From: Arabidopsis thaliana
Taxonomy: Eukaryota > Streptophyta > Magnoliopsida > Brassicales > Brassicaceae
NCBI RefSeq assembly: GCF_000001735.4
Contig: NC_003076.8
Coordinates: forward strand, 18,975,835-19,039,834
Length of the DNA: 64,000 nucleotides
Direction: 5' to 3'
A program made the translations under genes and the position numbers. The notes beneath the pieces were generated by a model. The model was not told the origin of the DNA. It worked only from the letters and a program-made list of their open reading frames with translations, and ran no database searches. Below, piece by piece: positions 1-64,000 of this stretch (positions within the stretch are counted from its first letter, which is position 1; every line of letters starts with the position of its first letter).

Positions 1-175
1 CGGTGCTAGGTTCATGGAAGCACTTAAGGAATTGGATTTGGAAGTGAATCATGCGAGTTTATCCGTTGTGAATGATTTGATGATTCAACAAGCTACGGTG
101 AAGATGGGGAGCCAATTTTTCAATCATGACCAGCTCAAAGTTGCTTTGATGACGAAAGTCGGAGAAAACTATTGA
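1..175 (+). CDS. MYC3: MYC3-like bHLH transcription factor, C-terminal end (partial)
   Basis: Only the 3' end lies in the window: codons start at base 2 and run 57 residues to TGA at 173-175. The visible part is the C-terminal ACT-like dimerisation region of MYC-type bHLH factors (core [18 protein letters not shown], followed by IQQATVKM). It closely matches the same region of the complete bHLH gene at 26885-28420, but its tail after VKM differs. MYC3 acts with MYC2 and MYC4 as a jasmonate-responsive regulator bound by JAZ repressors. Assignment to MYC3 (At5g46760) rests on the gene order that follows (VQ gene, PYL1, BOU), because the diagnostic N-terminus is outside the window. The 3' UTR probably extends to about 450-600. 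Confidence 0.85.
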
Positions 176-1659
176 ACAAAGTTGGCATATCAAAGAGGGG
201 AAACTAGTGTTTTCATCGATGAAATGGGATCGAATTTAGCGGGTAATGTATGGTCTTTTGTAAAGTAGTAAGTACTCATTTTGCATCACTCGCTTCATGT
301 TGTTAAATGTTGTTGTTCATTAGGAGAACTTGCTTAGTTCTTAGCTTAGTGTTATCATAAGCCTTAAGTGAGAAGGAAGTTGGAGACTAGAAGACCAGAG
401 AGAGTTAGCGAAATAATAAAATCTTTGGTTGTACTTGTATGTATATATATGTATGGAGTAAGATTAAGTGAGATCCTAAATTCTATTGAAGTTTTTTTAT
501 TCTATGATTGAATTTTTTTGTTAGTTTGTAACTTTGTAGTGTACATAAAGGTCCAAATTTATGAACTGTAGTGTACCAAAAAGCTGAGGAAAATAAGTGG
601 TTGTAAATGGGTTTTGCCTAGAGATAGTGCTCTTATCTTTGTAAGGGGGTATGAGGAAACTGTTTATAATGCCAAAAATGTGGAGACATGTGTGATTTGT
701 TTGTAAAAGAAACTAAAAGTTAAACCAAAGATTTGTTAGTTTTAAGTAATGAGTAGGAAGTCTTTTAGTGCCTATCTTATCTTATCTTATGTGTGAGTTT
801 GAGTATATCTCTATGTTTAGAGAGCCGTGTGATCTACCTATGTTTCTTAATTCTTATAGTCTTGTGTACATTAGTAACGACTAGTCTTTAAGTAGTTTAG
901 TAACATATATACCGCAAAAATCAAGATTTTCCGAATATTCTTTTTGGAACTGAGTTTGTAGTATCACAATTTGAATTTAAATCCGAAAATTTGCTAGTAG
1001 GTTTAGTCTCAAATTTTTGTTTAAACCAAAATGTGAAGGCATTTGATTTTCTGCAAACATGAAGAACATTTACTGCATAATCAACAATGAAAGTTGCCAA
1101 TAAGCTACTTTTCTCCACCATTGATGAGTTCTAATTAAAAACCACCAACTTAAGTTTTCATAATAAATTGAAAAATACTTTTCATGTAGTACCATAAAGT
1201 TGACCCCTCCTCTTTAAAGGATGTTAGAAAATTATAGCCATCTTTCATCTATCTTAGGTATATGTATATTAAATAGTTGTTCACTCATTCGTTCACACTA
1301 TAATTTTGTAATGAAAATATATATGACAACAACTATTGTTAATTCTTACAAAATTTGTCTTTGATTATAACCAACGACCAAAGACAGAAAACTCTCTCAT
1401 TTCTATGAAGGTTATAGTTGTTAATTAACGTGTGAGGCGATATCCCTACTTACACATGCAACGTGTGTGTTACCCAAAATCGAATTTACAAATATACACT
1501 TTTCACTAAAATTAGATTAGTTCTCGTTAGTCTTTTACTAAAATAAAACAAGAAACATATTACTAACTAAATAAAACCATATAGTCTCTCTTTCTTCTTC
1601 CTTGTCTCTCTCTCGCTCATTATTGATCTCCATTGTCGTAAGGAGATCGCAAAAAAGCC
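176..1659. other. Intergenic; MYC3 3' UTR and upstream region of next gene
   Basis: No coding potential seen. It contains a short CTTAT microsatellite near 775-795 and, just before the next gene, a pyrimidine-rich TCTCTC stretch (about 1585-1630) typical of Arabidopsis 5' leaders. Confidence 0.6.
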
Positions 1660-2061
1660 ATGAGCCTAAATTGTCTATCATGTCAAGCCCTTCCACGAAC
1701 AGATTCCAACAAAGATGTTGATCTCTCCGGTCCTGGACCACCAAGGGTCGAGATTAACAATGTTCTAGGTAAAACATGTTGTGTAAATCCTATTGGTGGG
1801 AGAAATTGGTCAGGGAATTTGAGTCCTAGGATCTATGAGAAGATTGGACGGCCAGGATCGTCTTTAGCGCATAAGATGAAGAAGGTGAAAAAGATTCATC
1901 ACGTTAGGCTAAGTGGTCCTGTTGGTTCTAGCCCTAGCAATGTACCAACCCGGCCGGAACAACCAAAGCTCGTAAGGAGCACTGGAGTCCGAAGGAATTG
2001 GAGTTTTGAGAATTTGAGAGATCAAGGATTAATAGAAGAAAAAAGGAAGATTAACATATGA
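1660..2061 (+). CDS. Small basic protein of unknown function (133 aa)
   Basis: Single open exon of 133 codons with ATG at 1660, preceded by a CT-rich leader. The product is basic and probably soluble, with no signal peptide or membrane segment. Visible landmarks are an N-terminal MSLNCLSCQALPRTDS containing a CxxC, a GRNWSGNLSP patch in the middle, and a C-terminal RRNWSFENLRDQG motif; the repeated 'RNWS' suggests two related short linear motifs. I recognise no domain and assign no activity. By gene order it should be At5g46770. Single-exon structure, complex composition and position between known genes favour a real gene. Confidence 0.7.
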   Translation: MSLNCLSCQALPRTDSNKDVDLSGPGPPRVEINNVLGKTCCVNPIGGRNWSGNLSPRIYEKIGRPGSSLAHKMKKVKKIHHVRLSGPVGSSPSNVPTRPEQPKLVRSTGVRRNWSFENLRDQGLIEEKRKINI

Positions 2062-3230
2062 ATATATGATCAATGATTGATCATGATTCTGAGATTTTAT
2101 ATAAATGTGAGAGGATAAAGCTGATTACATATAGTTTCAAATCCAGATTCGTGATTATATAATCGTGATAGAATATGTGAGATGTATAATAGTATTATTT
2201 GGACGACAAAACGTTTCCATTGATTTATTACTTGTCACGTTTTGTTCTCTTTGAATATTTGTTTTTATGTTTCTTTTTTGTCTTTGAATGAAAACGTAAT
2301 TTCATTAAAGTGTTTTGTTTCTTTTCTAAAATCGTTTTCATATCTGTTTTCGAGTTTCTTGCGTAACACGAGAGATCATCCTTATTGGTGGTATACTATT
2401 CCATCTAAATAGCCAAATTGCATAAGCAGTAAAGCTTTTGCTATCTTTCAGAAAATTATTAGTAACCAACAAAGCAACAAAAAATCAATCATAAGAGAAA
2501 CAAGAAAACTTATCTCTAATTCTCTAAGAGTATTATGACTCGACTTAAAAGTTAAGTAAATCATCATTACAATTGGGCCTACTTTCGCACTGCGTAATTT
2601 CGAAATAATTAATACACAATTGACATGGCAGATTTTGTTTCGAATCGTCATGACATATACTTTTGTGGTATAGCTTCGTTTCTTTAATCGTTATCCATAT
2701 CGGCATATCGCTATATAGTACAAACTATACCATTGCAATACAAGATATACGGTTTTAACAATCACACCAATCATAAAGTAATATCAACGTTACTAAAACA
2801 ATATTCTCAGCTATTTCACATCGCTAGTTTAACGATAAGAGATGTAACAGTTCTACAATTTTTCGACGATCTATTAGATTATCAACACTTGTATAATCAA
2901 CTTTAGTCTGATCAATCGTAGTAAAACCATGGTATAAAAAATACGACTCCTAAATAATCAACTTTAGTCTTTAGTCATATTATAAACACTAATCCTCAAC
3001 TTGTTTACGTATGTATCCTAAATTCCTAATTTTAATCCACTTGTTGGTTGTATCTAGTAAAAAATCGAATAGTTATCAGAAACTAGTTTTAAATTAAGAT
3101 TTAACAACTTAATGGAGAGAAAAAGAGAGACAAAAAGTCAAAGTTTCTTTTTTAAAGCCTCTTGTTTTGTTCTTCTTCTCTTGTTTCTTCTTTTCCAATC
3201 TTCATTTTTCCAGTCAAATTCAGAAAACGC
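2062..3230. other. Intergenic and 5' leader of the VQ gene
   Basis: AT-rich, with no gene seen. The last 100 bases or so (about 3130-3230) are pyrimidine-rich and look like the first untranslated exon of the VQ gene, ending at a consensus donor (GTAAGT) at 3231. Confidence 0.55.
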
Positions 3231-3393
3231 GTAAGTTCTCTTTCTCGTTAAAAGGGTTTGTTATAAAACCCTTGATTTTACTTGTTTTAGAGAGGTTCTT
3301 GGTTTAAATCTTCTTGTGGTTTAAGTCTTTGTGGTTTCTCTAATATTTTCTTCCCAAGATTTGGATTTGCTCTGTTTTGTTTGTTTGTTTCAG
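3231..3393 (+). other. 5' UTR intron of the VQ gene
   Basis: Donor GTAAGT at 3231, T-rich tract and acceptor TTTCAG ending at 3393, nine bases upstream of the ATG. Inferred from splice consensus only. Confidence 0.55.
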
Positions 3394-3401
3394 TTTTAAT
3401 A

Positions 3402-4115
3402 ATGGATGATCAGAGTAATCGTGGTAATGATAATCATAATAATGATCATCATCATCATCATCTTGGTGTGAATAAGATGGGAAAAAACATTCGTAAAGAT
3501 CCACCAAACCAACAAAATCAACAACAAAACCCTCAAGCTTTGGTTTACAACATCAACAAAACCGATTTCAGATCCATTGTTCAGCAGCTAACCGGACTCG
3601 GTTCAACTTCTTCCGTCAATCCTCCGCAAACAAACCATCCAAAACCTCCAAATTCACGGTTGGTTAAAGTTAGACCGGCTCCTTTGACCCAACTCAACCA
3701 TCCTCCACCTCCACCTCCACCTCCACCGCCGGTTCAATCAGTTCCAATTGCATCTGAACCGGTTCAGCCTGTTAACCAATTTTCGAGTAACCCGGCTGAA
3801 TCTCCCATCTCGGCCTATATGCGTTACCTAATCGAATCAAGCCCTGTCGGAAACCGAGTGCAGCCACAAAACCAAAACCCGGTTCAACCATCAACCGGTT
3901 TATTTCAGTCACATCAAACCGGTCCTAATCCAATGTCGTTCCAGTCTCCAGCTTCACAGTTTGCTTTGTCACCGCAGCCAAGATCACCATTTCCTTTGTT
4001 CTCACCCAATTTTGCATTTTCACCTCGGTTTTTAGGCGGTAGTAACGAATCGCTACCACCGCCATCACCGGGTTTTTTCTTTCCATTGCTTAGTCCATTA
4101 TGGAAAAATCAATAG
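3402..4115 (+). CDS. VQ32: VQ-motif protein (237 aa)
   Basis: VQ proteins are plant-specific nuclear cofactors that usually bind WRKY factors. The motif is FRSIVQQLTG at residues 56-65, matching FxxxVQxLTG. The N-terminus is Asn/His-rich with a five-His run (residues 16-20), followed by Gln-rich and Pro-rich stretches (ten prolines near residue 110); the rest is Ser/Pro-rich and predicted disordered, as usual for the family. I chose ATG 3402 because the open frame extends upstream only to a TTG and there is a good intron in the leader (donor 3231, acceptor AG at 3392-3393), which puts the upstream codons in the intron. One coding exon is typical of VQ genes. Locus by order At5g46780; the symbol VQ32 is from memory and less certain than the family. 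Confidence 0.9.
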   Translation: MDDQSNRGNDNHNNDHHHHHLGVNKMGKNIRKDPPNQQNQQQNPQALVYNINKTDFRSIVQQLTGLGSTSSVNPPQTNHPKPPNSRLVKVRPAPLTQLNHPPPPPPPPPPVQSVPIASEPVQPVNQFSSNPAESPISAYMRYLIESSPVGNRVQPQNQNPVQPSTGLFQSHQTGPNPMSFQSPASQFALSPQPRSPFPLFSPNFAFSPRFLGGSNESLPPPSPGFFFPLLSPLWKNQ

Positions 4116-4315
4116 TTGAATATAGTAGCAGTGTATTAATAATCCTGATGGTGGATTAAGTGCTCCAAGTTGTAAGCATTATGTAATTTGAAATAGCTAG
4201 AAAGAAAATTGCTCATTTCATTATGTATTTGACTGTTGATAAACTAAGGCCAATATCGAGATTCAACATCAATGTGTTAATCGTTTTTTTTATCCTCATG
4301 ATGAGTTTAGATGCA

Positions 4316-5663
4316 ATTTTGTTTGGGTTGGCTGATTTTATAACCATAAACTAATTGCATTCTCAGCTTTTACCTTAACACTTTTTGCCTCTTAAATTTC
4401 CACCATAAACTTTGATAATTCTTTAAATTACAACATGTACTTTCAGATTCATCCTTAAACATACATTTCCAATTGAACCAGTCATTAAACCGGGAATAAC
4501 CACAAATCCGCGTTTACTGTACCGCGATTGCGATTTACTCGATTACTCACCTATATCCGTTAAGAAAAGGGTTGACTGATTTTATAGCCATAAACTAATT
4601 GCATTCTCAGCTTTCCCCCCTCCACACTTTTTATTCCTAAAATTTTCACCATAAACTTTGATAATTCTTAAAATTGCAACATGTACTTTCAGATTCATCC
4701 TTAAAAATATGATTTCAATTGAACCGGTCATTAAACCGAGATTAACCACAAATCCGCGTTTATTATACCGCTATTGTGATTTACCCGACTAATCCCACAC
4801 CCGTTAAGAAAACGACGTCGTTTTGTCTTTGTTTTATAATGTGAATCTATCTATATATGTTATGTGTTGTGTTAATTGGTAAGGAAAATGACAAATCGAA
4901 CTAGATAAAACTTCTAATCATAAGGATAGATAAGACTCCAAATCAATCAGTCAACCTAAATAATATCATCTTAAAGAGAATCAACTTCCGAAAATACATC
5001 ATCCAAAATAGACAAAAGAGGTTGAAGATTGTTCCAATGACAATCTAAATCAATAAAGAACTAGAACTACTCTCATTGATCACATAGATTGCTTCTTTGT
5101 GTGAGTGTGATTGTATCGGCTCCATGTGGTGTTTCTTGAAGCTCCATTGTCGGCTTACAAAACAACATTGTTTTCTTAACGGTGTGGGTGATTAGTTGGG
5201 TAAATCACAATCGCGGTACAGTAAACGCGGATATGTGGTTAATCTCGGTTTAATGACCGGTTCAATTGGAAACATATTTTTAAGGATGAATCTGAAAGTA
5301 CATGTTGCAATTTTAAGAATTATCGAAGTTTATGGTGGAAATTTCAGGAGCAAAAAGTGTGGAGGGAAAAGCAGAGAATGCAATTAGTTTATGGCTATAA
5401 AATCAGCCAACCCTTCTTAACGGAGATAGGTGATTAATCGGGTAAATCGCAATCGTGGTATAGTAAACGCGGATTTGTGGTTAATCCCAGTTTAATGATC
5501 GGTTCAATTGGAAATGTATGTTTAAGGATGAATCCGAAAGTACATGTTGTAATTTAAAGAATTATCAAAATTTATGGTGAAAATTTAAGAGGCAAAAAGT
5601 GTTGGGGTAAAAGCTGAAAATGCAATTAGTTTATGCTATAAAATCAGCCAACCCATTTTGTTT
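4316..5663. mobile_element. Non-autonomous Mutator-like element (MULE) with doubled terminal arms
   Basis: The element runs 4325-5654 and is flanked by a perfect 9-bp direct repeat, ATTTTGTTT (4316-4324 and 5655-5663), the length made by Mutator-type transposases. Its ends are perfect inverted repeats (GGGTTGGCTGATTTTATA and complement). Each arm is doubled: a unit of about 244 bp occurs twice on the left (4325-4568 and 4569-4812) and twice inverted on the right (about 5168-5413 and 5414-5654). The single-copy core is about 355 bp. No transposase; short open frames inside are chance. Inner and outer units differ by scattered substitutions. Confidence 0.9.
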
Positions 5664-8228
5664 GGTCTTTAGTTTGAAAAGTATGCGAGTCTAGCTAGAC
5701 CTATACCAAAATGACAAACTACATGTTTACAATGTCTTATATTTATTTTTGTTTGCATAAAATCATAATCTCAATTTTTATATATATGAATTGCTATTTG
5801 TTACAAATTCCCATTTTCGTGATTTTTTTTTCTTTTTTTTTTCTTATGTTCTGTGAATTTTGTGTCATGTCACGATTGTGTGGTTTCATTATAAATCCAA
5901 TCAATGAAATGTTGTTATGGATCAATTTCGTTTTACAAGTATTGGTGATTCAACTTAACATGTGGGAAAATGATACAAGTGTAGTCTCTCATCATTTTGA
6001 CATAGTACAAAATGTCACTAAAACGCATTTGAGAAAATGTGTCTAAATTTGTGTGAAAATTCTTCAAATTTGTTGAACCTAATAGACGCACCCCTATACC
6101 TTGTACCAAACTTGCTAGTTGCTAACGTCGTTAGAGGCATAATCATTCTTTTGAATGACTTTCAAGTAGCAAGTGCATACGATATGGGACATTGACTACT
6201 CGAAAAAGATAAAACACTCTATATATTCAAAATCTCAACAGTTGACGGGAAGATGGATCCAGCATACTCAATCATTAGATATAACATCACAAGCTTCGAC
6301 TATCCTAACAGTAAGTAAGATATAATATGAGGTAAACACCAAGTGTCTTGATCGTTTTTCTTCATTGTGCAGGCTTATTAGTTATTACTCCAGAACCTGA
6401 GATATAATTGCCAGAAGGACATGTTGCTCTGATCCGTAGACATCATTTGGCGCAAAAATATTAATTTTATTATGTTCTTTGCCAAAAGTTACCAATCAGA
6501 GTAATTGGGCAGAAAAAATATTTTTGTTGGTTCACCATCATTAAAGTCTGGAGCCTTTGATTTCACTTTTTTATTTTTTTTATCCTCCAATAAAATAAAC
6601 CCAAAATTAATTTTCTGACTTTTATTTATTAACCAAGTTGGCAACTTGTAGTACCCCACTAGATTTGTCCCTTTCCCTAATGGAATAAAACTAGAAGCAT
6701 CTTCAGTTCCTCACCTTTTTTGCTTCAATTACTAAATACAATCAATTACTTTTTAAAATAAATAGATAAACCGAAACTAATCATTATATTTTTCCACTAG
6801 TTTCTGAATTATAATGAATATTCTACTTATAAGATTTACATAGATTACTAGAAAACATTTAGTTAGTCAACTACTAAAACATTTTCATTCAACAACCAAT
6901 TTGGATTTTTATTTTTTAAACCAATTTGGAAACATGAAAACTAAAATAAGCATATAATGAGAGCACACAAAAGAAAACGCATATACAAAAGAAGTAGTAC
7001 TAGTGTTCTCCCACAATTGCCAGGAAGTATATAAAAAGGAGTGGCTCCCATAATTTGTCGTCGTCCAACCATATTTGAGAAAATAGATTTTATGTAACAA
7101 AAGTATTTCAGTGTTGTCTCATGATGGATCATCCAATCTTTTTGATCAAAAAAAAAAAAGATGGATCATCCAATTCTGGAGTCTCTAATAATCGGGAAAA
7201 AGAAATCGAGTACAGTTTATTTTTGTTGGTCAGGCACTTAGCCACTCAGGCTCATCAGACAAAGCGATGACCATAACATAATTATAATTAGGTGTATTGA
7301 CAAAAAAAAAAAGAAAAAAAAAGGAGGATCATAATTAGATGTAAAAAATGGTGAGCTCTCTCCAAATTTTAAAATGAAAAATAAAAGAGTTCAAATTATA
7401 ATGGGCTTTTTCGTCGTTCAAAGCCCTTTCCCCTTCAACAGTAATTAGTTTTTGAACGTAATAATGTTACTGGAGCGCGAAAACTTAAGCAAAATTAGCA
7501 CAAAAATACAAAAATTAAATTTTACAACGAAATTGTAAATAAAAAAATAAAAAAAATTATTGAACAAAAAAAAAACTAATGCAACGGTTTTTTTTTTTAG
7601 GTTTTTTTTTTTGTCATTAACGCTAGAAAACAAATAATTTTGCGAATTTACGAATTGCCAAAATTGACTTATAAATACTGCCAATTTTCAGACATTAAGC
7701 TTTTATTCGTTTTATTATGAAAAGTTACTACACACAACACTATATTAAAACATACGCTATAAATAAATATGTATCGAAGAACAAAAAAAATATCATTATT
7801 TTTCCATCTGACCTAGAAATCTATTCCATGCATATATCATTTCAAATACAAAAATTGAATAAAACAAGAATACTAATAACCTACAAAATAGTACAATCTA
7901 CACAACAGTTAAAGAAAACTAACTACTATAATTAGTATGTTATCATTCCTGTATAATTTATCTTGTCAACCAATTGAATAAACGAACTACTATAATTAGT
8001 ATGTTATCATTCCTAATTCTATGATATAACAAGTATGTTATTAAATTTAACCTATCTCGACCATTCCAATTATCCAGGAGACTGATTTTTTTTAAAAAAT
8101 AAAACATAACCATAAAATCAAACAAGGAAATTACAATTCAAGAGAAGAAAAAAAACGTTTTACAAATCAAAATAAAAATTAAAACTCCCCCAATTTAGAA
8201 ACATTTTTCTTTCCCCCAAATTTCATCA
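5664..8228. other. Intergenic, AT-rich, with a decayed gene-like stretch
   Basis: Mostly A/T-rich sequence with poly-A/T runs (for example 7148-7160, 7300-7325, 7560-7610). No intact gene. The part at 6090-6450 looks like decayed coding sequence and has its own entry. Confidence 0.5.
6090..6450 (+). pseudogene. Possible decayed gene fragment of unknown family
   Basis: Read on the + strand, 6100-6310 gives a protein-like stretch (ANVVRGIIILLNDFQ, then AYDMGH, a stop, LLEKDKTLYIFKISTVDGK and DPAYSIIRYNITSFDYPN), followed by a GTAAGT donor near 6312. After an acceptor-like GTGCAG near 6373 comes LLVITPEPEI, a stop and LPEGHVALIRRHHLAQ. Two pieces in plausible exon arrangement with internal stops suggest a dead host-gene fragment. 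I do not recognise the family. Confidence 0.35.
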
Positions 8229-8894
8229 TTACCTAACCTGAGAAGAGTTGTTGTTGTTGTTGTTCCGGTTCATAGCTTCAGTGATCGAAGCAAGTTTCTG
8301 AAGATTCAATCTAATAACCGTATCAGCAAACAATCTCGTATCTTCCTCCGAATTACCTTCCGGTACATCAACAACATAAGATTCCAAAACAACGGTCCAG
8401 ATCCTTTCTTCTTCTTCTTCTTTCTCAAATCTATGAACCGTCGTAACCGATTTATAATTCCTCAGCCTATGTTCACCACCGGTTATACTAAACCCAGTCA
8501 CTCTCCGATCATCGTCCAACAGATCTAATCTCTCTCGAGACGTATTCGCCGGTAATCCACTTATCACGTTCACGTCGCGCGTGCATCCCACTCGCATCTC
8601 GAAATCTTCACTCACGTTACAGCTTTTGATGAAGTGTTTGTAAATCTGTGGCCTATCGAAACGTCTCACCACGGACCATACTGTTTCCGGCGGCGCGTGG
8701 ATTCGCTGAGCTAGGAGAGATGAGCAACGGCCGTTACCGAGTTGGTACGTGTGGAACTCGGCGATTGATTGGGAGAGTTGGGTGAATTCGTCTTGAGTTA
8801 AATCGGAAGGCATGGTTTGGTGATGGAGTGTTGAGATTCTCTGGCTGTTCTCTTCTTCGTTTACTGGTGAGGAGGAGGACTCTGAATTCGCCAT
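8229..8894 (-). CDS. PYL1: Abscisic acid receptor PYL1 (221 aa)
   Basis: START/Bet v 1-fold ABA receptor of the PYR/PYL/RCAR family. With ABA bound it closes its gate and inhibits clade A PP2C phosphatases, releasing SnRK2 kinases, in cytosol and nucleus. All hallmarks are visible: the ABA carboxylate-binding lysine K86 (in IYKHF), the gate loop SGLPA at residues 112-116, the latch EHRL at 141-144, and the C-terminal helix (residues about 187-208). An Asn/Ser-rich tail ends the protein. The start is ATG at 8892-8894, giving the known 221 aa; the frame is open 44 codons further upstream, but those residues are a pyrimidine-rich leader. Intronless, as for most subfamily members. By order At5g46790. 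Confidence 0.97.
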   Translation of the reverse strand: MANSESSSSPVNEEENSQRISTLHHQTMPSDLTQDEFTQLSQSIAEFHTYQLGNGRCSSLLAQRIHAPPETVWSVVRRFDRPQIYKHFIKSCNVSEDFEMRVGCTRDVNVISGLPANTSRERLDLLDDDRRVTGFSITGGEHRLRNYKSVTTVHRFEKEEEEERIWTVVLESYVVDVPEGNSEEDTRLFADTVIRLNLQKLASITEAMNRNNNNNNSSQVR

Positions 8895-11220
8895 TGATAT
8901 TGTTTGTTGAAACTTGAAAGAGAGAAGTTGAAAATTTGAAGGAAGAAGAAAGAGAAGAAGGGTATATTTGGAATTTAATAGACTTGAGTTTTTTTTAATG
9001 GCTATCACATAAATGTCATTAGGCACTGAATCTTTCTACTTTTAGTTGATAATTACTATATTTGTAGACACGTACATCAAAATTAGTAACTATTACAAAT
9101 TTACGTAATATTTTTGTAGATTCTAAAATAATACTACAAAAAAAATATATATCCGTTCATTATAATAGATGGAATTATTTTGCTGAATTCGAAAAATCTG
9201 ATTTAATTTAATGAACAATAACACACAGTTTAGTTAGACTTATCATATTATTCATCCATCTATATTCTGATTGAAATGTATAAACTATATAGTTAAAATT
9301 ATATATATATGATACTAATTAAAAATATCTTGAACGAGTTAAACTATATAGTTAAAATTAGAATAACTCATTTTATCATATTCTTCATGAATTCCTACTA
9401 TTTTATATTAATCATCACTTTGGTAAATATATTACAAATGAAATTGGTCAACTCGTAATAGAAATGCAATTAAATTATAAAATAAAAAATTATTTACGGG
9501 AGTTGAATTATTTTTTTGTTGGCAACCGTAGAAATTTTGATTAGATGCTCAAATATAGAATCATTATTTATTCGAATGCATTTAAAGGTTAGCCATTAGC
9601 CTTTGTTCGTGAAGCTATTATAAGCCTATACCTATATTACTTATCTTAATCTATAACTCCCAATTTCTCTCGAAACTAAATAATTGTAAAGATTAAAACA
9701 ATTTTCAGTTACATAAAAAAAATATACTTGTAAAGATTAAAACATTTTACTTGTACTAGAGAATTTTTATCAAGTGATAATTAAATGTGAGCAACTGAGC
9801 ATGAAGCCTCCGTGTCATATACTTACTAGTTTTGGCCATGTTTATTTATCTGCAACCGAAATGGGCAAATTACTTTTTTCTCTTATCACCTTGACTTTTG
9901 TTTTTTCTATTAAAATTATTTTTAATATTATGGCTGTGAATGGTGACTGCGTTTTGCGGTACGCAAAAAGTGCGGTGCGGTTCAAATAGTAATGAAAATC
10001 AGCACTGTTGCGATACGGTTTTAAGTGCGGTTTTGGTCACCATTCACAGCCTATAAATCATTATACTTTTGTCCAAAAAAAAATATAAAAAATCATTACA
10101 GTAAATAGTTTATTTTTTGTTACAAAGATATAATTGGGTACGTAAGAAGTAGAATCCAAGAGATACGGTAGGTACAAGTTATAAATCATAAAAAGTAGTC
10201 TCCAGCTGTTTTTTTTGGCGTCTTGTAGACATTTAATTTTTATGTCAAGTATATACTTGCACATTGCACTTGTATATCAAATTTGATGATTATAACAATG
10301 ATTTAGTTAAATATCCAGAGTGTAAAATTATATTGCTAAACACTATACCTAAACGATTTTTCTATAAAATTTTATCATTACGCTAAATTAATTTTTTCAA
10401 AATTTTAAATGAAAAGGACAATAGTGCTCTCAAACTGGTATGATTAAATTTTCCTAAAGTTAAAGTTAGAAAATAATTAATATATTTATGAATAGATAGA
10501 TTGCTATATATATTCTTTAGCATTATAGAGATAATAAAAGTATCAAAAAGTCCATTTGGTGGAATAATATTGATTCTGATCATTGCGAATTTTTTTATTC
10601 TAAAAGGCTTGAAAGAATTTTCAAATATAATATTTTCAAGAATCCACTCACCATGTTATAATGGAATGTACATTGATTAAAAAAAAAAAGAGTAGTGGAA
10701 TATACAGTGAGTGATACATATCTCTACATCCACACATTTGCATTTTTTTGGAGAGTGGTTGCTTTAATAGTCCAGCCTAAAATTTAGTATAACAACAGAT
10801 TTTTTTTTTATCATTATATAGTAGATTTTGGCTACATTGCTTTGGAGTTTCGATAAGCAGAGCATATATTTCTTTTGTCTTTTTTCAAGAGCATATATAT
10901 GCTAAAACATAGTTTATGGTTGTCACAAAAAAAAAAAAAATAGTTGATGTCGATTAATATATACTTGTAGTCCCTACTGCTAACTTTTCAGTTTTATTTT
11001 AGGTCTGTTTTAGAAAATCATGTTAACTCTAAATCGAAACTAATTAATCCAGTTGTTTGCTACGATCATGTCAAAAGCCGAGCTTATCTAGTATCTAGAT
11101 ACACAGCAATAAAAAAAGAGTTTAAGCAAAACTCGACAATCCTAAAGTTTGATGGGTAAAGAAAAACTTAGATTTAAACAAATACGAAATAATGCATAGT
11201 CCATGAAATTTTAGATAAAA
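8895..11220. other. Intergenic between PYL1 and the MSP2-like gene
   Basis: Very AT-rich, no gene seen. Contains a short inverted-repeat element at 9932-10051. The right part (from about 10050) lies downstream of the minus-strand gene ending at 11221; the left part is the PYL1 upstream region. Confidence 0.5.
9932..10051. mobile_element. Short MITE-like element with 16-bp perfect inverted ends
   Basis: A 120-bp unit begins GGCTGTGAATGGTGAC and ends with its exact complement (10036-10051). The interior has G/C-richer repeats of the type GCGGT/GTGCGG, unlike the AT-rich surroundings. Both flanks read TAT (9929-9931 and 10052-10054), possibly a 3-bp target duplication; no 8-bp duplication is visible, so the superfamily is undecided. 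Confidence 0.6.
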
Positions 11221-12334
11221 TTAGCAGCCCAATAAGCTAAAACGAGACCATTTCTTGGGAGATTTTGTCTTCTTCTTCTTTGGTTTGCAAGTTTCATTAG
11301 CATCATTCTTTTTAGTCTTCTTATTTTTCTTCTCCAGTAATGGCTTCTCTACATTGATCTCTTCTTCTTTCTCTTCCTCAATCTTCTCCTCCATCTCCTA
11401 CATATCACAAAACATTTTTAATCACAATTATGAAAGTATCTAAGTTTTTAATCTAAGTTGTTATAAATTATGAAAAACACTTGTTCTTTTTCCTAAAACA
11501 ATTCACTGTTAGTCTATTATAGGTTACACATGAAAAATGACAGATCTAGTATGTCAAATTACTTTAGGCATTTTCTAATTTCCGATGTAAGATCCTAACA
11601 AAAATGACATAATTTTGCTACTTAAATGCTTAGTCAAGACGATCTAACATAACAATATTTGATTATTTTCTTGTAATTTGTATTTGAAACATTAAACTCT
11701 TGTCTATAAATAGACAATAAAAATAAATAGTATACCCGAAGGTCTTGTGGATGTTGTAAGGGGACATGAAAAGGATTAATGTTGCTACTGAAAATGGGTA
11801 ATGTCTTTGTCAAATCTCTCTTAATCCTTTGGCTTGATGTTTCACCAGACCCTCCAGTTGAAGTAGAAGATCCACTGCTCGATTCCAACTCCAAACATAT
11901 CTGTTACACATTATACAAATGACACCCTTTAAAACCTTCCTATACAAAAAAACCCTTAAAACATTACACTTATTTTGAAAGAAAAACTGATCAAACCATA
12001 CCTGAAAAAGTCTGGTCTCCAAAGCCGCGATTCGATCTAGTAACGATCCTTTGAAATACGCTTCTCTAATCGCCGTGCCTCTATCGATTAACCCACGCGT
12101 GGTAGGCGCGCTTTCGTCTTTCCATTTCGGAAGGTTTTGTTGTCTCTCTAGATTCTTTATCTACATAAAACAAAAACAAAAAACTCGAATAAATTCATAA
12201 AAGTACTAATGTATGTTTTCTTAACTTAGGAACCAAAGACAAAAAAAACAATTTACAACGAAATCCAAGTGTTCAAGCCTAGAGAGCATAGGCAAAGAAG
12301 AGAGTGAATGTTTTTGTTGCTCAATCGTCTCCAT
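11221..12334 (-). CDS. MSP2: 192-aa protein recalled as MSP2 (At5g46795), four exons
   Basis: Four coding exons join in one frame: 12257-12334, 12002-12160, 11736-11900 and 11221-11397 (26, 53, 55 and 58 codons plus stop); all introns are phase 0 with GT-AG ends. The protein starts METIEQQKHS and has a helical, coiled-coil-like segment (SLLDRIAALETRLFQ), a Ser/Gly/Thr-rich linker (SSSGSSTSTGGSGET), and a strongly charged, Lys/Glu-rich C-terminus ending KKWSRFSLLGC. No catalytic domain is visible. The name MSP2 ('microspore-specific promoter 2') is recalled from locus order between PYL1 and BOU, so expression in microspores is recollection, not read from the sequence. Molecular function unknown. 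Confidence 0.8.
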
Positions 12335-12944
12335 AAGACTTGTTATTTTTTTGGGATTTCTCTAACATGTGATATTATTTTTTTGGTTTATATAGTGGAA
12401 AAAGTTATATAGATAAGTAAAAAAATGTAAGACGATAAAGGAAAAAGCAGTTGAGTTCCCTCCTTTTTTTCCTGTTGACACTCTCTACTTGTACAGAGTC
12501 ATACGCTAATCTGTTATTTAATTTAAATTAACAAAATAGTCTAAATATAAATATTAACTCCAATTTATAAACCAAAAATAGAAAAATTAAACCCCTATAT
12601 TATAAACACCTAAAAGGCTAAAAACTTTAAATTCGTAACCCCACAATATAAACCTAATTTTTATAGATTAAACCCTTAAACAAACCCCTTAGCGAACTCT
12701 TAAATCACTAAGTTCGGTTTAGTTTGATTTAGTTACCATCCGATTCTGTTTTTGTTCGGTTCAATTCGGTTAAAATGTTAATGTCAACCACTAGTTCTTC
12801 TGTGTAAGAAATACTGAAATAAACTGTGTAAATGGTACATAAATTTTGCAGAAATTTTTTAAGAATCAAATCTAAAAACAGAGAGGTTAATCGCAATGGA
12901 ACATTCAGAAATCGAACCAACAGTTAAACCCAAACCGAACCGGT
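12335..12944. other. Intergenic; MSP2-like upstream region and BOU 3' UTR
   Basis: No further gene seen. The part next to 12945 should hold the 3' UTR and polyadenylation signals of the carrier gene; the left part is the promoter of the preceding minus-strand gene. Confidence 0.5.
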
Positions 12945-13976
12945 TTATCCCAAGCTTGACCTTGTCATCTCATAAGCCAAGAAGCAAGCAGCATTAGCAG
13001 GAACACTCCTAGCCATAGCTGGACCAAATCCTTTATACAAACCTTTAACTCCTTCAGATTTCAGAATCTTCCGAAAAGCATCCATCGACCCCGTGTATCT
13101 CGGGTTTTTGTAATCGTCGACTTGAAGAACACTCTTCACAACATCTGTCGGATATACTATTCCCCAAAAAGAAGCACCAGCGACTCCACCCGCCATGATC
13201 AATGACCCTTGTCCTAAGCTTGAAGTGTCTGAACCACCGGCTAAAAACCGCTTGAAAGCTTCGTAGGCTGCAAACATTGTTGCATTTCCCGGGACTTCAC
13301 GGGCGAATGTAGGGAATAAACCTTTGAATAGACCTCGTGCTCCTCCTTCTGATCGTAGGACATGACGGGCTACATCCATTGGTCCACCGTATTTCACGGC
13401 TGCAACCACTGAGCTTGTAGTAGAGGCACCAGCTAATGCACCTTGTGCTTGCAACCTGATGGAGAAACAAGATTAAACACACACACAAAGAGACATGTTT
13501 TAGTTCTGTTTCAGTCTAGAGCTTGAGTTAAAAGCACATGTATATATAGGCTCTGATTGGTAATACATGTAAAAAGAACCTAACCTGCACTTGATCAACT
13601 CGGTAGGACAAGCAAGGAACGAAACAGCGAAACCAGCGCCTGCACCGGCCACAAACTGTTGACTAATGGTCAAAGGAACTCCAGCTTCAGACCTAAGCAG
13701 CCCTTCCATTTGACCTCTCACAGTGAACAAAACCGCATTGAAGGCAGCAACGGTTGCAAGTGGAGCTCCCATACCTTTATACAAACCTTTGGTTCCTTCA
13801 GAAGCAACGGTCTGTTTAACCGCATCGATTGCACCGGTGTACCTTGGAAGTTGGCCTGGTGCTGGAGTCGGTTGGCTCTGAAGTTTGACCTTGATAGTGT
13901 CAAATGGATGACCAACAACTAGTTGAGCAGCTCCTCCAACAGTCCCTGAAGCTAAATCCTTCCACGCATCCGCCAT
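12945..13976 (-). CDS. BOU: Mitochondrial carrier BOU (300 aa)
   Basis: Inner-membrane transporter of the mitochondrial carrier family, first described as carnitine/acylcarnitine carrier-like (A BOUT DE SOUFFLE) and later shown to transport glutamate in support of photorespiratory glycine decarboxylase. Two coding exons: 13585-13976 and 12945-13455, joined across a split Arg codon; total 300 aa, the known length. Three repeats each carry the Px[D/E]xx[K/R] signature: PFDTIK at 24-29, PTELIK at 124-129 and PTDVVK at 233-238. I chose ATG 13976 (MADAWKDLASG) because an acceptor-like TTAG lies just upstream, pointing to a leader intron. By order At5g46800. Confidence 0.96.
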
Positions 13977-13978
13977 TT

Positions 13979-14660
13979 CTAAGAAACAATAAATCAATCA
14001 AATTTCTCAGAATCAACCAAAAAAATCAAAAGTTTTTGTTAATTAAGAATAAGTTTTACACCACTTGAAACAATTTTCTCAGAACAAACCAAAATCAAAA
14101 CCTTTGTTAATGAATACTTGTCATTTAACTTGTGACCTAAACCACTTTAACTAACCAAATGTTTCATAAACCAACCAAACTCACTACTTTTTGTTAATGA
14201 ATAATCCTTCAAGAGTCAAGATTAACTTATAACCTAACCACTTAAACCAACTATATCATCATCCAAAATCAGTACTTTTGTCACTTGTGACCTGAACCAC
14301 TTAGCCAATCAAAACGTATAAACAAACCAAGTTTGAATATAACAAAGACGTTTCAAAGAGTTTTTCTCATAAAAAGTGGATATTTTTATTTTGCTTCCAA
14401 GAAAGTAGGAATCTTATGATCATTTCCAATCATTACCAAATCAAAGGATTCAGAAGACAATGAGAGAAATCTTAACAAAACCTGAAAATGTAACCAAACT
14501 CAAACTCTAAAAACATGTCATTTTTCCTCAGTTGTCTCTGAGAAAGTTTGAATCTTTTAATCCCTAGAACTCAAATGGTGGATTCATAAGACAATGAGGT
14601 GAAATCAGATCAAAAACCCAGAAGGAAAATTCAATCAAAAGTGATTAAATATTAGCTTAC
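13979..14660 (-). other. Probable 5' UTR intron of BOU
   Basis: On the minus strand a consensus donor (GTAAGC, complement at 14655-14660) and an acceptor TTGTTTCTTAG two bases before the ATG define a 682-bp leader intron. The untranslated first exon would lie from 14661 to about 14950. It would explain the long gene-free stretch upstream of the coding region. Inference from splice consensus only. Confidence 0.5.
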
Positions 14661-15454
14661 CAACGATTGATTAGAGAGAATCCAATCGATATCAGATGGA
14701 TCCGAGAAAGGTTAGCCGCTCGAATAAAAATGAAAAAAAAACAAATCCAGATGCGAATCCACGGGATAGAGATTCAGAGACACAAAACGAGTGATCAGAT
14801 AAAATCCAAAAAGAAACAAAAAAGGATTCAAGTGGACATAAAAGTTTTTAACTTTTAACCACTCGAATGGCTATCTACGACACAACCACAAAGGATGGAG
14901 CTTTGCAGAGACTGAAGTTTTGTTTGTTTGTTTTGTCTCTTTAAATTTTCTTTAAGAGAAAACGTTTTTGTTTTAAGTGTGGTTGGTGAAAAATGAAGAT
15001 CAGTTTGGCTGGTCAGACGTTCGATCAGCTTAATCGGTCGGTTAACGTATAACGTATGTGTGGTTCAGGATTCCAATTTGGTTTAAGGATTGAGCTGGTT
15101 TGGAGCTGATTGGGTTTCTATGTTTGAAGATGGGCCGTGGAGTTCTTGTTCAGCCCAAGCTCATCCGGAATTGTTGAAGCTGTTATAAGCCTAACAAAAC
15201 AATATAAGGTATTTTAGGTATGAAAATAACTCAATTAACTTTATATTTTATGAATTAGTTTACTAATTAAAAATATTACTAATTTAATATATTGGGTCAA
15301 TAAGTTCTTTTCTCAAAAGAATATTATGAATGGGGTCAAAGGTAGGAAATGATCATATGGCATCAACATGAAAATTTTTATACAAAAACATTTAAGAATT
15401 AATATTATTAAGTAAATTACCTTATAATTAAGAATTTTCAGATGACCACCTTCC

Positions 15455-15463
15455 CTATATATA
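15455..15463 (+). promoter_or_regulatory. TATA box of neprosin gene 1
   Basis: CTATATATA about 36 bp before the chosen ATG (15499), conserved in the second copy at about 18789-18797. It rules out the upstream in-frame ATG at 15442 and implies a very short 5' leader, or initiation at the second Met (15514). Confidence 0.55.
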
Positions 15464-15498
15464 CATTGGCTCCGCCTCAACGGCTGAACATAGAAAAT

Positions 15499-17480
15499 AT
15501 GCAAACTAAGCAAATGGCTTCTCCTTGGTTGTTGATCATCATATTCTCTCTTTCATTACTTTGCTTCCATGGAAGGTCTCAAAATACTAAGGTCTGTCAC
15601 CATTTTGTAAGCACTTTGATATAAACTTAAATATATAATACAAATAAAGTTAAAAAAAATTCTCATATCTTGTAGCCTCAAGAACCTGAATACGAATGCG
15701 TTGATATCTACAAACAACCTTCGCTACAACACCCTAAACTCCAAAATCACCGAATCCAAGTATATTTCTATATATTTACATTTGTTTGTCGATTTCCTGC
15801 ACCTAATGTTTATCATGATCATATACTTATCCCTATTTGATTGATATATTTTTTGATGCATCACATAGATGAGACCGAGCGATGAAGCCTTAGCCATGCT
15901 CTCAGGAGATACATCATCAGAAAACTTATCAAACGATGAAATGGTTGCTGAGTTTGATATACCAGAAGAAGGATGTCCTCAAGGACAAGTACCAATCCAT
16001 AAACCAAGAAATAATTTCAACCACACCGAGAAACATTTTCAGCCTATTAATGGATTTGGAACTGTTGGTCAACATGTGAAGTGACTAAAATTTTATACCT
16101 TTACTATATATGATCCAAACCATTTGATGTGTATTTTTTTTTTGAAAAAACTGATGTGTATATATATACAGGCTGCGGTAATGAAGAAAATCGATGCCAC
16201 CCCGTGGCGTGGAGCATCAGCATGGATAAGTATTTACCAACCTAAATTGACAAATAAAGAGCAATTCAGCATGGCTTTCATTTGGCTCAATACTGAGTAT
16301 GAAGGCGAACGCACCAGTGCCCACTTTGGTTGGGCTGTAAGAATTTAATTTTTTGTTTTGTTTTTTTAAATCGTGATATACTAGATCAAAATTAAACCCA
16401 CTTAATGCAACCATCATTTAGCATATGTATAATTAGTTCATTTGAATAAATATCATGGTTAAAAGTTTTACTGATAACTTTTTTTTTTTACTACGTATGA
16501 AATATATTAAGGTGATTCCTGCACTATATGGCGATAGCCGTACACGACTTACTGCATACTGGAGTGTGAGTAACAATGTCACCAATTATCGTCTGTCCCT
16601 ATCACAAGAAAGTAGATTTTTTTTTTCTCTTCTTTAACCCCAAATCGTTTTTTGCAGCAAGATACATTCGAAAGCGGATGTTACAATATAAAATGTAAGG
16701 GTTTCGTTCAAATTGATAGGAGACTCTTTCTTGGAGCCGGTTTTGCGAACACCTCTGTGGTGGGAGGCCAAAATTTTAAAGCTTTTTTTGCAATCAATCA
16801 GGTATATAAGTATATATAACAACTACGTTTTTGAGTTAAACTAAATTCTTGGTTTGATATTGATTTATTCAAAACAAAAATTTGAATAAAAATAAAATTT
16901 CTCAAATATTATTAAAACAGTTCTTTAGTTTCAATTGGTTAGTAATATTCTTTAACCGATAAACTCGAAGAAAATTTTCACTAGATAAAACTAGTGAATT
17001 TCTTCACAAACTTTAGTATAATTTACCAAAAACAAATATAACCTTACACTTCTTTTTTTATGGGATCTACACAAATAATAGGATCCAAAAACAAACAATT
17101 TGCTGCTGACAGTGGGGAAGATTTACTTAGGGTATTGGCCAGAGGAACTTCTACCTTTTTTCACTGAAGGAGCGGAGTCAGTTATATATGGTGGATTGAC
17201 GAATGCTCCATCTGATGGCATTCAACCCTTTAATATAGTTAGCCCACCGATGGGTAACGGGAACAAACCGCTGGATGAGGAAGTTGATCTAAAGCATACT
17301 TGTTATATGCACTCTCTTAAATATGTGACACAAGATTACAAGAGTGTCGATGTTGATACCAACAAGGTCGCCGAAGTTGCGGACGCAGGTATATGTTACG
17401 ACGCGATTTATTTTGATAAACTTGGGGGGTATGGACAAACGTTTACCTTCGGTGGACCAGGTGGTCATTGTGATGTGTGA
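15499..17480 (+). CDS. Neprosin-domain (DUF4409/DUF239) secreted protein, 381 aa, intact copy
   Basis: Seven coding exons join cleanly: 15499-15591, 15676-15759, 15869-16075, 16172-16336, 16512-16565, 16658-16801, 17082-17480, all phase 0. The first exon encodes a signal peptide (hydrophobic LLIIIFSLSLLCF core), the next two the activation-peptide region (DUF4409; EYECVDIYKQPSLQHP, CPQGQVPIHKP), and the rest the neprosin domain (ATPWRGASAWISIYQP, GCYNIKCKGFVQ, GYWPEELLPFF, SPPMGNG, and a C-terminal GGPGGHCDV). Founding member Nepenthes neprosin is a secreted prolyl endopeptidase; activity of the Arabidopsis paralogues is mostly untested. By order At5g46810 or At5g46820. Confidence 0.85.
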
Positions 17481-17913
17481 TCTTCCTTTATGTGATACTT
17501 TGATATTTCACTTTTATTCAATAAAACAATATTTAAATTTCTAATTCCCTAGTCGATTTTGATAGCTTTATATTCTTTTACAATGTTTTTGTATAACCAA
17601 AACTCATGGACATCAAAACAAGAGATATTCGCGTGTCGCATTCTTTTAATCATCAAAACACACAGTACTAGGTTGATGAACAATTATAATTCTAAAAATC
17701 TTTTACAAGTTTTTTTGTCATTCCAACTTAAATTTGAGAAAATTGTTGTATGCATCGATTGTTTTTGTATTGTATGTTTAGACAGGCAACTACTAACTAT
17801 GCCAACCGCCAGATATCCAATGGAAAGGGTTTGAAATTGCTCGAATTTTTCTGATATTGTGTGAAAACCCTTTTCCTATTTTTTTGGCGATTAGTGTAGT
17901 AAGTACTTGCGTA

Positions 17914-18448
17914 TAATACAAAACACTACACTTCACCTATAAAAATTTAAAAACGTCTCCACCTTATGTAAAACCGAGTAACGGGTAAAACATGTCATGT
18001 ACGTACGGAAACAAAATTATATGTTGATTGGGTTCTAAATAAAATACTAAGCCATGAAATTTAAGCCTTTCATAAACTGATATTGAAGCTTCAATTGGAA
18101 TCTGTCAATCAAAGATTGTAACCATTGACAAAAACTTATAGTTTTAAAATCAGCTACCGACAACAATAAATTTGTCATTGTTGGATTCAAAATACAAGTC
18201 TGTTTTCACAATAATGTTAACTTGAGTAGTTTCTTCTTTCATTCTCAAATCTGCTATCAAAAGCCAGAGTTTTGGTAACTTTAAATAAATCGGTCAGGAC
18301 GTTAACAAATTTATTATCACTAAACGTCATTCTACTAATTATTTTTTCTTAGAAAAATCTGTTACTATATGGCAGATTTATGTCAAAAATAATGTCTGAC
18401 GCCACTAATAAAATAAATTTGTTACACATTATAATAAATCTGTTAATT
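17914..18448. other. Spacer between the neprosin duplicates
   Basis: AT-rich sequence absent from the duplicate; no gene seen. The stretch 18280-18450 has repeated A/T-rich words ('aaatttgtta', 'aaatctgtta') that may be a decayed insertion. Confidence 0.4.
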
Positions 18449-18634
18449 CCTAACAAAGCAATAGGTATTTTAGGTATGAAAATAACTCAATTAACTTTTA
18501 TATTTTCTGAATTAGTTTACTAATTAAACCCTCACAATAATAAAAATATTACTATATTGGGTCAACATAGTTTTTTCCCAAAACAATACTATGAATGGGG
18601 TTAAGATAGGAAAGATAATATGGCATCAAAATGA

Positions 18635-18728
18635 AGACTTTATACCAAAATATTTAAAGATTTTATACCAAAATATTTAAAGATTTTATACCAAAATATT
18701 TTTAAAGATTTTATACCAAAATATTTAA
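18635..18728 (+). repeat. Minisatellite, about 4 x 23 bp
   Basis: About four tandem copies of a unit reading TTTATACCAAAATATTTAAAG with small length changes. The corresponding place upstream of copy 1 (about 15370-15400) has a single diverged unit, so the array grew after the duplication. Confidence 0.8.
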
Positions 18729-18841
18729 TAGTTAATATTATTAAGTAAATTACCTTATAATTAAGAATTTTCAAATGACTACCTTCCCTATATATACATT
18801 GCCTCCGCCTCTGTTATTACCAACGGCTGAACATAGAAAAT

Positions 18842-20838
18842 ATGCAAACTAAGCAAATGACTTCTCCTTGGTTGTTGATCATCATATTCTCTCTTTCATT
18901 ACCTTGCTTCCATGGAAGGTCTCAAAATACTAAGGTCTGTCACCATTTTGTAAATATAAACTTAACTATACAATATATACAACTTAAGTTCTAAAATTCT
19001 CATATATTGTAGCCTCAAGAACCTGAGTACGAATGCGTTGATATCTACAAACAACCTTCGCTACAACACCCTAAACTCCAAAATCACCAAATCCAAGTAT
19101 ATTTCTATATATTTACATTTGTGTGTCGATTTTCTCCACCTAATGTTTATCATGATCATATAATTATCCCTATTTAATCGATATATTTTTTGATACATCA
19201 CATAGATGAGACCGAGCGACGAAGTTCTAGCCATGCTATCAGGAGATACATCAGCAAACGATGAAATGGTTGCTGAGTTTGATATACCAGAAGAAGGATG
19301 TCCTCAAGGACAAGTACCAATCCATAAACCAAGAAATCTCAACCACACCGAGAAACCTTTAAGCCTATTAATGGATATGGAACTGTTGGTCAACATGTAA
19401 AGTGACTAAAATTTTATACCTTTACTATATATGATCCAAACCATTTGATGTGTATATTTATAACATATTGTATATATATACAGGCTGCAGTAATGAAGAA
19501 AATCGATGCCACCCCATGGCGTGGAGCATCTGCATGGTTTAGTATTTACCAACCTAAATTGACAAATAAAGACCAATTTAGCATGAGTTTTATGTGGCTC
19601 AATACTGAGTATAATGGCGAACGCACCAATGCCCAGTTTGGTTGGGCTGTAAGAATTTTATTTGCTTTACTCGTGATATACTTGATCAAAGATAAACCCA
19701 CTTAGTGCAACCAGCTTTTAGCATATGCAATTAGTTCATTCGAATAAATATCATGGTTTAAATTTTTTACTAATAACCTTTTCTTATATGTATGAATATT
19801 AAGGTGATTCCTGCATTATATGGCGATGACCGTACAAGACTTACGGCATACTGGAGTGTGAGTTACAATATCACTATGTCTTGTCTATCTCTATTACAAT
19901 AAAGTTGGTTTTATTTTTATTTTTGTGTTCTTCCTGGTACGTATCTATATGAGTTTCTCTTCTTTAACCGCAAATCGTTTTGCAGCCGGATAAAATCGAA
20001 AACGGATGTTACAATATACAATGTAAAGGCTTCGTTCAAACTGACCATAGAGTCGCTCTTGGTACCGGTTTTTCGAACACCTCTGTGGTGGGAGGCAACC
20101 AATATAAAGCTTTCTTTGCAATCAGTCAGGTATATACAACTACGTTTTTGAGTTAAATTAAATCCTCGGTTTGATATTGATTCATCGTGAGCTGGTTTTT
20201 AAGAAAACTATATATGGATGGTCATTGTTCAATATGGATAATTTCATCTACTCTTAAATTAGTGAGAAAATTCAAGAAAAAGTTGATTAAACCTTACTTT
20301 TTCTCCAATATTTTATATATTAAAACCAGTTCTTTAGTTTCAATTCGGTTAGTATTACTTCCCAAACTTGAAGTAAAATTTACCAAAAATAAGAAACTTA
20401 CATTTTTTTTTATTTTTTTTGGGATTGATACAAATATAGGATCCAAAAACAAAGAATTTGTGGCTGACAGTCCAGAAGATTAACATAGGGTATTGGCCAG
20501 AGGAACTTCTACCTTTTTTCAATGATGGAGCGGAGTCAGTTATATATGGTGGATTCACGAATGCTCCATCTGATAACATTCAACTCTTTGAAATAGTTAG
20601 CCCACCTATGGGTAACGGGAACAAACCGCTGGATGAGGAAGTGGATCTAAAACATACTTGTTATATGCACTCTCTTAAGTATGTGACACCAGATTACAAG
20701 AGTGTCGATGTTGATTCCAACAAGGTCGCCGAAGTTGCGGACGCAGGTATATGTTACGACGCGATTTATTTTGATAAACTTGGGCGGTATGGACAAACGT
20801 TTACCTTCGGTGGACCAGGTGGTTATTGTGATGTTTGA
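18842..20838 (+). pseudogene. Neprosin-domain gene copy 2, frameshifted in exon 3
   Basis: The exon pattern matches copy 1: 18842-18934, 19013-19096, 19206-19396, 19484-19648, 19804-19857, 19986-20129, 20440-20838. Six exons keep their lengths and reading frame. Exon 3 is 191 instead of 207 bp: two in-frame losses (12 and 3 bp) plus one single-base loss just after the HTEK codons, so splicing as in copy 1 runs into a stop soon after. All splice sites and the neprosin domain are otherwise preserved (WPEELLPFF, GGPGGYCDV), so this is a recent lesion, an accession-specific allele, or a gene using a different exon-3 splice or downstream start. Confidence 0.7.
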
Positions 20839-23800
20839 TCTTCCTTTATGTAAGACTTTGATATTTCTCTTTTATTCAATAAAAGATATTTATATTCCTA
20901 ATTCCCTAATCGATTTTGATAGCTTTATATTCTTTTACAATGTTTTTCTATAACCAAAACTCATGGACATCAAAACAAGAGATATTCGCATGTGGCCTTC
21001 TTTTATTCGCAAGGGTTGATGAACAATTATAATTCTAAAAATCTTTTACAAGCTTTTTTTTTGTCACTCCATCTATAATTTGGAAAAATTGTTGTATGCA
21101 TCGATTTTTTTTTGTACAAACAAACTATATTGTATGTTTAGACGAACAACTACTTACTATGCCAACCGCCAGATATCCAATGGAAAGAGTTTAAAATTGC
21201 TCGAATTTTTTCTGGTATGGTGAGAAAACCCTTTTCCTAAAAATTTTTGGCGGTTAGTGTAGCAAGTACTTGCGTATATAATTTAGAAACTATATTTCCT
21301 AAACTGTTTACATGCGAACTTTCATCTCTCTTTGATTCCATCGCCTAAGAAGTAACCACATTTTATTTTATTAGTAGCGATATAACATATAGTGTCGTCT
21401 GTCTAACTCGTTTTATTAAACACCGATAATAACTTTAGACGGACTTGTAAACGACTGATATAGAAAACATTCAAATGGATGATTTCTGTGTCAAGAATTT
21501 TTTGAACACTTCTATAAAAGCGAAATTACAGTCACTTTAAAATTGCATATTGTGTTTTCGTGTAACAAGAATTGCACAATGTTATTAAATTGGTTATCAG
21601 GTTTTTAACCCAAAACAATTGTCGTAATCAGTGGAAACTAAGTTATATGGACAGTAGAATAGTGGGCCAGTGGGGACAACAGATATAAAAATGTTGCAAT
21701 AATCAATTAAATGATTGTGTCCTTTCTGTATCTGACATCTTCTTTTGTGGATGACAATTTCATCACGTGCGTTGTTGGTTTTCGAAATCTAAAATAAGAC
21801 GACGATTTTACAAAGCTGCGAATAAAATAAAATATGTTTTGACATGTTCAATAAATCGAAAATATTGTTAAATCAAGACAGGGAATAACATATATTCTCT
21901 TATATATCACAAAAAATTAAACAAAATTGGCCAAACATGGCTGACAAATTTTGTAGCCAAATATAGAAAAATGTTGATATATAAAAAGGCGAGTAACCTT
22001 TTGATTCTTTAACCTATATCTAAAGGCTTTTTATGTGCTATTATAAACTAATTTTTAAAAATCTTATATATTGAACAAAAATTCCAAAAAGCCTTAACAA
22101 GAGAGATGAGGCGATGGAGACAAGTTTATTTGTGTGGTGGTTGTTAAGAATATGTGGTTAGAGTTTAGATTATAGAGTTTAGGATCGAAAAAATATATGG
22201 CTAGTGATAGATCAAAAATAATTTTGGTCATTTAACAATGAAAAAAGTGAACTATAGTTTTCAGAAAACTACATGTGAAACTTTTAAGAACTTGTTGAAG
22301 TTCTCAAACATTTGTAAGTGTCGAGAAAGTTGGAGAAAAGTTTCAGAAACTGTTTCGTACATTAAATTAAGGGACGTGTTGCATTAGCATTTTAGCGTTC
22401 AATTAACCTTATGAGTTATAACATAGTAGCTAGATAGCTGTGAATACATGGACAAATGTTATCTCATGTCATTGTATAAGAAATAATGTTCTTGTTGTAA
22501 CTCACACCGTCAGCCACACCACATCGGCACCTCTCTTCCTCTCTTTCTATGTTCCTCCTACACTAAGTGCCTTGCTCTCGAAGGTCGACATTTTTTGTCC
22601 AAAAATACAAAAAATGTTTCTAAATAGAAAATAATGAGGCATTGTTGGGGGAAAGTAAATTATTGTAAAGAGAAATATATAGAACAAGCAAAAGCTGATG
22701 TCTTGGGGCTCAACTTTTAAATCTGCAACTTTTTAATATGTTTTTGAAAGAAAATCAGTTGTATAGCTGTTAATTGTTTTAAGAGTTAAGATTTATTTTA
22801 ATTTAAAAGAAATGTGAAATTAGTTAAAAATTATATATTGAAGGTCTTCCTTTTTTTTTTTGTAAACCTATTTATTGAAGGTCTAAAAAAGTATGTTTAT
22901 CAACAAATTTTATAATGCCCCAAAAATTCTCAGGACAGCCAATCACACTTACTGCTGACAGCAATAATACAAAAAATTTGTGAAATCCCATAACCTATCA
23001 ATTTATCACCCACTACAAATGTTAGCCATCCAATACTCTGGGCAATGTTATCTGCCATATGACAACATCTTGGGGGCCATAAGTGAATAGTGATGAAACA
23101 AAACACAGTAACAAATAATAAAATAAAATAATGATGGTGAAGTGTCGTTGAAGAGAAAGAGATATACTATAGTGACCGCGTTATAGAAGAGGTGTCGTTG
23201 GAAGTTTGAGCCATGATTGCGGTGATTCTTTTCAATAGTACGCTACGCGCAACAATTCATTTCACTGGTTGCGACTCCTTTTAATAGTAGCAACGACTCT
23301 CTTTTTTAATCGCCAAAAATAGTCTACGTAATCTAATTCTTTGCCGAATTGGGACTTTTTGTAGGTTACTATTCTAATAAATAATTAATTATAATGAAAT
23401 AATTACATTTAACTGGAAAGATTTATTTTGAAATAATAATTTTAATAAAATCAACTTCATTTTGGTGATTATTTAGTTATTAAGTTAAAATTATAGTTTT
23501 TTTCCTTGCACTATTTTTCTATTTTAAAACAATTGTATTATATATATAGGAATTTGTAATCGGATACGTCTGTTTGAATATAGTAAAGACTTCTTCTTCT
23601 TCTTCTATTTTTTTGCACTGATCCAGTGACCATTTTAACTCTTTAATTTTTAGTCTCCACGTTAGAGAGTCGGACACCTTTTCATGGAAGGCAACACATG
23701 TTTAATCACTTGCTACACTCAAGAAAAGTTCATATTAATTTTATAACGTAACCAAAATTATAATTTTACTAATTTAATAAATCCGCGTAAGATTACAAAT

Positions 23801-26800
23801 GTATTTTTAATGGTTAAGACTTAAAAGTGTCGCACAAATTTTAAATAAAACAGAATATATTTATATTTTTAACACCAATTTGTCCGTTAATATCAATATC
23901 TTTTTTATGACATGTTATTTATGTTTATGTGAAAGTGCGAAAAACATTTTAGTTAAACCATGTAATTTTTTTTGTCGTATTTGTAAGTTGATCACCTTTA
24001 TTTAAATATATTCCAAATTTTGGTTACTTAATCCTTTTAACATCAGTTGTTTCTTTGAAAAGGTAAGTCGACTAAAATTGCATAAATGTTATTTATATCG
24101 TTGTCGGAAATAAAGTTACATCATTACAATTGTCTTACTTAGTAGACAGGTGGATGTACATAACACAGTCGAAGAGAAGGTCCAAAAGTTTTAAAAATCA
24201 CAAATAATTAGAAAACGACAGTGTTTCTGTACCTAGACACATTTCTTTGTAAATCTACAATAGCCGACGACAAAAAATGGAGTAATCATAAATTACACAA
24301 ATAATGTATAACGTAATTGTCATCTAGCCAACAAAAAAAAAGAGATCAAGACAACAATATAAACATCTATGTATATACTTTCTCCGTTACATCAATATTG
24401 ATTTTCTAAAAATGTATGTATGGGTTTAGTTTATAATTATTGGTTTAGTGTTTAGAACAGAACATTTGTAAAAATTACTGAAAACAGTCCTGGTCATTCT
24501 TGAGAATTTTCTTTTAATTTGTGAAAGGATCTTAAAATTAACTTGCTGAGTTTCCAAAAGCTGTTTTATATTTCTTAAAAGGTTTGAAAAAATGTCTGAA
24601 AATTCGAACCGGAAAATAGTGTGGTAAACTATCTACACTTACACAAACAAATTCCTATCAATTCAAAAATAATTTGTGTTAACACAAATAAGATTGTTTC
24701 AACAAAATAAAAAGCTTAAGGATGTGATCTTACAAATTAAGTACCCATTTAAAAATGAAGAAAAAGACATTAATGTTGTTAAATAGGATGTGGTGTTAAC
24801 TTGTCAGTTGCTCCTCCCCACTTTTTCTTGGTCTCCTTATCATTATGCAAGCTCTTCCTTCCACATAAACCCAATAAAGATATGAAATTTGAAAGAAAAA
24901 AAAACAAAGATACAAAACAGTGTAATTTCAGATTTTTGTTGTTACATTAATCACTTTAAGTTCAAAATTATGCAACTCTTTTGTCAAATGTCAATATCTA
25001 GCATTCACGGCTCCGTCAATAGATTGCGTCATTATTTAAATTTTACAAAATAACTCCATTAAAAAATATAGAAACACAGAATCAATGTTAAGCTTCACCA
25101 TTACACATAAAAACTAAAATGTCTATTTAAAATCATCATGATGGGGTGCGAGATTAAAGGATTGCATTGCTAACTTTGCCTCTTTACGTTACTTTGGTTA
25201 AACCCAATTGTTAAAAGGGAGAAATCGAACATTGGTTATTTGACTTTTGAGTATATTAGTATCAAAATGTATAGGTAATAATGAAAAAAATGAGGAAGTG
25301 CAGTGCAACAAAGTCCATTGACATTGTTTTGTTAACCTGATCCATATAGAATTAAAGAGTGATAACAAAAGAAAAAAGAAGAAGAAGAAGAAAGAGTGAT
25401 AATTTTTTTTTTTTTTTTTTTTTTTTGAAAGAGTGATAACATATATGGGTGAACTAGGTGTATAGCCATAATTGAACAAAAATTAAGAATATAGCCATAT
25501 AATTTACGTAATTCAGCAAGTAACCAAAAACTCTAACTAATTACAAGTCTATCCCTGCATTATTTCCCTATTTTCCAATTTGCCATGACTCATCATCTTC
25601 TTCGTTTTGTTGATCAGATATTGATCTAAAGGTAATATTCCATATGTTCTAAAGGTAATGGATTGTGAATCAGATATTGATCTAAAGGTAATGTTTTTTT
25701 AACAGACCTTTTTCATTCATCATCTTCTTTGTTGCTTCTTCTCTTCTCTCCAATCCAACAAAAAATTTCCAGAAAATTTAACTTTTTTATATCAATCCAT
25801 TCTAATTTAAAAACATCTATTGATTTAAGAAAACTAAACCCTAAGATACTATATATGGAACCCAAACAAAAATAATTAAACTAAATGAAATCATCTCAAG
25901 AATCAGTTTTTAGAAATCTGACAAAATCATGTTTATATACTTTTAATCTCTTTTCTCCTTTCCTAAAGCGAATTGAAATCGATTCGATTTTGGGTTTAAA
26001 TTTGTGTTAGGGATTTTCAATTTTAGATATTGATCAAACCAGAAAATATTCAATAAGATCTTGTGAGTCTTCGTTTTCATTTTTTTCCGTTCTAACTAGC
26101 AAATAGAATGGTACAAAATTGAAAGTAAAATAGAAAACTATAGTTCGGTTCTGTTTTAATTAAGTTAAAGTAGAAAAAAAAGATAAGAGGCGAGAGAAGT
26201 GAAACAAGCAATGGAAGAGAGGAAGAAGTGATTAAGGTGGTGGTGGTGTGTATGGTGTAGGTCGTAGTAATATTTGTGTTGGTGGTTGCAGTGGTCGTGT
26301 GTCAATTGCGGCGGCAATAATGGTGATGGTGGTTGAGATGACAGCGTAATGGTAGTTTCTATGGTGGTGACGATTGCAGTGGTGATGGTGATGATGGTAT
26401 GACATTTGTGGAAATAATGGTGGATGCGATGATGATGACGGTTGCAAGGGTAATGGTTGTAATAGCATAAAAAAGATGGTGATTGTGTAGATAAGAGTAC
26501 TTTAGTATATATTATAGTTTATATACAAAATATCATCTCTGTTTTTGTTGTTGGTTAGTTTCTTAATTATAGTTTTTTTGTTAGTCAATTTTGCAAATTT
26601 CCCGACATATAATCGTGTTTCATTCAATCCATTTTGTTCAACGACGAAACAATCCCGTTACCTAGAAAAATGTGGTCCTTTTACCTGGTGATAGGTGATA
26701 GTGATACATCAGCTATCGCACATGGGTCGTTAAAATTCATGAAAAGAAAACCACAGAAAAATGTAATATTTTCATGCACTCGTGTGAAACAAAATAAAGA

Positions 26801-26884
26801 GTACACTCTATACTCTATAGTTTCTCGTTTAGTTTAGATATATAAATACAAAGACTTGAGACGACTTCTAATACTCCGGCAACG
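20839..26884. other. Large gene-free region upstream of NIG1
   Basis: About 6 kb. The first 440 bp belong to the neprosin duplication. The rest is AT-rich with no convincing open frame, tRNA or hairpin RNA. It holds a pure T run (about 25403-25426) embedded in a thrice repeated AGAGTGATAA word (25355-25440), and a GGT-rich segment at 26230-26470. The last few hundred bases should be the NIG1 promoter. I see no transposon ends clear enough to call. Confidence 0.5.
26230..26470 (+). repeat. Imperfect GGT/GATGGT-rich low-complexity stretch
   Basis: About 240 bp dominated by GGTGGT, GATGGT and TGGTGA words with many interruptions, strongly strand-asymmetric (G+T rich on +). The minus-strand open frame across it (His/Pro-rich) is a by-product of the repeat. 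Confidence 0.6.
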
Positions 26885-28420
26885 ATGATTAATACCGACG
26901 ATAACTTATTGATGATCGAAGCTCTCTTGACCTCCGATCCGTCGCCACCATTACTTCCGGCGAATCTCAGCCTCGAGACTACTCTCCCGAAGCGTTTACA
27001 TGCTGTGTTGAATGGAACCCACGAGCCCTGGAGTTACGCCATTTTCTGGAAACCGTCGTACGATGACTTTTCCGGTGAAGCAGTTCTCAAATGGGGCGAC
27101 GGAGTTTACACTGGTGGCAACGAGGAAAAGACACGAGGGAGGTTGAGGAGGAAGAAGACGATTCTGTCGTCTCCGGAGGAGAAAGAGCGTCGGAGTAATG
27201 TTATTCGGGAGCTTAACTTGATGATCTCCGGCGAAGCGTTTCCGGTGGTTGAAGACGACGTCAGTGATGACGATGACGTGGAAGTGACGGATATGGAGTG
27301 GTTCTTCTTGGTTTCCATGACGTGGAGTTTTGGTAACGGATCCGGGTTAGCGGGTAAGGCGTTTGCTAGCTATAACCCGGTTTTGGTTACCGGTTCGGAT
27401 CTGATTTACGGGTCGGGTTGTGATCGGGCTAAACAAGGAGGGGATGTAGGGTTACAGACCATCTTGTGTATTCCTTCACATAACGGAGTGTTGGAGCTTG
27501 CATCCACGGAGGAGATCCGACCAAATTCGGATCTTTTTAATAGGATCCGGTTTCTTTTTGGAGGATCCAAATATTTTTCTGGAGCCCCGAATTCGAACTC
27601 GGAGCTTTTCCCATTTCAGTTAGAGAGCAGTTGTTCAAGTACTGTAACCGGTAACCCGAATCCTAGTCCGGTTTATCTACAGAACCGGTATAATTTGAAC
27701 TTCTCGACGTCATCTTCCACATTGGCGAGAGCTCCATGCGGCGATGTACTGAGTTTTGGCGAGAATGTTAAACAGAGTTTTGAAAATCGGAACCCTAATA
27801 CTTATTCTGATCAGATTCAAAACGTCGTCCCTCACGCGACGGTGATGCTGGAGAAGAAGAAGGGAAAAAAGCGCGGGAGAAAACCGGCGCATGGTAGAGA
27901 CAAGCCTTTGAACCACGTGGAAGCAGAGAGGATGAGACGTGAGAAGCTAAACCACAGATTCTACGCATTACGAGCGGTTGTACCAAACGTATCGAAAATG
28001 GACAAAACGTCGTTGCTCGAAGACGCGGTTTGTTACATAAACGAGCTGAAATCAAAAGCTGAAAACGTTGAATTGGAGAAACATGCGATTGAGATTCAGT
28101 TCAATGAACTCAAGGAGATTGCAGGACAACGAAACGCAATTCCTAGCGTTTGTAAATACGAGGAAAAGGCATCAGAGATGATGAAGATCGAAGTGAAGAT
28201 TATGGAAAGTGATGATGCAATGGTTAGAGTTGAATCAAGGAAGGATCATCATCCAGGAGCGAGATTGATGAATGCTTTGATGGATTTGGAGTTAGAAGTG
28301 AATCATGCGAGCATTTCTGTGATGAACGATCTTATGATACAACAAGCGAACGTGAAGATGGGGTTGAGAATCTACAAGCAGGAAGAGCTTAGGGATTTGT
28401 TGATGTCGAAAATTAGCTGA
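26885..28420 (+). CDS. NIG1: bHLH transcription factor NIG1/bHLH28 (511 aa)
   Basis: Nuclear MYC-type bHLH protein described as NaCl-inducible and calcium-binding. Intronless, 511 aa, as known. Residues about 35-230 form the bHLH-MYC N-terminal domain ([20 protein letters not shown], then a WGDGVY block), including an acidic Asp/Glu run at 122-133. A basic stretch ([11 protein letters not shown]) precedes the bHLH at about 343-392, with H344, E348 and R352 forming the H-E-R set that reads CACGTG-type E-boxes; the loop region keeps the conserved [13 protein letters not shown]. The C-terminal 60 residues are the ACT-like region shared with the MYC3 fragment at 1-175. I cannot point to a canonical EF-hand. 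By order At5g46830. Confidence 0.93.
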
Positions 28421-29816
28421 GAGTTTCTGCGGTGTGTTTTGAGAAAATTAATCATGGGGTCAAAGTGTAATTAAGTTTTGTTGATTTTCTCATAAGTTAA
28501 TGGCCGTTTTATTAGATTTTGGATAATATACAGTTCTAATCTTGTGACCCAAAATTAGGGGGACTTATTGCAAATGGTCAACCCTGGAATGAACGAGATG
28601 AACACAAACACAAATGGTGCTTGAATTCTTTTTTTTTTTGTTTCCTCTTGTTTGTTCATCTTACTAACATGAAAAAGATGAATATTTATATTTTGCACTT
28701 TCAGCCCAAATGGTAAAAATTTGGGTTGAATATATTTTTGAGAAAAATCCAAAAAAAGATTATTGCACGTTTAATATCCAAACTTTTTTGGTTGGAAGGA
28801 AAATATACATAGTTTAATTAAAACATATAATTTAATTTCTACAATTTTACTCAAGATCTAATAACAAAAGCAAAATTCTAGTTTTACTCTTACCATCTCA
28901 ATTAATTTATAATTGACATGGTATATTTGATTTGAATAAAAATTATTTTTTGTTGATAGGTTGTTTTTATTAAAATTATTTTATTTTGACTACCAAAATA
29001 AAAATTAGAAGAAAATCTTTTTAAAAAAATCTTCAACTTTCCTTTTTTAAAACACACCCTTTAATAGATAAAATTAGGGTTTTTGGAATGAAATGTTGAA
29101 GAAGATCAAAAAATTTAGATTTTTTCTATCCCAATTTAAGTGGGTGAGTAAGACAATACATTTCTTGCTATCCTTTTGTTTTTAATTTTCAAAGAAGAAA
29201 TTTAAAGCATACATGTATCTTAGGTTTAAAACTGATCTTGTTATTATATATAGTTTCAAAATCCAAAACACACATCACAAGCGAGATATTCTTCATTAAA
29301 AGAAAGAACAAATAAAATGGAGAGTAGAAGATCTTCCTATGCTTTTGTTTCGGTTTTGATCCTTGTGGTGCTCTTGTTTTCAGGGTCAAACTTGTTGTTG
29401 CATTAGAGGACTATCATCATCCACAAACACTTAATTGAACAACTCCGTAAGGTTCCAATTTGTATCATTAATGTGTGATGTGTCCAACTCCTAAACTAAA
29501 GTCTCAATAAAATAATGGAGTTATCTTGCTTACTCGTACATGTATGGAATAATGGTGTAGTAGTGACTGATGAGATTTACAATGAATCAATTCTGAAACC
29601 AAAAAGTGATTCAGCCCAATGATGTGTGTTTTAAAGCCCAATGACTAATGGGCTTATTTAACCCAACCAAATAACTAATGGGCTGAATTCGGATCATTTA
29701 AACCCGACCCGGTATCATCTCTATGGCGCTCTCTGGTTAAAACATACAAACTTTTAGGGTTTCTTCAATCTCTCTCTCCCTCTTTCTTCCTCTTCTCTCA
29801 TTGAAATCGAACGAGG
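28421..29816. other. Intergenic; NIG1 3' UTR and upstream region of the RRM gene
   Basis: AT-rich. Contains one candidate tiny secreted-peptide ORF (29317-29406). The last 70 bp before 29817 are a CT-rich leader. Repeated 'atgggct' words near 29610-29690 resemble the telo-box-independent TGGGCC/T elements often found upstream of ribosome-biogenesis genes, suiting the nucleolar RRM gene downstream. Confidence 0.45.
29317..29406 (+). CDS. Candidate 29-aa signal-peptide-like ORF
   Basis: ATG at 29317 opens a 29-codon frame ending TAG at 29404-29406: a basic N-terminus (MESRRSSY), a hydrophobic core (AFVSVLILVVLLFSG) and a short tail. A TATA-like TTATATATA lies near 29243-29251 and an A-rich leader precedes the ATG. 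It looks like a secretory signal peptide with almost no mature part: a remnant of a secreted-peptide gene, a first exon whose partner I cannot find, or chance. Confidence 0.3.
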   Translation: MESRRSSYAFVSVLILVVLLFSGSNLLLH

Positions 29817-31775
29817 ATGGGGAAGAAGAAATCGAAGGTAACGGAGCCGGAATCTCAAAACGATGAATCTCAGACAATCTTCTCCACTCTCTTCTCCGGC
29901 GAGGTTGAAAGCTCTGGCTTTGCGAGTCTCTTCTCCGCTGATAACCCTTTCCGGCGAAAACAACCTCAAGAAATCAAAGAGTCGTCAATTCCTGATGAGA
30001 AGAAAGGGGATAAACGAAATGCAGAGAACGAAGAAGAAGAAGAAGAAACAGATTTGCCTGTGAAGACGAAGAAATCTAAAAAGGAAAAAAAGCTTACAGA
30101 TTCCGGCGACGAGAAAGAGACGATTTCGGAGGCTGTAGAAGAAAGTGGGTTGGTTTCAAAGAGGAAGAAGAGGAAGAGAGATGAGATTGAGAACGAATAC
30201 GAGACGAAGAAGTATGGAAGCGTTGAGATGAAAGAGAAGAAGGTTGGTGAGAAGAGGAAGAAAGCTGATGAAGTAGCTGATACAATGGTTTCAAAGGAAG
30301 GTTTTGATGATGAGAGTAAGCTTCTTAGAACTGTTTTCGTTGGGAATTTGCCTTTGAAGGTTAAGAAAAAAGTCATCTTGAAGGAGTTTAGTAAATTTGG
30401 TGAGGTTGAATCTGTGAGGATACGCTCTGTGCCTATTGTTGATGTGAGTTTCTTATAGCTAAAGCCTAAAGATGAATTTAGGTTGAGTTTTTGTGTTCAT
30501 TGGTTTCTGATTTCGTTTGATTTTTATTGATTGATTTAGTCGAAGAGGACAAGGAAAGGAGCTATAATGCTGAAACAAATCAATGAGAAAGCTTCAAGGT
30601 TTGTGCTTGAAACTCTATATAGTAATCATTTGATTTTGAAGTTTCAGTGATGAAAAAGTCTAATGTCAATGTTTGTGGAATTGCAGTGTTCATGCTTATG
30701 TTGTGTTTGAAACAGAGCAATCTGCTGCAGCTTCTCTGGCACATAACATGTCTCTGGTAATGTAACTTTTGCGCCTTTTGTTCTATCTGGTTGATTTTTA
30801 AGGAGTTATGTGTAGATTGGCTAATAGTTTTATGTTATAATCAGATTGATGGGAATCATGTCCGCGTTGATAGAGCATGTCCGCCTCGTAAGAAACAGAA
30901 AGGGCATGATGATACTCATTTGTATGATCCTAAGAGGACAGTCTTTATGGGTAATCTCCCTTTCGATGTGAAGGTTAGTAGTACTAGTCTTAAGGCTCTT
31001 CTTCTGTTTAATTTGCGATGATCGAACTTTATCTTAGATTCTCAGTTTTGTTTGTTTCTAATGCAGGACGAGGAAGTGTATCAACTGTTTACGGGTAAGA
31101 GTAATCTGGAGAACAGTATAGAAGCTGTTCGTGTCATTAGAGATCCTCACTTGAACATTGGGAAAGGAATAGCTTACGTCTTGTTTAAAACACGGGTATG
31201 TTGAAGTAAACTTTGATCTTTGTAAGGTTTGAGTAATAAAAACTAATTAGATCTGATGAGTCCTTTTATTTTGTTAACTATAGGAAGCTGCAAATCTCGT
31301 ACTCAAGAAAGGATACTTGAAGCTTAGAGAAAGAGAGTTACGGATTTCTCGAGTCAAACCTGATACGCCATCAAAGAGAAAGAGCAATCCGTCTGAAGCT
31401 TACTCGCCGGCCCAGAAAAGACTGCAGAAGGACAAAGTGGTCACACCAACTCCAACAGGGAAGGCTAATCTTTCATATCAAGGTGTACGAGCTTCAAAAT
31501 CTGGTGATGATAAGAAAACACCTTATCAGAAAAGCTCCGCGCAGACAAAGATGAGACCTAGAGGTAGCAGCAGCAATGACAACAAAAAATCTGGGAATAA
31601 TAGTGCTTCAAAGGAAAGAAGTCAGAAGCGACCAGCTGTTGCAGCAAGAAAGGCGAAAGCAAACGCAAAAGGTTCAAAAGAGAGCGGTGGTAAGCGGTTT
31701 GCAGGGACAAAGCGTAAACAAGAAAACCGGACGCCTGAAAGCTTCTCTAAGAAGAAAAAAACAAAACGGTTTTAG
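29817..31775 (+). CDS. Two-RRM nucleolar RNA-binding protein, Nop12/RBM34-like (501 aa)
   Basis: Six coding exons join in frame: 29817-30443, 30540-30598, 30687-30756, 30845-30973, 31067-31195, 31284-31775. The N-terminal third is highly charged (Lys/Glu runs, KKSKKEKK, SKRKKRKRDE), typical of nucleolar proteins. RRM1 starts near residue 172 (RNP2-like VFVGNLPL) and continues across introns 1-3; RRM2 starts near 282 (VFMGNLPF; RNP1 GKGIAYVLF). The Lys/Ser/Arg-rich C-terminus ends KKKKTKRF. This architecture matches yeast Nop12 and animal RBM34, which act in 60S pre-rRNA processing; that role is inferred by family. By order At5g46840. Confidence 0.9.
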
Positions 31776-33248
31776 ACGGTTTCTTTCAACCATAATGGTG
31801 AACCTCTTTCTTCTTCCTTAGTTTTGATACTAGTAGTCGTTTTGTATTGTTCTCTTATATCAATCAATGATGATATACTGTAATGTTGCAACAATTATGT
31901 TTTCGTGCAAGTTTAAAAGGAAAGCTATTTTGATGATTGTTTGTTAAGATATATTTAATCACATAAAACAGAATTAGGAGTTTATGTGCTTGAACTTAAC
32001 TTCTCATGGATAATCTATTGTGATAAATACCTTTACATCTCGTATGAGTTCTATTATTAGAGTATGAATGAATCAAAGCAACTTGAATAATGTGAAATGA
32101 TTACTATTACAACTTGTGTTTAAACGATACAACAACAGGTTTAACATTTGGTTTGAAAGTTGGTAATGTACGGAGAGGCTTGACTTGTCTCGTGTTGTGT
32201 TCATCTTTTAGCAAGAAAGCTCTACTGCTCCATGGTGACTTTTCCCGGAACAAAAGAGCTGTTTATTCCCCTAAGTTCAAAATTAATAATGTCCCTTAAT
32301 ACTTGTAGTCGCTAGGCATCAGGCATGTATCTCTGTACCAATCTGTATCTGTAAGAGCTTCAAACTATCTGAAAACTCAAGACGAATATTGTTGAGTCGA
32401 GCTGCATGTTACAGATTACAACATATCTAATCTAGCTCTCTCTAGCATAGATTTAAATAGTAAAGTCAAGTCCTACTAATTATCTAAATATGTCAAATAT
32501 TTCTCAAAAATAAACCATTCCCTAAGAGACCTGATTAATAATTTTCAAAAAATTTCAGTAAGAATCAACATAAAATTATACAATAAATAGTTTCCCTTGT
32601 ATAGATCAAAGAGATGACGACTCAGTAGTTAATTATCGCAGTGGGTATGTTCACTATCAATTCATAGTGTTCCGTGATTGGAGGGTTTCTAAGTGATATA
32701 GACTTGATTAACGCCTAAATCCTGAAAATATGAAATCGATAATTACTCTGATTGATTGGTACGTTTACTGTTTATCACCGAAAAATCTCTCAAACTTTAT
32801 TCTTCGTCTAAGACTTTAATTTTGACCGCCACATATAATTCAAATAAAATGGTACAATTATTAGAACAAAAGTTCAAATATTCAAGAACTTTACGGTAAA
32901 ACTACAGAACATAGACAAGATGATTACCCTAAGACCAATGGTTTTAATAACCACTGTCCGAAAGACAAAACAAAATGAAGACGATTCTTCTATAAAATAT
33001 CAAATACAAGAAGAAAAAAATAACTCAAATATAAATCAATATGAATTTAAAAGAATCAACTCAAAACCTGAATCAAAGCACTGGACCAAATCAGAAAGAA
33101 AGCAAAAAACTACAAAACTTGGTTTTATTTCTGTTTGCTTATTCAAATGGAACACAAAAATCAAAATTCGAAGAAAACATCTTATAGAACACAAACCATA
33201 TACATAACTAGATATTTCATATTTAGTTGTAGATGCAATTGAGTTACC
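31776..33248. other. Intergenic between the RRM gene and MIR160C
   Basis: No supported gene. A + strand frame at 32114-32299 looks faintly protein-like (FSKKALLLHGDFSRNKRAVY) but has no support. A Lys/Asn-rich frame at 32920-33207 lies antisense to the likely 3' part of pri-miR160c and is probably chance. Confidence 0.45.
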
Positions 33249-33360
33249 ATATGCTTCTGGTCATGCTTGACTCCTTGTACGCCACCGGCAGCCGATTTTA
33301 AAACCAAAATCGGTATCCACTCGTGGCATACAGGGAGCCAGGCATAACGACAAACTATTA
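33249..33360 (-). ncRNA. MIR160C: MIR160C precursor hairpin
   Basis: The minus strand folds into a long hairpin. The 5' arm carries the 21-nt mature miR160 exactly at 33324-33344 (starting TGCCTGGCTCC and ending TGTATGCCA as DNA). The 3' arm carries the star segment at about 33261-33282 (GCGTACAAGGAGTCAAGCAT). The terminal stem contains matching ACCGATTTTGG and AAAATCGG. miR160 cleaves mRNAs of ARF10, ARF16 and ARF17 and so limits auxin-response repression. The star sequence and the position between the RRM gene and PIG-X identify copy c (At5g46845). Confidence 0.96.
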
Positions 33361-33519
33361 TATGTATATATTGTTGTATACCAAACCTCTACGCATGAAC
33401 ATATCTTTATACGTGGATCTTGGCTTGAATCGAATCAGAACTTTTTTTAACTGTTGGGAAGAGGAAATGAAGTAGTCAGAGAGAAATGTTGAAGAGTTTT
33501 GGTTGAAGAGGAATATGTG

Positions 33520-33540
33520 GTACAAATATATAAAGGGGAA
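33520..33540 (-). promoter_or_regulatory. Probable TATA box of MIR160C
   Basis: On the minus strand TTTATATATTTG lies about 180 bp upstream of the mature miRNA, followed by a purine/pyrimidine-rich stretch. This is the usual distance for a Pol II pri-miRNA start. Inferred. Confidence 0.45.
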
Positions 33541-35017
33541 AGAGAGAAGAGAACTAATTATGTTCTTGCCAAAAAAATATATTCAAAAGCATGACTAAGT
33601 TAGGTTTTGATTTTTAAAATCTTTAATGTGAAGATAGATGAATAAAATTGTTAACAAATTAAAGGACCCATTTACTCACTTTCCTTAAAGGTTTCTCCTT
33701 TTTCCACATATTTTATTTATCTATTGAGAGTTAAATCATGCAAAGAATTTTGCTTTTTAAAGCACATAATAGAAAAAGACAATGGTGATGCATATTGTAT
33801 TATTTCTTCAATATTCAAGTTCTAAGATATTATAAACTTGCTTAAACTCCAATATATGTACATTGTTATTGTAAGGTGGAAACAAAAATAAGGATTCTTC
33901 TTGTCAAAGGTAATAAAGATTACATAGCGTGCAAACCTGCTGAGTTACTTTTAATTAAATAGTTATATTGGAGAGTTTTTTATAAAGATTTTTGGTATCA
34001 TACAAAGGAAAATTTATAAAAAAGAAAGAGTGAATGGGCCATTGATCAATCATCTTCATCAGCATAAAGGACCTACATTTTCATCCCAATCCAGAACTTT
34101 AGCGTTGGACAAATCAAATTGATATCCCATTAGGTCTTGCTTTGTTTTTGTTTCTTTTTTGTTGGTTTATGTATGCGTTTGTATTAGTATTTACAAGTTA
34201 AGATAATGTGTTCATTGTCAAATTGTAAAAGGGTTTTATACATGATATCAATGCAAATACATATATTTGGGGTTTGAAATAACCAAAATCTTAAATCTTC
34301 ATAACTTGGGAAATAATGTGAATAAGCATTTCTTTACAAATGAACATTGTACTTGTAGACACACTATGAACATATTCATGAGCGTGAACAAAAAGTGAGT
34401 ACATATATGTTTTATAACGAAGAGAATTCAAATTCAAAGACTCTCTAAAGCTTAAAATTCGATTCTTCTTTTGCAAAAATAGATTTTGTATGCTTTTTTC
34501 ATCATAGCTCTACATCGGTCGTGGGCTCTTTCACTTTCACTTTTCATTCTTTTATAAGTGAAGACACTTTTTCTTTAGTGTCATTCTTAGTATTATTTTC
34601 TCTTTTCTTTTTATTCATTTTCCCTTTCGTTTGTTTTTTTCTTTGATAATGGTTTTAAAAATTTAGTCCAGACCAAATATGGCCTAGAATTAGAGAATCT
34701 TGTTAGGATGAAGTTTTATTTTCTTCTTTGGTCTTACAAAAACTGAAACAAGATAAACGACGTCGTATTACACACAAACAAACGAAAACTAAACGACGTC
34801 GTTAAATATTAAAAAAAAACGGAAACGAGATTTACTAGTTTGGATTTTAATGGGCTCAACAGGCCCATACTAAACCAGTATGGGCTTCTTTCGTGCTGCA
34901 ACTCATCCAGATGATCTCCGGCGACGAGTACCTTCGCCGGCAATAATGGTCTCTGTGTAGATAGATCGTGAAGAAGATTAGAGAATCGAAGAACTCGTAT
35001 CAGATAAGCTAAAATCA
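33541..35017. other. Intergenic; MIR160C upstream region and PIG-X promoter
   Basis: No gene seen. It includes the MIR160C promoter on the left and, at 34755-34803, two near-identical AACGACGTCGT(T) palindromes shortly before the PIG-X start. A run of 'gggcc/gggct' words (34850-34890) follows. Confidence 0.5.
34755..34803. promoter_or_regulatory. Pair of AACGACGTCGTT palindromes upstream of the PIG-X gene
   Basis: The palindrome occurs at 34756-34766 (last base changed) and perfectly at 34792-34803, 36 bp apart, 215-260 bp before the ATG. The GACGTC core is a C-box-type bZIP site. The same 12-mer occurs inside the Mutator-like element at 4811-4822. Confidence 0.45.
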
Positions 35018-36176
35018 ATGGGTAGCCAACGACGAAGATCGGTGATAGCTTTGATTTTCATCTGCTGCGCCATTTCTTCTACCTCATCTGATCAGGTTAG
35101 AGATCTCCAGTGCTTCAATTCGTGTTGGTTGGTAGCTCTCTGATACGATTTAGGGTTTTTTGATCTTTGAAACCTTGTGATTGCGATGTTCGTACAGGTT
35201 GGAACAAATTATAGAGATTCTCATGAATTTTTCGATTCCGATACAATCTGTATCTCTGATCAATACATTATGGAGTCTTATTTCACTACATACACTTCCT
35301 TAGACGACTCAGAGTTTCGAAACTTCTTGCTTCTTCAACAATGTTCTGACAAAGTTCCTACTCAAGATTCAAACATTGTTCCTGCAACTTCATTTATACA
35401 ACATAGAAACATTACTGGTGAAGGTTCACATCGTAATCTCATCACATCCATCAAGCTTCTTCTTCATCACTCAGAGTCTCAGTTTCGTGAGCTCGTGATC
35501 GTTGAACGGTTGCCTTTGGGTGTTTTTGCTGATCCTTTTGAGCTTCAGAGTCTTCAACAACGCAGAGGTTAAAGATTAACAAGAAATGTCACATGAAAGC
35601 TTTTTTGTCTTTCGAATTTGATGGAGTCTTGAATCTTTTTTGCAGCTTTCAGTGACGTATCTGTGTTTGGTGACACAAATCTTGAGCTGCCTTCGTTTAG
35701 ATCGAACAGATCCGTCGTTGAGATTCATGTTGAAATCAGCTCTAGAAATTATGAAAATGGTGAAATAAGCTTTAAGCTTCCTTTACATGCTCGGTATCAG
35801 GTAAATGATCACTTGAACTAAGTCTTATTTTGGTCGATGTCAATAAGATTGGATCTTTACTTCTCTGTTATCTCCACAGCCTCTGGACGACAGTGGATAC
35901 TCTAGAGTGGAGTTTGGCGAGCCAGACTTGTTCTTGTGCTCGAGCCATGTACAAAACCAGCGACGTGAACGGAGGAGATGTTTGGTTTTGTCGATTGGCA
36001 GATCGAAGACTGAAACCAGGTCTGTTTTCTGGGATATCCCTGCCGGAATCAGGGGTCATACAGAGTATGTTTCCGCCTTGACATTCGCCGCTGCGGTTTT
36101 TTCTGCATTTTCAATACTCGTGGCATCGGTTTTGAGCTCAAAGGGTGAATCTTGTAAAAACTTGAAGCAGTCATGA
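35018..36176 (+). CDS. PIG-X domain protein, GPI mannosyltransferase I subunit (299 aa)
   Basis: PIG-X/Pbn1 stabilises PIG-M, the enzyme that adds the first mannose to GPI precursors in the ER lumen. Four exons: 35018-35095, 35198-35567, 35646-35800, 35880-36176. Exon 1 encodes a signal peptide (IALIFICCAISS). The luminal part includes the family's conserved end region LPLHARYQP followed by a hydrophobic-acidic block ending PDLFLC, plus the VFWDIPAG patch. A single membrane segment lies near the C-terminus (ALTFAAAVFSAFSILVASVL), as in mammalian PIG-X. Function is by family; the domain is poorly conserved in sequence but order and topology fit. By order At5g46850. Confidence 0.88.
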
Positions 36177-36507
36177 CTCTGCTTTTGGTTTCAAACTTCT
36201 TTGTGACACTCATTGAGCAAATAGTTTTTGTTTCCTCTCAACAAAGATTTAGGAGAACATAGGAGAATCACAAACAAAACAGAGTTTCTGTCATCTCCAA
36301 CAAAATGTTTGCACAACAAAAAAGCCACACACGCACACACTATTACATTAACCAATAGAACCTCAAACCGAACTGAACCAACCCAAACAAACACAAAACC
36401 AACTTCTAAGTGTTCTCTTCAACATATAATATATACCAAGTAGTTCCAGTCATTGATGCCTTAAGATCAATGAACACACACAAACGAAATGTTCTTGCTG
36501 TTCGAAA

Positions 36508-37961
36508 TCAAGCTGCGAGTACTATAATCACGATCAGGAGAACAATGCCAAATATCACCAAGAGCAAGCATGTCTGCGTGTAAACAAGATCAACACATTA
36601 GCCTAAGGTTTCCAAAAAACATTCAGTCACTGTTTTTGTCTGAAAACTTTTTTGAGTGTTTTACCAGAGAGGAGTTTGATTTTTGTGTTTTCGCGGCTTG
36701 CACAAGCTGAGATTTTCCTTGTGAAGTTGCAGCACGGGAGTTGTCAATGTGAGTACCAATATCATCTGCAAGAAAGAAAAAAGTGAGTTCTCTAACTGCA
36801 GCTTCAAGGGCATGTTCTAATTAAGTTTAATAGATTGTCTTTACCTATCATGACTCCTTGATCGTTAACCAGAACCGCAAGATCTTTGAATATCTCGTTA
36901 ACCTCACCAATTTGCTGATGGATTTCTTGTATTCCTTGCTCTCTTTCTTCAATCACAGCCTCGTTGAATGCAATCTCGTTGTCTAACAATACAAGTTCTT
37001 GTCTACAACAATCAAGCAAAGGAGAAAATAAGTTGCATCAACAATCAAGCAAAGGAGAAAATAAGTTGCATCATATAAGAGATGTGTAAAAGAATATTTT
37101 TTCGATATCACCTACCTTTTCGACTCCTGAAGTTGTGCCCGCTGTTCCGGTACCTTATCCACCTCACCCGCCGTATAGCTATATACGGAGTCAGACAAGA
37201 AAAATAAGGAACATGATTATCAAAACCACACAAACAATTCACAAAGTGATGCTTTTTGCTTATGATAATCACACTTCTAATTCGAATTCGAGCTTAACAT
37301 ACATGAAACCACATATAATCAATCAGTCACGTTACCTAGAGGGAAGAGCAGATTGAGGCACGAAAGGAGTATAAGTGGTTTCTCTTTCAGCAGCAGTTTG
37401 TTGAGCTTTCTGAAACTCTTTTAAAACAGCTTGAAAGTCCCTTGCAAGCTTAGCATCTGCAATCTTCTTACTTGGCTACACAATTACACAACAATCAAAC
37501 ACACAACAAAGAGTCGCTTAAAAACCAAACAAGAAGAAAAAGATTCCACTTTACATTGACACCGCTTTGATGATCAGTTTCACTAGCTTCTTTAAGTTTA
37601 GCTGAAGTATCCTTCACAAGCTGTCCAATATGCAACCTTGTCTTGTGCCTATCACAACAAAATCCGAATAATAATTTCTAAATTCAGAATCCACAAAAAA
37701 AAAAAAGCAATCAAAATTGAAATCAAAAATTCAATTTTTTTTATCAAATGAAATTTAGATTTCAATTTCAACATACAGCTTCTCCCGGAGCTCCGGTGTA
37801 TCTTTGGGAGTACCAAGTGTGTTAACGAGTCGCTGAAACGTGGAGACTCCGGTATTGATCTGGAATATTCCAGAAGCAACGGCTTGTGTCGAATCTTGTC
37901 GACCACCATTGAATTTCCTCGTTGATCTTCCTCTTCCTGATTCTAAATCTTGAAAACTCAT
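36508..37961 (-). CDS. SYP22: Vacuolar/prevacuolar Qa-SNARE SYP22 (VAM3/SGR3), 268 aa
   Basis: Syntaxin mediating fusion at the prevacuolar compartment and vacuole, with VTI11, SYP5 and VAMP727 as partners; loss affects shoot gravitropism. Seven exons: 37777-37961, 37555-37648, 37336-37475, 37116-37178, 36845-37002, 36665-36765, 36508-36573, giving exactly the known 268 aa. The N-terminal half holds the Habc bundle ([20 protein letters not shown] and on). The SNARE helix runs about residues 175-235, with the zero-layer glutamine in NDQGVMIDD. A C-terminal anchor ([20 protein letters not shown]) ends the protein with almost no luminal tail. Start: [12 protein letters not shown]. By order At5g46860. 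Confidence 0.97.
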
Positions 37962-38540
37962 CTTCTTCGCGAAACCTCTTTTTTTCCTGGAAAAATTGGA
38001 TCTACAAAAAGATTGAGAAATTGGTTATCGGAGTTTTCTCTAATCTCTGAGAAAAAAAAAACGAAGGTCAAGGCGTGGATCGTGGAGACAGATAGACGAA
38101 GATTGAAAAGCGTTTTCGAAAAAATCCCAAACTGATTTTAATTGAGAAGAAAAAGCTGAGATAAAGTTGTTTCCTTTTTGATCCTTTTATTTCTATATAT
38201 TTAGTAACCTCTCCTCGTTTCTGTTTTTCTTGCCAAATTAAACAATTGGTTTGGTTTATTGAGATTTTGGTTTGGGTCAGTTTGTTTTTATTTTTGATTT
38301 GATTCAGTTTTAGTTAATAAACAATAATTTTTAGTTAGTTTATATATTAATATGATTATATTTTTTCTCAATATGTGTAAATAGTTAAAATGTAAAGTTT
38401 TAATAAAACATTTATTTGGTTTGGTTTAGTTCAGATACAATCAAATCAGTTTATATAAGATTCCACTACGGTTTAAACAGTTCAATTTGGTTCGGTGCCC
38501 TTAGTTTAACTATTTTAGGTGAAAGTTTAATAATGAAAAG
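37962..38540. other. Intergenic; SYP22 leader and promoter
   Basis: Contains the SYP22 5' UTR and AT-rich promoter. From about 38467 the sequence belongs to a segment duplicated at 45897-46545. No gene seen. Confidence 0.5.
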
Positions 38541-39214
38541 TAGGTCTGGGCACGAAGCGAATATTCGGAAAAATTGTGATATTTGTTATTCGATTCGTTT
38601 TAACCGAATACTTGATTTTATGATTTGCTTTGATTCGAAACTTTCCGGATATCCGGAATTTCGAATATCCGGATTTTTTTGTGATATTTGCGGATATCCG
38701 CTTTGATACGTATAAATATTTTAAAAAAATATATAAACTATATAACCATATCAGATATTCAAAGTTTTTATTTAACATGCTTTCAAAATAAGTTCTAAAT
38801 ACCAAATATAACCTTTGTTGTTATCACCGGTCAACAAAAATGTTATCAAACTAATTCCAAAAACTAAAACTCGATAGTTTTTGATGTCATTGATCAAAAC
38901 ATAACATAAAAAAAAATATCAAACAAACATCTTAACATAAAAACATAAGGTAGCAACAATACACAAACTATTTATGATATCTATATATAGATATAACTAT
39001 ATATTCTAATATATATCAAAAGATACGGATCGAAGCGGATATTTGATTTTTTAAAAAACAATATTTGCTATTTGATTCGGTTTTTACGAATACTACATTT
39101 TCCTATTTGCTTTGGTCCAAAATCTTACGGAAATTCGGATTTTTCGAATCAAATCAAATCGAATACCGAATCGAAGCGGATCGATCGAATATTTTGCCCA
39201 GCCCTAATGGAAAG
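38533..39214. mobile_element. Non-autonomous hAT-type DNA transposon
   Basis: The element is 38541-39206 (666 bp). Its ends TAGGTCTGGGCA and the complement of TAGGGCTGGGCA form 12-bp terminal inverted repeats with one mismatch. It is flanked by 8-bp repeats ATGAAAAG and ATGGAAAG (one mismatch), the length made by hAT transposases. The interior is AT-rich with many short palindromic words (GGATATCCG, AAGCGGATAT) near both ends, as expected of subterminal transposase sites. No transposase. A paralogous segment at about 46040-46065 lacks the insertion. Confidence 0.88.
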
Positions 39215-39309
39215 TGTTAATGTAATTACTTTATCAGCATTTTTTTCGCAAGATTTCCAATGATGAGGTTATTAAACTTTACTACATGTGAAAAGCAGAA
39301 ACGGTTTTG

Positions 39310-39318
39310 GACACGTGG
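39310..39318 (+). promoter_or_regulatory. G-box (ACACGTGG) upstream of the BPA1-like gene
   Basis: CACGTG at 39312-39317 about 335 bp before the ATG, in a block (GGACACGTGGACGACAGAT) conserved in the duplicated promoter at 46115-46133. A candidate site for bZIP/bHLH factors. Confidence 0.5.
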
Positions 39319-39651
39319 ACGACAGATAGTGGTTGATAATGTGATTATGTCACGTCTTTTGTTTTGTTTTAAACGTAAGTACTATATGATTAAAATTTAA
39401 TTAGAATCTTTCCCGACAAAGAAATAGCTAAGCACGACCTTTTTCTTCCTTGAAGTCGCCGGCGAGACAAAAAAAAAAAAACATAATCCCGACGGTTACA
39501 CGTACCGGAGAATTGTATTTAAATTGAATCCGCTTTGTATTTTCCTCACAGCCAAAGATTTTTCCTTACTAGGATTTTCATTTTCTCTTCTGTTTTCGTT
39601 TCAAATTCAGAAAATCTTCCGTTTCAATCCGGTTTATATCGGTTTTTAGCA

Positions 39652-41156
39652 ATGTCGGTGAGTACTCCTTCATATCCGATTAATCGTTCTCGTCTCGTAT
39701 TTGTAGAATTTCGATCACCAGCTGCGATTAGATATGTTGAAATTGGCGTTTAGAATCACTAATTTTGGGTTTTACCTTCTTATGGATTACTTGTTTGATA
39801 AATGTGATTAGTATTTATCTAATTAGTTAAAACTTTGTGAATTTATTTTTGGACACAGCTTCTTATATGTATAACTTTTAAGTTAATCAGAACTTAACCA
39901 ATTCGTTAACTTTAGGAGTAAGGGGTTTAACACTTTTGTGCTCTCTGTTTTCAAATTCATGTCAGTCTGAACATTGTTAATGACACAACTGGTAACTGTT
40001 AATAGACGTCTGAACGTTTTTCTTCATTGCAGATGGTAACTGTCAAAGTTAGCAACGTTTCTCTTGAAGCAACAGAAAGAGATCTCAAGGAGTTCTTCTC
40101 TTTTTCCGGCGATATTGCTTACCTCGAGACTCAAAGGTCAGTTTTTTCGACTTACATTTTCATCTGAATTATGTTCTTACCGATTCCTAAAACTTTCCGA
40201 GTTGGTTTCTACAGCGAGAATGATGGTTCTAAATTAGCATATGTCACATTCAAGGATTTACAAGGAGCTGAAACCGCAGTTCTCCTCACCGTACGTAAAT
40301 TCACTTTTTCTTAACCTTAATTCAATGAGTCATATTGCAATGCTTTGTTTTAATGTCTATTTTGTTTCAGGGATCGACGATTGTTGATTCATCGGTCACA
40401 GTTACAATGTCACCAGATTACCAACTACCTCCTGATGCTTTAGCTTCCATTGTAAGCTCCTTATAAACCATTTCTTTAACCTCAAAACTCTCTTTAAGAA
40501 TCACTGTGTGTAATCATAACATTTTGTCTCCTTAGGAATCATTGAAAGAGAGCAATAAATCATCATCTCCTACGCGAGAAGATGTATCGGTATTTAGAAA
40601 AGCTGAAGATGTTGTAAGTGGTATGATTTCAAAAGGGTTTGTTTTAGGTAAAGACGCTATAGCTAAAGCGAAGAGTCTTGATGAGAAGCATCAGTTGACA
40701 TCAACAGCTTCAGCTAGAGTTACATCTTTCGACAAAAGAATCGGATTCACGGAGAAAATCAACACCGGGACTACAGTTGTGAGCGAAAAAGTTAAAGAAG
40801 TTGATCAGAAGTTTCAAGTCACAGAGAAAACAAAATCAGCAATAGCTGCTGCTGAGCAGACAGTGAGCAATGCTGGTTCTGCTATAATGAAAAACCGGTA
40901 TGTTTTAACCGGTGCCACGTGGGTTACGGGTGCGTTTAACAGAGTGAGTAAAGCTGCTGAAGAAGTTGGACAAAAGGCGAAAGAGAAAGTTGGTTTGGCT
41001 GAGGAAGAAGAAGAAGAGAAGAAGAAAGTGGTTGATGAAGTTGCTATAGTTCATCTGACTGAATCACCAAAGGCTTTAGACCAATCAGAACAAGATTCAA
41101 AACTCCCTGAATCAAAATCACAGCCACACAAGGAGCTTAACGCAAGTGTTGTTTGA
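39652..41156 (+). CDS. BPL6: BPA1-like RRM protein (295 aa)
   Basis: One N-terminal RRM and a helical Lys/Glu/Ala-rich C-terminal half. Related to BPA1, the binding partner of the ceramide-phosphate transfer protein ACD11, a regulator of ROS-linked cell death. Exon 1 encodes only Met-Ser (39652-39657); then 40033-40136, 40215-40290, 40371-40451, 40536-41156. The RRM spans about residues 4-75 (VTVKVSNVSLEATERDLKEFF; AYVTFKD). The C-terminus has repeated amphipathic segments with KAKSLDEKHQ, VKEVDQKFQ and VGQKAKEKVGLAEEE, and ends KELNASVV. The tiny first exon is confirmed by frame and by its preservation in the duplicate at 46451. By order At5g46870; symbol BPL6 from memory. Confidence 0.9.
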
Positions 41157-42266
41157 GCTCAACCTTGAGATACGTATAAGGAACTTTCTCCAAACGTTTT
41201 TTGGAACAATGAAGCTGACTCTTTAGGACAGGGCTTATATGTTCCAAATACATTGTATTGAAAATCTTCTTTTGTTGTTGTTGTTATTTATGTCTTCTTT
41301 CTTCTTGTTGTTTCTCCCTTACACAAATTTGGAAGAATGTTTAAACTGAATCTCTATTTTTGAACATTTCCTCTTCTTTGGATAATATTTCAGTTTTGAT
41401 GACAAATATTTTGAAATGAAAACAACAGAAGATTTTATGAAAATTTAATTATTCTGCTTAAAATACTCAAAACCTACGAGATTTTGATTGGTACCTAGTA
41501 TAATTGTAGACCAACAATTCAACATGATGTGATCAATTATATATATATAATAAAAAAAAATCATGATTTATGTTTAGCTATTTTGTATGATATTGTAAGT
41601 TTTTATTTATTTAAAGATATTGTCAGTTTATTGACTTAACTTTAAAAGAAATTTATGAATTAAGTTATCCTTTGATTTTTTGCAGTTTGATCAAGTTTAC
41701 TGAGTCATTTCTCAACTTTATTAGATGTTCAGAAACCAGAATGCAAATCAACCTAAAATTAATATTCCAAATTCCAAAAGCTAGATAAAGATGACAAGAT
41801 GATGCGGATAAGTGAAAACGATTCGTGGAAAACTACAAAGAAATAAATTTCGTTAACTAATGGTATATTACTGATTCCAACGTTGACTGTAAATTAGATT
41901 CTGTATATTCGAATTACAAAGTTTATCCACAAGATGACAAAAGAAAAAGTTTCCACTATGATTATATTCGAATGTCTTTATGTCTAAACGCCATCTTATG
42001 AATAAATTACAGTCAGTTTGACACATACACACACCAAAAAAAAGAATAATAAATTATAGATGTGGTGGTTATAAAGATAAATTCAACAAAGTTGACCAAC
42101 AAAAGAAGAAAAGAACAAATATTCTTCAACCAAAAATAAATAACTTTCCATGAAATCATCTTGAATTTTGTATTATAAATTAGTGAACCATCTTTGATTC
42201 ACCTAGTAACTCAAAACAAACTTGTGGTGTAACGTTTCACAAAACAAGGAGAAAAAGAAAAGAAAA
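41157..42266. other. Intergenic between BPA1-like gene and first DEFL gene
   Basis: 3' UTR of the RRM gene (to about 41400), then AT-rich sequence that serves as promoter of the DEFL gene at 42267. This stretch and the RRM gene body are what the second copy of the block lacks. Confidence 0.5.
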
Positions 42267-42609
42267 ATGAAGACCTCAGCTTTCTTCATCGCTGTATTGC
42301 TCATTCTATCATGTAAGTAATCTCAAATCAATATTTTTTTATAACAAGTTTCAATTTAAACATGCATGTGCACGTATATATATTTGATAGATGTTACATA
42401 TATATGATATTTGAATAGGCTCATCATCAATGATAATGGGAGTTAGCTATCATGAGAACCGTTGCCATGACTGGGTAGATTGTGCTATATGGTGCAAACA
42501 ATGGGTTCCTCAACCAAAATGTATTAACCGTGTTTGCGATTGTAAGCCAAAATCTCTTCCGACCAACGACGAGATTCCCAAATCGGCTTCTTCCAGTTCG
42601 AAGAACTAA
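42267..42609 (+). CDS. Defensin-like protein, type A copy 1 (78 aa)
   Basis: Two exons, 42267-42312 and 42419-42609, with the intron inside a Cys codon right after the signal peptide (phase 1), the standard layout of plant DEFL genes. The signal peptide is MKTSAFFIAVLLILSC. The mature part has six cysteines, C-x5-C-x3-C-x8-C-x4-C-x1-C (from RCHDWVDCAIWC to VCDC), compatible with a cysteine-stabilised alpha-beta fold, followed by a Ser/Lys-rich tail. Secreted cysteine-rich peptides of this class often act in reproduction or defence; no role can be assigned here. By order At5g46871. Its closest relative is at 46549. Confidence 0.85.
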
Positions 42610-42786
42610 AATATGATTATGACTCTATGTATCCATGAGATATATTATCTAGTTCATCAATAAAGTTATAGTTCTTATGTGAGTATGCTAATGAATGATA
42701 GAAACAGCGATGACGTTGTGGTGAATTTGTTCTTATTTTCTTTTTGCTAAGTCGTTGGTAACTTGCGAGAAAATTAATTATACTGA

Positions 42787-43731
42787 CTAGATGAGTACCC
42801 GCATTACGTGCGGGTTTATGTATAACTATTTACAAATTGTTTTATATAATGTCTGTTCATATAAAATAAAGTTGAATGCATCGGTTTTGAAACATAAATA
42901 TGATTTGTAACTGTTTTTGAAAAGTCTAACTATATTAGTTCATCTGAAAAACGAATGTGTTTGAGTTGTTTTTTATTGTTTTTTTTTTCCAACCACACAT
43001 TAATTAAAAAGTAATATCTCCATGATCGGTTACCCAATTAGGAGGAATAGAGTATACAAAAGTAATTTCAGAAATTAAAATTTTATTGTTGTTTTAGATT
43101 CTCAATTTTTTTTTTAATTTTATATATCCTTGTTTTTTTGGTTATATGTTTAGATTGTGAGAGGGTGAAATTTTAGAAAATTTTCTTCTTACGCTAAAAA
43201 TATAACATGTCTTTATTAACCATGTCTCTGCATATTCAATCTAAACATATTTAACTTGATGTTCTTGGAAAGTTTAGTTAAGTTCTTGTCATAATCTTAT
43301 ATCTTACGTATTAGTTATAAGGATAACTCCTCAAAGATCTTTTAAATTACTTGTTTTCTTAGCATAAATCTCAAAAAGCTTAGATATATTTAATCTGCAT
43401 ATTCATTTAGTTTCTTTCATAATAATCGTCTAATTTTTAGGATTTCATAATAATCGTCTAATTTTTAGGCAAAGAATATGTGTAGCATGTTTGGATTTTA
43501 TGATCATTTTAGCCACTTAAGTGGATCTCAAAATGAAAGAGGATATATTAAATTAAAAAATATAGAAAGAGAGATGGTTCAAGTTCTGATTAATTATATC
43601 CTCCTATTTAAATTGTATGTTGAATTAATTACTATTTATATATTATTTATTTTATGAAATCTAGGTGGCAAGCTCTCATGTGCTGATGTGTCAAATTGTG
43701 GGAGAGAGTTAGCCTTCTTTCATATATATGA
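42787..43731 (-). mobile_element. Non-autonomous Helitron
   Basis: On the minus strand the element starts with TC (complement at 43730-43731), followed by ATATATATGAAAGAAGGC and TAACTCTCTCCCAC, which resembles ATREP-type Helitron 5' ends. It ends CTAG (complement at 42787-42790), preceded by a hairpin of CCCGCA/TGCGGG at 42798-42814. It sits between host A and T, with no target duplication, as Helitrons do. It is 945 bp and shows no Rep/helicase. The paralogous place in the second copy (about 47058-47075) lacks it. Confidence 0.85.
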
Positions 43732-45121
43732 TTACTGCACATAGTTGTTACCTAGTGATATTTTTTTTATTTTTTAAAAAACTTTAAATTTCCGTTACCC
43801 AGTGATATTTTAAAGATGGTTTGTATAAATGGTTGGTAATTATTAACGAAACTAGCGATGATTGATATATTCAATGGTTTTATGAAACATGTTTTCAATA
43901 TATGATATCGGTATTTCAGTGACGAATTGGGCTTTCACAAATCTGTTGCTAATCCAATATCACATTTTCGTCGATTTGTAATATGATCACGAATACATCG
44001 CTAAAAGTCATCACTAGGCCATCCCATAATTTGTACAAATCTTTGTAAATAGGTAAAGGGTGGAAATGGGAGAAATATCTCAACAACATAAAATCCTTAC
44101 AAATTCTTTATGAATCTATAACGAAAAATAAATTTACAAATGTCTTTCAACAATGATATATAAGGATATCGACAATCGATACACATGCACAAAGATTCAA
44201 AGAGTGGTGACGAAGAAATTTAAAGATCTATTTCAAGAACTCATGTATCGCATCACGAACCAACCATTGATTCATGACACAGTTAAATTTGTATGCCCAT
44301 GTACATGAATTTAAAGTTATCAAAACTATTTTGAGACATATATATATAGCATACGGTATTAACACAATAATTCATATTTGATTTTTTTATATAAAGAATT
44401 TTATTATAAATGTAGGATAGTAGTAGTACTCCAATTATTATTAACATATATGTGAGTCAGAGAATGTTTTCCACCAATATATATATGAGTTCTTTTCATC
44501 AATTTAGCTTTGGTCAGAGAATATGTTTCAACCAACGGATACTTTTGCATTTCATGAAACAAACAACAATACATTCTAGTGAACTACTACCCAAGAAACC
44601 AACGTAGATGTCAATATTTTATAAGATATTTGAACACTGCAAACACCTAACTATTTTCAATTCTTTGACTTCATAGAAAGATTCAGCCAATCTAGTACAT
44701 ATAAATCATCAAAGGTAATATGTTTCAAAAGAGAAAAATTTGATAATATAAAATATATTAACAATTATTTAATATGTACACAGTCCGTATAATTTCATGT
44801 AAACTCTCTATGATTATATCACAATCATAAAATAATAAAATATAATTAAGTGGGTGATTGGTTCAGTTGTATTTGTAAAATTGGGGATGCATAGATATAT
44901 TAAATATAGCAGTAGATTTTATTGTTATATATTTTTAGATGTAAAAATTTAATTTGGTCTTTCAGTTTTATTTTTTTGGTAGGAGTCTTTTAATTTTTGT
45001 TTAAAGTATGTAAGAAAAAACATTTACATATATCCCATCCTGTCAACCCTTAAGGTTAAATCTAAGTCTTGAATGCATGCATATATTTCAATGGGTTATT
45101 ACTTATATAATTCAAAATGTG
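43732..45121. other. Spacer in the first DEFL duplication unit
   Basis: AT-rich, non-coding, and largely alignable with 47070-48060 in the second unit (for example the GGTGACGAAGAAATTTAAAG word at 44207 and 47123). No gene seen. Confidence 0.55.
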
Positions 45122-45330
45122 ATTTTTTTATCGGCATCACATTAAAAATGCAGTCTATGATTATAAATAATAGAGGATATGAAATCAAAACATCTTAGTA
45201 ACAAAAACCTTTGTATGCCTAGTGATCTCATTAGTATTCTTAGAAAAGAAAGAGAATATATCCTACTATATAAGTCATTTGGATTTTTCATTAAAACCCA
45301 TGTAATCATACAAATTATCTTCATATACTC
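45122..45330 (+). promoter_or_regulatory. Core promoter region of DEFL type B copy 1
   Basis: This roughly 200-bp segment ends with a TATA box (CTATATAAG near 45267-45275) about 100 bp before the ATG. It is the single-copy equivalent of the five-fold tandem array upstream of the second type B gene. The leader then contains a GA microsatellite (45343-45370). Confidence 0.7.
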
Positions 45331-45370
45331 ACACACTAAATACAAAAGAGAGAGAGAGAGAGAAAGAGAG

Positions 45371-45695
45371 ATGAAATCAAACAAAGCAACCTTCTTCTTG
45401 GGCTTGTTGCTTGTATATGCTTTTTGTAAGTTCTTCGCTCGTATACAAATATATGATTTGTTCATTATACATATGTCAATATACTGAAATTGTTTTCCTT
45501 TTTAATTATTTTGTTTGGATACCTTTTTTTTAAGGTATAATGTTGATAGAGAGTAGGTGTTACACAAACGACGATTGCAAAGACGGGCAACCATGTCCAG
45601 TGCCTCTTGCTTGTCTATTTGGCAGCTGCATTTGTCCATGGAAAAGTCAATCAAAATTACCAATTTGTCAAATCATATGTGCGAATTTGGATTAA
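45371..45695 (+). CDS. Defensin-like protein, type B copy 1 (71 aa, shortened C-terminus)
   Basis: Two exons, 45371-45425 and 45535-45695, intron phase 1 after the signal peptide MKSNKATFFLGLLLVYAFC. The mature part has eight cysteines (CYTNDDCKDGQPC, ACLFGSCIC, ICQIIC). The frame closes after ANLD, about 16 codons earlier than the paralogue at 50061, so the last conserved cysteines (PCGC) are missing, although the matching DNA is still recognisable downstream. It may be a shortened functional form or an early stage of decay. By order At5g46873. Confidence 0.7.
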
Positions 45696-45896
45696 AAAAA
45701 CTGTAAATTCTTATGATCCTTGTGGTTGCAACTATAAGTAAAATAAAAATATAATAAAATAAAAATAATATAATTATTTAAAATATTATTCTCATTTCTT
45801 TTTTAAATCTCATGGATATTCTCAGTTAAAAATATTAAATTCTGATTATTTTTTTTTGTAACATCTACACTCAAATTAGTTTTTATTGAAATTAGA
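45696..45896. other. Junction region between the two duplication units
   Basis: AT-rich 3' flank of the type B gene; the next unit's homology to the RRM-gene upstream region begins near 45897. The tandem duplication breakpoint should lie within this stretch. Confidence 0.45.
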
Positions 45897-46545
45897 TAAC
45901 GGTTTAAATATTTCAATTTGGTTCAATACCCTTATATGTTTCCGGTTAGAGTTTTTTTGTCCTCACCTTTTTAACTAATTTTAATGTTACGGTCTTATGG
46001 GAAGGTCATAATTTAACTATTTATAAATGATGGGGTGAAAGTTTAATAATGAGAATGTTAATTTCTTTATCAGCATTTCTCACAAGAATGATGAGGTTAC
46101 TATGTAACGGTTTCGGACACGTGGACGACAGATAGTGGTGGAAAAAGTGATTATGTCACGTCTTTGATACCAAAAAAACGTAAAGTATAGAATTACTTTA
46201 ATCATAATCTTTCCCGACAAAGAAATAGCTCTAAGCACGACCTTTTTCTCCCTTGAAGTCGCCGTCTAGACCAAAACAAACAAACAAAAAAACAATCCCG
46301 ACGGTTACACGTACCGGAGAGTTGTATTTAAATTGAATCCGGTTTTTATTTTCCTCGCATCCAAAAACATTTACTTATCTGGATTTTTTTTTGTTATCTT
46401 CTGTTTTCGTTTCAAATTGTAAAGAGAAAAACTTCCGTTACATACATGCAATGTCGGTGAGTTTTCATTCATACCCAATTCTTCGTTCTCGTCTCGAATT
46501 TGTAGAATTTCGATCACCTGTTGCGAAAATATATGTTGAAATTAA
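45897..46545 (+). repeat. Duplicated 5' region of the BPA1-like gene (promoter, leader, exon 1, part of intron 1)
   Basis: Aligns with 38467-38540 plus 39207-39745. It retains the G-box block (CACGTG near 46119), the CCCGACGGTTACACGTACCG block, the leader, the Met-Ser exon ATGTCG with its GTGAG donor (46451-46461) and about 85 bp of intron 1. Homology stops at about 46543, six bases before the DEFL ATG. The hAT element present in the original is absent. Confidence 0.9.
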
Positions 46546-46548
46546 ACC

Positions 46549-46865
46549 ATGAAGATCTTAGCTTTCTTCATTTTCGTGTTGCTAATTTTTTCATGTAAAT
46601 AATCTCAAATTAATCTTATTTCTATAAAATTTCGATGAAACATGCATGTGAAGGTATATATATATGAATAGGTTCATCATCAATGATAATGGGAGTTCAC
46701 TATCATGAGTACCGTTGCCATGACTGGGTAGATTGTGCTATATGGTGCAAACAATGGGTTCCTCAACCAAAATGTATTAACCGTGTTTGCGATTGTAAGC
46801 CAAAATCTCTTCCGACCAACGAGGAGGTTCCTCAATCAGCTTATTCTTCCAATTCGAATTACTAA
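46549..46865 (+). CDS. Defensin-like protein, type A copy 2 (79 aa), under a transplanted promoter
   Basis: Two exons, 46549-46594 and 46672-46865, phase-1 intron after MKILAFFIFVLLIFSC. The mature part is nearly identical to copy 1 from DWVDCAIWCKQWVPQPK through CKPKSLPTN, including all six cysteines; the tail differs (YSSNSNY). Unlike copy 1, the sequence directly upstream is the duplicated promoter and first coding exon of the BPA1-like RRM gene. Expression is therefore expected to differ from copy 1. A transcript started at the RRM site could use the donor at 46457 and the DEFL exon 2 acceptor (AG at 46670-46671). By order At5g46874. Confidence 0.85.
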
Positions 46866-48060
46866 AATATGATTATGATTCTATGTATCTATGAGATATT
46901 CTCGAGTTAAACTTCAATATGAAAAGGTATTATAATGACGTCCATCAATAAAGTTATATGTAGTTCTTATGTGAATAAGCCAATGAATGATGGAACAATG
47001 ATGACGTTGTGATGATTTTTTTTCTTTTCTTTTTGATATGTAGTTGGTAACTTGCGAGAAAAAAAATAAATTATCTGCACATCGTCGTTACGTACCTAGC
47101 GATAGTTCAAAGACCCAATGAGTGGTGACGAAGAAATTTAAAGATATATTGCAATAATTAATGTATTGTATCACGAATCAACCATTGATTATTTATTGAC
47201 ACATTTACATATATGTACCTGAATTCAAAATTTTAGTTTAGTCAAAATTATTTTGAGACATATATATATATATACTGAGCATAAGGTTTAAAGTTTAAAC
47301 ACAAGAATCCATATTTGATTTTCGTATATAAAGAATTTTATTATAAATATTGATTAGTAGTAGTATTCTAGTTGTGAACATATGACTACTTTGGTTTGGA
47401 GAATATGTTTGAAGACATGATAACTTCTGCATGTCATGAAACAATATCATTTTGTGAACTACTATCCAAGAACCAACGTAGATGCCAAAATTTTAACCAC
47501 GATGCGGTGAGTTAGTGGTTCTAGTCTGGTGGTGTAGGTCAATGAACAATTCTCTCTAGACGCAGAACTGTTCAGCTTTACCTCTTTGACCACATGGATA
47601 TAGGCTCATTGCTTATGGTCCATTTAAAAATTTGGGAAACCGTACCTGGAGATAGCCTAACTAATTTAGTATACATATATATAATTTATAGTAAAAAAAA
47701 TTCAAAAGAGAAAATTTAAATAATACAAAATCTATTAATATGTACTTAGTTCATATATAATTTCATGTAAACTTTCTATGATTATATCACAATCATAAAC
47801 CAATCAAATATAAGTAAGTGGGTGATTGGTTCGGTTAATTTTGGATGTAGATGTGTTGGATGTACATGTACCCGTAGATCTTATTGCTATAAATATTTGG
47901 TTGTAAAATTATAATTTGGTCTTTTGAAAGTTTTTTGGTATGTAGAAAATATTTACGTATATCCCAACCAATCAACCCTTAAAAGTTAAAATCTAATTCT
48001 TGAATGCATGTATATTAATTGGTAATTACTTATATTACTCAAATTACTTATATAAGACAT
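46866..48060. other. Spacer in the second DEFL duplication unit
   Basis: Aligns with 42610-45121 of the first unit minus the Helitron. It has an extra segment of about 150-170 bp at roughly 47500-47665 that is not in the first unit. No gene seen. Confidence 0.55.
47500..47665. mobile_element. Short insertion of unknown type, specific to the second unit
   Basis: Between otherwise aligned flanks (AACCAACGTAGATG on the left, CAAAAGAGAAAA on the right) lie about 160 bp of G/C-richer sequence, including GTGGTTCTAGTCTGG and CTTTACCTCTTTGACCAC. It may be a short interspersed element, but I see no clean box B, tail or target duplication. Confidence 0.35.
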
Positions 48061-50030
48061 TTTTTTATTGGCAACACACTAAAAATGCAATCTATGATAA
48101 AAGAGGATATGAAATCAAAACAGTTTAATAACAAAAACCTTTTGTATGCCTAGTGATCTAATTAGTATTCTTAGAAAAGAATGAGACTATATCCTAGTAT
48201 ATAAGTCATATGGATTTTTCATTTAAAACCCATGTAATACAAATTACCTTCATATGTTTTTTTAATTGGCAATACACTAAAAATGCAATCTATGATAATG
48301 AATAATAGAGGATATGAAATCAAAACAATTTTATAAGAAAAACATTTGTATGCCTAGTGATCTAATTAATATTTTTAGATTCGAATGTGTGTAAAGTGTG
48401 TAAAGGAGGAACAAAGTCTATCATTCATATTCTTCGGGACTGCCCGACCATAGCTAGAGTGTGGAATAGATTAATCCCTGTGAGGAAGAGACATGCGTTC
48501 TTCTCTAAGTCCCTATAAGAATGAATGTATGAGAATTTAACCGAGGGAGGGATGATTGATGAGATTCCATGGTCTACACTGTTTACTATGACAGTCTGGT
48601 GAGGATGGAAGTGGAGATGTGGTAATGTTTTTGGGGAGGATAAAAAATATCGAGACAGACTATGGTTCATCAGAGATTTGGCTAAAGAGGTATCGTTGGC
48701 TATTTCTGCGAGTGAAGAACCATGCTCTAAGAGGTCTCATGTGGAAAACATGGTAGGCTGGGAGCCTCCACATGTTGGATGGATGAAGTTGAATACAGAT
48801 AGTGCTTCTCATGGCAACCCTGGGCCTACCATGGCGGGTGGGGTTCTACAAGACAGCAAGGGAAGATGGTGTGATGGTTTCGATGTTCATATAGGTAGAT
48901 GTTCGGCTCCTTTGGCAGAACTATGGGGTGTATACTATGGTCTATTTGTTGCCTAGGAGTATAGAGTGTCACATGTAATGTTGGAGGTGGACTCGGAATT
49001 GGTAGGTGGTTTTCTTAAGACAAGGACTGATGATTCACATATGATGTCCTCCTGGTACGCTTGTGTCATGACTTTATTGGAAAGGACTGGTCAGTCCGTA
49101 TTTCTCACGTGTATAGGGAAGTTAATCGTCTCGTAGATAGATTGAGTAACTATATATTTTTATTTGTCTTTAGGTTTTCATTCTTTTAGTTTTCTTCCTA
49201 CTACTTTAGATTTGATTTTGAGGGAGAATATATACACCCGAGACAAATTCTTATGTAGTTTCTGTTAGTTTTACTTTAATAAATTCTGGGAGACATTGTT
49301 TCTCTGTCACCCACCAAAAAAAAGAAAAAAAAAGAAAAAATCTATACTACTATATAAGTTCTATGGATTTTTTCATTTAAAACCCATGTAATACAAATTA
49401 CCTTCATATGTTTTTTATTGGCAATACACTAAAAATGCAATCTATGATGATAAAGAATAGAGGATATGACATCAAAACATTTTAATAACAAAAACCTTTG
49501 TATGCCTAGTGATCTGATTAGTATTCTTAGAAAAGAAAGAGAAATATATCCTACTATATAAGTCATATGGATTTTTCATTTCAAATCCATGTAATATTTA
49601 TTACCTTCATATGTTTTTTTGTATTGGCAACACACTAAAATGCAATCTATGATAATGGATAATAAAGGATATGAAATCAAAACATTTTAATAACAAAAAC
49701 CTTTGTATGCCTAGTAATCTATTTAGTATTCTTAGAAAAGAAAGAGAAATATATCCTACTATATAAGTCATATGAATTTTTCATTTCAAATCCATATAAT
49801 ACAAATTACCTTCATAAATATATTCTTTTGTATTGGCAACACACTAAAATTGCAATCTATGATAATGGATAATAGATGGTATGAAATCAAAATATTTTAA
49901 TAACAAAAACCTTTGTATGCCTAGTGATCTGATTAGTATTCTTAGAAAAGAAAGAGAAATATATCCTACTATATAAGTCATGTGGATTTTTCATTTAAAA
50001 TCCATGTGATACAAATTAATTTCATACTCA
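48061..50030 (+). repeat. Tandem array of about five 200-bp promoter-derived units
   Basis: Units start at about 48061, 48258 (interrupted), 49410, 49613 and 49823. Each has the same order of words: TTGGCAACACACTAAAAATG, GCAATCTATGATAATG, GAGGATATGAAATCAAAACA, AACCTTTGTATGCCTAGTG, ATCCTACTATATAAGTCATA, and TTCATTTCAAATCCATGTAA. The single equivalent at 45122-45330 is the promoter of the first type B gene, so the array is amplified promoter and each unit carries a TATA motif. The second unit is split by the LINE fragment at 48378-49340. The last unit runs straight into the type B gene at 50061. Confidence 0.88.
48378..49340 (+). mobile_element. 5'-truncated LINE (non-LTR retrotransposon) 3' end
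   Basis: Translation shows the zinc-binding tail that follows plant LINE reverse transcriptases (CKVCKGGTKSIIHILRDCP, then ARVWNRLIP) and then an RNase H domain (GWMKLNTDSASHGNPGP; AGGVLQDSKGRW; APLAELWGVYYGL; MLEVDSELV). It ends in an A-rich tail near 49315-49340. Several in-frame stops (for example within 48400-48660 and at 48954-48956) make it inactive. The insertion split one unit of the promoter array, so it arrived after or during the array's growth. Confidence 0.88.
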
Positions 50031-50060
50031 CAGACACAAAAATCAAGGAGAGAGAGAGAG

Positions 50061-50435
50061 ATGAAATCAAACAAAGTAACATTTTTCTTGGGCTTGTTCC
50101 TTGTATCTGCCTTTTGTAAGTTCTTCGCTCGTATACAAATATATGATTTGTTCATTATACATATGTTAATATATACTAAAATTTGTTTACCTTTTAAATT
50201 ATTTTGTTTGGATACTTATTTTGAAGGTGTTAGGTTGACAGAGAATATGTGTTTCAAAGACGACGATTGCATAAACCAGGGGGAATGGTGTCCAGTGCTT
50301 CGTGTTTGTTCATATGCAGAATGCATTTGTCCATGGGGAACTCGATCAAAGTTACCAAGTTGTCAAATCATATGTGCGCATTTAGATAAAAAATCTGTCA
50401 ATTCTTATAATCCTTGTGGTTGCAACTATAAGTGA
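50061..50435 (+). CDS. Defensin-like protein, type B copy 2 (87 aa)
   Basis: Exons 50061-50115 and 50227-50435, phase-1 intron after MKSNKVTFFLGLFLVSAFC. The mature part has ten cysteines (CFKDDDC, EWC, VC, ECIC, SCQIIC, and a terminal PCGCNYK). It is the full-length form; the paralogue at 45371 lacks the last two cysteines. The 111-bp intron is divisible by three and free of stops, so a transcript that keeps it would also be open (124 codons). The upstream region is the five-unit promoter array, and a GA repeat immediately precedes the ATG. By order At5g46877. Confidence 0.85.
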   Translation: MKSNKVTFFLGLFLVSAFCKFFARIQIYDLFIIHMLIYTKICLPFKLFCLDTYFEGVRLTENMCFKDDDCINQGEWCPVLRVCSYAECICPWGTRSKLPSCQIICAHLDKKSVNSYNPCGCNYK

Positions 50436-50590
50436 AATAAAAAAAAATATAATAACAAGAAAATGATTCATTAAATTAAAAGTTTATTTTCGTGTCTTTT
50501 TAAAAATTTCATGGACATAAATTTTCCTTAATCTTAATATTTTAAAGTCAGACTATTATATTCTAACGTTTAAAATATAAGTACAAAATG

Positions 50591-51939
50591 GGAAAAACGG
50601 TCTATTTCCCCACGAGAAGTATCACATCATGCCAGATAGAACACAAACTTTGACCTCAGTCTATATATCTATGAATTGATAGTTATACTCTTATTTCCCC
50701 CTGAAAGGAAAGTTTCATAGCTATATGTCCCCGAATAAATAGTTCAAGATCCATAACCCCACGGAACTGGGTTTAGTCGGTTTACTCTATATCTTACCGA
50801 TTGATAAACCAACTAAACCTAATTATAACCAGACTTAACCGTAATTCAGCCGTTTTTAACCCGATTTCAGTTCTATAACCCCATAAAAAATTCCCAAATT
50901 GAAAATATTAAAACCCCCCAAAATCGACGAACCCTAGAGAGAAAAGAGATTTGGTGGATAATATGTCGTTGATGTTCTGTAATGGTTAGATTGAGTTTGG
51001 AAATGTTGGGTTGCGAATTGTTTTTATCGAACAAATTGAAGTATGAGTGGTGGGGTTCCTTTTCAGCCATGGTGTGAGAAAGAAGAAGACGATTTTCAAT
51101 ATCCAAAAAACACATTAATACCCACTAAATTGTTACAGGAAAGAAGAGAAGTGACGACTTGTTGCAGGAAAAATGAGTGGTGATGTGGCAAAACTCTCAC
51201 GTGACAAAAAATCTTGTGTTTTCCTTTTTTCTAAATGCTTTCCTTTTACTATAATGGCAATTGTTGTTAGCTTCTCATTCATTCATGAACACGTTAAGAG
51301 TTTTATCTCTCTTTTCTCAATTCTGTGAAACTTGGTTTTTATATCAATAATTTGCTAGAGCTATTTCTTCTTTCAAGCTCTTTCGATTGATATCTGAATT
51401 GTTACTTGCATAAAACAATACACAGTTTTATAAAGAAGAGACAAACGTCTTAAAAAAAAGTCGAGCTTACTGTCACATAAGCATCATCACCACCATTGAA
51501 GCAAAAAACAAAGCTTGGAAACAGAGAATTTCACAATGATTGAAACAGAGATATCTAACACTACCCATCGGATGAATTGAGTGCGTGTGTATGTCCATGA
51601 GTTTATTTATGATTTTCACGTAAATATATGGGTGGAATTAACATGTTTTGTCTTGTTCTCTTTGGGGATTTTGAATTTTAGGGTTTAAACGCATATTGGG
51701 TCGGGTTCAATAAGCAATCAGTTTTTTTTTGGTTTAGTTACTATCAATAGATGGTTTGGTCTCGGGTTTATGCATCAAACCGACTAAATCCAGATTTGGG
51801 GACATTTAGCTATGGAACTTTCGTTTCAAGGGGAAATAGGAATATAACTATCATTTCATGGATATATACACTGAGGTTAAAGTTTGAGCTCTATCTGGCA
51901 TGATATGATACTTCTCGTGGAGAAATAGACCGTTTAGGC
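50591..51939. mobile_element. Non-autonomous DNA element with long inverted arms
   Basis: Left arm from about 50595 (AAACGGTCTATTTCCCCACG, then GAAGTATCACATCATGCCAG) is matched in inverted form by the right arm ending near 51935. Similarity runs about 190 bp inward (the GTTTAGTCGGTTT word lies in both arms), then fades. I cannot fix a target duplication, so the exact ends are uncertain by about 5 bp. Long arms and no coding capacity suggest a Mutator-like non-autonomous element. Confidence 0.7.
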
Positions 51940-54900
51940 ATAGTAAACATTTCTTACAAAGTTAGTGTTTTTTCTCAACAATACTCCATTTTGATAAGCT
52001 ATATGGATGAGATTTTCCGGTAAGAAGAACCAAACATAGACCAATGAACTTTCATAGATGTTTCCAAAGGTTGCTTTTTCTATAAATAGTCGAAACACCT
52101 ATACATATTGAAACATCAAAAAATTACTACTAGAGAATAAAAAACGGATCTAGAGAGTAGAGATCCTAAGGATAGTGGGTTCTACCGAGGGAGTAGACCA
52201 CTTAATATGGCATAAACTTAACGATGACAGAATGTCATCCACCTTGAGATACATTGTCTCACGAAACGTATAAGATTTCGTGTGGTTTTGAAGTTCCAAA
52301 CTTTTGGCTAAAGTGTCAAAACACTTGTACCTAAAACAGGTGGTCGCAAAAAACAGGTGGTTGCAAGTAGGCAGAGAAAAATATCTCGCGATCCATTAGC
52401 CGTAGTCGAGTCTTTTGTGGAAAAACTGGTATCACAAATCTTGAAACCGAAATCCTTAAAGAAAGCAAAGGATTCGAGAATCATCGACGCCCAACTAAAG
52501 TAACCTTGAAACTGGATTCATTACCTCAAATTTCCATAAAGAAAAGACTTCTCAAACCTTAGCTTAAGGGTTTCTTGGATAAGGTCAATTCATCATACTA
52601 CCATTCTTAAACATGGTATAGAGCAAAAGAAACGATAAATTTGAACAACGGTTTCCGCTCCGATTTCCACGGTTCCTAGTGATCTTGGTGAGATCAACTT
52701 TCAAAACAACATGCATCATCGCGGAAAAAGTCCATATAAATTATTTTAACTAATAAAATTGTACTTGTTCTTTTTATTTTTCTCCCCAAAAAATTATGAA
52801 TTTTTAGGTTATACTTCCCACGGACGGAGATCAAAGGGAGTTAGATTAGCTTCCTCCCTAATAGCACAACTTTTGAATATGAGATTTTAAGATGCATTCT
52901 TTTTGTAAAATTTCCTATACCGATAAAGTTACATAAGTGTACTTTTAGTAATACAATTTTATTTTCTTGTATTTATGTTTGAGGAAAAAAATCAAAAAAT
53001 ATGTAGGGATGGACAATCAGATTGTAATGCCTAAATTATATAAGCTTTGAAGTGACTCTAATTTTTTTTGGATGTAGTCACTAGTCACAGTAGACGTCAC
53101 AGACTTACAATTTTTCTTTTCCACTATTGTCGGAATGGAAATTGTACAACACAACGACAAGACAATCAAAAGAATATGGTAATATCGGTGAAACCAAAAA
53201 AAAAAGATGTTTCTTATAATTGTGATGTGGAATGGTTAATTTCTGGAAGTCACATGTAATATATTTCAACTTATGCCAGGTTATAATTGTGCTGTGGAAT
53301 CGTTAATTTTTGTTTTTTGGCGAATTTGGTTATTTAATTGGCTTGGCTATCTACTCCTCTGCCATAAAATATCTAAGAGAAGTGTTGAGTGTCCTCAGTT
53401 CAATGTTTCTCCAAACACATCCTCGTTTTTGTTACGGTAAAGGCTGGAGGTTACTCTCTTTTCTGATGAAATTTGGATACCTATATCCCATGCTTGTGTA
53501 ATTATGGTTTTAGAAATCTGTTTGGCTAAGCATGATTTTCGATGTAGCTACCCAACTGCTAGATCGATGGTAGTACATATAGATCCCTATGGCTGTACTG
53601 AAAAGAGGTTTTGGGTGATGCCCTTCTCTGCCCCAAGCTTGTCTTACCTTGTGGAGAGTTTAGTTTTCAATTTCCTCTTTGATCAAAGAGAGACTTTCAT
53701 GGGTTGTGTCCCTCTGGTGCAAGGTGGACCTTTATTGAGACTACTCTGCCTTTCCTCTTCCTTGGCATGGCTACATGTGGTAATCAAGACGATAACTCCT
53801 TTAATTTGGTGTTTAACATTAATTAGGCGTCAGGACACGTCAATGCAGTGGCTCTTACTGATCTTCATCTTGACCATTAACCTTTCCCGGTGCTTGGTTA
53901 ACCCTTTCCTGGTGCTTGGAGAAGTACATACCCGTTTGGATACTTTTCTGTAGTTTTGATACATTTTCCTCCTCTGATCTGAAAAATTCTGAAATGCCTA
54001 TAAAATTTTGGAGACTATATTGTCACCTTTGTTGTCAATCCAAAGTTGAGCCACTTTCTCCCCAAAGAAGTATCTCGAACAAAGAGACGAAGCATTAAAA
54101 TTAAAACAATAAGCAAAACAAAACAAACAAAACATTTTATTCAATAAATTTTATTCGATATAAATTTAAAGTACATAAATAATATAATGATAGGTTTCAA
54201 AAGAAAAAAAAAGAAAAAAATGCTATGTAAGAAAAAATCTAATATTTATCAATTCAATAATGTATTAAATATTTTGTTTTTGTTTTTAAATGTCCAAACT
54301 TTTTTTATAAATTGATTCAATTTTTTTAATTAAAATGACTAAGTGATATGTGTAAATACTAAACAAAAAAAAATCTAATAGCTATTAATGGTGTATCAAA
54401 TAAATTATTATTACTTTTAAATCTCAAATACTTGTTATGAAGTGGATTAATTTCTTTATTAAAGTGAAAGAGATAGAATTATAGGTTTTAAAATAACAAC
54501 AATTGTTTCTTTTCTTTTTTTTTTTTTTGGACAAAAAACAACAATTGTTTCTTAAGAAAAGAAAAAAATGTAATATAGACAAAGGTATATGAAACTTTTT
54601 CTTACATTTTTTTTTTAAAATGTCCAACACAACTTCTTTTTCTTAATGAAGAACAGATTTTGTTTTTCTTTGGCAAACAAAATAATGCAACACTTGTGAC
54701 AAAACAGAATAAAATTGCAGTGTAACGCAAACACGCGGTTAACGCGTGGTGAATAAAAGTTTGACTTATAAGAGTAAAAAAGCTTTGACTTATGGAGGGG
54801 TCGCTTGTTTCGAGGGTAACGTACGGACTCCCACTAATATTACTCCACGTGGCAAGACGGTGGAAGTTGACGGAAGAGTTAGACGAGCGTTATTTTTCAT

Positions 54901-55120
54901 ACGTTAGACGCCGTTAATTATCGCCGTTAAAACTAAAAAGTCTGCCGTTTACCCTTCTGGTCCGGTAAGTATTTAATGAGAAATTTACTCCTCCATTTAT
55001 TGCGAAAGGAAAGAAAAAAAAAAACTTAGAGAGAAGCTCCCAAAAAAAAAAAACTCTTAGAGATTAGAGAGAGAATCAATTCTTGTGTTTTTTTTTCTTT
55101 CTCTCTGAAGCTAAACAAGG
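51940..55120. other. Gene-poor spacer with unassigned decayed sequence
   Basis: Two G/C-richer stretches (about 52140-52740 and 53290-54090) look like old inserted or decayed sequence, but I recognise no family. The second has a 149-codon frame (53504-53953) of low-complexity hydrophobic composition with no recognisable domain. 54100-54720 is extremely AT-rich. 54720-55120 holds the HDG5 promoter and leader: G/C-rich words GCCGTTAAAACT and CGTTAGACGCCGTT, an ACGTGG core at 54846-54851, then a GA/CT-rich leader. Confidence 0.45.
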
Positions 55121-55683
55121 TAAAGAAAGTGAGAGAAAACAAGAGAAAGTGAAAGAAAATCTCTATATTTTTCTAGAAAAAATATCACTAGAAACAGTGC
55201 CATTATCTGGTTTGTGTTGCGTTCTTTTTTATGTTTTGAAAAACTTAGACAAACCCTAATTTTTTTTATATTTTTGTCATGAGCGTTTTCTTTGAATATT
55301 GTCTCCTTAATCCATATATATTCTCATGAATTCTCAGATAGTGTGTCTTTATATATTTTTTATTAGTTGGACCTGTTTTTCTTAAATATTTTGAAAAGAT
55401 TTCATGAGCAATAAATGTATTTTTATCACCAGTTACGTTTTTGTGTATTAAATTTAAAATATTTTCTGAACAATGAACCGATCTAGCTGTCGTCTCTGGT
55501 AATTAAATCGTTTCTTTCATGCTTTGCTCCTCTCATTTTTTTTTATGATAAATGAGATTAAATTCAATTTTCAAGATTTCAGAAAATATTTCTTCATTTC
55601 CATGCACAGATTCCTTCTGTTGAATCTTTACTTCTTCAAGATTTCAAAATAAAACCCTAAACTGAGATCTTTGTTTTCATTAG
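55120..55683 (+). other. Probable 5' UTR intron of HDG5
   Basis: A donor-like AAG|GTAAAG at 55119/55120 within a GA-rich leader and an acceptor TTTCATTAG ending near 55683, 22 bases before the ATG. It contains an L1-box-like word at 55412-55419. Inferred from consensus. Confidence 0.45.
55412..55419 (+). promoter_or_regulatory. L1 box (TAAATGTA) in the HDG5 leader intron
   Basis: TAAATGTA fits TAAATGYA, the site bound by HD-ZIP IV proteins such as ATML1, PDF2 and HDG factors and found in epidermis-expressed genes. Located about 290 bp before the ATG of an HD-ZIP IV gene, it would fit auto- or cross-regulation. A single 8-mer in AT-rich DNA can occur by chance. Confidence 0.4.
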
Positions 55684-55705
55684 GTTTTTTTAAATCTTCC
55701 AAGTG

Positions 55706-58700
55706 ATGTTGACAATGGGAGAAGGTAATGTGATGACTTCAAACAACAGATTTGCTTCGCCGCCGCAGCAGCCGTCTTCTTCTTCTCCGGGAACAATCCA
55801 AAACCCTAATTTCAATTTCATACCTTTCAACTCATATTCATCCATTATCCCGGTTTGTTCCTTTTTAAAACTTTCAAACATTTATCTCAAATCCCTCTCT
55901 CTCTTTTCTTATTCTTGAAATTTTTAAAATCTTTCATTTACTTTTTTTTTTTTGGTTTTGGATCATTTTCTAGAAGGAAGAGCATGGGATGATGAGTATG
56001 ATGATGATGATGGGAGATGGAACAGTAGAGGAAATGATGGAAAACGGGTCGGCGGGTGGGTCATTCGGGTCAGGTAGTGAACAAGCAGAAGATCCAAAGT
56101 TTGGAAACGAATCTGATGTCAATGAGCTTCATGACGATGAACAACCTCCTCCGGCTAAGAAGAAACGTTATCACAGACACACTAATCGTCAGATCCAAGA
56201 AATGGAAGCGTATGTTTTTGCCATTATTTTCAGTATATGTTATATTTTATTTTAACCACACTCGGATGTGTTTAATCTGGTTTTAAGTTCATCCTCATAA
56301 GTTTTTGGATTTTTTGGTTTATAAAATATATTAACTAAATTTAACTTGAAACGGCTAGGTTTAGCATAGTTTTGGTTTAGGAATGGATTTTTTTATCTTG
56401 ATTTTAAGGTTAGATACTAATTCTATATTTAAAGAAATTAGAACAACAACAACAAAAAGTGAAAATTTTCTCTTATCTGGTTGCGGTATTTTAAGATTAA
56501 AAAGGCAAAATAAAATTTGATTTGGTTTTTCTTTGAATGTCTTTTTGTTTGTTTTACCAAACTGAACACTACTTTATACGTTTTATGTAAATCTAGATCT
56601 CATGATTGGAATTAAACTTTTGATAAAATTAAATCTTTGTAGGTTGTTTAAAGAAAACCCTCATCCAGACGACAAACAAAGAAAGAGATTAAGTGCTGAA
56701 CTTGGTCTTAAGCCTCGACAAGTCAAGTTTTGGTTCCAAAATAGGCGTACCCAAATGAAGGTAAGCTACAAATTCACTCTATCACTTCAATTTGAACAAT
56801 TATTAGATTATATAATCTTGATTTCTAAAGTCTCATCTCAAATTAAAATATATTTCTTATGAAAGTTTCCACTTATGACAATGAAATCTCCAATGTTAGT
56901 ACGTTCATATAAAAGATTAAAAGTATTTTCGACAATCTAATTAATTACTTTCGTGAGTTGAATCAATAGGCACAACAAGACAGAAATGAGAATGTGATGT
57001 TAAGGGCAGAGAACGATAATCTTAAGTCGGAGAATTGTCATCTTCAGGCGGAGCTACGGTGCCTCTCTTGTCCTTCTTGCGGCGGCCCCACCGTCCTTGG
57101 CGACATTCCTTTCAACGAGATCCACATTGAGAACTGTCGCCTCCGTGAAGAGGTACACCATTTGCATTTAACATTTATGTTTAAAGAATCATTTCTTCCA
57201 AATTACATTTATGTTTCATTGGGTTTGCTATGTTTTGGGAAAATATATCAAAGAATTATTTATAAAAATGACATTTCGTATTGCCAAAAGAAACTAATCA
57301 TTTGGTGTTAATTTATGTAATTTGGAACATTGGTGAAAATGCCCATCCCTAATACATTGATTGTTGATTCCACAGCTTGATCGTCTGTGCTGCATTGCCT
57401 CGAGATACACTGGCCGTCCGATGCAATCTATGCCACCATCTCAGCCATTGATCAATCCTTCTCCGATGCTTCCACATCATCAACCTTCATTGGAGCTAGA
57501 CATGAGTGTATACGCTGGGAACTTTCCAGAACAATCTTGTACAGACATGATGATGCTTCCTCCACAAGATACAGCTTGTTTCTTCCCAGATCAAACTGCC
57601 AACAATAACAACAACAACAACATGTTACTTGCGGATGAAGAAAAGGTTATCGCTATGGAATTCGCTGTCTCTTGTGTTCAAGAACTTACTAAAATGTGTG
57701 ACACAGAAGAGCCTTTGTGGATTAAGAAGAAATCAGACAAGATTGGCGGCGAAATTTTGTGTCTTAACGAGGAAGAGTACATGAGGTTGTTCCCATGGCC
57801 GATGGAGAATCAAAACAACAAAGGAGATTTTCTTAGAGAAGCTTCAAAGGCGAATGCAGTCGTTATCATGAACAGCATAACACTAGTTGACGCCTTTCTA
57901 AACGCTGTAAGTAGTAAACGTTCAATAGATGCCTCTGATTGGATTGCTTTGATTATCGATTAATTTCGCGCTTTTGATTTGAAGGATAAATGGTCAGAGA
58001 TGTTCTGTTCAATCGTGGCTAGGGCGAAAACTGTTCAGATAATTTCATCAGGAGTTTCTGGAGCTAGTGGTTCTCTCCTTCTGGTAATTTAGTAATTGAT
58101 TTGATTTAAGAAGGAACAAATGCAATAGCTTCTTGCTAATGGTATCTATGTTTGTTATGTTTTACAAGATGTTTGCAGAGTTACAGGTACTATCTCCTCT
58201 GGTTCCAACTAGAGAAGCTTATTTTCTTCGGTATGTGGAACAAAACGCAGAAACCGGAAATTGGGCAATCGTGGATTTCCCGATCGATAGCTTCCATGAC
58301 CAAATGCAGCCAATGAATACTATTACTCATGAGTATAAGAGAAAACCTTCAGGCTGCATCATTCAGGACATGCCTAATGGATACTCACAAGTCAAGTGGG
58401 TGGAGCATGTTGAAGTAGACGAGAAACATGTGCACGAGACTTTTGCTGAGTATGTGAAAAGCGGAATGGCTTTTGGAGCTAACCGTTGGCTCGACGTGTT
58501 GCAGAGACAATGCGAGAGGATCGCTAGTCTAATGGCTAGAAACATAACTGATCTTGGAGGTTAGTAGTCTAAATCATCCCTAAATTCTTATTAAAACCCT
58601 AAACTCTTTAAATCTCTGTTTCTCTTTGCAGTAATTTCATCTGCAGAAGCAAGGAGGAACATAATGAGGTTATCACAGAGACTTGTGAAAACATTCTGTG

Positions 58701-59554
58701 TGAATATAAGCACTGCATATGGACAGTCTTGGACCGCTTTGTCTGAGACAACTAAGGACACCGTGAGGATCACGACAAGGAAAATGTGTGAACCTGGTCA
58801 GCCAACAGGAGTTGTTCTTTGTGCTGTCTCAACCACTTGGCTTCCATTTTCTCACCATCAAGTCTTTGATCTTATCCGTGATCAACATCACCAATCTCTG
58901 GTAAACAAAAACTAGAGTCTTCTCTCTGTTCTTGATGCCAAAACCCTAAGATTTTTCGATTTTTTCCCTGCAGCTAGAGGTTTTGTTCAATGGTAATTCA
59001 CCTCATGAAGTTGCTCATATCGCAAATGGTTCACATCCTGGAAATTGCATCTCTCTTCTTCGAATCAATGTAAGTTTCAAACCTTCATTAAAACCCTAAT
59101 TCAAAGATTTCAATTTTTTCCGAATAAATTAGGGTTTTTGCAGGTCGCAAGCAACTCATGGCATAATGTTGAGCTGATGCTTCAAGAAAGCTGCATTGAT
59201 AACTCCGGTAGCTTAATCGTCTACTCCACCGTCGACGTTGACTCAATTCAGCAGGCGATGAACGGTGAAGATTCTTCCAATATTCCGATTTTACCCCTCG
59301 GATTCTCCATTGTCCCCGTGAATCCTCCCGAGGGTATTTCCGTCAATTCGCATTCTCCGCCGTCGTGTCTTCTCACCGTCGGGATTCAGGTCTTGGCGAG
59401 TAACGTCCCAACAGCGAAACCAAATCTCTCCACCGTCACCACCATCAATAACCATCTCTGCGCCACCGTTAATCAGATCACTTCTGCCCTCAGCAACACC
59501 ATTACGCCGGTGATTGCATCTTCCGCTGACGTGTCCAATCAAGAAGTCAGCTAG
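55706..59554 (+). CDS. HDG5: HD-ZIP class IV homeodomain protein HDG5 (826 aa)
   Basis: Epidermis-linked (L1) transcription factor. Ten coding exons join in frame to the known 826 aa: 55706-55852, 55974-56209, 56643-56760, 56970-57152, 57376-57906, 57985-58083, 58169-58559, 58632-58900, 58974-59069, 59144-59554. Homeodomain at about residues 110-170 ([18 protein letters not shown]; recognition helix [13 protein letters not shown]), then the loop-containing leucine zipper with CLSCPSC typical of class IV. The START domain begins near 318 ([17 protein letters not shown]) and runs to about 560, followed by the START-adjacent domain to the end. An Asn run (NNNNNNN) lies just before START. Start MLTMGEGNV. 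By order At5g46880. Confidence 0.97.
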
Positions 59555-60602
59555 TTGACCGAATTACCCCTAAACCTCCTTTTGCTTTTTCTATCTCAGA
59601 GTCAGAGCAGTCCCATGTCAGGGGCAAAATAGTAAATGGAAAAGAGGGAGGTTCATAGGTAATTCGTTTATGGCTTTTAGGTTGAGGTTTGGTAAATAAC
59701 GTAGCATCTAAATGGATAAGCCTTTTAGGTTATTTTCGGTTTATTATGGTAAGGGTAAAATGAGAAACTAGTTTATGTTTTTTTTGTTGCTGCTTTTGTG
59801 AGGGAGGGTCATAATGGTAATTAGAGGAAGTCAAGAGCGCACCAGGTTGGTAAGTTGACCTTTTGGTTTTCTGAACCGGATTATCGGTCTTAAACCGATT
59901 TTCGGTTTGACAGAAAAGCGTAGCTGGTTCGGGTATTGACTTTCTACTTGGTTTGACTCCTTTGAAATGTTTTGGCTTATTTGCAATTAATATGCTACCT
60001 TCTTTATGCTTTTGGCTTTTTGTATTTATTACTTTGGTCTTGCCCTTAAATTAATTCTATATAAAATATCGAAATGGGACGATTAATATTACCATTTTTA
60101 GCTAAAGATAATGTTTCTCGTGGGGTTTGAATATCTGCTGGTTGAGTCTCATTTAAAGATTAGTATCATGCACATTAGAATTAACATATGTTAAAATGCT
60201 AATATCTGGCGATTGCGACAGACTTTATTTTAATTGTTATATCATTATTGCGATACAATGATTAAGTTCGTGCCAAAAAAGTATTTAATTAGACAAAGAT
60301 TCCTAGGTTTGGAATTATCTTCATGTTACTTGTGTCAAATTTAAGTTCCAATGTATCATGCATATAGCATAAATTCTTTTGGTTGTCCCAAAAAAAACAT
60401 AAATTCTTTTAAACACAAGATAATTCAGAAAAAAATAAGAGAATATGATTCTTTTTTATTTCGAAAAAGGAAACACTTTATTTCATTGATATATGAAACA
60501 TATAACAAATTACAACAATAGATAAAGATATCATCAAACGCGGAATTTGAAAAACAAGAATGAAATATGGTATATAGAACCTCAATTTAAAATGTGTAAT
60601 CT
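59555..60602. other. Intergenic; HDG5 3' UTR and LTP-like 3' flank
   Basis: No gene seen. The part from about 60060 to 60602 is similar to 63415-63946, so it belongs to the duplication that produced the LTP-like array. Confidence 0.55.
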
Positions 60603-60986
60603 CTAGGCACATTTGAAACCAGATGGAACCTTCTTACCACAATGGTTTAGGACAACGTTCAAAGAAATGGGAACATTAAGGTTGATACCAAGAACATTAG
60701 CCTTTAGGGCAGTGCAAAGACAGACCGCGGCTTCAAGATCAACTAGACCTTTGATAAGAGCGCAACAGTTGGACGTTGGTGGTAGAGAAACCTTAACCAC
60801 ATCCAACACGTTAGCACATACCTTAAGTTTAAGAGCGTCTTTACAAGTGGGTTTAAGAGATGGCGTTGCGGGCTTCTTGTGGTAGCTCTTGGGCGGTGGT
60901 GGTGGACAAGGGACCGAAGTCGAGCTGACGAAAGTGAAGAAGATGACATTGAAGACGAGGAGAAGGGCAACCTTAGAATAAGCCAT
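60603..60986 (-). CDS. Proline-rich 8-cysteine (bifunctional inhibitor/LTP) protein, 127 aa
   Basis: Secreted hybrid proline-rich protein of the bifunctional inhibitor/lipid-transfer/seed-storage superfamily. Signal peptide about residues 1-24 ([16 protein letters not shown]), a short proline stretch (CPPPPPK, 27-33), then the eight-cysteine module: Cys48, 57, 74, 75, 89, 91, 116 and 126 (C-x8-C-x16-CC-x13-C-x1-C-x24-C-x9-C). It ends GFKCA. Single exon, as in EARLI1-type relatives, which are cell-wall associated. ATG at 60984-60986. By order At5g46890. Confidence 0.9.
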
Positions 60987-62004
60987 TGATGAAGAAGTAA
61001 AGTTTCAGTTAGAGTATTTCTTATAATAGGTACAAGAAAACCCTAAAAACTCTCTCTTTATCAAGCTTTTGATGTGTTGTGTGAAGAATATGAAGATAGT
61101 GATAGGGTTTTTATAGGTGAAGAGTGAGATTGGTTTATGTGTTTTTAATTACAAATCGACGAGTGGCAACGAAATGACAAAATTTCAATGTACTGTTCAT
61201 GTGAGGGATTATTTTTTAAATATTATGTATTATGATGAATTGGTTGATCTTACAAACTGTCAAGATATTGGATCGTTGCATGTAACATGCAAAAGTCATT
61301 ATGAGTGGTTATAAATATCCCTAAATATAAATAAATAAGCCTTATATCTGGATGATAGAGAGCTTTGAACTGATATATCTTCCAAGAAAGCAGTGTTGAA
61401 TTAAACCATATTCTACCATAATAAACTTAGAATATTGTGTTACATTGAGGTTGATAAATGTTGAGAGATCAATTTTTTTTATAAGAAAAATATTGTTTTT
61501 AAAATTAGTAGCCTTGCTTATGAATATTTTGTGTATACATTATATATTTTTTCCTCTTTATCTATTATCGATCGAATCATAACAATTTTGTGGAAATAAT
61601 TTTATTGTCTTCCAACATTTGGTTAGTCAACTGAACATCACTATATTAGATGTTATATTTCCATGATTAACAAAACTTACAAAATAACAGTAAGCACAAA
61701 TTAAACAATTATGAATACAATTCATCAAATCTTTGTATTCATAATAGATATAGTCAGTCATATAAATGAAAATATACTTATATACATATATAACCTAGTA
61801 TTTGTGTCAATGTTATCGTTGCTAGTCATCAAATGTGTTCAAATCCTTAGTGCACATATTATTTACAAAATAAATATACACAGATAAATATATATACATA
61901 CATACACAGCAATATTATTTTACAAAAAAAATATCTCACAAATATATATAAACCTCGATATATAAAATTCATATATTTGTGAAATATGAAATACGGATTG
62001 ACCA
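60987..62004. other. LTP-like promoter and AT-rich spacer
   Basis: The minus-strand gene has a TATA box, CTATAAAAACCC, at about 61105-61116, some 120-130 bp before its ATG. The rest is AT-rich with no gene. Confidence 0.5.
61105..61116 (-). promoter_or_regulatory. TATA box of the LTP-like gene
   Basis: Minus-strand TATAAAAA about 120-130 bp upstream of the ATG at 60986; leader contains AACCCTAAAAAC and CTCTCTT words. Confidence 0.6.
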
Positions 62005-62200
62005 ATATTAGAATAAGCCATTGATGAAGAAGTAAAGTTGTAAAGAATTGTCTTCTAACTTACAGTGATACAAAAAAAAAGAATTGTGATCTGTCTTATA
62101 GAGATAAAAAAAAAAAACCTAAAAATCTCTGTTTACTATCATTTATCAAGCTTGTGATCTGTTGTGTGAAGAATGGGGATATGGGTTTAGGGTATTTTTG
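61978..62200 (-). pseudogene. 5'-end remnant of an LTP-like paralogue
   Basis: On the minus strand a copy of the leader and first codons of the gene at 60603-60986 is present: start region ATTAGAATAAGCCATTGATG (complement strand) and the AAGTAAAGTT, CCTAAAA(A)CTCT and TGTTGTGTGAAGAAT blocks of its leader. Only about six codons (MAYSNI) match before homology ends; no cysteine module follows, so this is a promoter/leader fragment. Confidence 0.75.
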
Positions 62201-63414
62201 ATGTGTGTTTTTAAATTACAAAATGACAACTAATGAATGAAATAATGTTCATGTGATGATGAATTATTATTAAAGTAGAACGAAATCTTACAACCAGCTG
62301 TCAAGATTTATTGAGTTACATGCAGTGCAACATGCAAAAAAAAAATTAATTGAGTGGACAAAGATAATGTTATAACTTAATTTAAACTGTAAACAAATTA
62401 AGAACCCATTTTGGGATTAATAGGAGTACTGGAATTCGATCTTTGTTATTTTGTTCCTTTGTGGTTATGCAAAACCCATGATTTGGCCATTATATAACAA
62501 TTTTTATACTATTATTAAGGACACTGAATAATATATGAAGTAATATTAGATATTATATAATTTAGGATGTTATAACAAAAACAAATACGAATCAGGGCAA
62601 AAAGTTACAAATCAGGCTAACGGTGAAAATGTTCAGTGTAAATCGATTAAAGACTTGATTTATTTAAGCACAACAGATAGGGTTCCAGAGTTTTGTGAAA
62701 ACAACAGTTGTAGTTTTAAGCGTTGTTAAATAATTTACATAACTGGTTTAGCGGTTGAAAATAATGTCGGTTTGCTTTTATTTTTTTGGTCCGTACTACA
62801 ACGAACTCTAATTTATGATCATTTTTTCGTCTAACGTTTTGTCGGTAGATGACTCTTCGACAAACCATATTATTTTTTGTGCCAATAATAACTTTGACTC
62901 CCAAGTTACCATGGATCCTTTGTTGATTTTTTGTAGCTATCGTTTTGTAGCTGATGTTTGTACTTCTTTATGTTATTTATGCTATATTTTCAGCCATATT
63001 ATTCTTATATTTATGACTATTTTGCTCCTTATTTTGTTTTCATGAATAAAACAAGTCTTTGACACAAAAAATGTAGTATTTAAAGAAATTGTTTTCGAAA
63101 ATTACATCATATTTGAAGTTACTTGTCCATCAAACTTTTTTTCTTCTTTACCTTAAGATCCATCTTGTTTAGAAATTTCTCATTAGTTATATTTTGCGCA
63201 GTTTCTTTTACAGCCATTCCGCTCTTTTTTATACTGATTTAACTTGATTTATTTCAATTTTGTAATTTTTTCAATAAGAAAACTTTAGAGATTGAACTCC
63301 ATCAACCTTAGATTTCAAGGAAAAACTAACATTAGTAGTTAATAATGAGACTTTCTTGTACATATATTTTGGTTTTTTTCTTTTCTTAATGCTTTGGCCG
63401 TTTATAATGATTTT
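62201..63414. other. AT-rich spacer
   Basis: No gene, repeat array or RNA signal seen. Confidence 0.5.
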
Positions 63415-64000
63415 ATATATTATCGAAATGGGACGACTTTATAACACGTTTAGCTTCTCCTTCCCCCCTCTTTATTTTTATTTCTCAAAATATCACTTCA
63501 GCTATACATTTCATGGGATTTAAATTATTTGCTTCCTAAAGAATTTGCATATTTTAATTTGTTAATATCTGCCTATCTTGGAGACATCGACAGACTGCCA
63601 TATGGTTCGAATAAAAACTTAATCAAAAACAGTCCTAGGTTCGGATTTAATTTTATGTACTTGGTCAAATTTAAGTTCCATGGTTTGTTTGATGGTCTGG
63701 TATAATGCATACAATACAACTTAAATATCTTCTAGACATTATAGCATATCCAATCCATTATTAAGAAGAAGAAAAAAATAAACTGAGAATATTATTTTTG
63801 AACGATCAACACCTTATTCCATTGATAACATGTAAACAAACTACAACAATGGATAATGATAGAATAGATTCAAACGAGGAATGTTAAAACAAGAAACAAA
63901 TGAAGTTATAACATAATATAGAATCTCTATTTAAAATGTGTAATCTCTAGGCACATTTCAAACAAAGTTGATAAGAGAATAAGCAAAACACTTTTTGATT
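63415..64000 (-). pseudogene. 3' end and flank of another LTP-like paralogue (partial, probably broken)
   Basis: 63415-63946 aligns with the 3' flank of the LTP-like gene (TATCGAAATGGGACGA at 63420 and 60066; TGTAATCTCTAGGCACATTT at 63939 and 60595). The stop codon would be at 63947-63949, preceded by codons for KCA, but upstream of that the coding sequence no longer matches the eight-cysteine module (it reads SYQLCLKCA). So either only the 3' end remains here or the coding part was rearranged; the window ends at 64000. Confidence 0.55.

Follow-up and report, generated by a model that had tools for sequence, protein, structure and literature searches.

A defensin-like (DEFL) gene of Arabidopsis thaliana lies directly behind the promoter, leader, first exon and splice donor of a neighboring RRM gene, and judged from the alignments this promoter capture is real at the DNA level. 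We propose that the two genes were fused by a duplication followed by a deletion, and our judgment is evenly balanced on whether the outcome is a secreted peptide that is weakly made, re-spliced or absent, rather than one that is simply re-deployed. Simple re-deployment of the secreted peptide would be less likely because of the captured start codon and of a shift in the relative strength of the splice donors.

The 64-kb window that was analyzed, the whole stretch C5:18975835-19039834, carries in this order a syntaxin gene, the RRM gene, a DEFL cluster and a homeobox-like gene, the last read by eye on open reading frames. The syntaxin and RRM identities are backed by Pfam, with RRM_1 at E 8.5e-7 on an RRM protein spliced by eye. 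From its position and gene order we take the locus to lie near AT5G46870 on A. thaliana chromosome 5, and "BPA1-like" is the name that we presume for the RRM gene. AT5G46870 is named as an RRM protein in the part of PMC1479338 that mentions it. The features used below are the following.

38437..45840, + strand: tandem unit copy 1 (RRM gene, DEFL-A, DEFL-B), from colinear matches to 45845-50530; outer limits approximate
39309..39360, + strand: original G-box block of the RRM (BPA1-like) promoter, common to the chromosome 4 place L003
39652..41156, + strand: RRM coding region; exon 1 (Met-Ser) 39652-39657, intron 1 from 39658
42267..42609, + strand: DEFL-A, the paralogue that is not fused, with exon 1 at 42267-42312, donor GTAAGT, and exon 2 running from 42419 to the stop
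45845..50530, + strand: tandem unit copy 2, without the RRM body, from colinear matches; outer limits approximate
46106..46450, + strand: captured RRM promoter and leader; G-box block 46115-46166, TATA-like TATTTAAAT at 46325
46446..46460, + strand: short uORF (MQCR and stop), with an ATG that the RRM leader lacks
46451..46456, + strand: captured RRM exon 1 (ATG TCG), from alignment to the RRM gene
46451..46552, + strand: 33-codon uORF opened by the captured ATG when the donor is unused; its TGA overlaps the DEFL ATG
46457..46543, + strand: captured 5' part of RRM intron 1, 87 bp, starting with donor GTGAGT; third uATG at 46533
46544..46548, + strand: junction residue AAACC, with no confident alignment to either parent
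46549..46594, + strand: DEFL exon 1 of the fused gene (ATG and most of the signal peptide), from alignment to DEFL-A
46595..46671, + strand: DEFL intron of the fused gene, donor GTAAAT (GTAAGT in DEFL-A)
46672..46865, + strand: DEFL exon 2 of the fused gene, with six mature cysteines, around the 112-bp run identical to DEFL-A

Self-BLAST of the window yields a same-strand chain whose order is kept, pairing 39300-39744 with 46106-46543, the DEFL-A stretch 42267-42773 with 46549-47062, 44190-44431 with 47108-47368, 44517-44621 with 47399-47495, 44724-45326 with 47701-48255 and 45124-45819 with 49826-50518. The order was checked on hand-entered coordinates together with two more left-hand blocks, and the chain leaves out further self-BLAST matches among the repeated units in 48040-50026. 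Since the matching blocks are colinear on the same strand, their most likely origin is a head-to-tail duplication of a ~7.4-kb unit that spans the RRM gene, DEFL-A and DEFL-B. In the compared stretches outside the DEFL-A coding sequence, K2P ranges from 0.14 to 0.32 and non-coding stretches differ by 12-26%, the DEFL-B stretch (K2P 0.162) including coding sequence and the intron stretch ending two bases early. At a substitution rate of ~7e-9 per site per year, these K2P values would suggest, roughly, a duplication about 10 My old or older.

The RRM sequence from the upstream region into intron 1 (39300-39744) matches 46106-46543 on the same strand with 79.6% identity over 460 columns (E 2e-111), and the slightly longer pair 39300-39746/46106-46545 is 83.5% identical over 425 gap-free sites, with K2P 0.186. 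The ATG-TCG exon and the donor GTGAGT at 46457 are exactly kept in the fused copy. RRM homology ends at 46543, AAACC follows, and the DEFL ATG stands at 46549; copy 1 holds 2520 bases at 39747-42266 between the two fused segments, and about 2.5 kb is missing in copy 2. A search with the 117 bases that precede the DEFL-A ATG gave no match at the fused locus. At the sequence level the gene is thus chimeric, with its 5' regulatory part from one gene and its coding part from another. The initial annotation had described this structure (duplication of the RRM upstream region, leader, Met-Ser exon, donor and part of intron 1, deletion of the RRM body, and fusion six bases upstream of the DEFL ATG), and the match at 46106-46543, the homology break and the colinear blocks agree with it on each point. 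Its start of the captured segment at 45897 is a fair approximation, the leftward homology being weak and interrupted and fading, by eye on the alignments, at about 45845-45950.

We propose the following course of events. The unit [RRM gene - DEFL-A - DEFL-B] would have been duplicated in tandem long ago, and copy 2 would then have lost about 2.5 kb, namely RRM exons 2 onward, the 3' region and the DEFL promoter. The loss would have brought the DEFL gene up against an RRM segment that includes promoter, leader, ATG-TCG mini-exon and donor and ends 87 bp into intron 1. Transcription would start about 30 bp past the conserved TATTTAAAT, and ribosomes would meet the captured ATG before that of the DEFL. 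Splicing would favor the captured donor at the expense of the decayed DEFL one, so that 46456 is linked to 46672 and the exon for the signal peptide is left out. Secreted peptide would form a small share of the output, needing both an unused captured donor and ribosomes that leak past the uATGs.

The first owner of the promoter can be told from an outgroup. A genome search with a 445-bp RRM query gave three matches among the best candidates scored, namely the query itself, the fused locus and C4:9864861-9864960; the captured stretch as query gave the fused locus, the RRM copy and C4:9864907-9864960, the chromosome 4 match having E 1.7e-7 with the captured copy and 9.2e-8 with the RRM copy. The chromosome 4 place lies between a syntaxin gene (Pfam) and an apparent RRM paralogue (read by eye) and is taken to be the AT4G17730/AT4G17720 gene pair. 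Because this syntaxin/RRM intergenic region has the same G-box block, the promoter is, on the outgroup comparison, originally the RRM gene's, and the ancestral promoter owner of the chimera is known from the upstream block on chromosome 4. In this 52-base block, which contains GGACACGTGGA and GTGATTATGTCACG and was picked because it aligned, 41 of the 52 sites are identical across the RRM, captured and chromosome 4 copies; the captured copy alone differs at 0 sites, the RRM copy alone at 2 and the chromosome 4 copy alone at 7, while at 2 sites all differ and the change is unassignable. The captured block (46115-46166), with no changes of its own, decays no faster than the parental RRM block, and the G-box that the initial annotation had noted in the RRM-gene promoter is retained in it. 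As proof of constraint on this promoter, the clustering of differences is weak, the controls clustering too: runs of at least 15 give p 0.024 for the captured stretch and 0.16, 0.42 and 0.44 for three control stretches, the longest-run test gives p 0.027 and 0.10, 0.16 and 0.013 (the DEFL-B control being more extreme), and a variance measure is significant in all four stretches.

The DEFL open reading frame of the fused gene is intact, with no stop or frameshift, and has overall dN 0.105 and dS 0.303 relative to DEFL-A. DEFLs are grouped by cysteine motif, a Pfam match being supporting rather than defining, and the gene has a signal-peptide exon (read by eye) and a six-cysteine mature exon ending in C-x-C. 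The Pfam matches of the DEFLs lie below their cut-offs (best Nodulin_late, 22.9 bits vs 30.4), and the best phmmer hit has E 0.0055. The fold model, a helix with strands, is weak (mean pLDDT 61), and none of its 31 PDB matches reaches E 0.001 (best E 2.3); they are mostly six-Cys scorpion peptides, with some plant defensins.

Across the core RCHDWV...LPTN, none of the 36 codons differs between the two DEFLs, with 0 changes at 20.3 synonymous sites, and dS is 0.44 before the core and 1.52 after it, on few sites (18.0 and 8.8). The longest identical run in 20000 shuffles was 106, as against the 112 bp shared with DEFL-A, but this test also responds to protein constraint. The absence of change at the core silent sites has p about 0.02 given the pooled non-coding divergence of 0.175, a value that is too favorable because the core was delimited after the identity was seen. 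Later gene conversion from DEFL-A may explain part of this near-identity, for which the evidence is suggestive; the literature searched yielded no report of gene conversion within DEFL clusters. Signal-peptide exon 1 has 5 synonymous and 5 replacement changes (dS 0.78, dN 0.16 over 15 codons), a pattern hinting that the exon remained of use during some of its past. The view that the mature peptide is nearly unchanged stands for the identical core, but a peptide unchanged under new regulation need not follow, given the uORFs and the donor decay. Because both DEFLs carry the 112-base run, their signals may be confused with each other in array or short-read data.

Scanned from 46340, the fused leader contains three ATGs ahead of the DEFL ATG, at 46446, 46451 and 46533, one of which is in the context GCAATGT, the same as that of the RRM gene's own ATG; the DEFL ATG has A at -3. 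The captured ATG at 46451 opens MSVSFHSYPILRSRLEFVEFRSPVAKIYVEIKP with its stop TGA at 46550-46552, and the frame opened at 46533 runs beyond the DEFL ATG. Selection on the 33-codon peptide was considered and rejected, because its 16 differences from the RRM intron, over 32 codons, number 3, 8 and 5 at first, second and third codon positions and so show no excess at the third, though the frame is open in both copies. The peptide has no Pfam match at E 0.1, and the frame looks like non-coding sequence read by accident.

The captured donor GTGAGT forms a U1 duplex of -9.4 kcal/mol, the best of the 19 GTs in 46340-46671; this value is reached by 0.4% of the 3452 + strand GTs in the window, and among 14 donors chosen by eye in the RRM, DEFL and chromosome 4 genes one scores higher. 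The DEFL donor of the fused gene, GTAAAT, scores -1.7, the corresponding donor of DEFL-A, GTAAGT, scoring -7.1. It ranks seventh among the 19 GTs and is weaker than all 14 eye-picked donors, and 57% of the 3452 GTs score -1.7 or better. By this measure, U1 pairing being only one part of splice choice, the fused gene's own DEFL donor is decayed relative to that of DEFL-A. Donors of the GTAAAT type do function in plants. A cryptic acceptor leaving the DEFL ATG in the transcript was rejected, the AGs between the captured donor and this ATG giving introns of 5 and 49 nt only. Because no AG before the DEFL ATG allows an intron longer than 49 nt, the captured donor would most easily reach the acceptor at 46671. 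The predicted join 46456/46672 reads ATGTCG + GTTCATCATCAATGA and would encode MSVHHQ and a stop, overlapped by an ATG in frame with MIMGVHYHEYRC..., the predicted mature peptide without a signal sequence. This junction had been correctly placed in the initial annotation; it shifts the frame read from the captured ATG, and a DEFL Met in frame follows it.

These splice and start signals also bear on whether the capture was productive, as the initial annotation had proposed, giving the DEFL a new expression pattern with a normal secreted peptide made by leaky scanning and use of its own intron. The intact frame and signal peptide, the conserved TATA-like box and G-box block, and the A at -3 of the DEFL ATG are all consistent with such an outcome, which we regard as possible but on the unlikely side, since three uATGs stand ahead, one in the RRM-ATG context, and a strong captured donor faces a decayed DEFL donor. 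The same donors allow a capture that reached past the promoter to splicing, in which the captured one took over exon 2 and the native one later decayed, yielding a signal-less intracellular peptide (MIMGVHYHEYRC...) by re-initiation at the AUGA overlap behind the six-codon uORF. This is quite improbable in our view; if true, one local deletion would have turned a secreted defensin into a broadly expressed cytosolic peptide.

It is unlikely that the fused gene is a dead by-product, with little or no useful transcription, adrift, its mature peptide overwritten by gene conversion from DEFL-A. Such a history would fit the 112-bp identical run, the unchanged silent core sites and the donor decay, but the core was chosen post hoc and protein constraint could produce much of the run. 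The available text of PMC5731061 also reports fewer recombination events in DEFLs than in NLRs, few in number and mostly in A. lyrata, the frame has no stop or frameshift, and none of the 52 sites of the G-box block changed in the captured copy alone (2 unassignable). Very doubtful, finally, is an absence of capture, with DEFL transcripts that begin past the captured stretch or a promoter part that arrived otherwise (e.g., by a separate template insertion), given that the 117 bases before the DEFL-A ATG are unmatched at the fused locus and that the colinearity of the whole unit favors duplication plus deletion. We prefer a duplication-deletion fusion whose secreted product may well be impaired.

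DEFL genes had been presumed to be usually tissue-restricted, and on this the accessible part of PMC3601123 points in both directions: it gives 234 DEFL and MEG genes detected, 210 of them in reproductive tissues and about 43 in all tissues examined. AT5G46871, which from its order after AT5G46870 is probably DEFL-A, is among the genes with evidence of an ETI response in that same part, and appears without comment in a table of PMC7074130, as far as its text extends. The DEFL lineage may predate the Brassica juncea split, because a B. juncea A09 gene is labeled AT5G46871 in the relevant portion of a published table. In the open-licence main texts searched, At5g46872, At5g46873, At5g46874 and At5g46877 were not found, nor was a print record of this fusion. 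PMC3049755 counts 54 lineage-specific genes of possible chimeric origin, with no At5g46 locus in the portion of its main text consulted.

Chimeric structures arising from tandem duplication are a known kind, of which the fused DEFL is a good local example. Tomato DEFL1, a partner in a related case, is defensin-like. At tomato SUN, a Rider-mediated copy sits in a DEFL1 intron, and its high expression is thought to be due to the DEFL1 promoter (PMC7072075, in part); there, as here, a duplicated gene gains the promoter of another, DEFL1 being one partner. Unlike at SUN, where the DEFL is the promoter donor and the move was by retrotransposon, the Arabidopsis DEFL receives, by local duplication and deletion; SUN has a known fruit-shape effect, whereas the Arabidopsis fusion is known from its sequence. 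In Drosophila yakuba, tandem duplication likewise gives chimeric structures and shuffled regulatory elements, according to the consulted part of PMC5460883; those cases come from a population sample with RNA-seq, whereas ours is a single, older plant case (K about 0.19) at the DNA level. Table 1 of PMC4222868, a source seen in part, lists AT4G17730/AT4G17720 with a putative bidirectional promoter containing at least two G-boxes. This presumed pair shares its G-box block with the captured stretch; unlike it, the fused copy has the 3' end of DEFL-B in place of the syntaxin side. Giver, receiver, unfused paralogue and outgroup are all at hand in a model plant, so it can be tested directly whether a gene that captures a promoter is re-deployed or becomes trapped by start and splice signals not its own.

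Other features of the window were noted. The RRM gene's own promoter contains, at 38541-39206, a non-autonomous element that we presume to be hAT-like, with ends TAGGTCTGGGCA / TGCCCAGCCCTA and an 8-bp flanking repeat ATGAAAAG / ATGGAAAG; since copy 2 has no such element at the matching place, the insertion probably followed the tandem duplication. A genome search with it gave at least 47 matches including itself, with at least 13 other near-full copies at 85% identity or more. Before the second DEFL-B, in 48040-50026, the stretch upstream of DEFL-B is repeated several times; these copies are interrupted by a segment at about 48380-49330 whose reverse-transcriptase-like match, RVT_3, only just reaches its cut-off. 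The window further contains an inverted repeat, 50595-50736 / 51794-51935 (89% identity over 142 bp), a direct duplication, 15177-17915 / 18437-21278 (82-88% identity, in three pieces), and, in 4324-5658, a ~240-bp repeat in direct and inverted copies with 85-92% identity.
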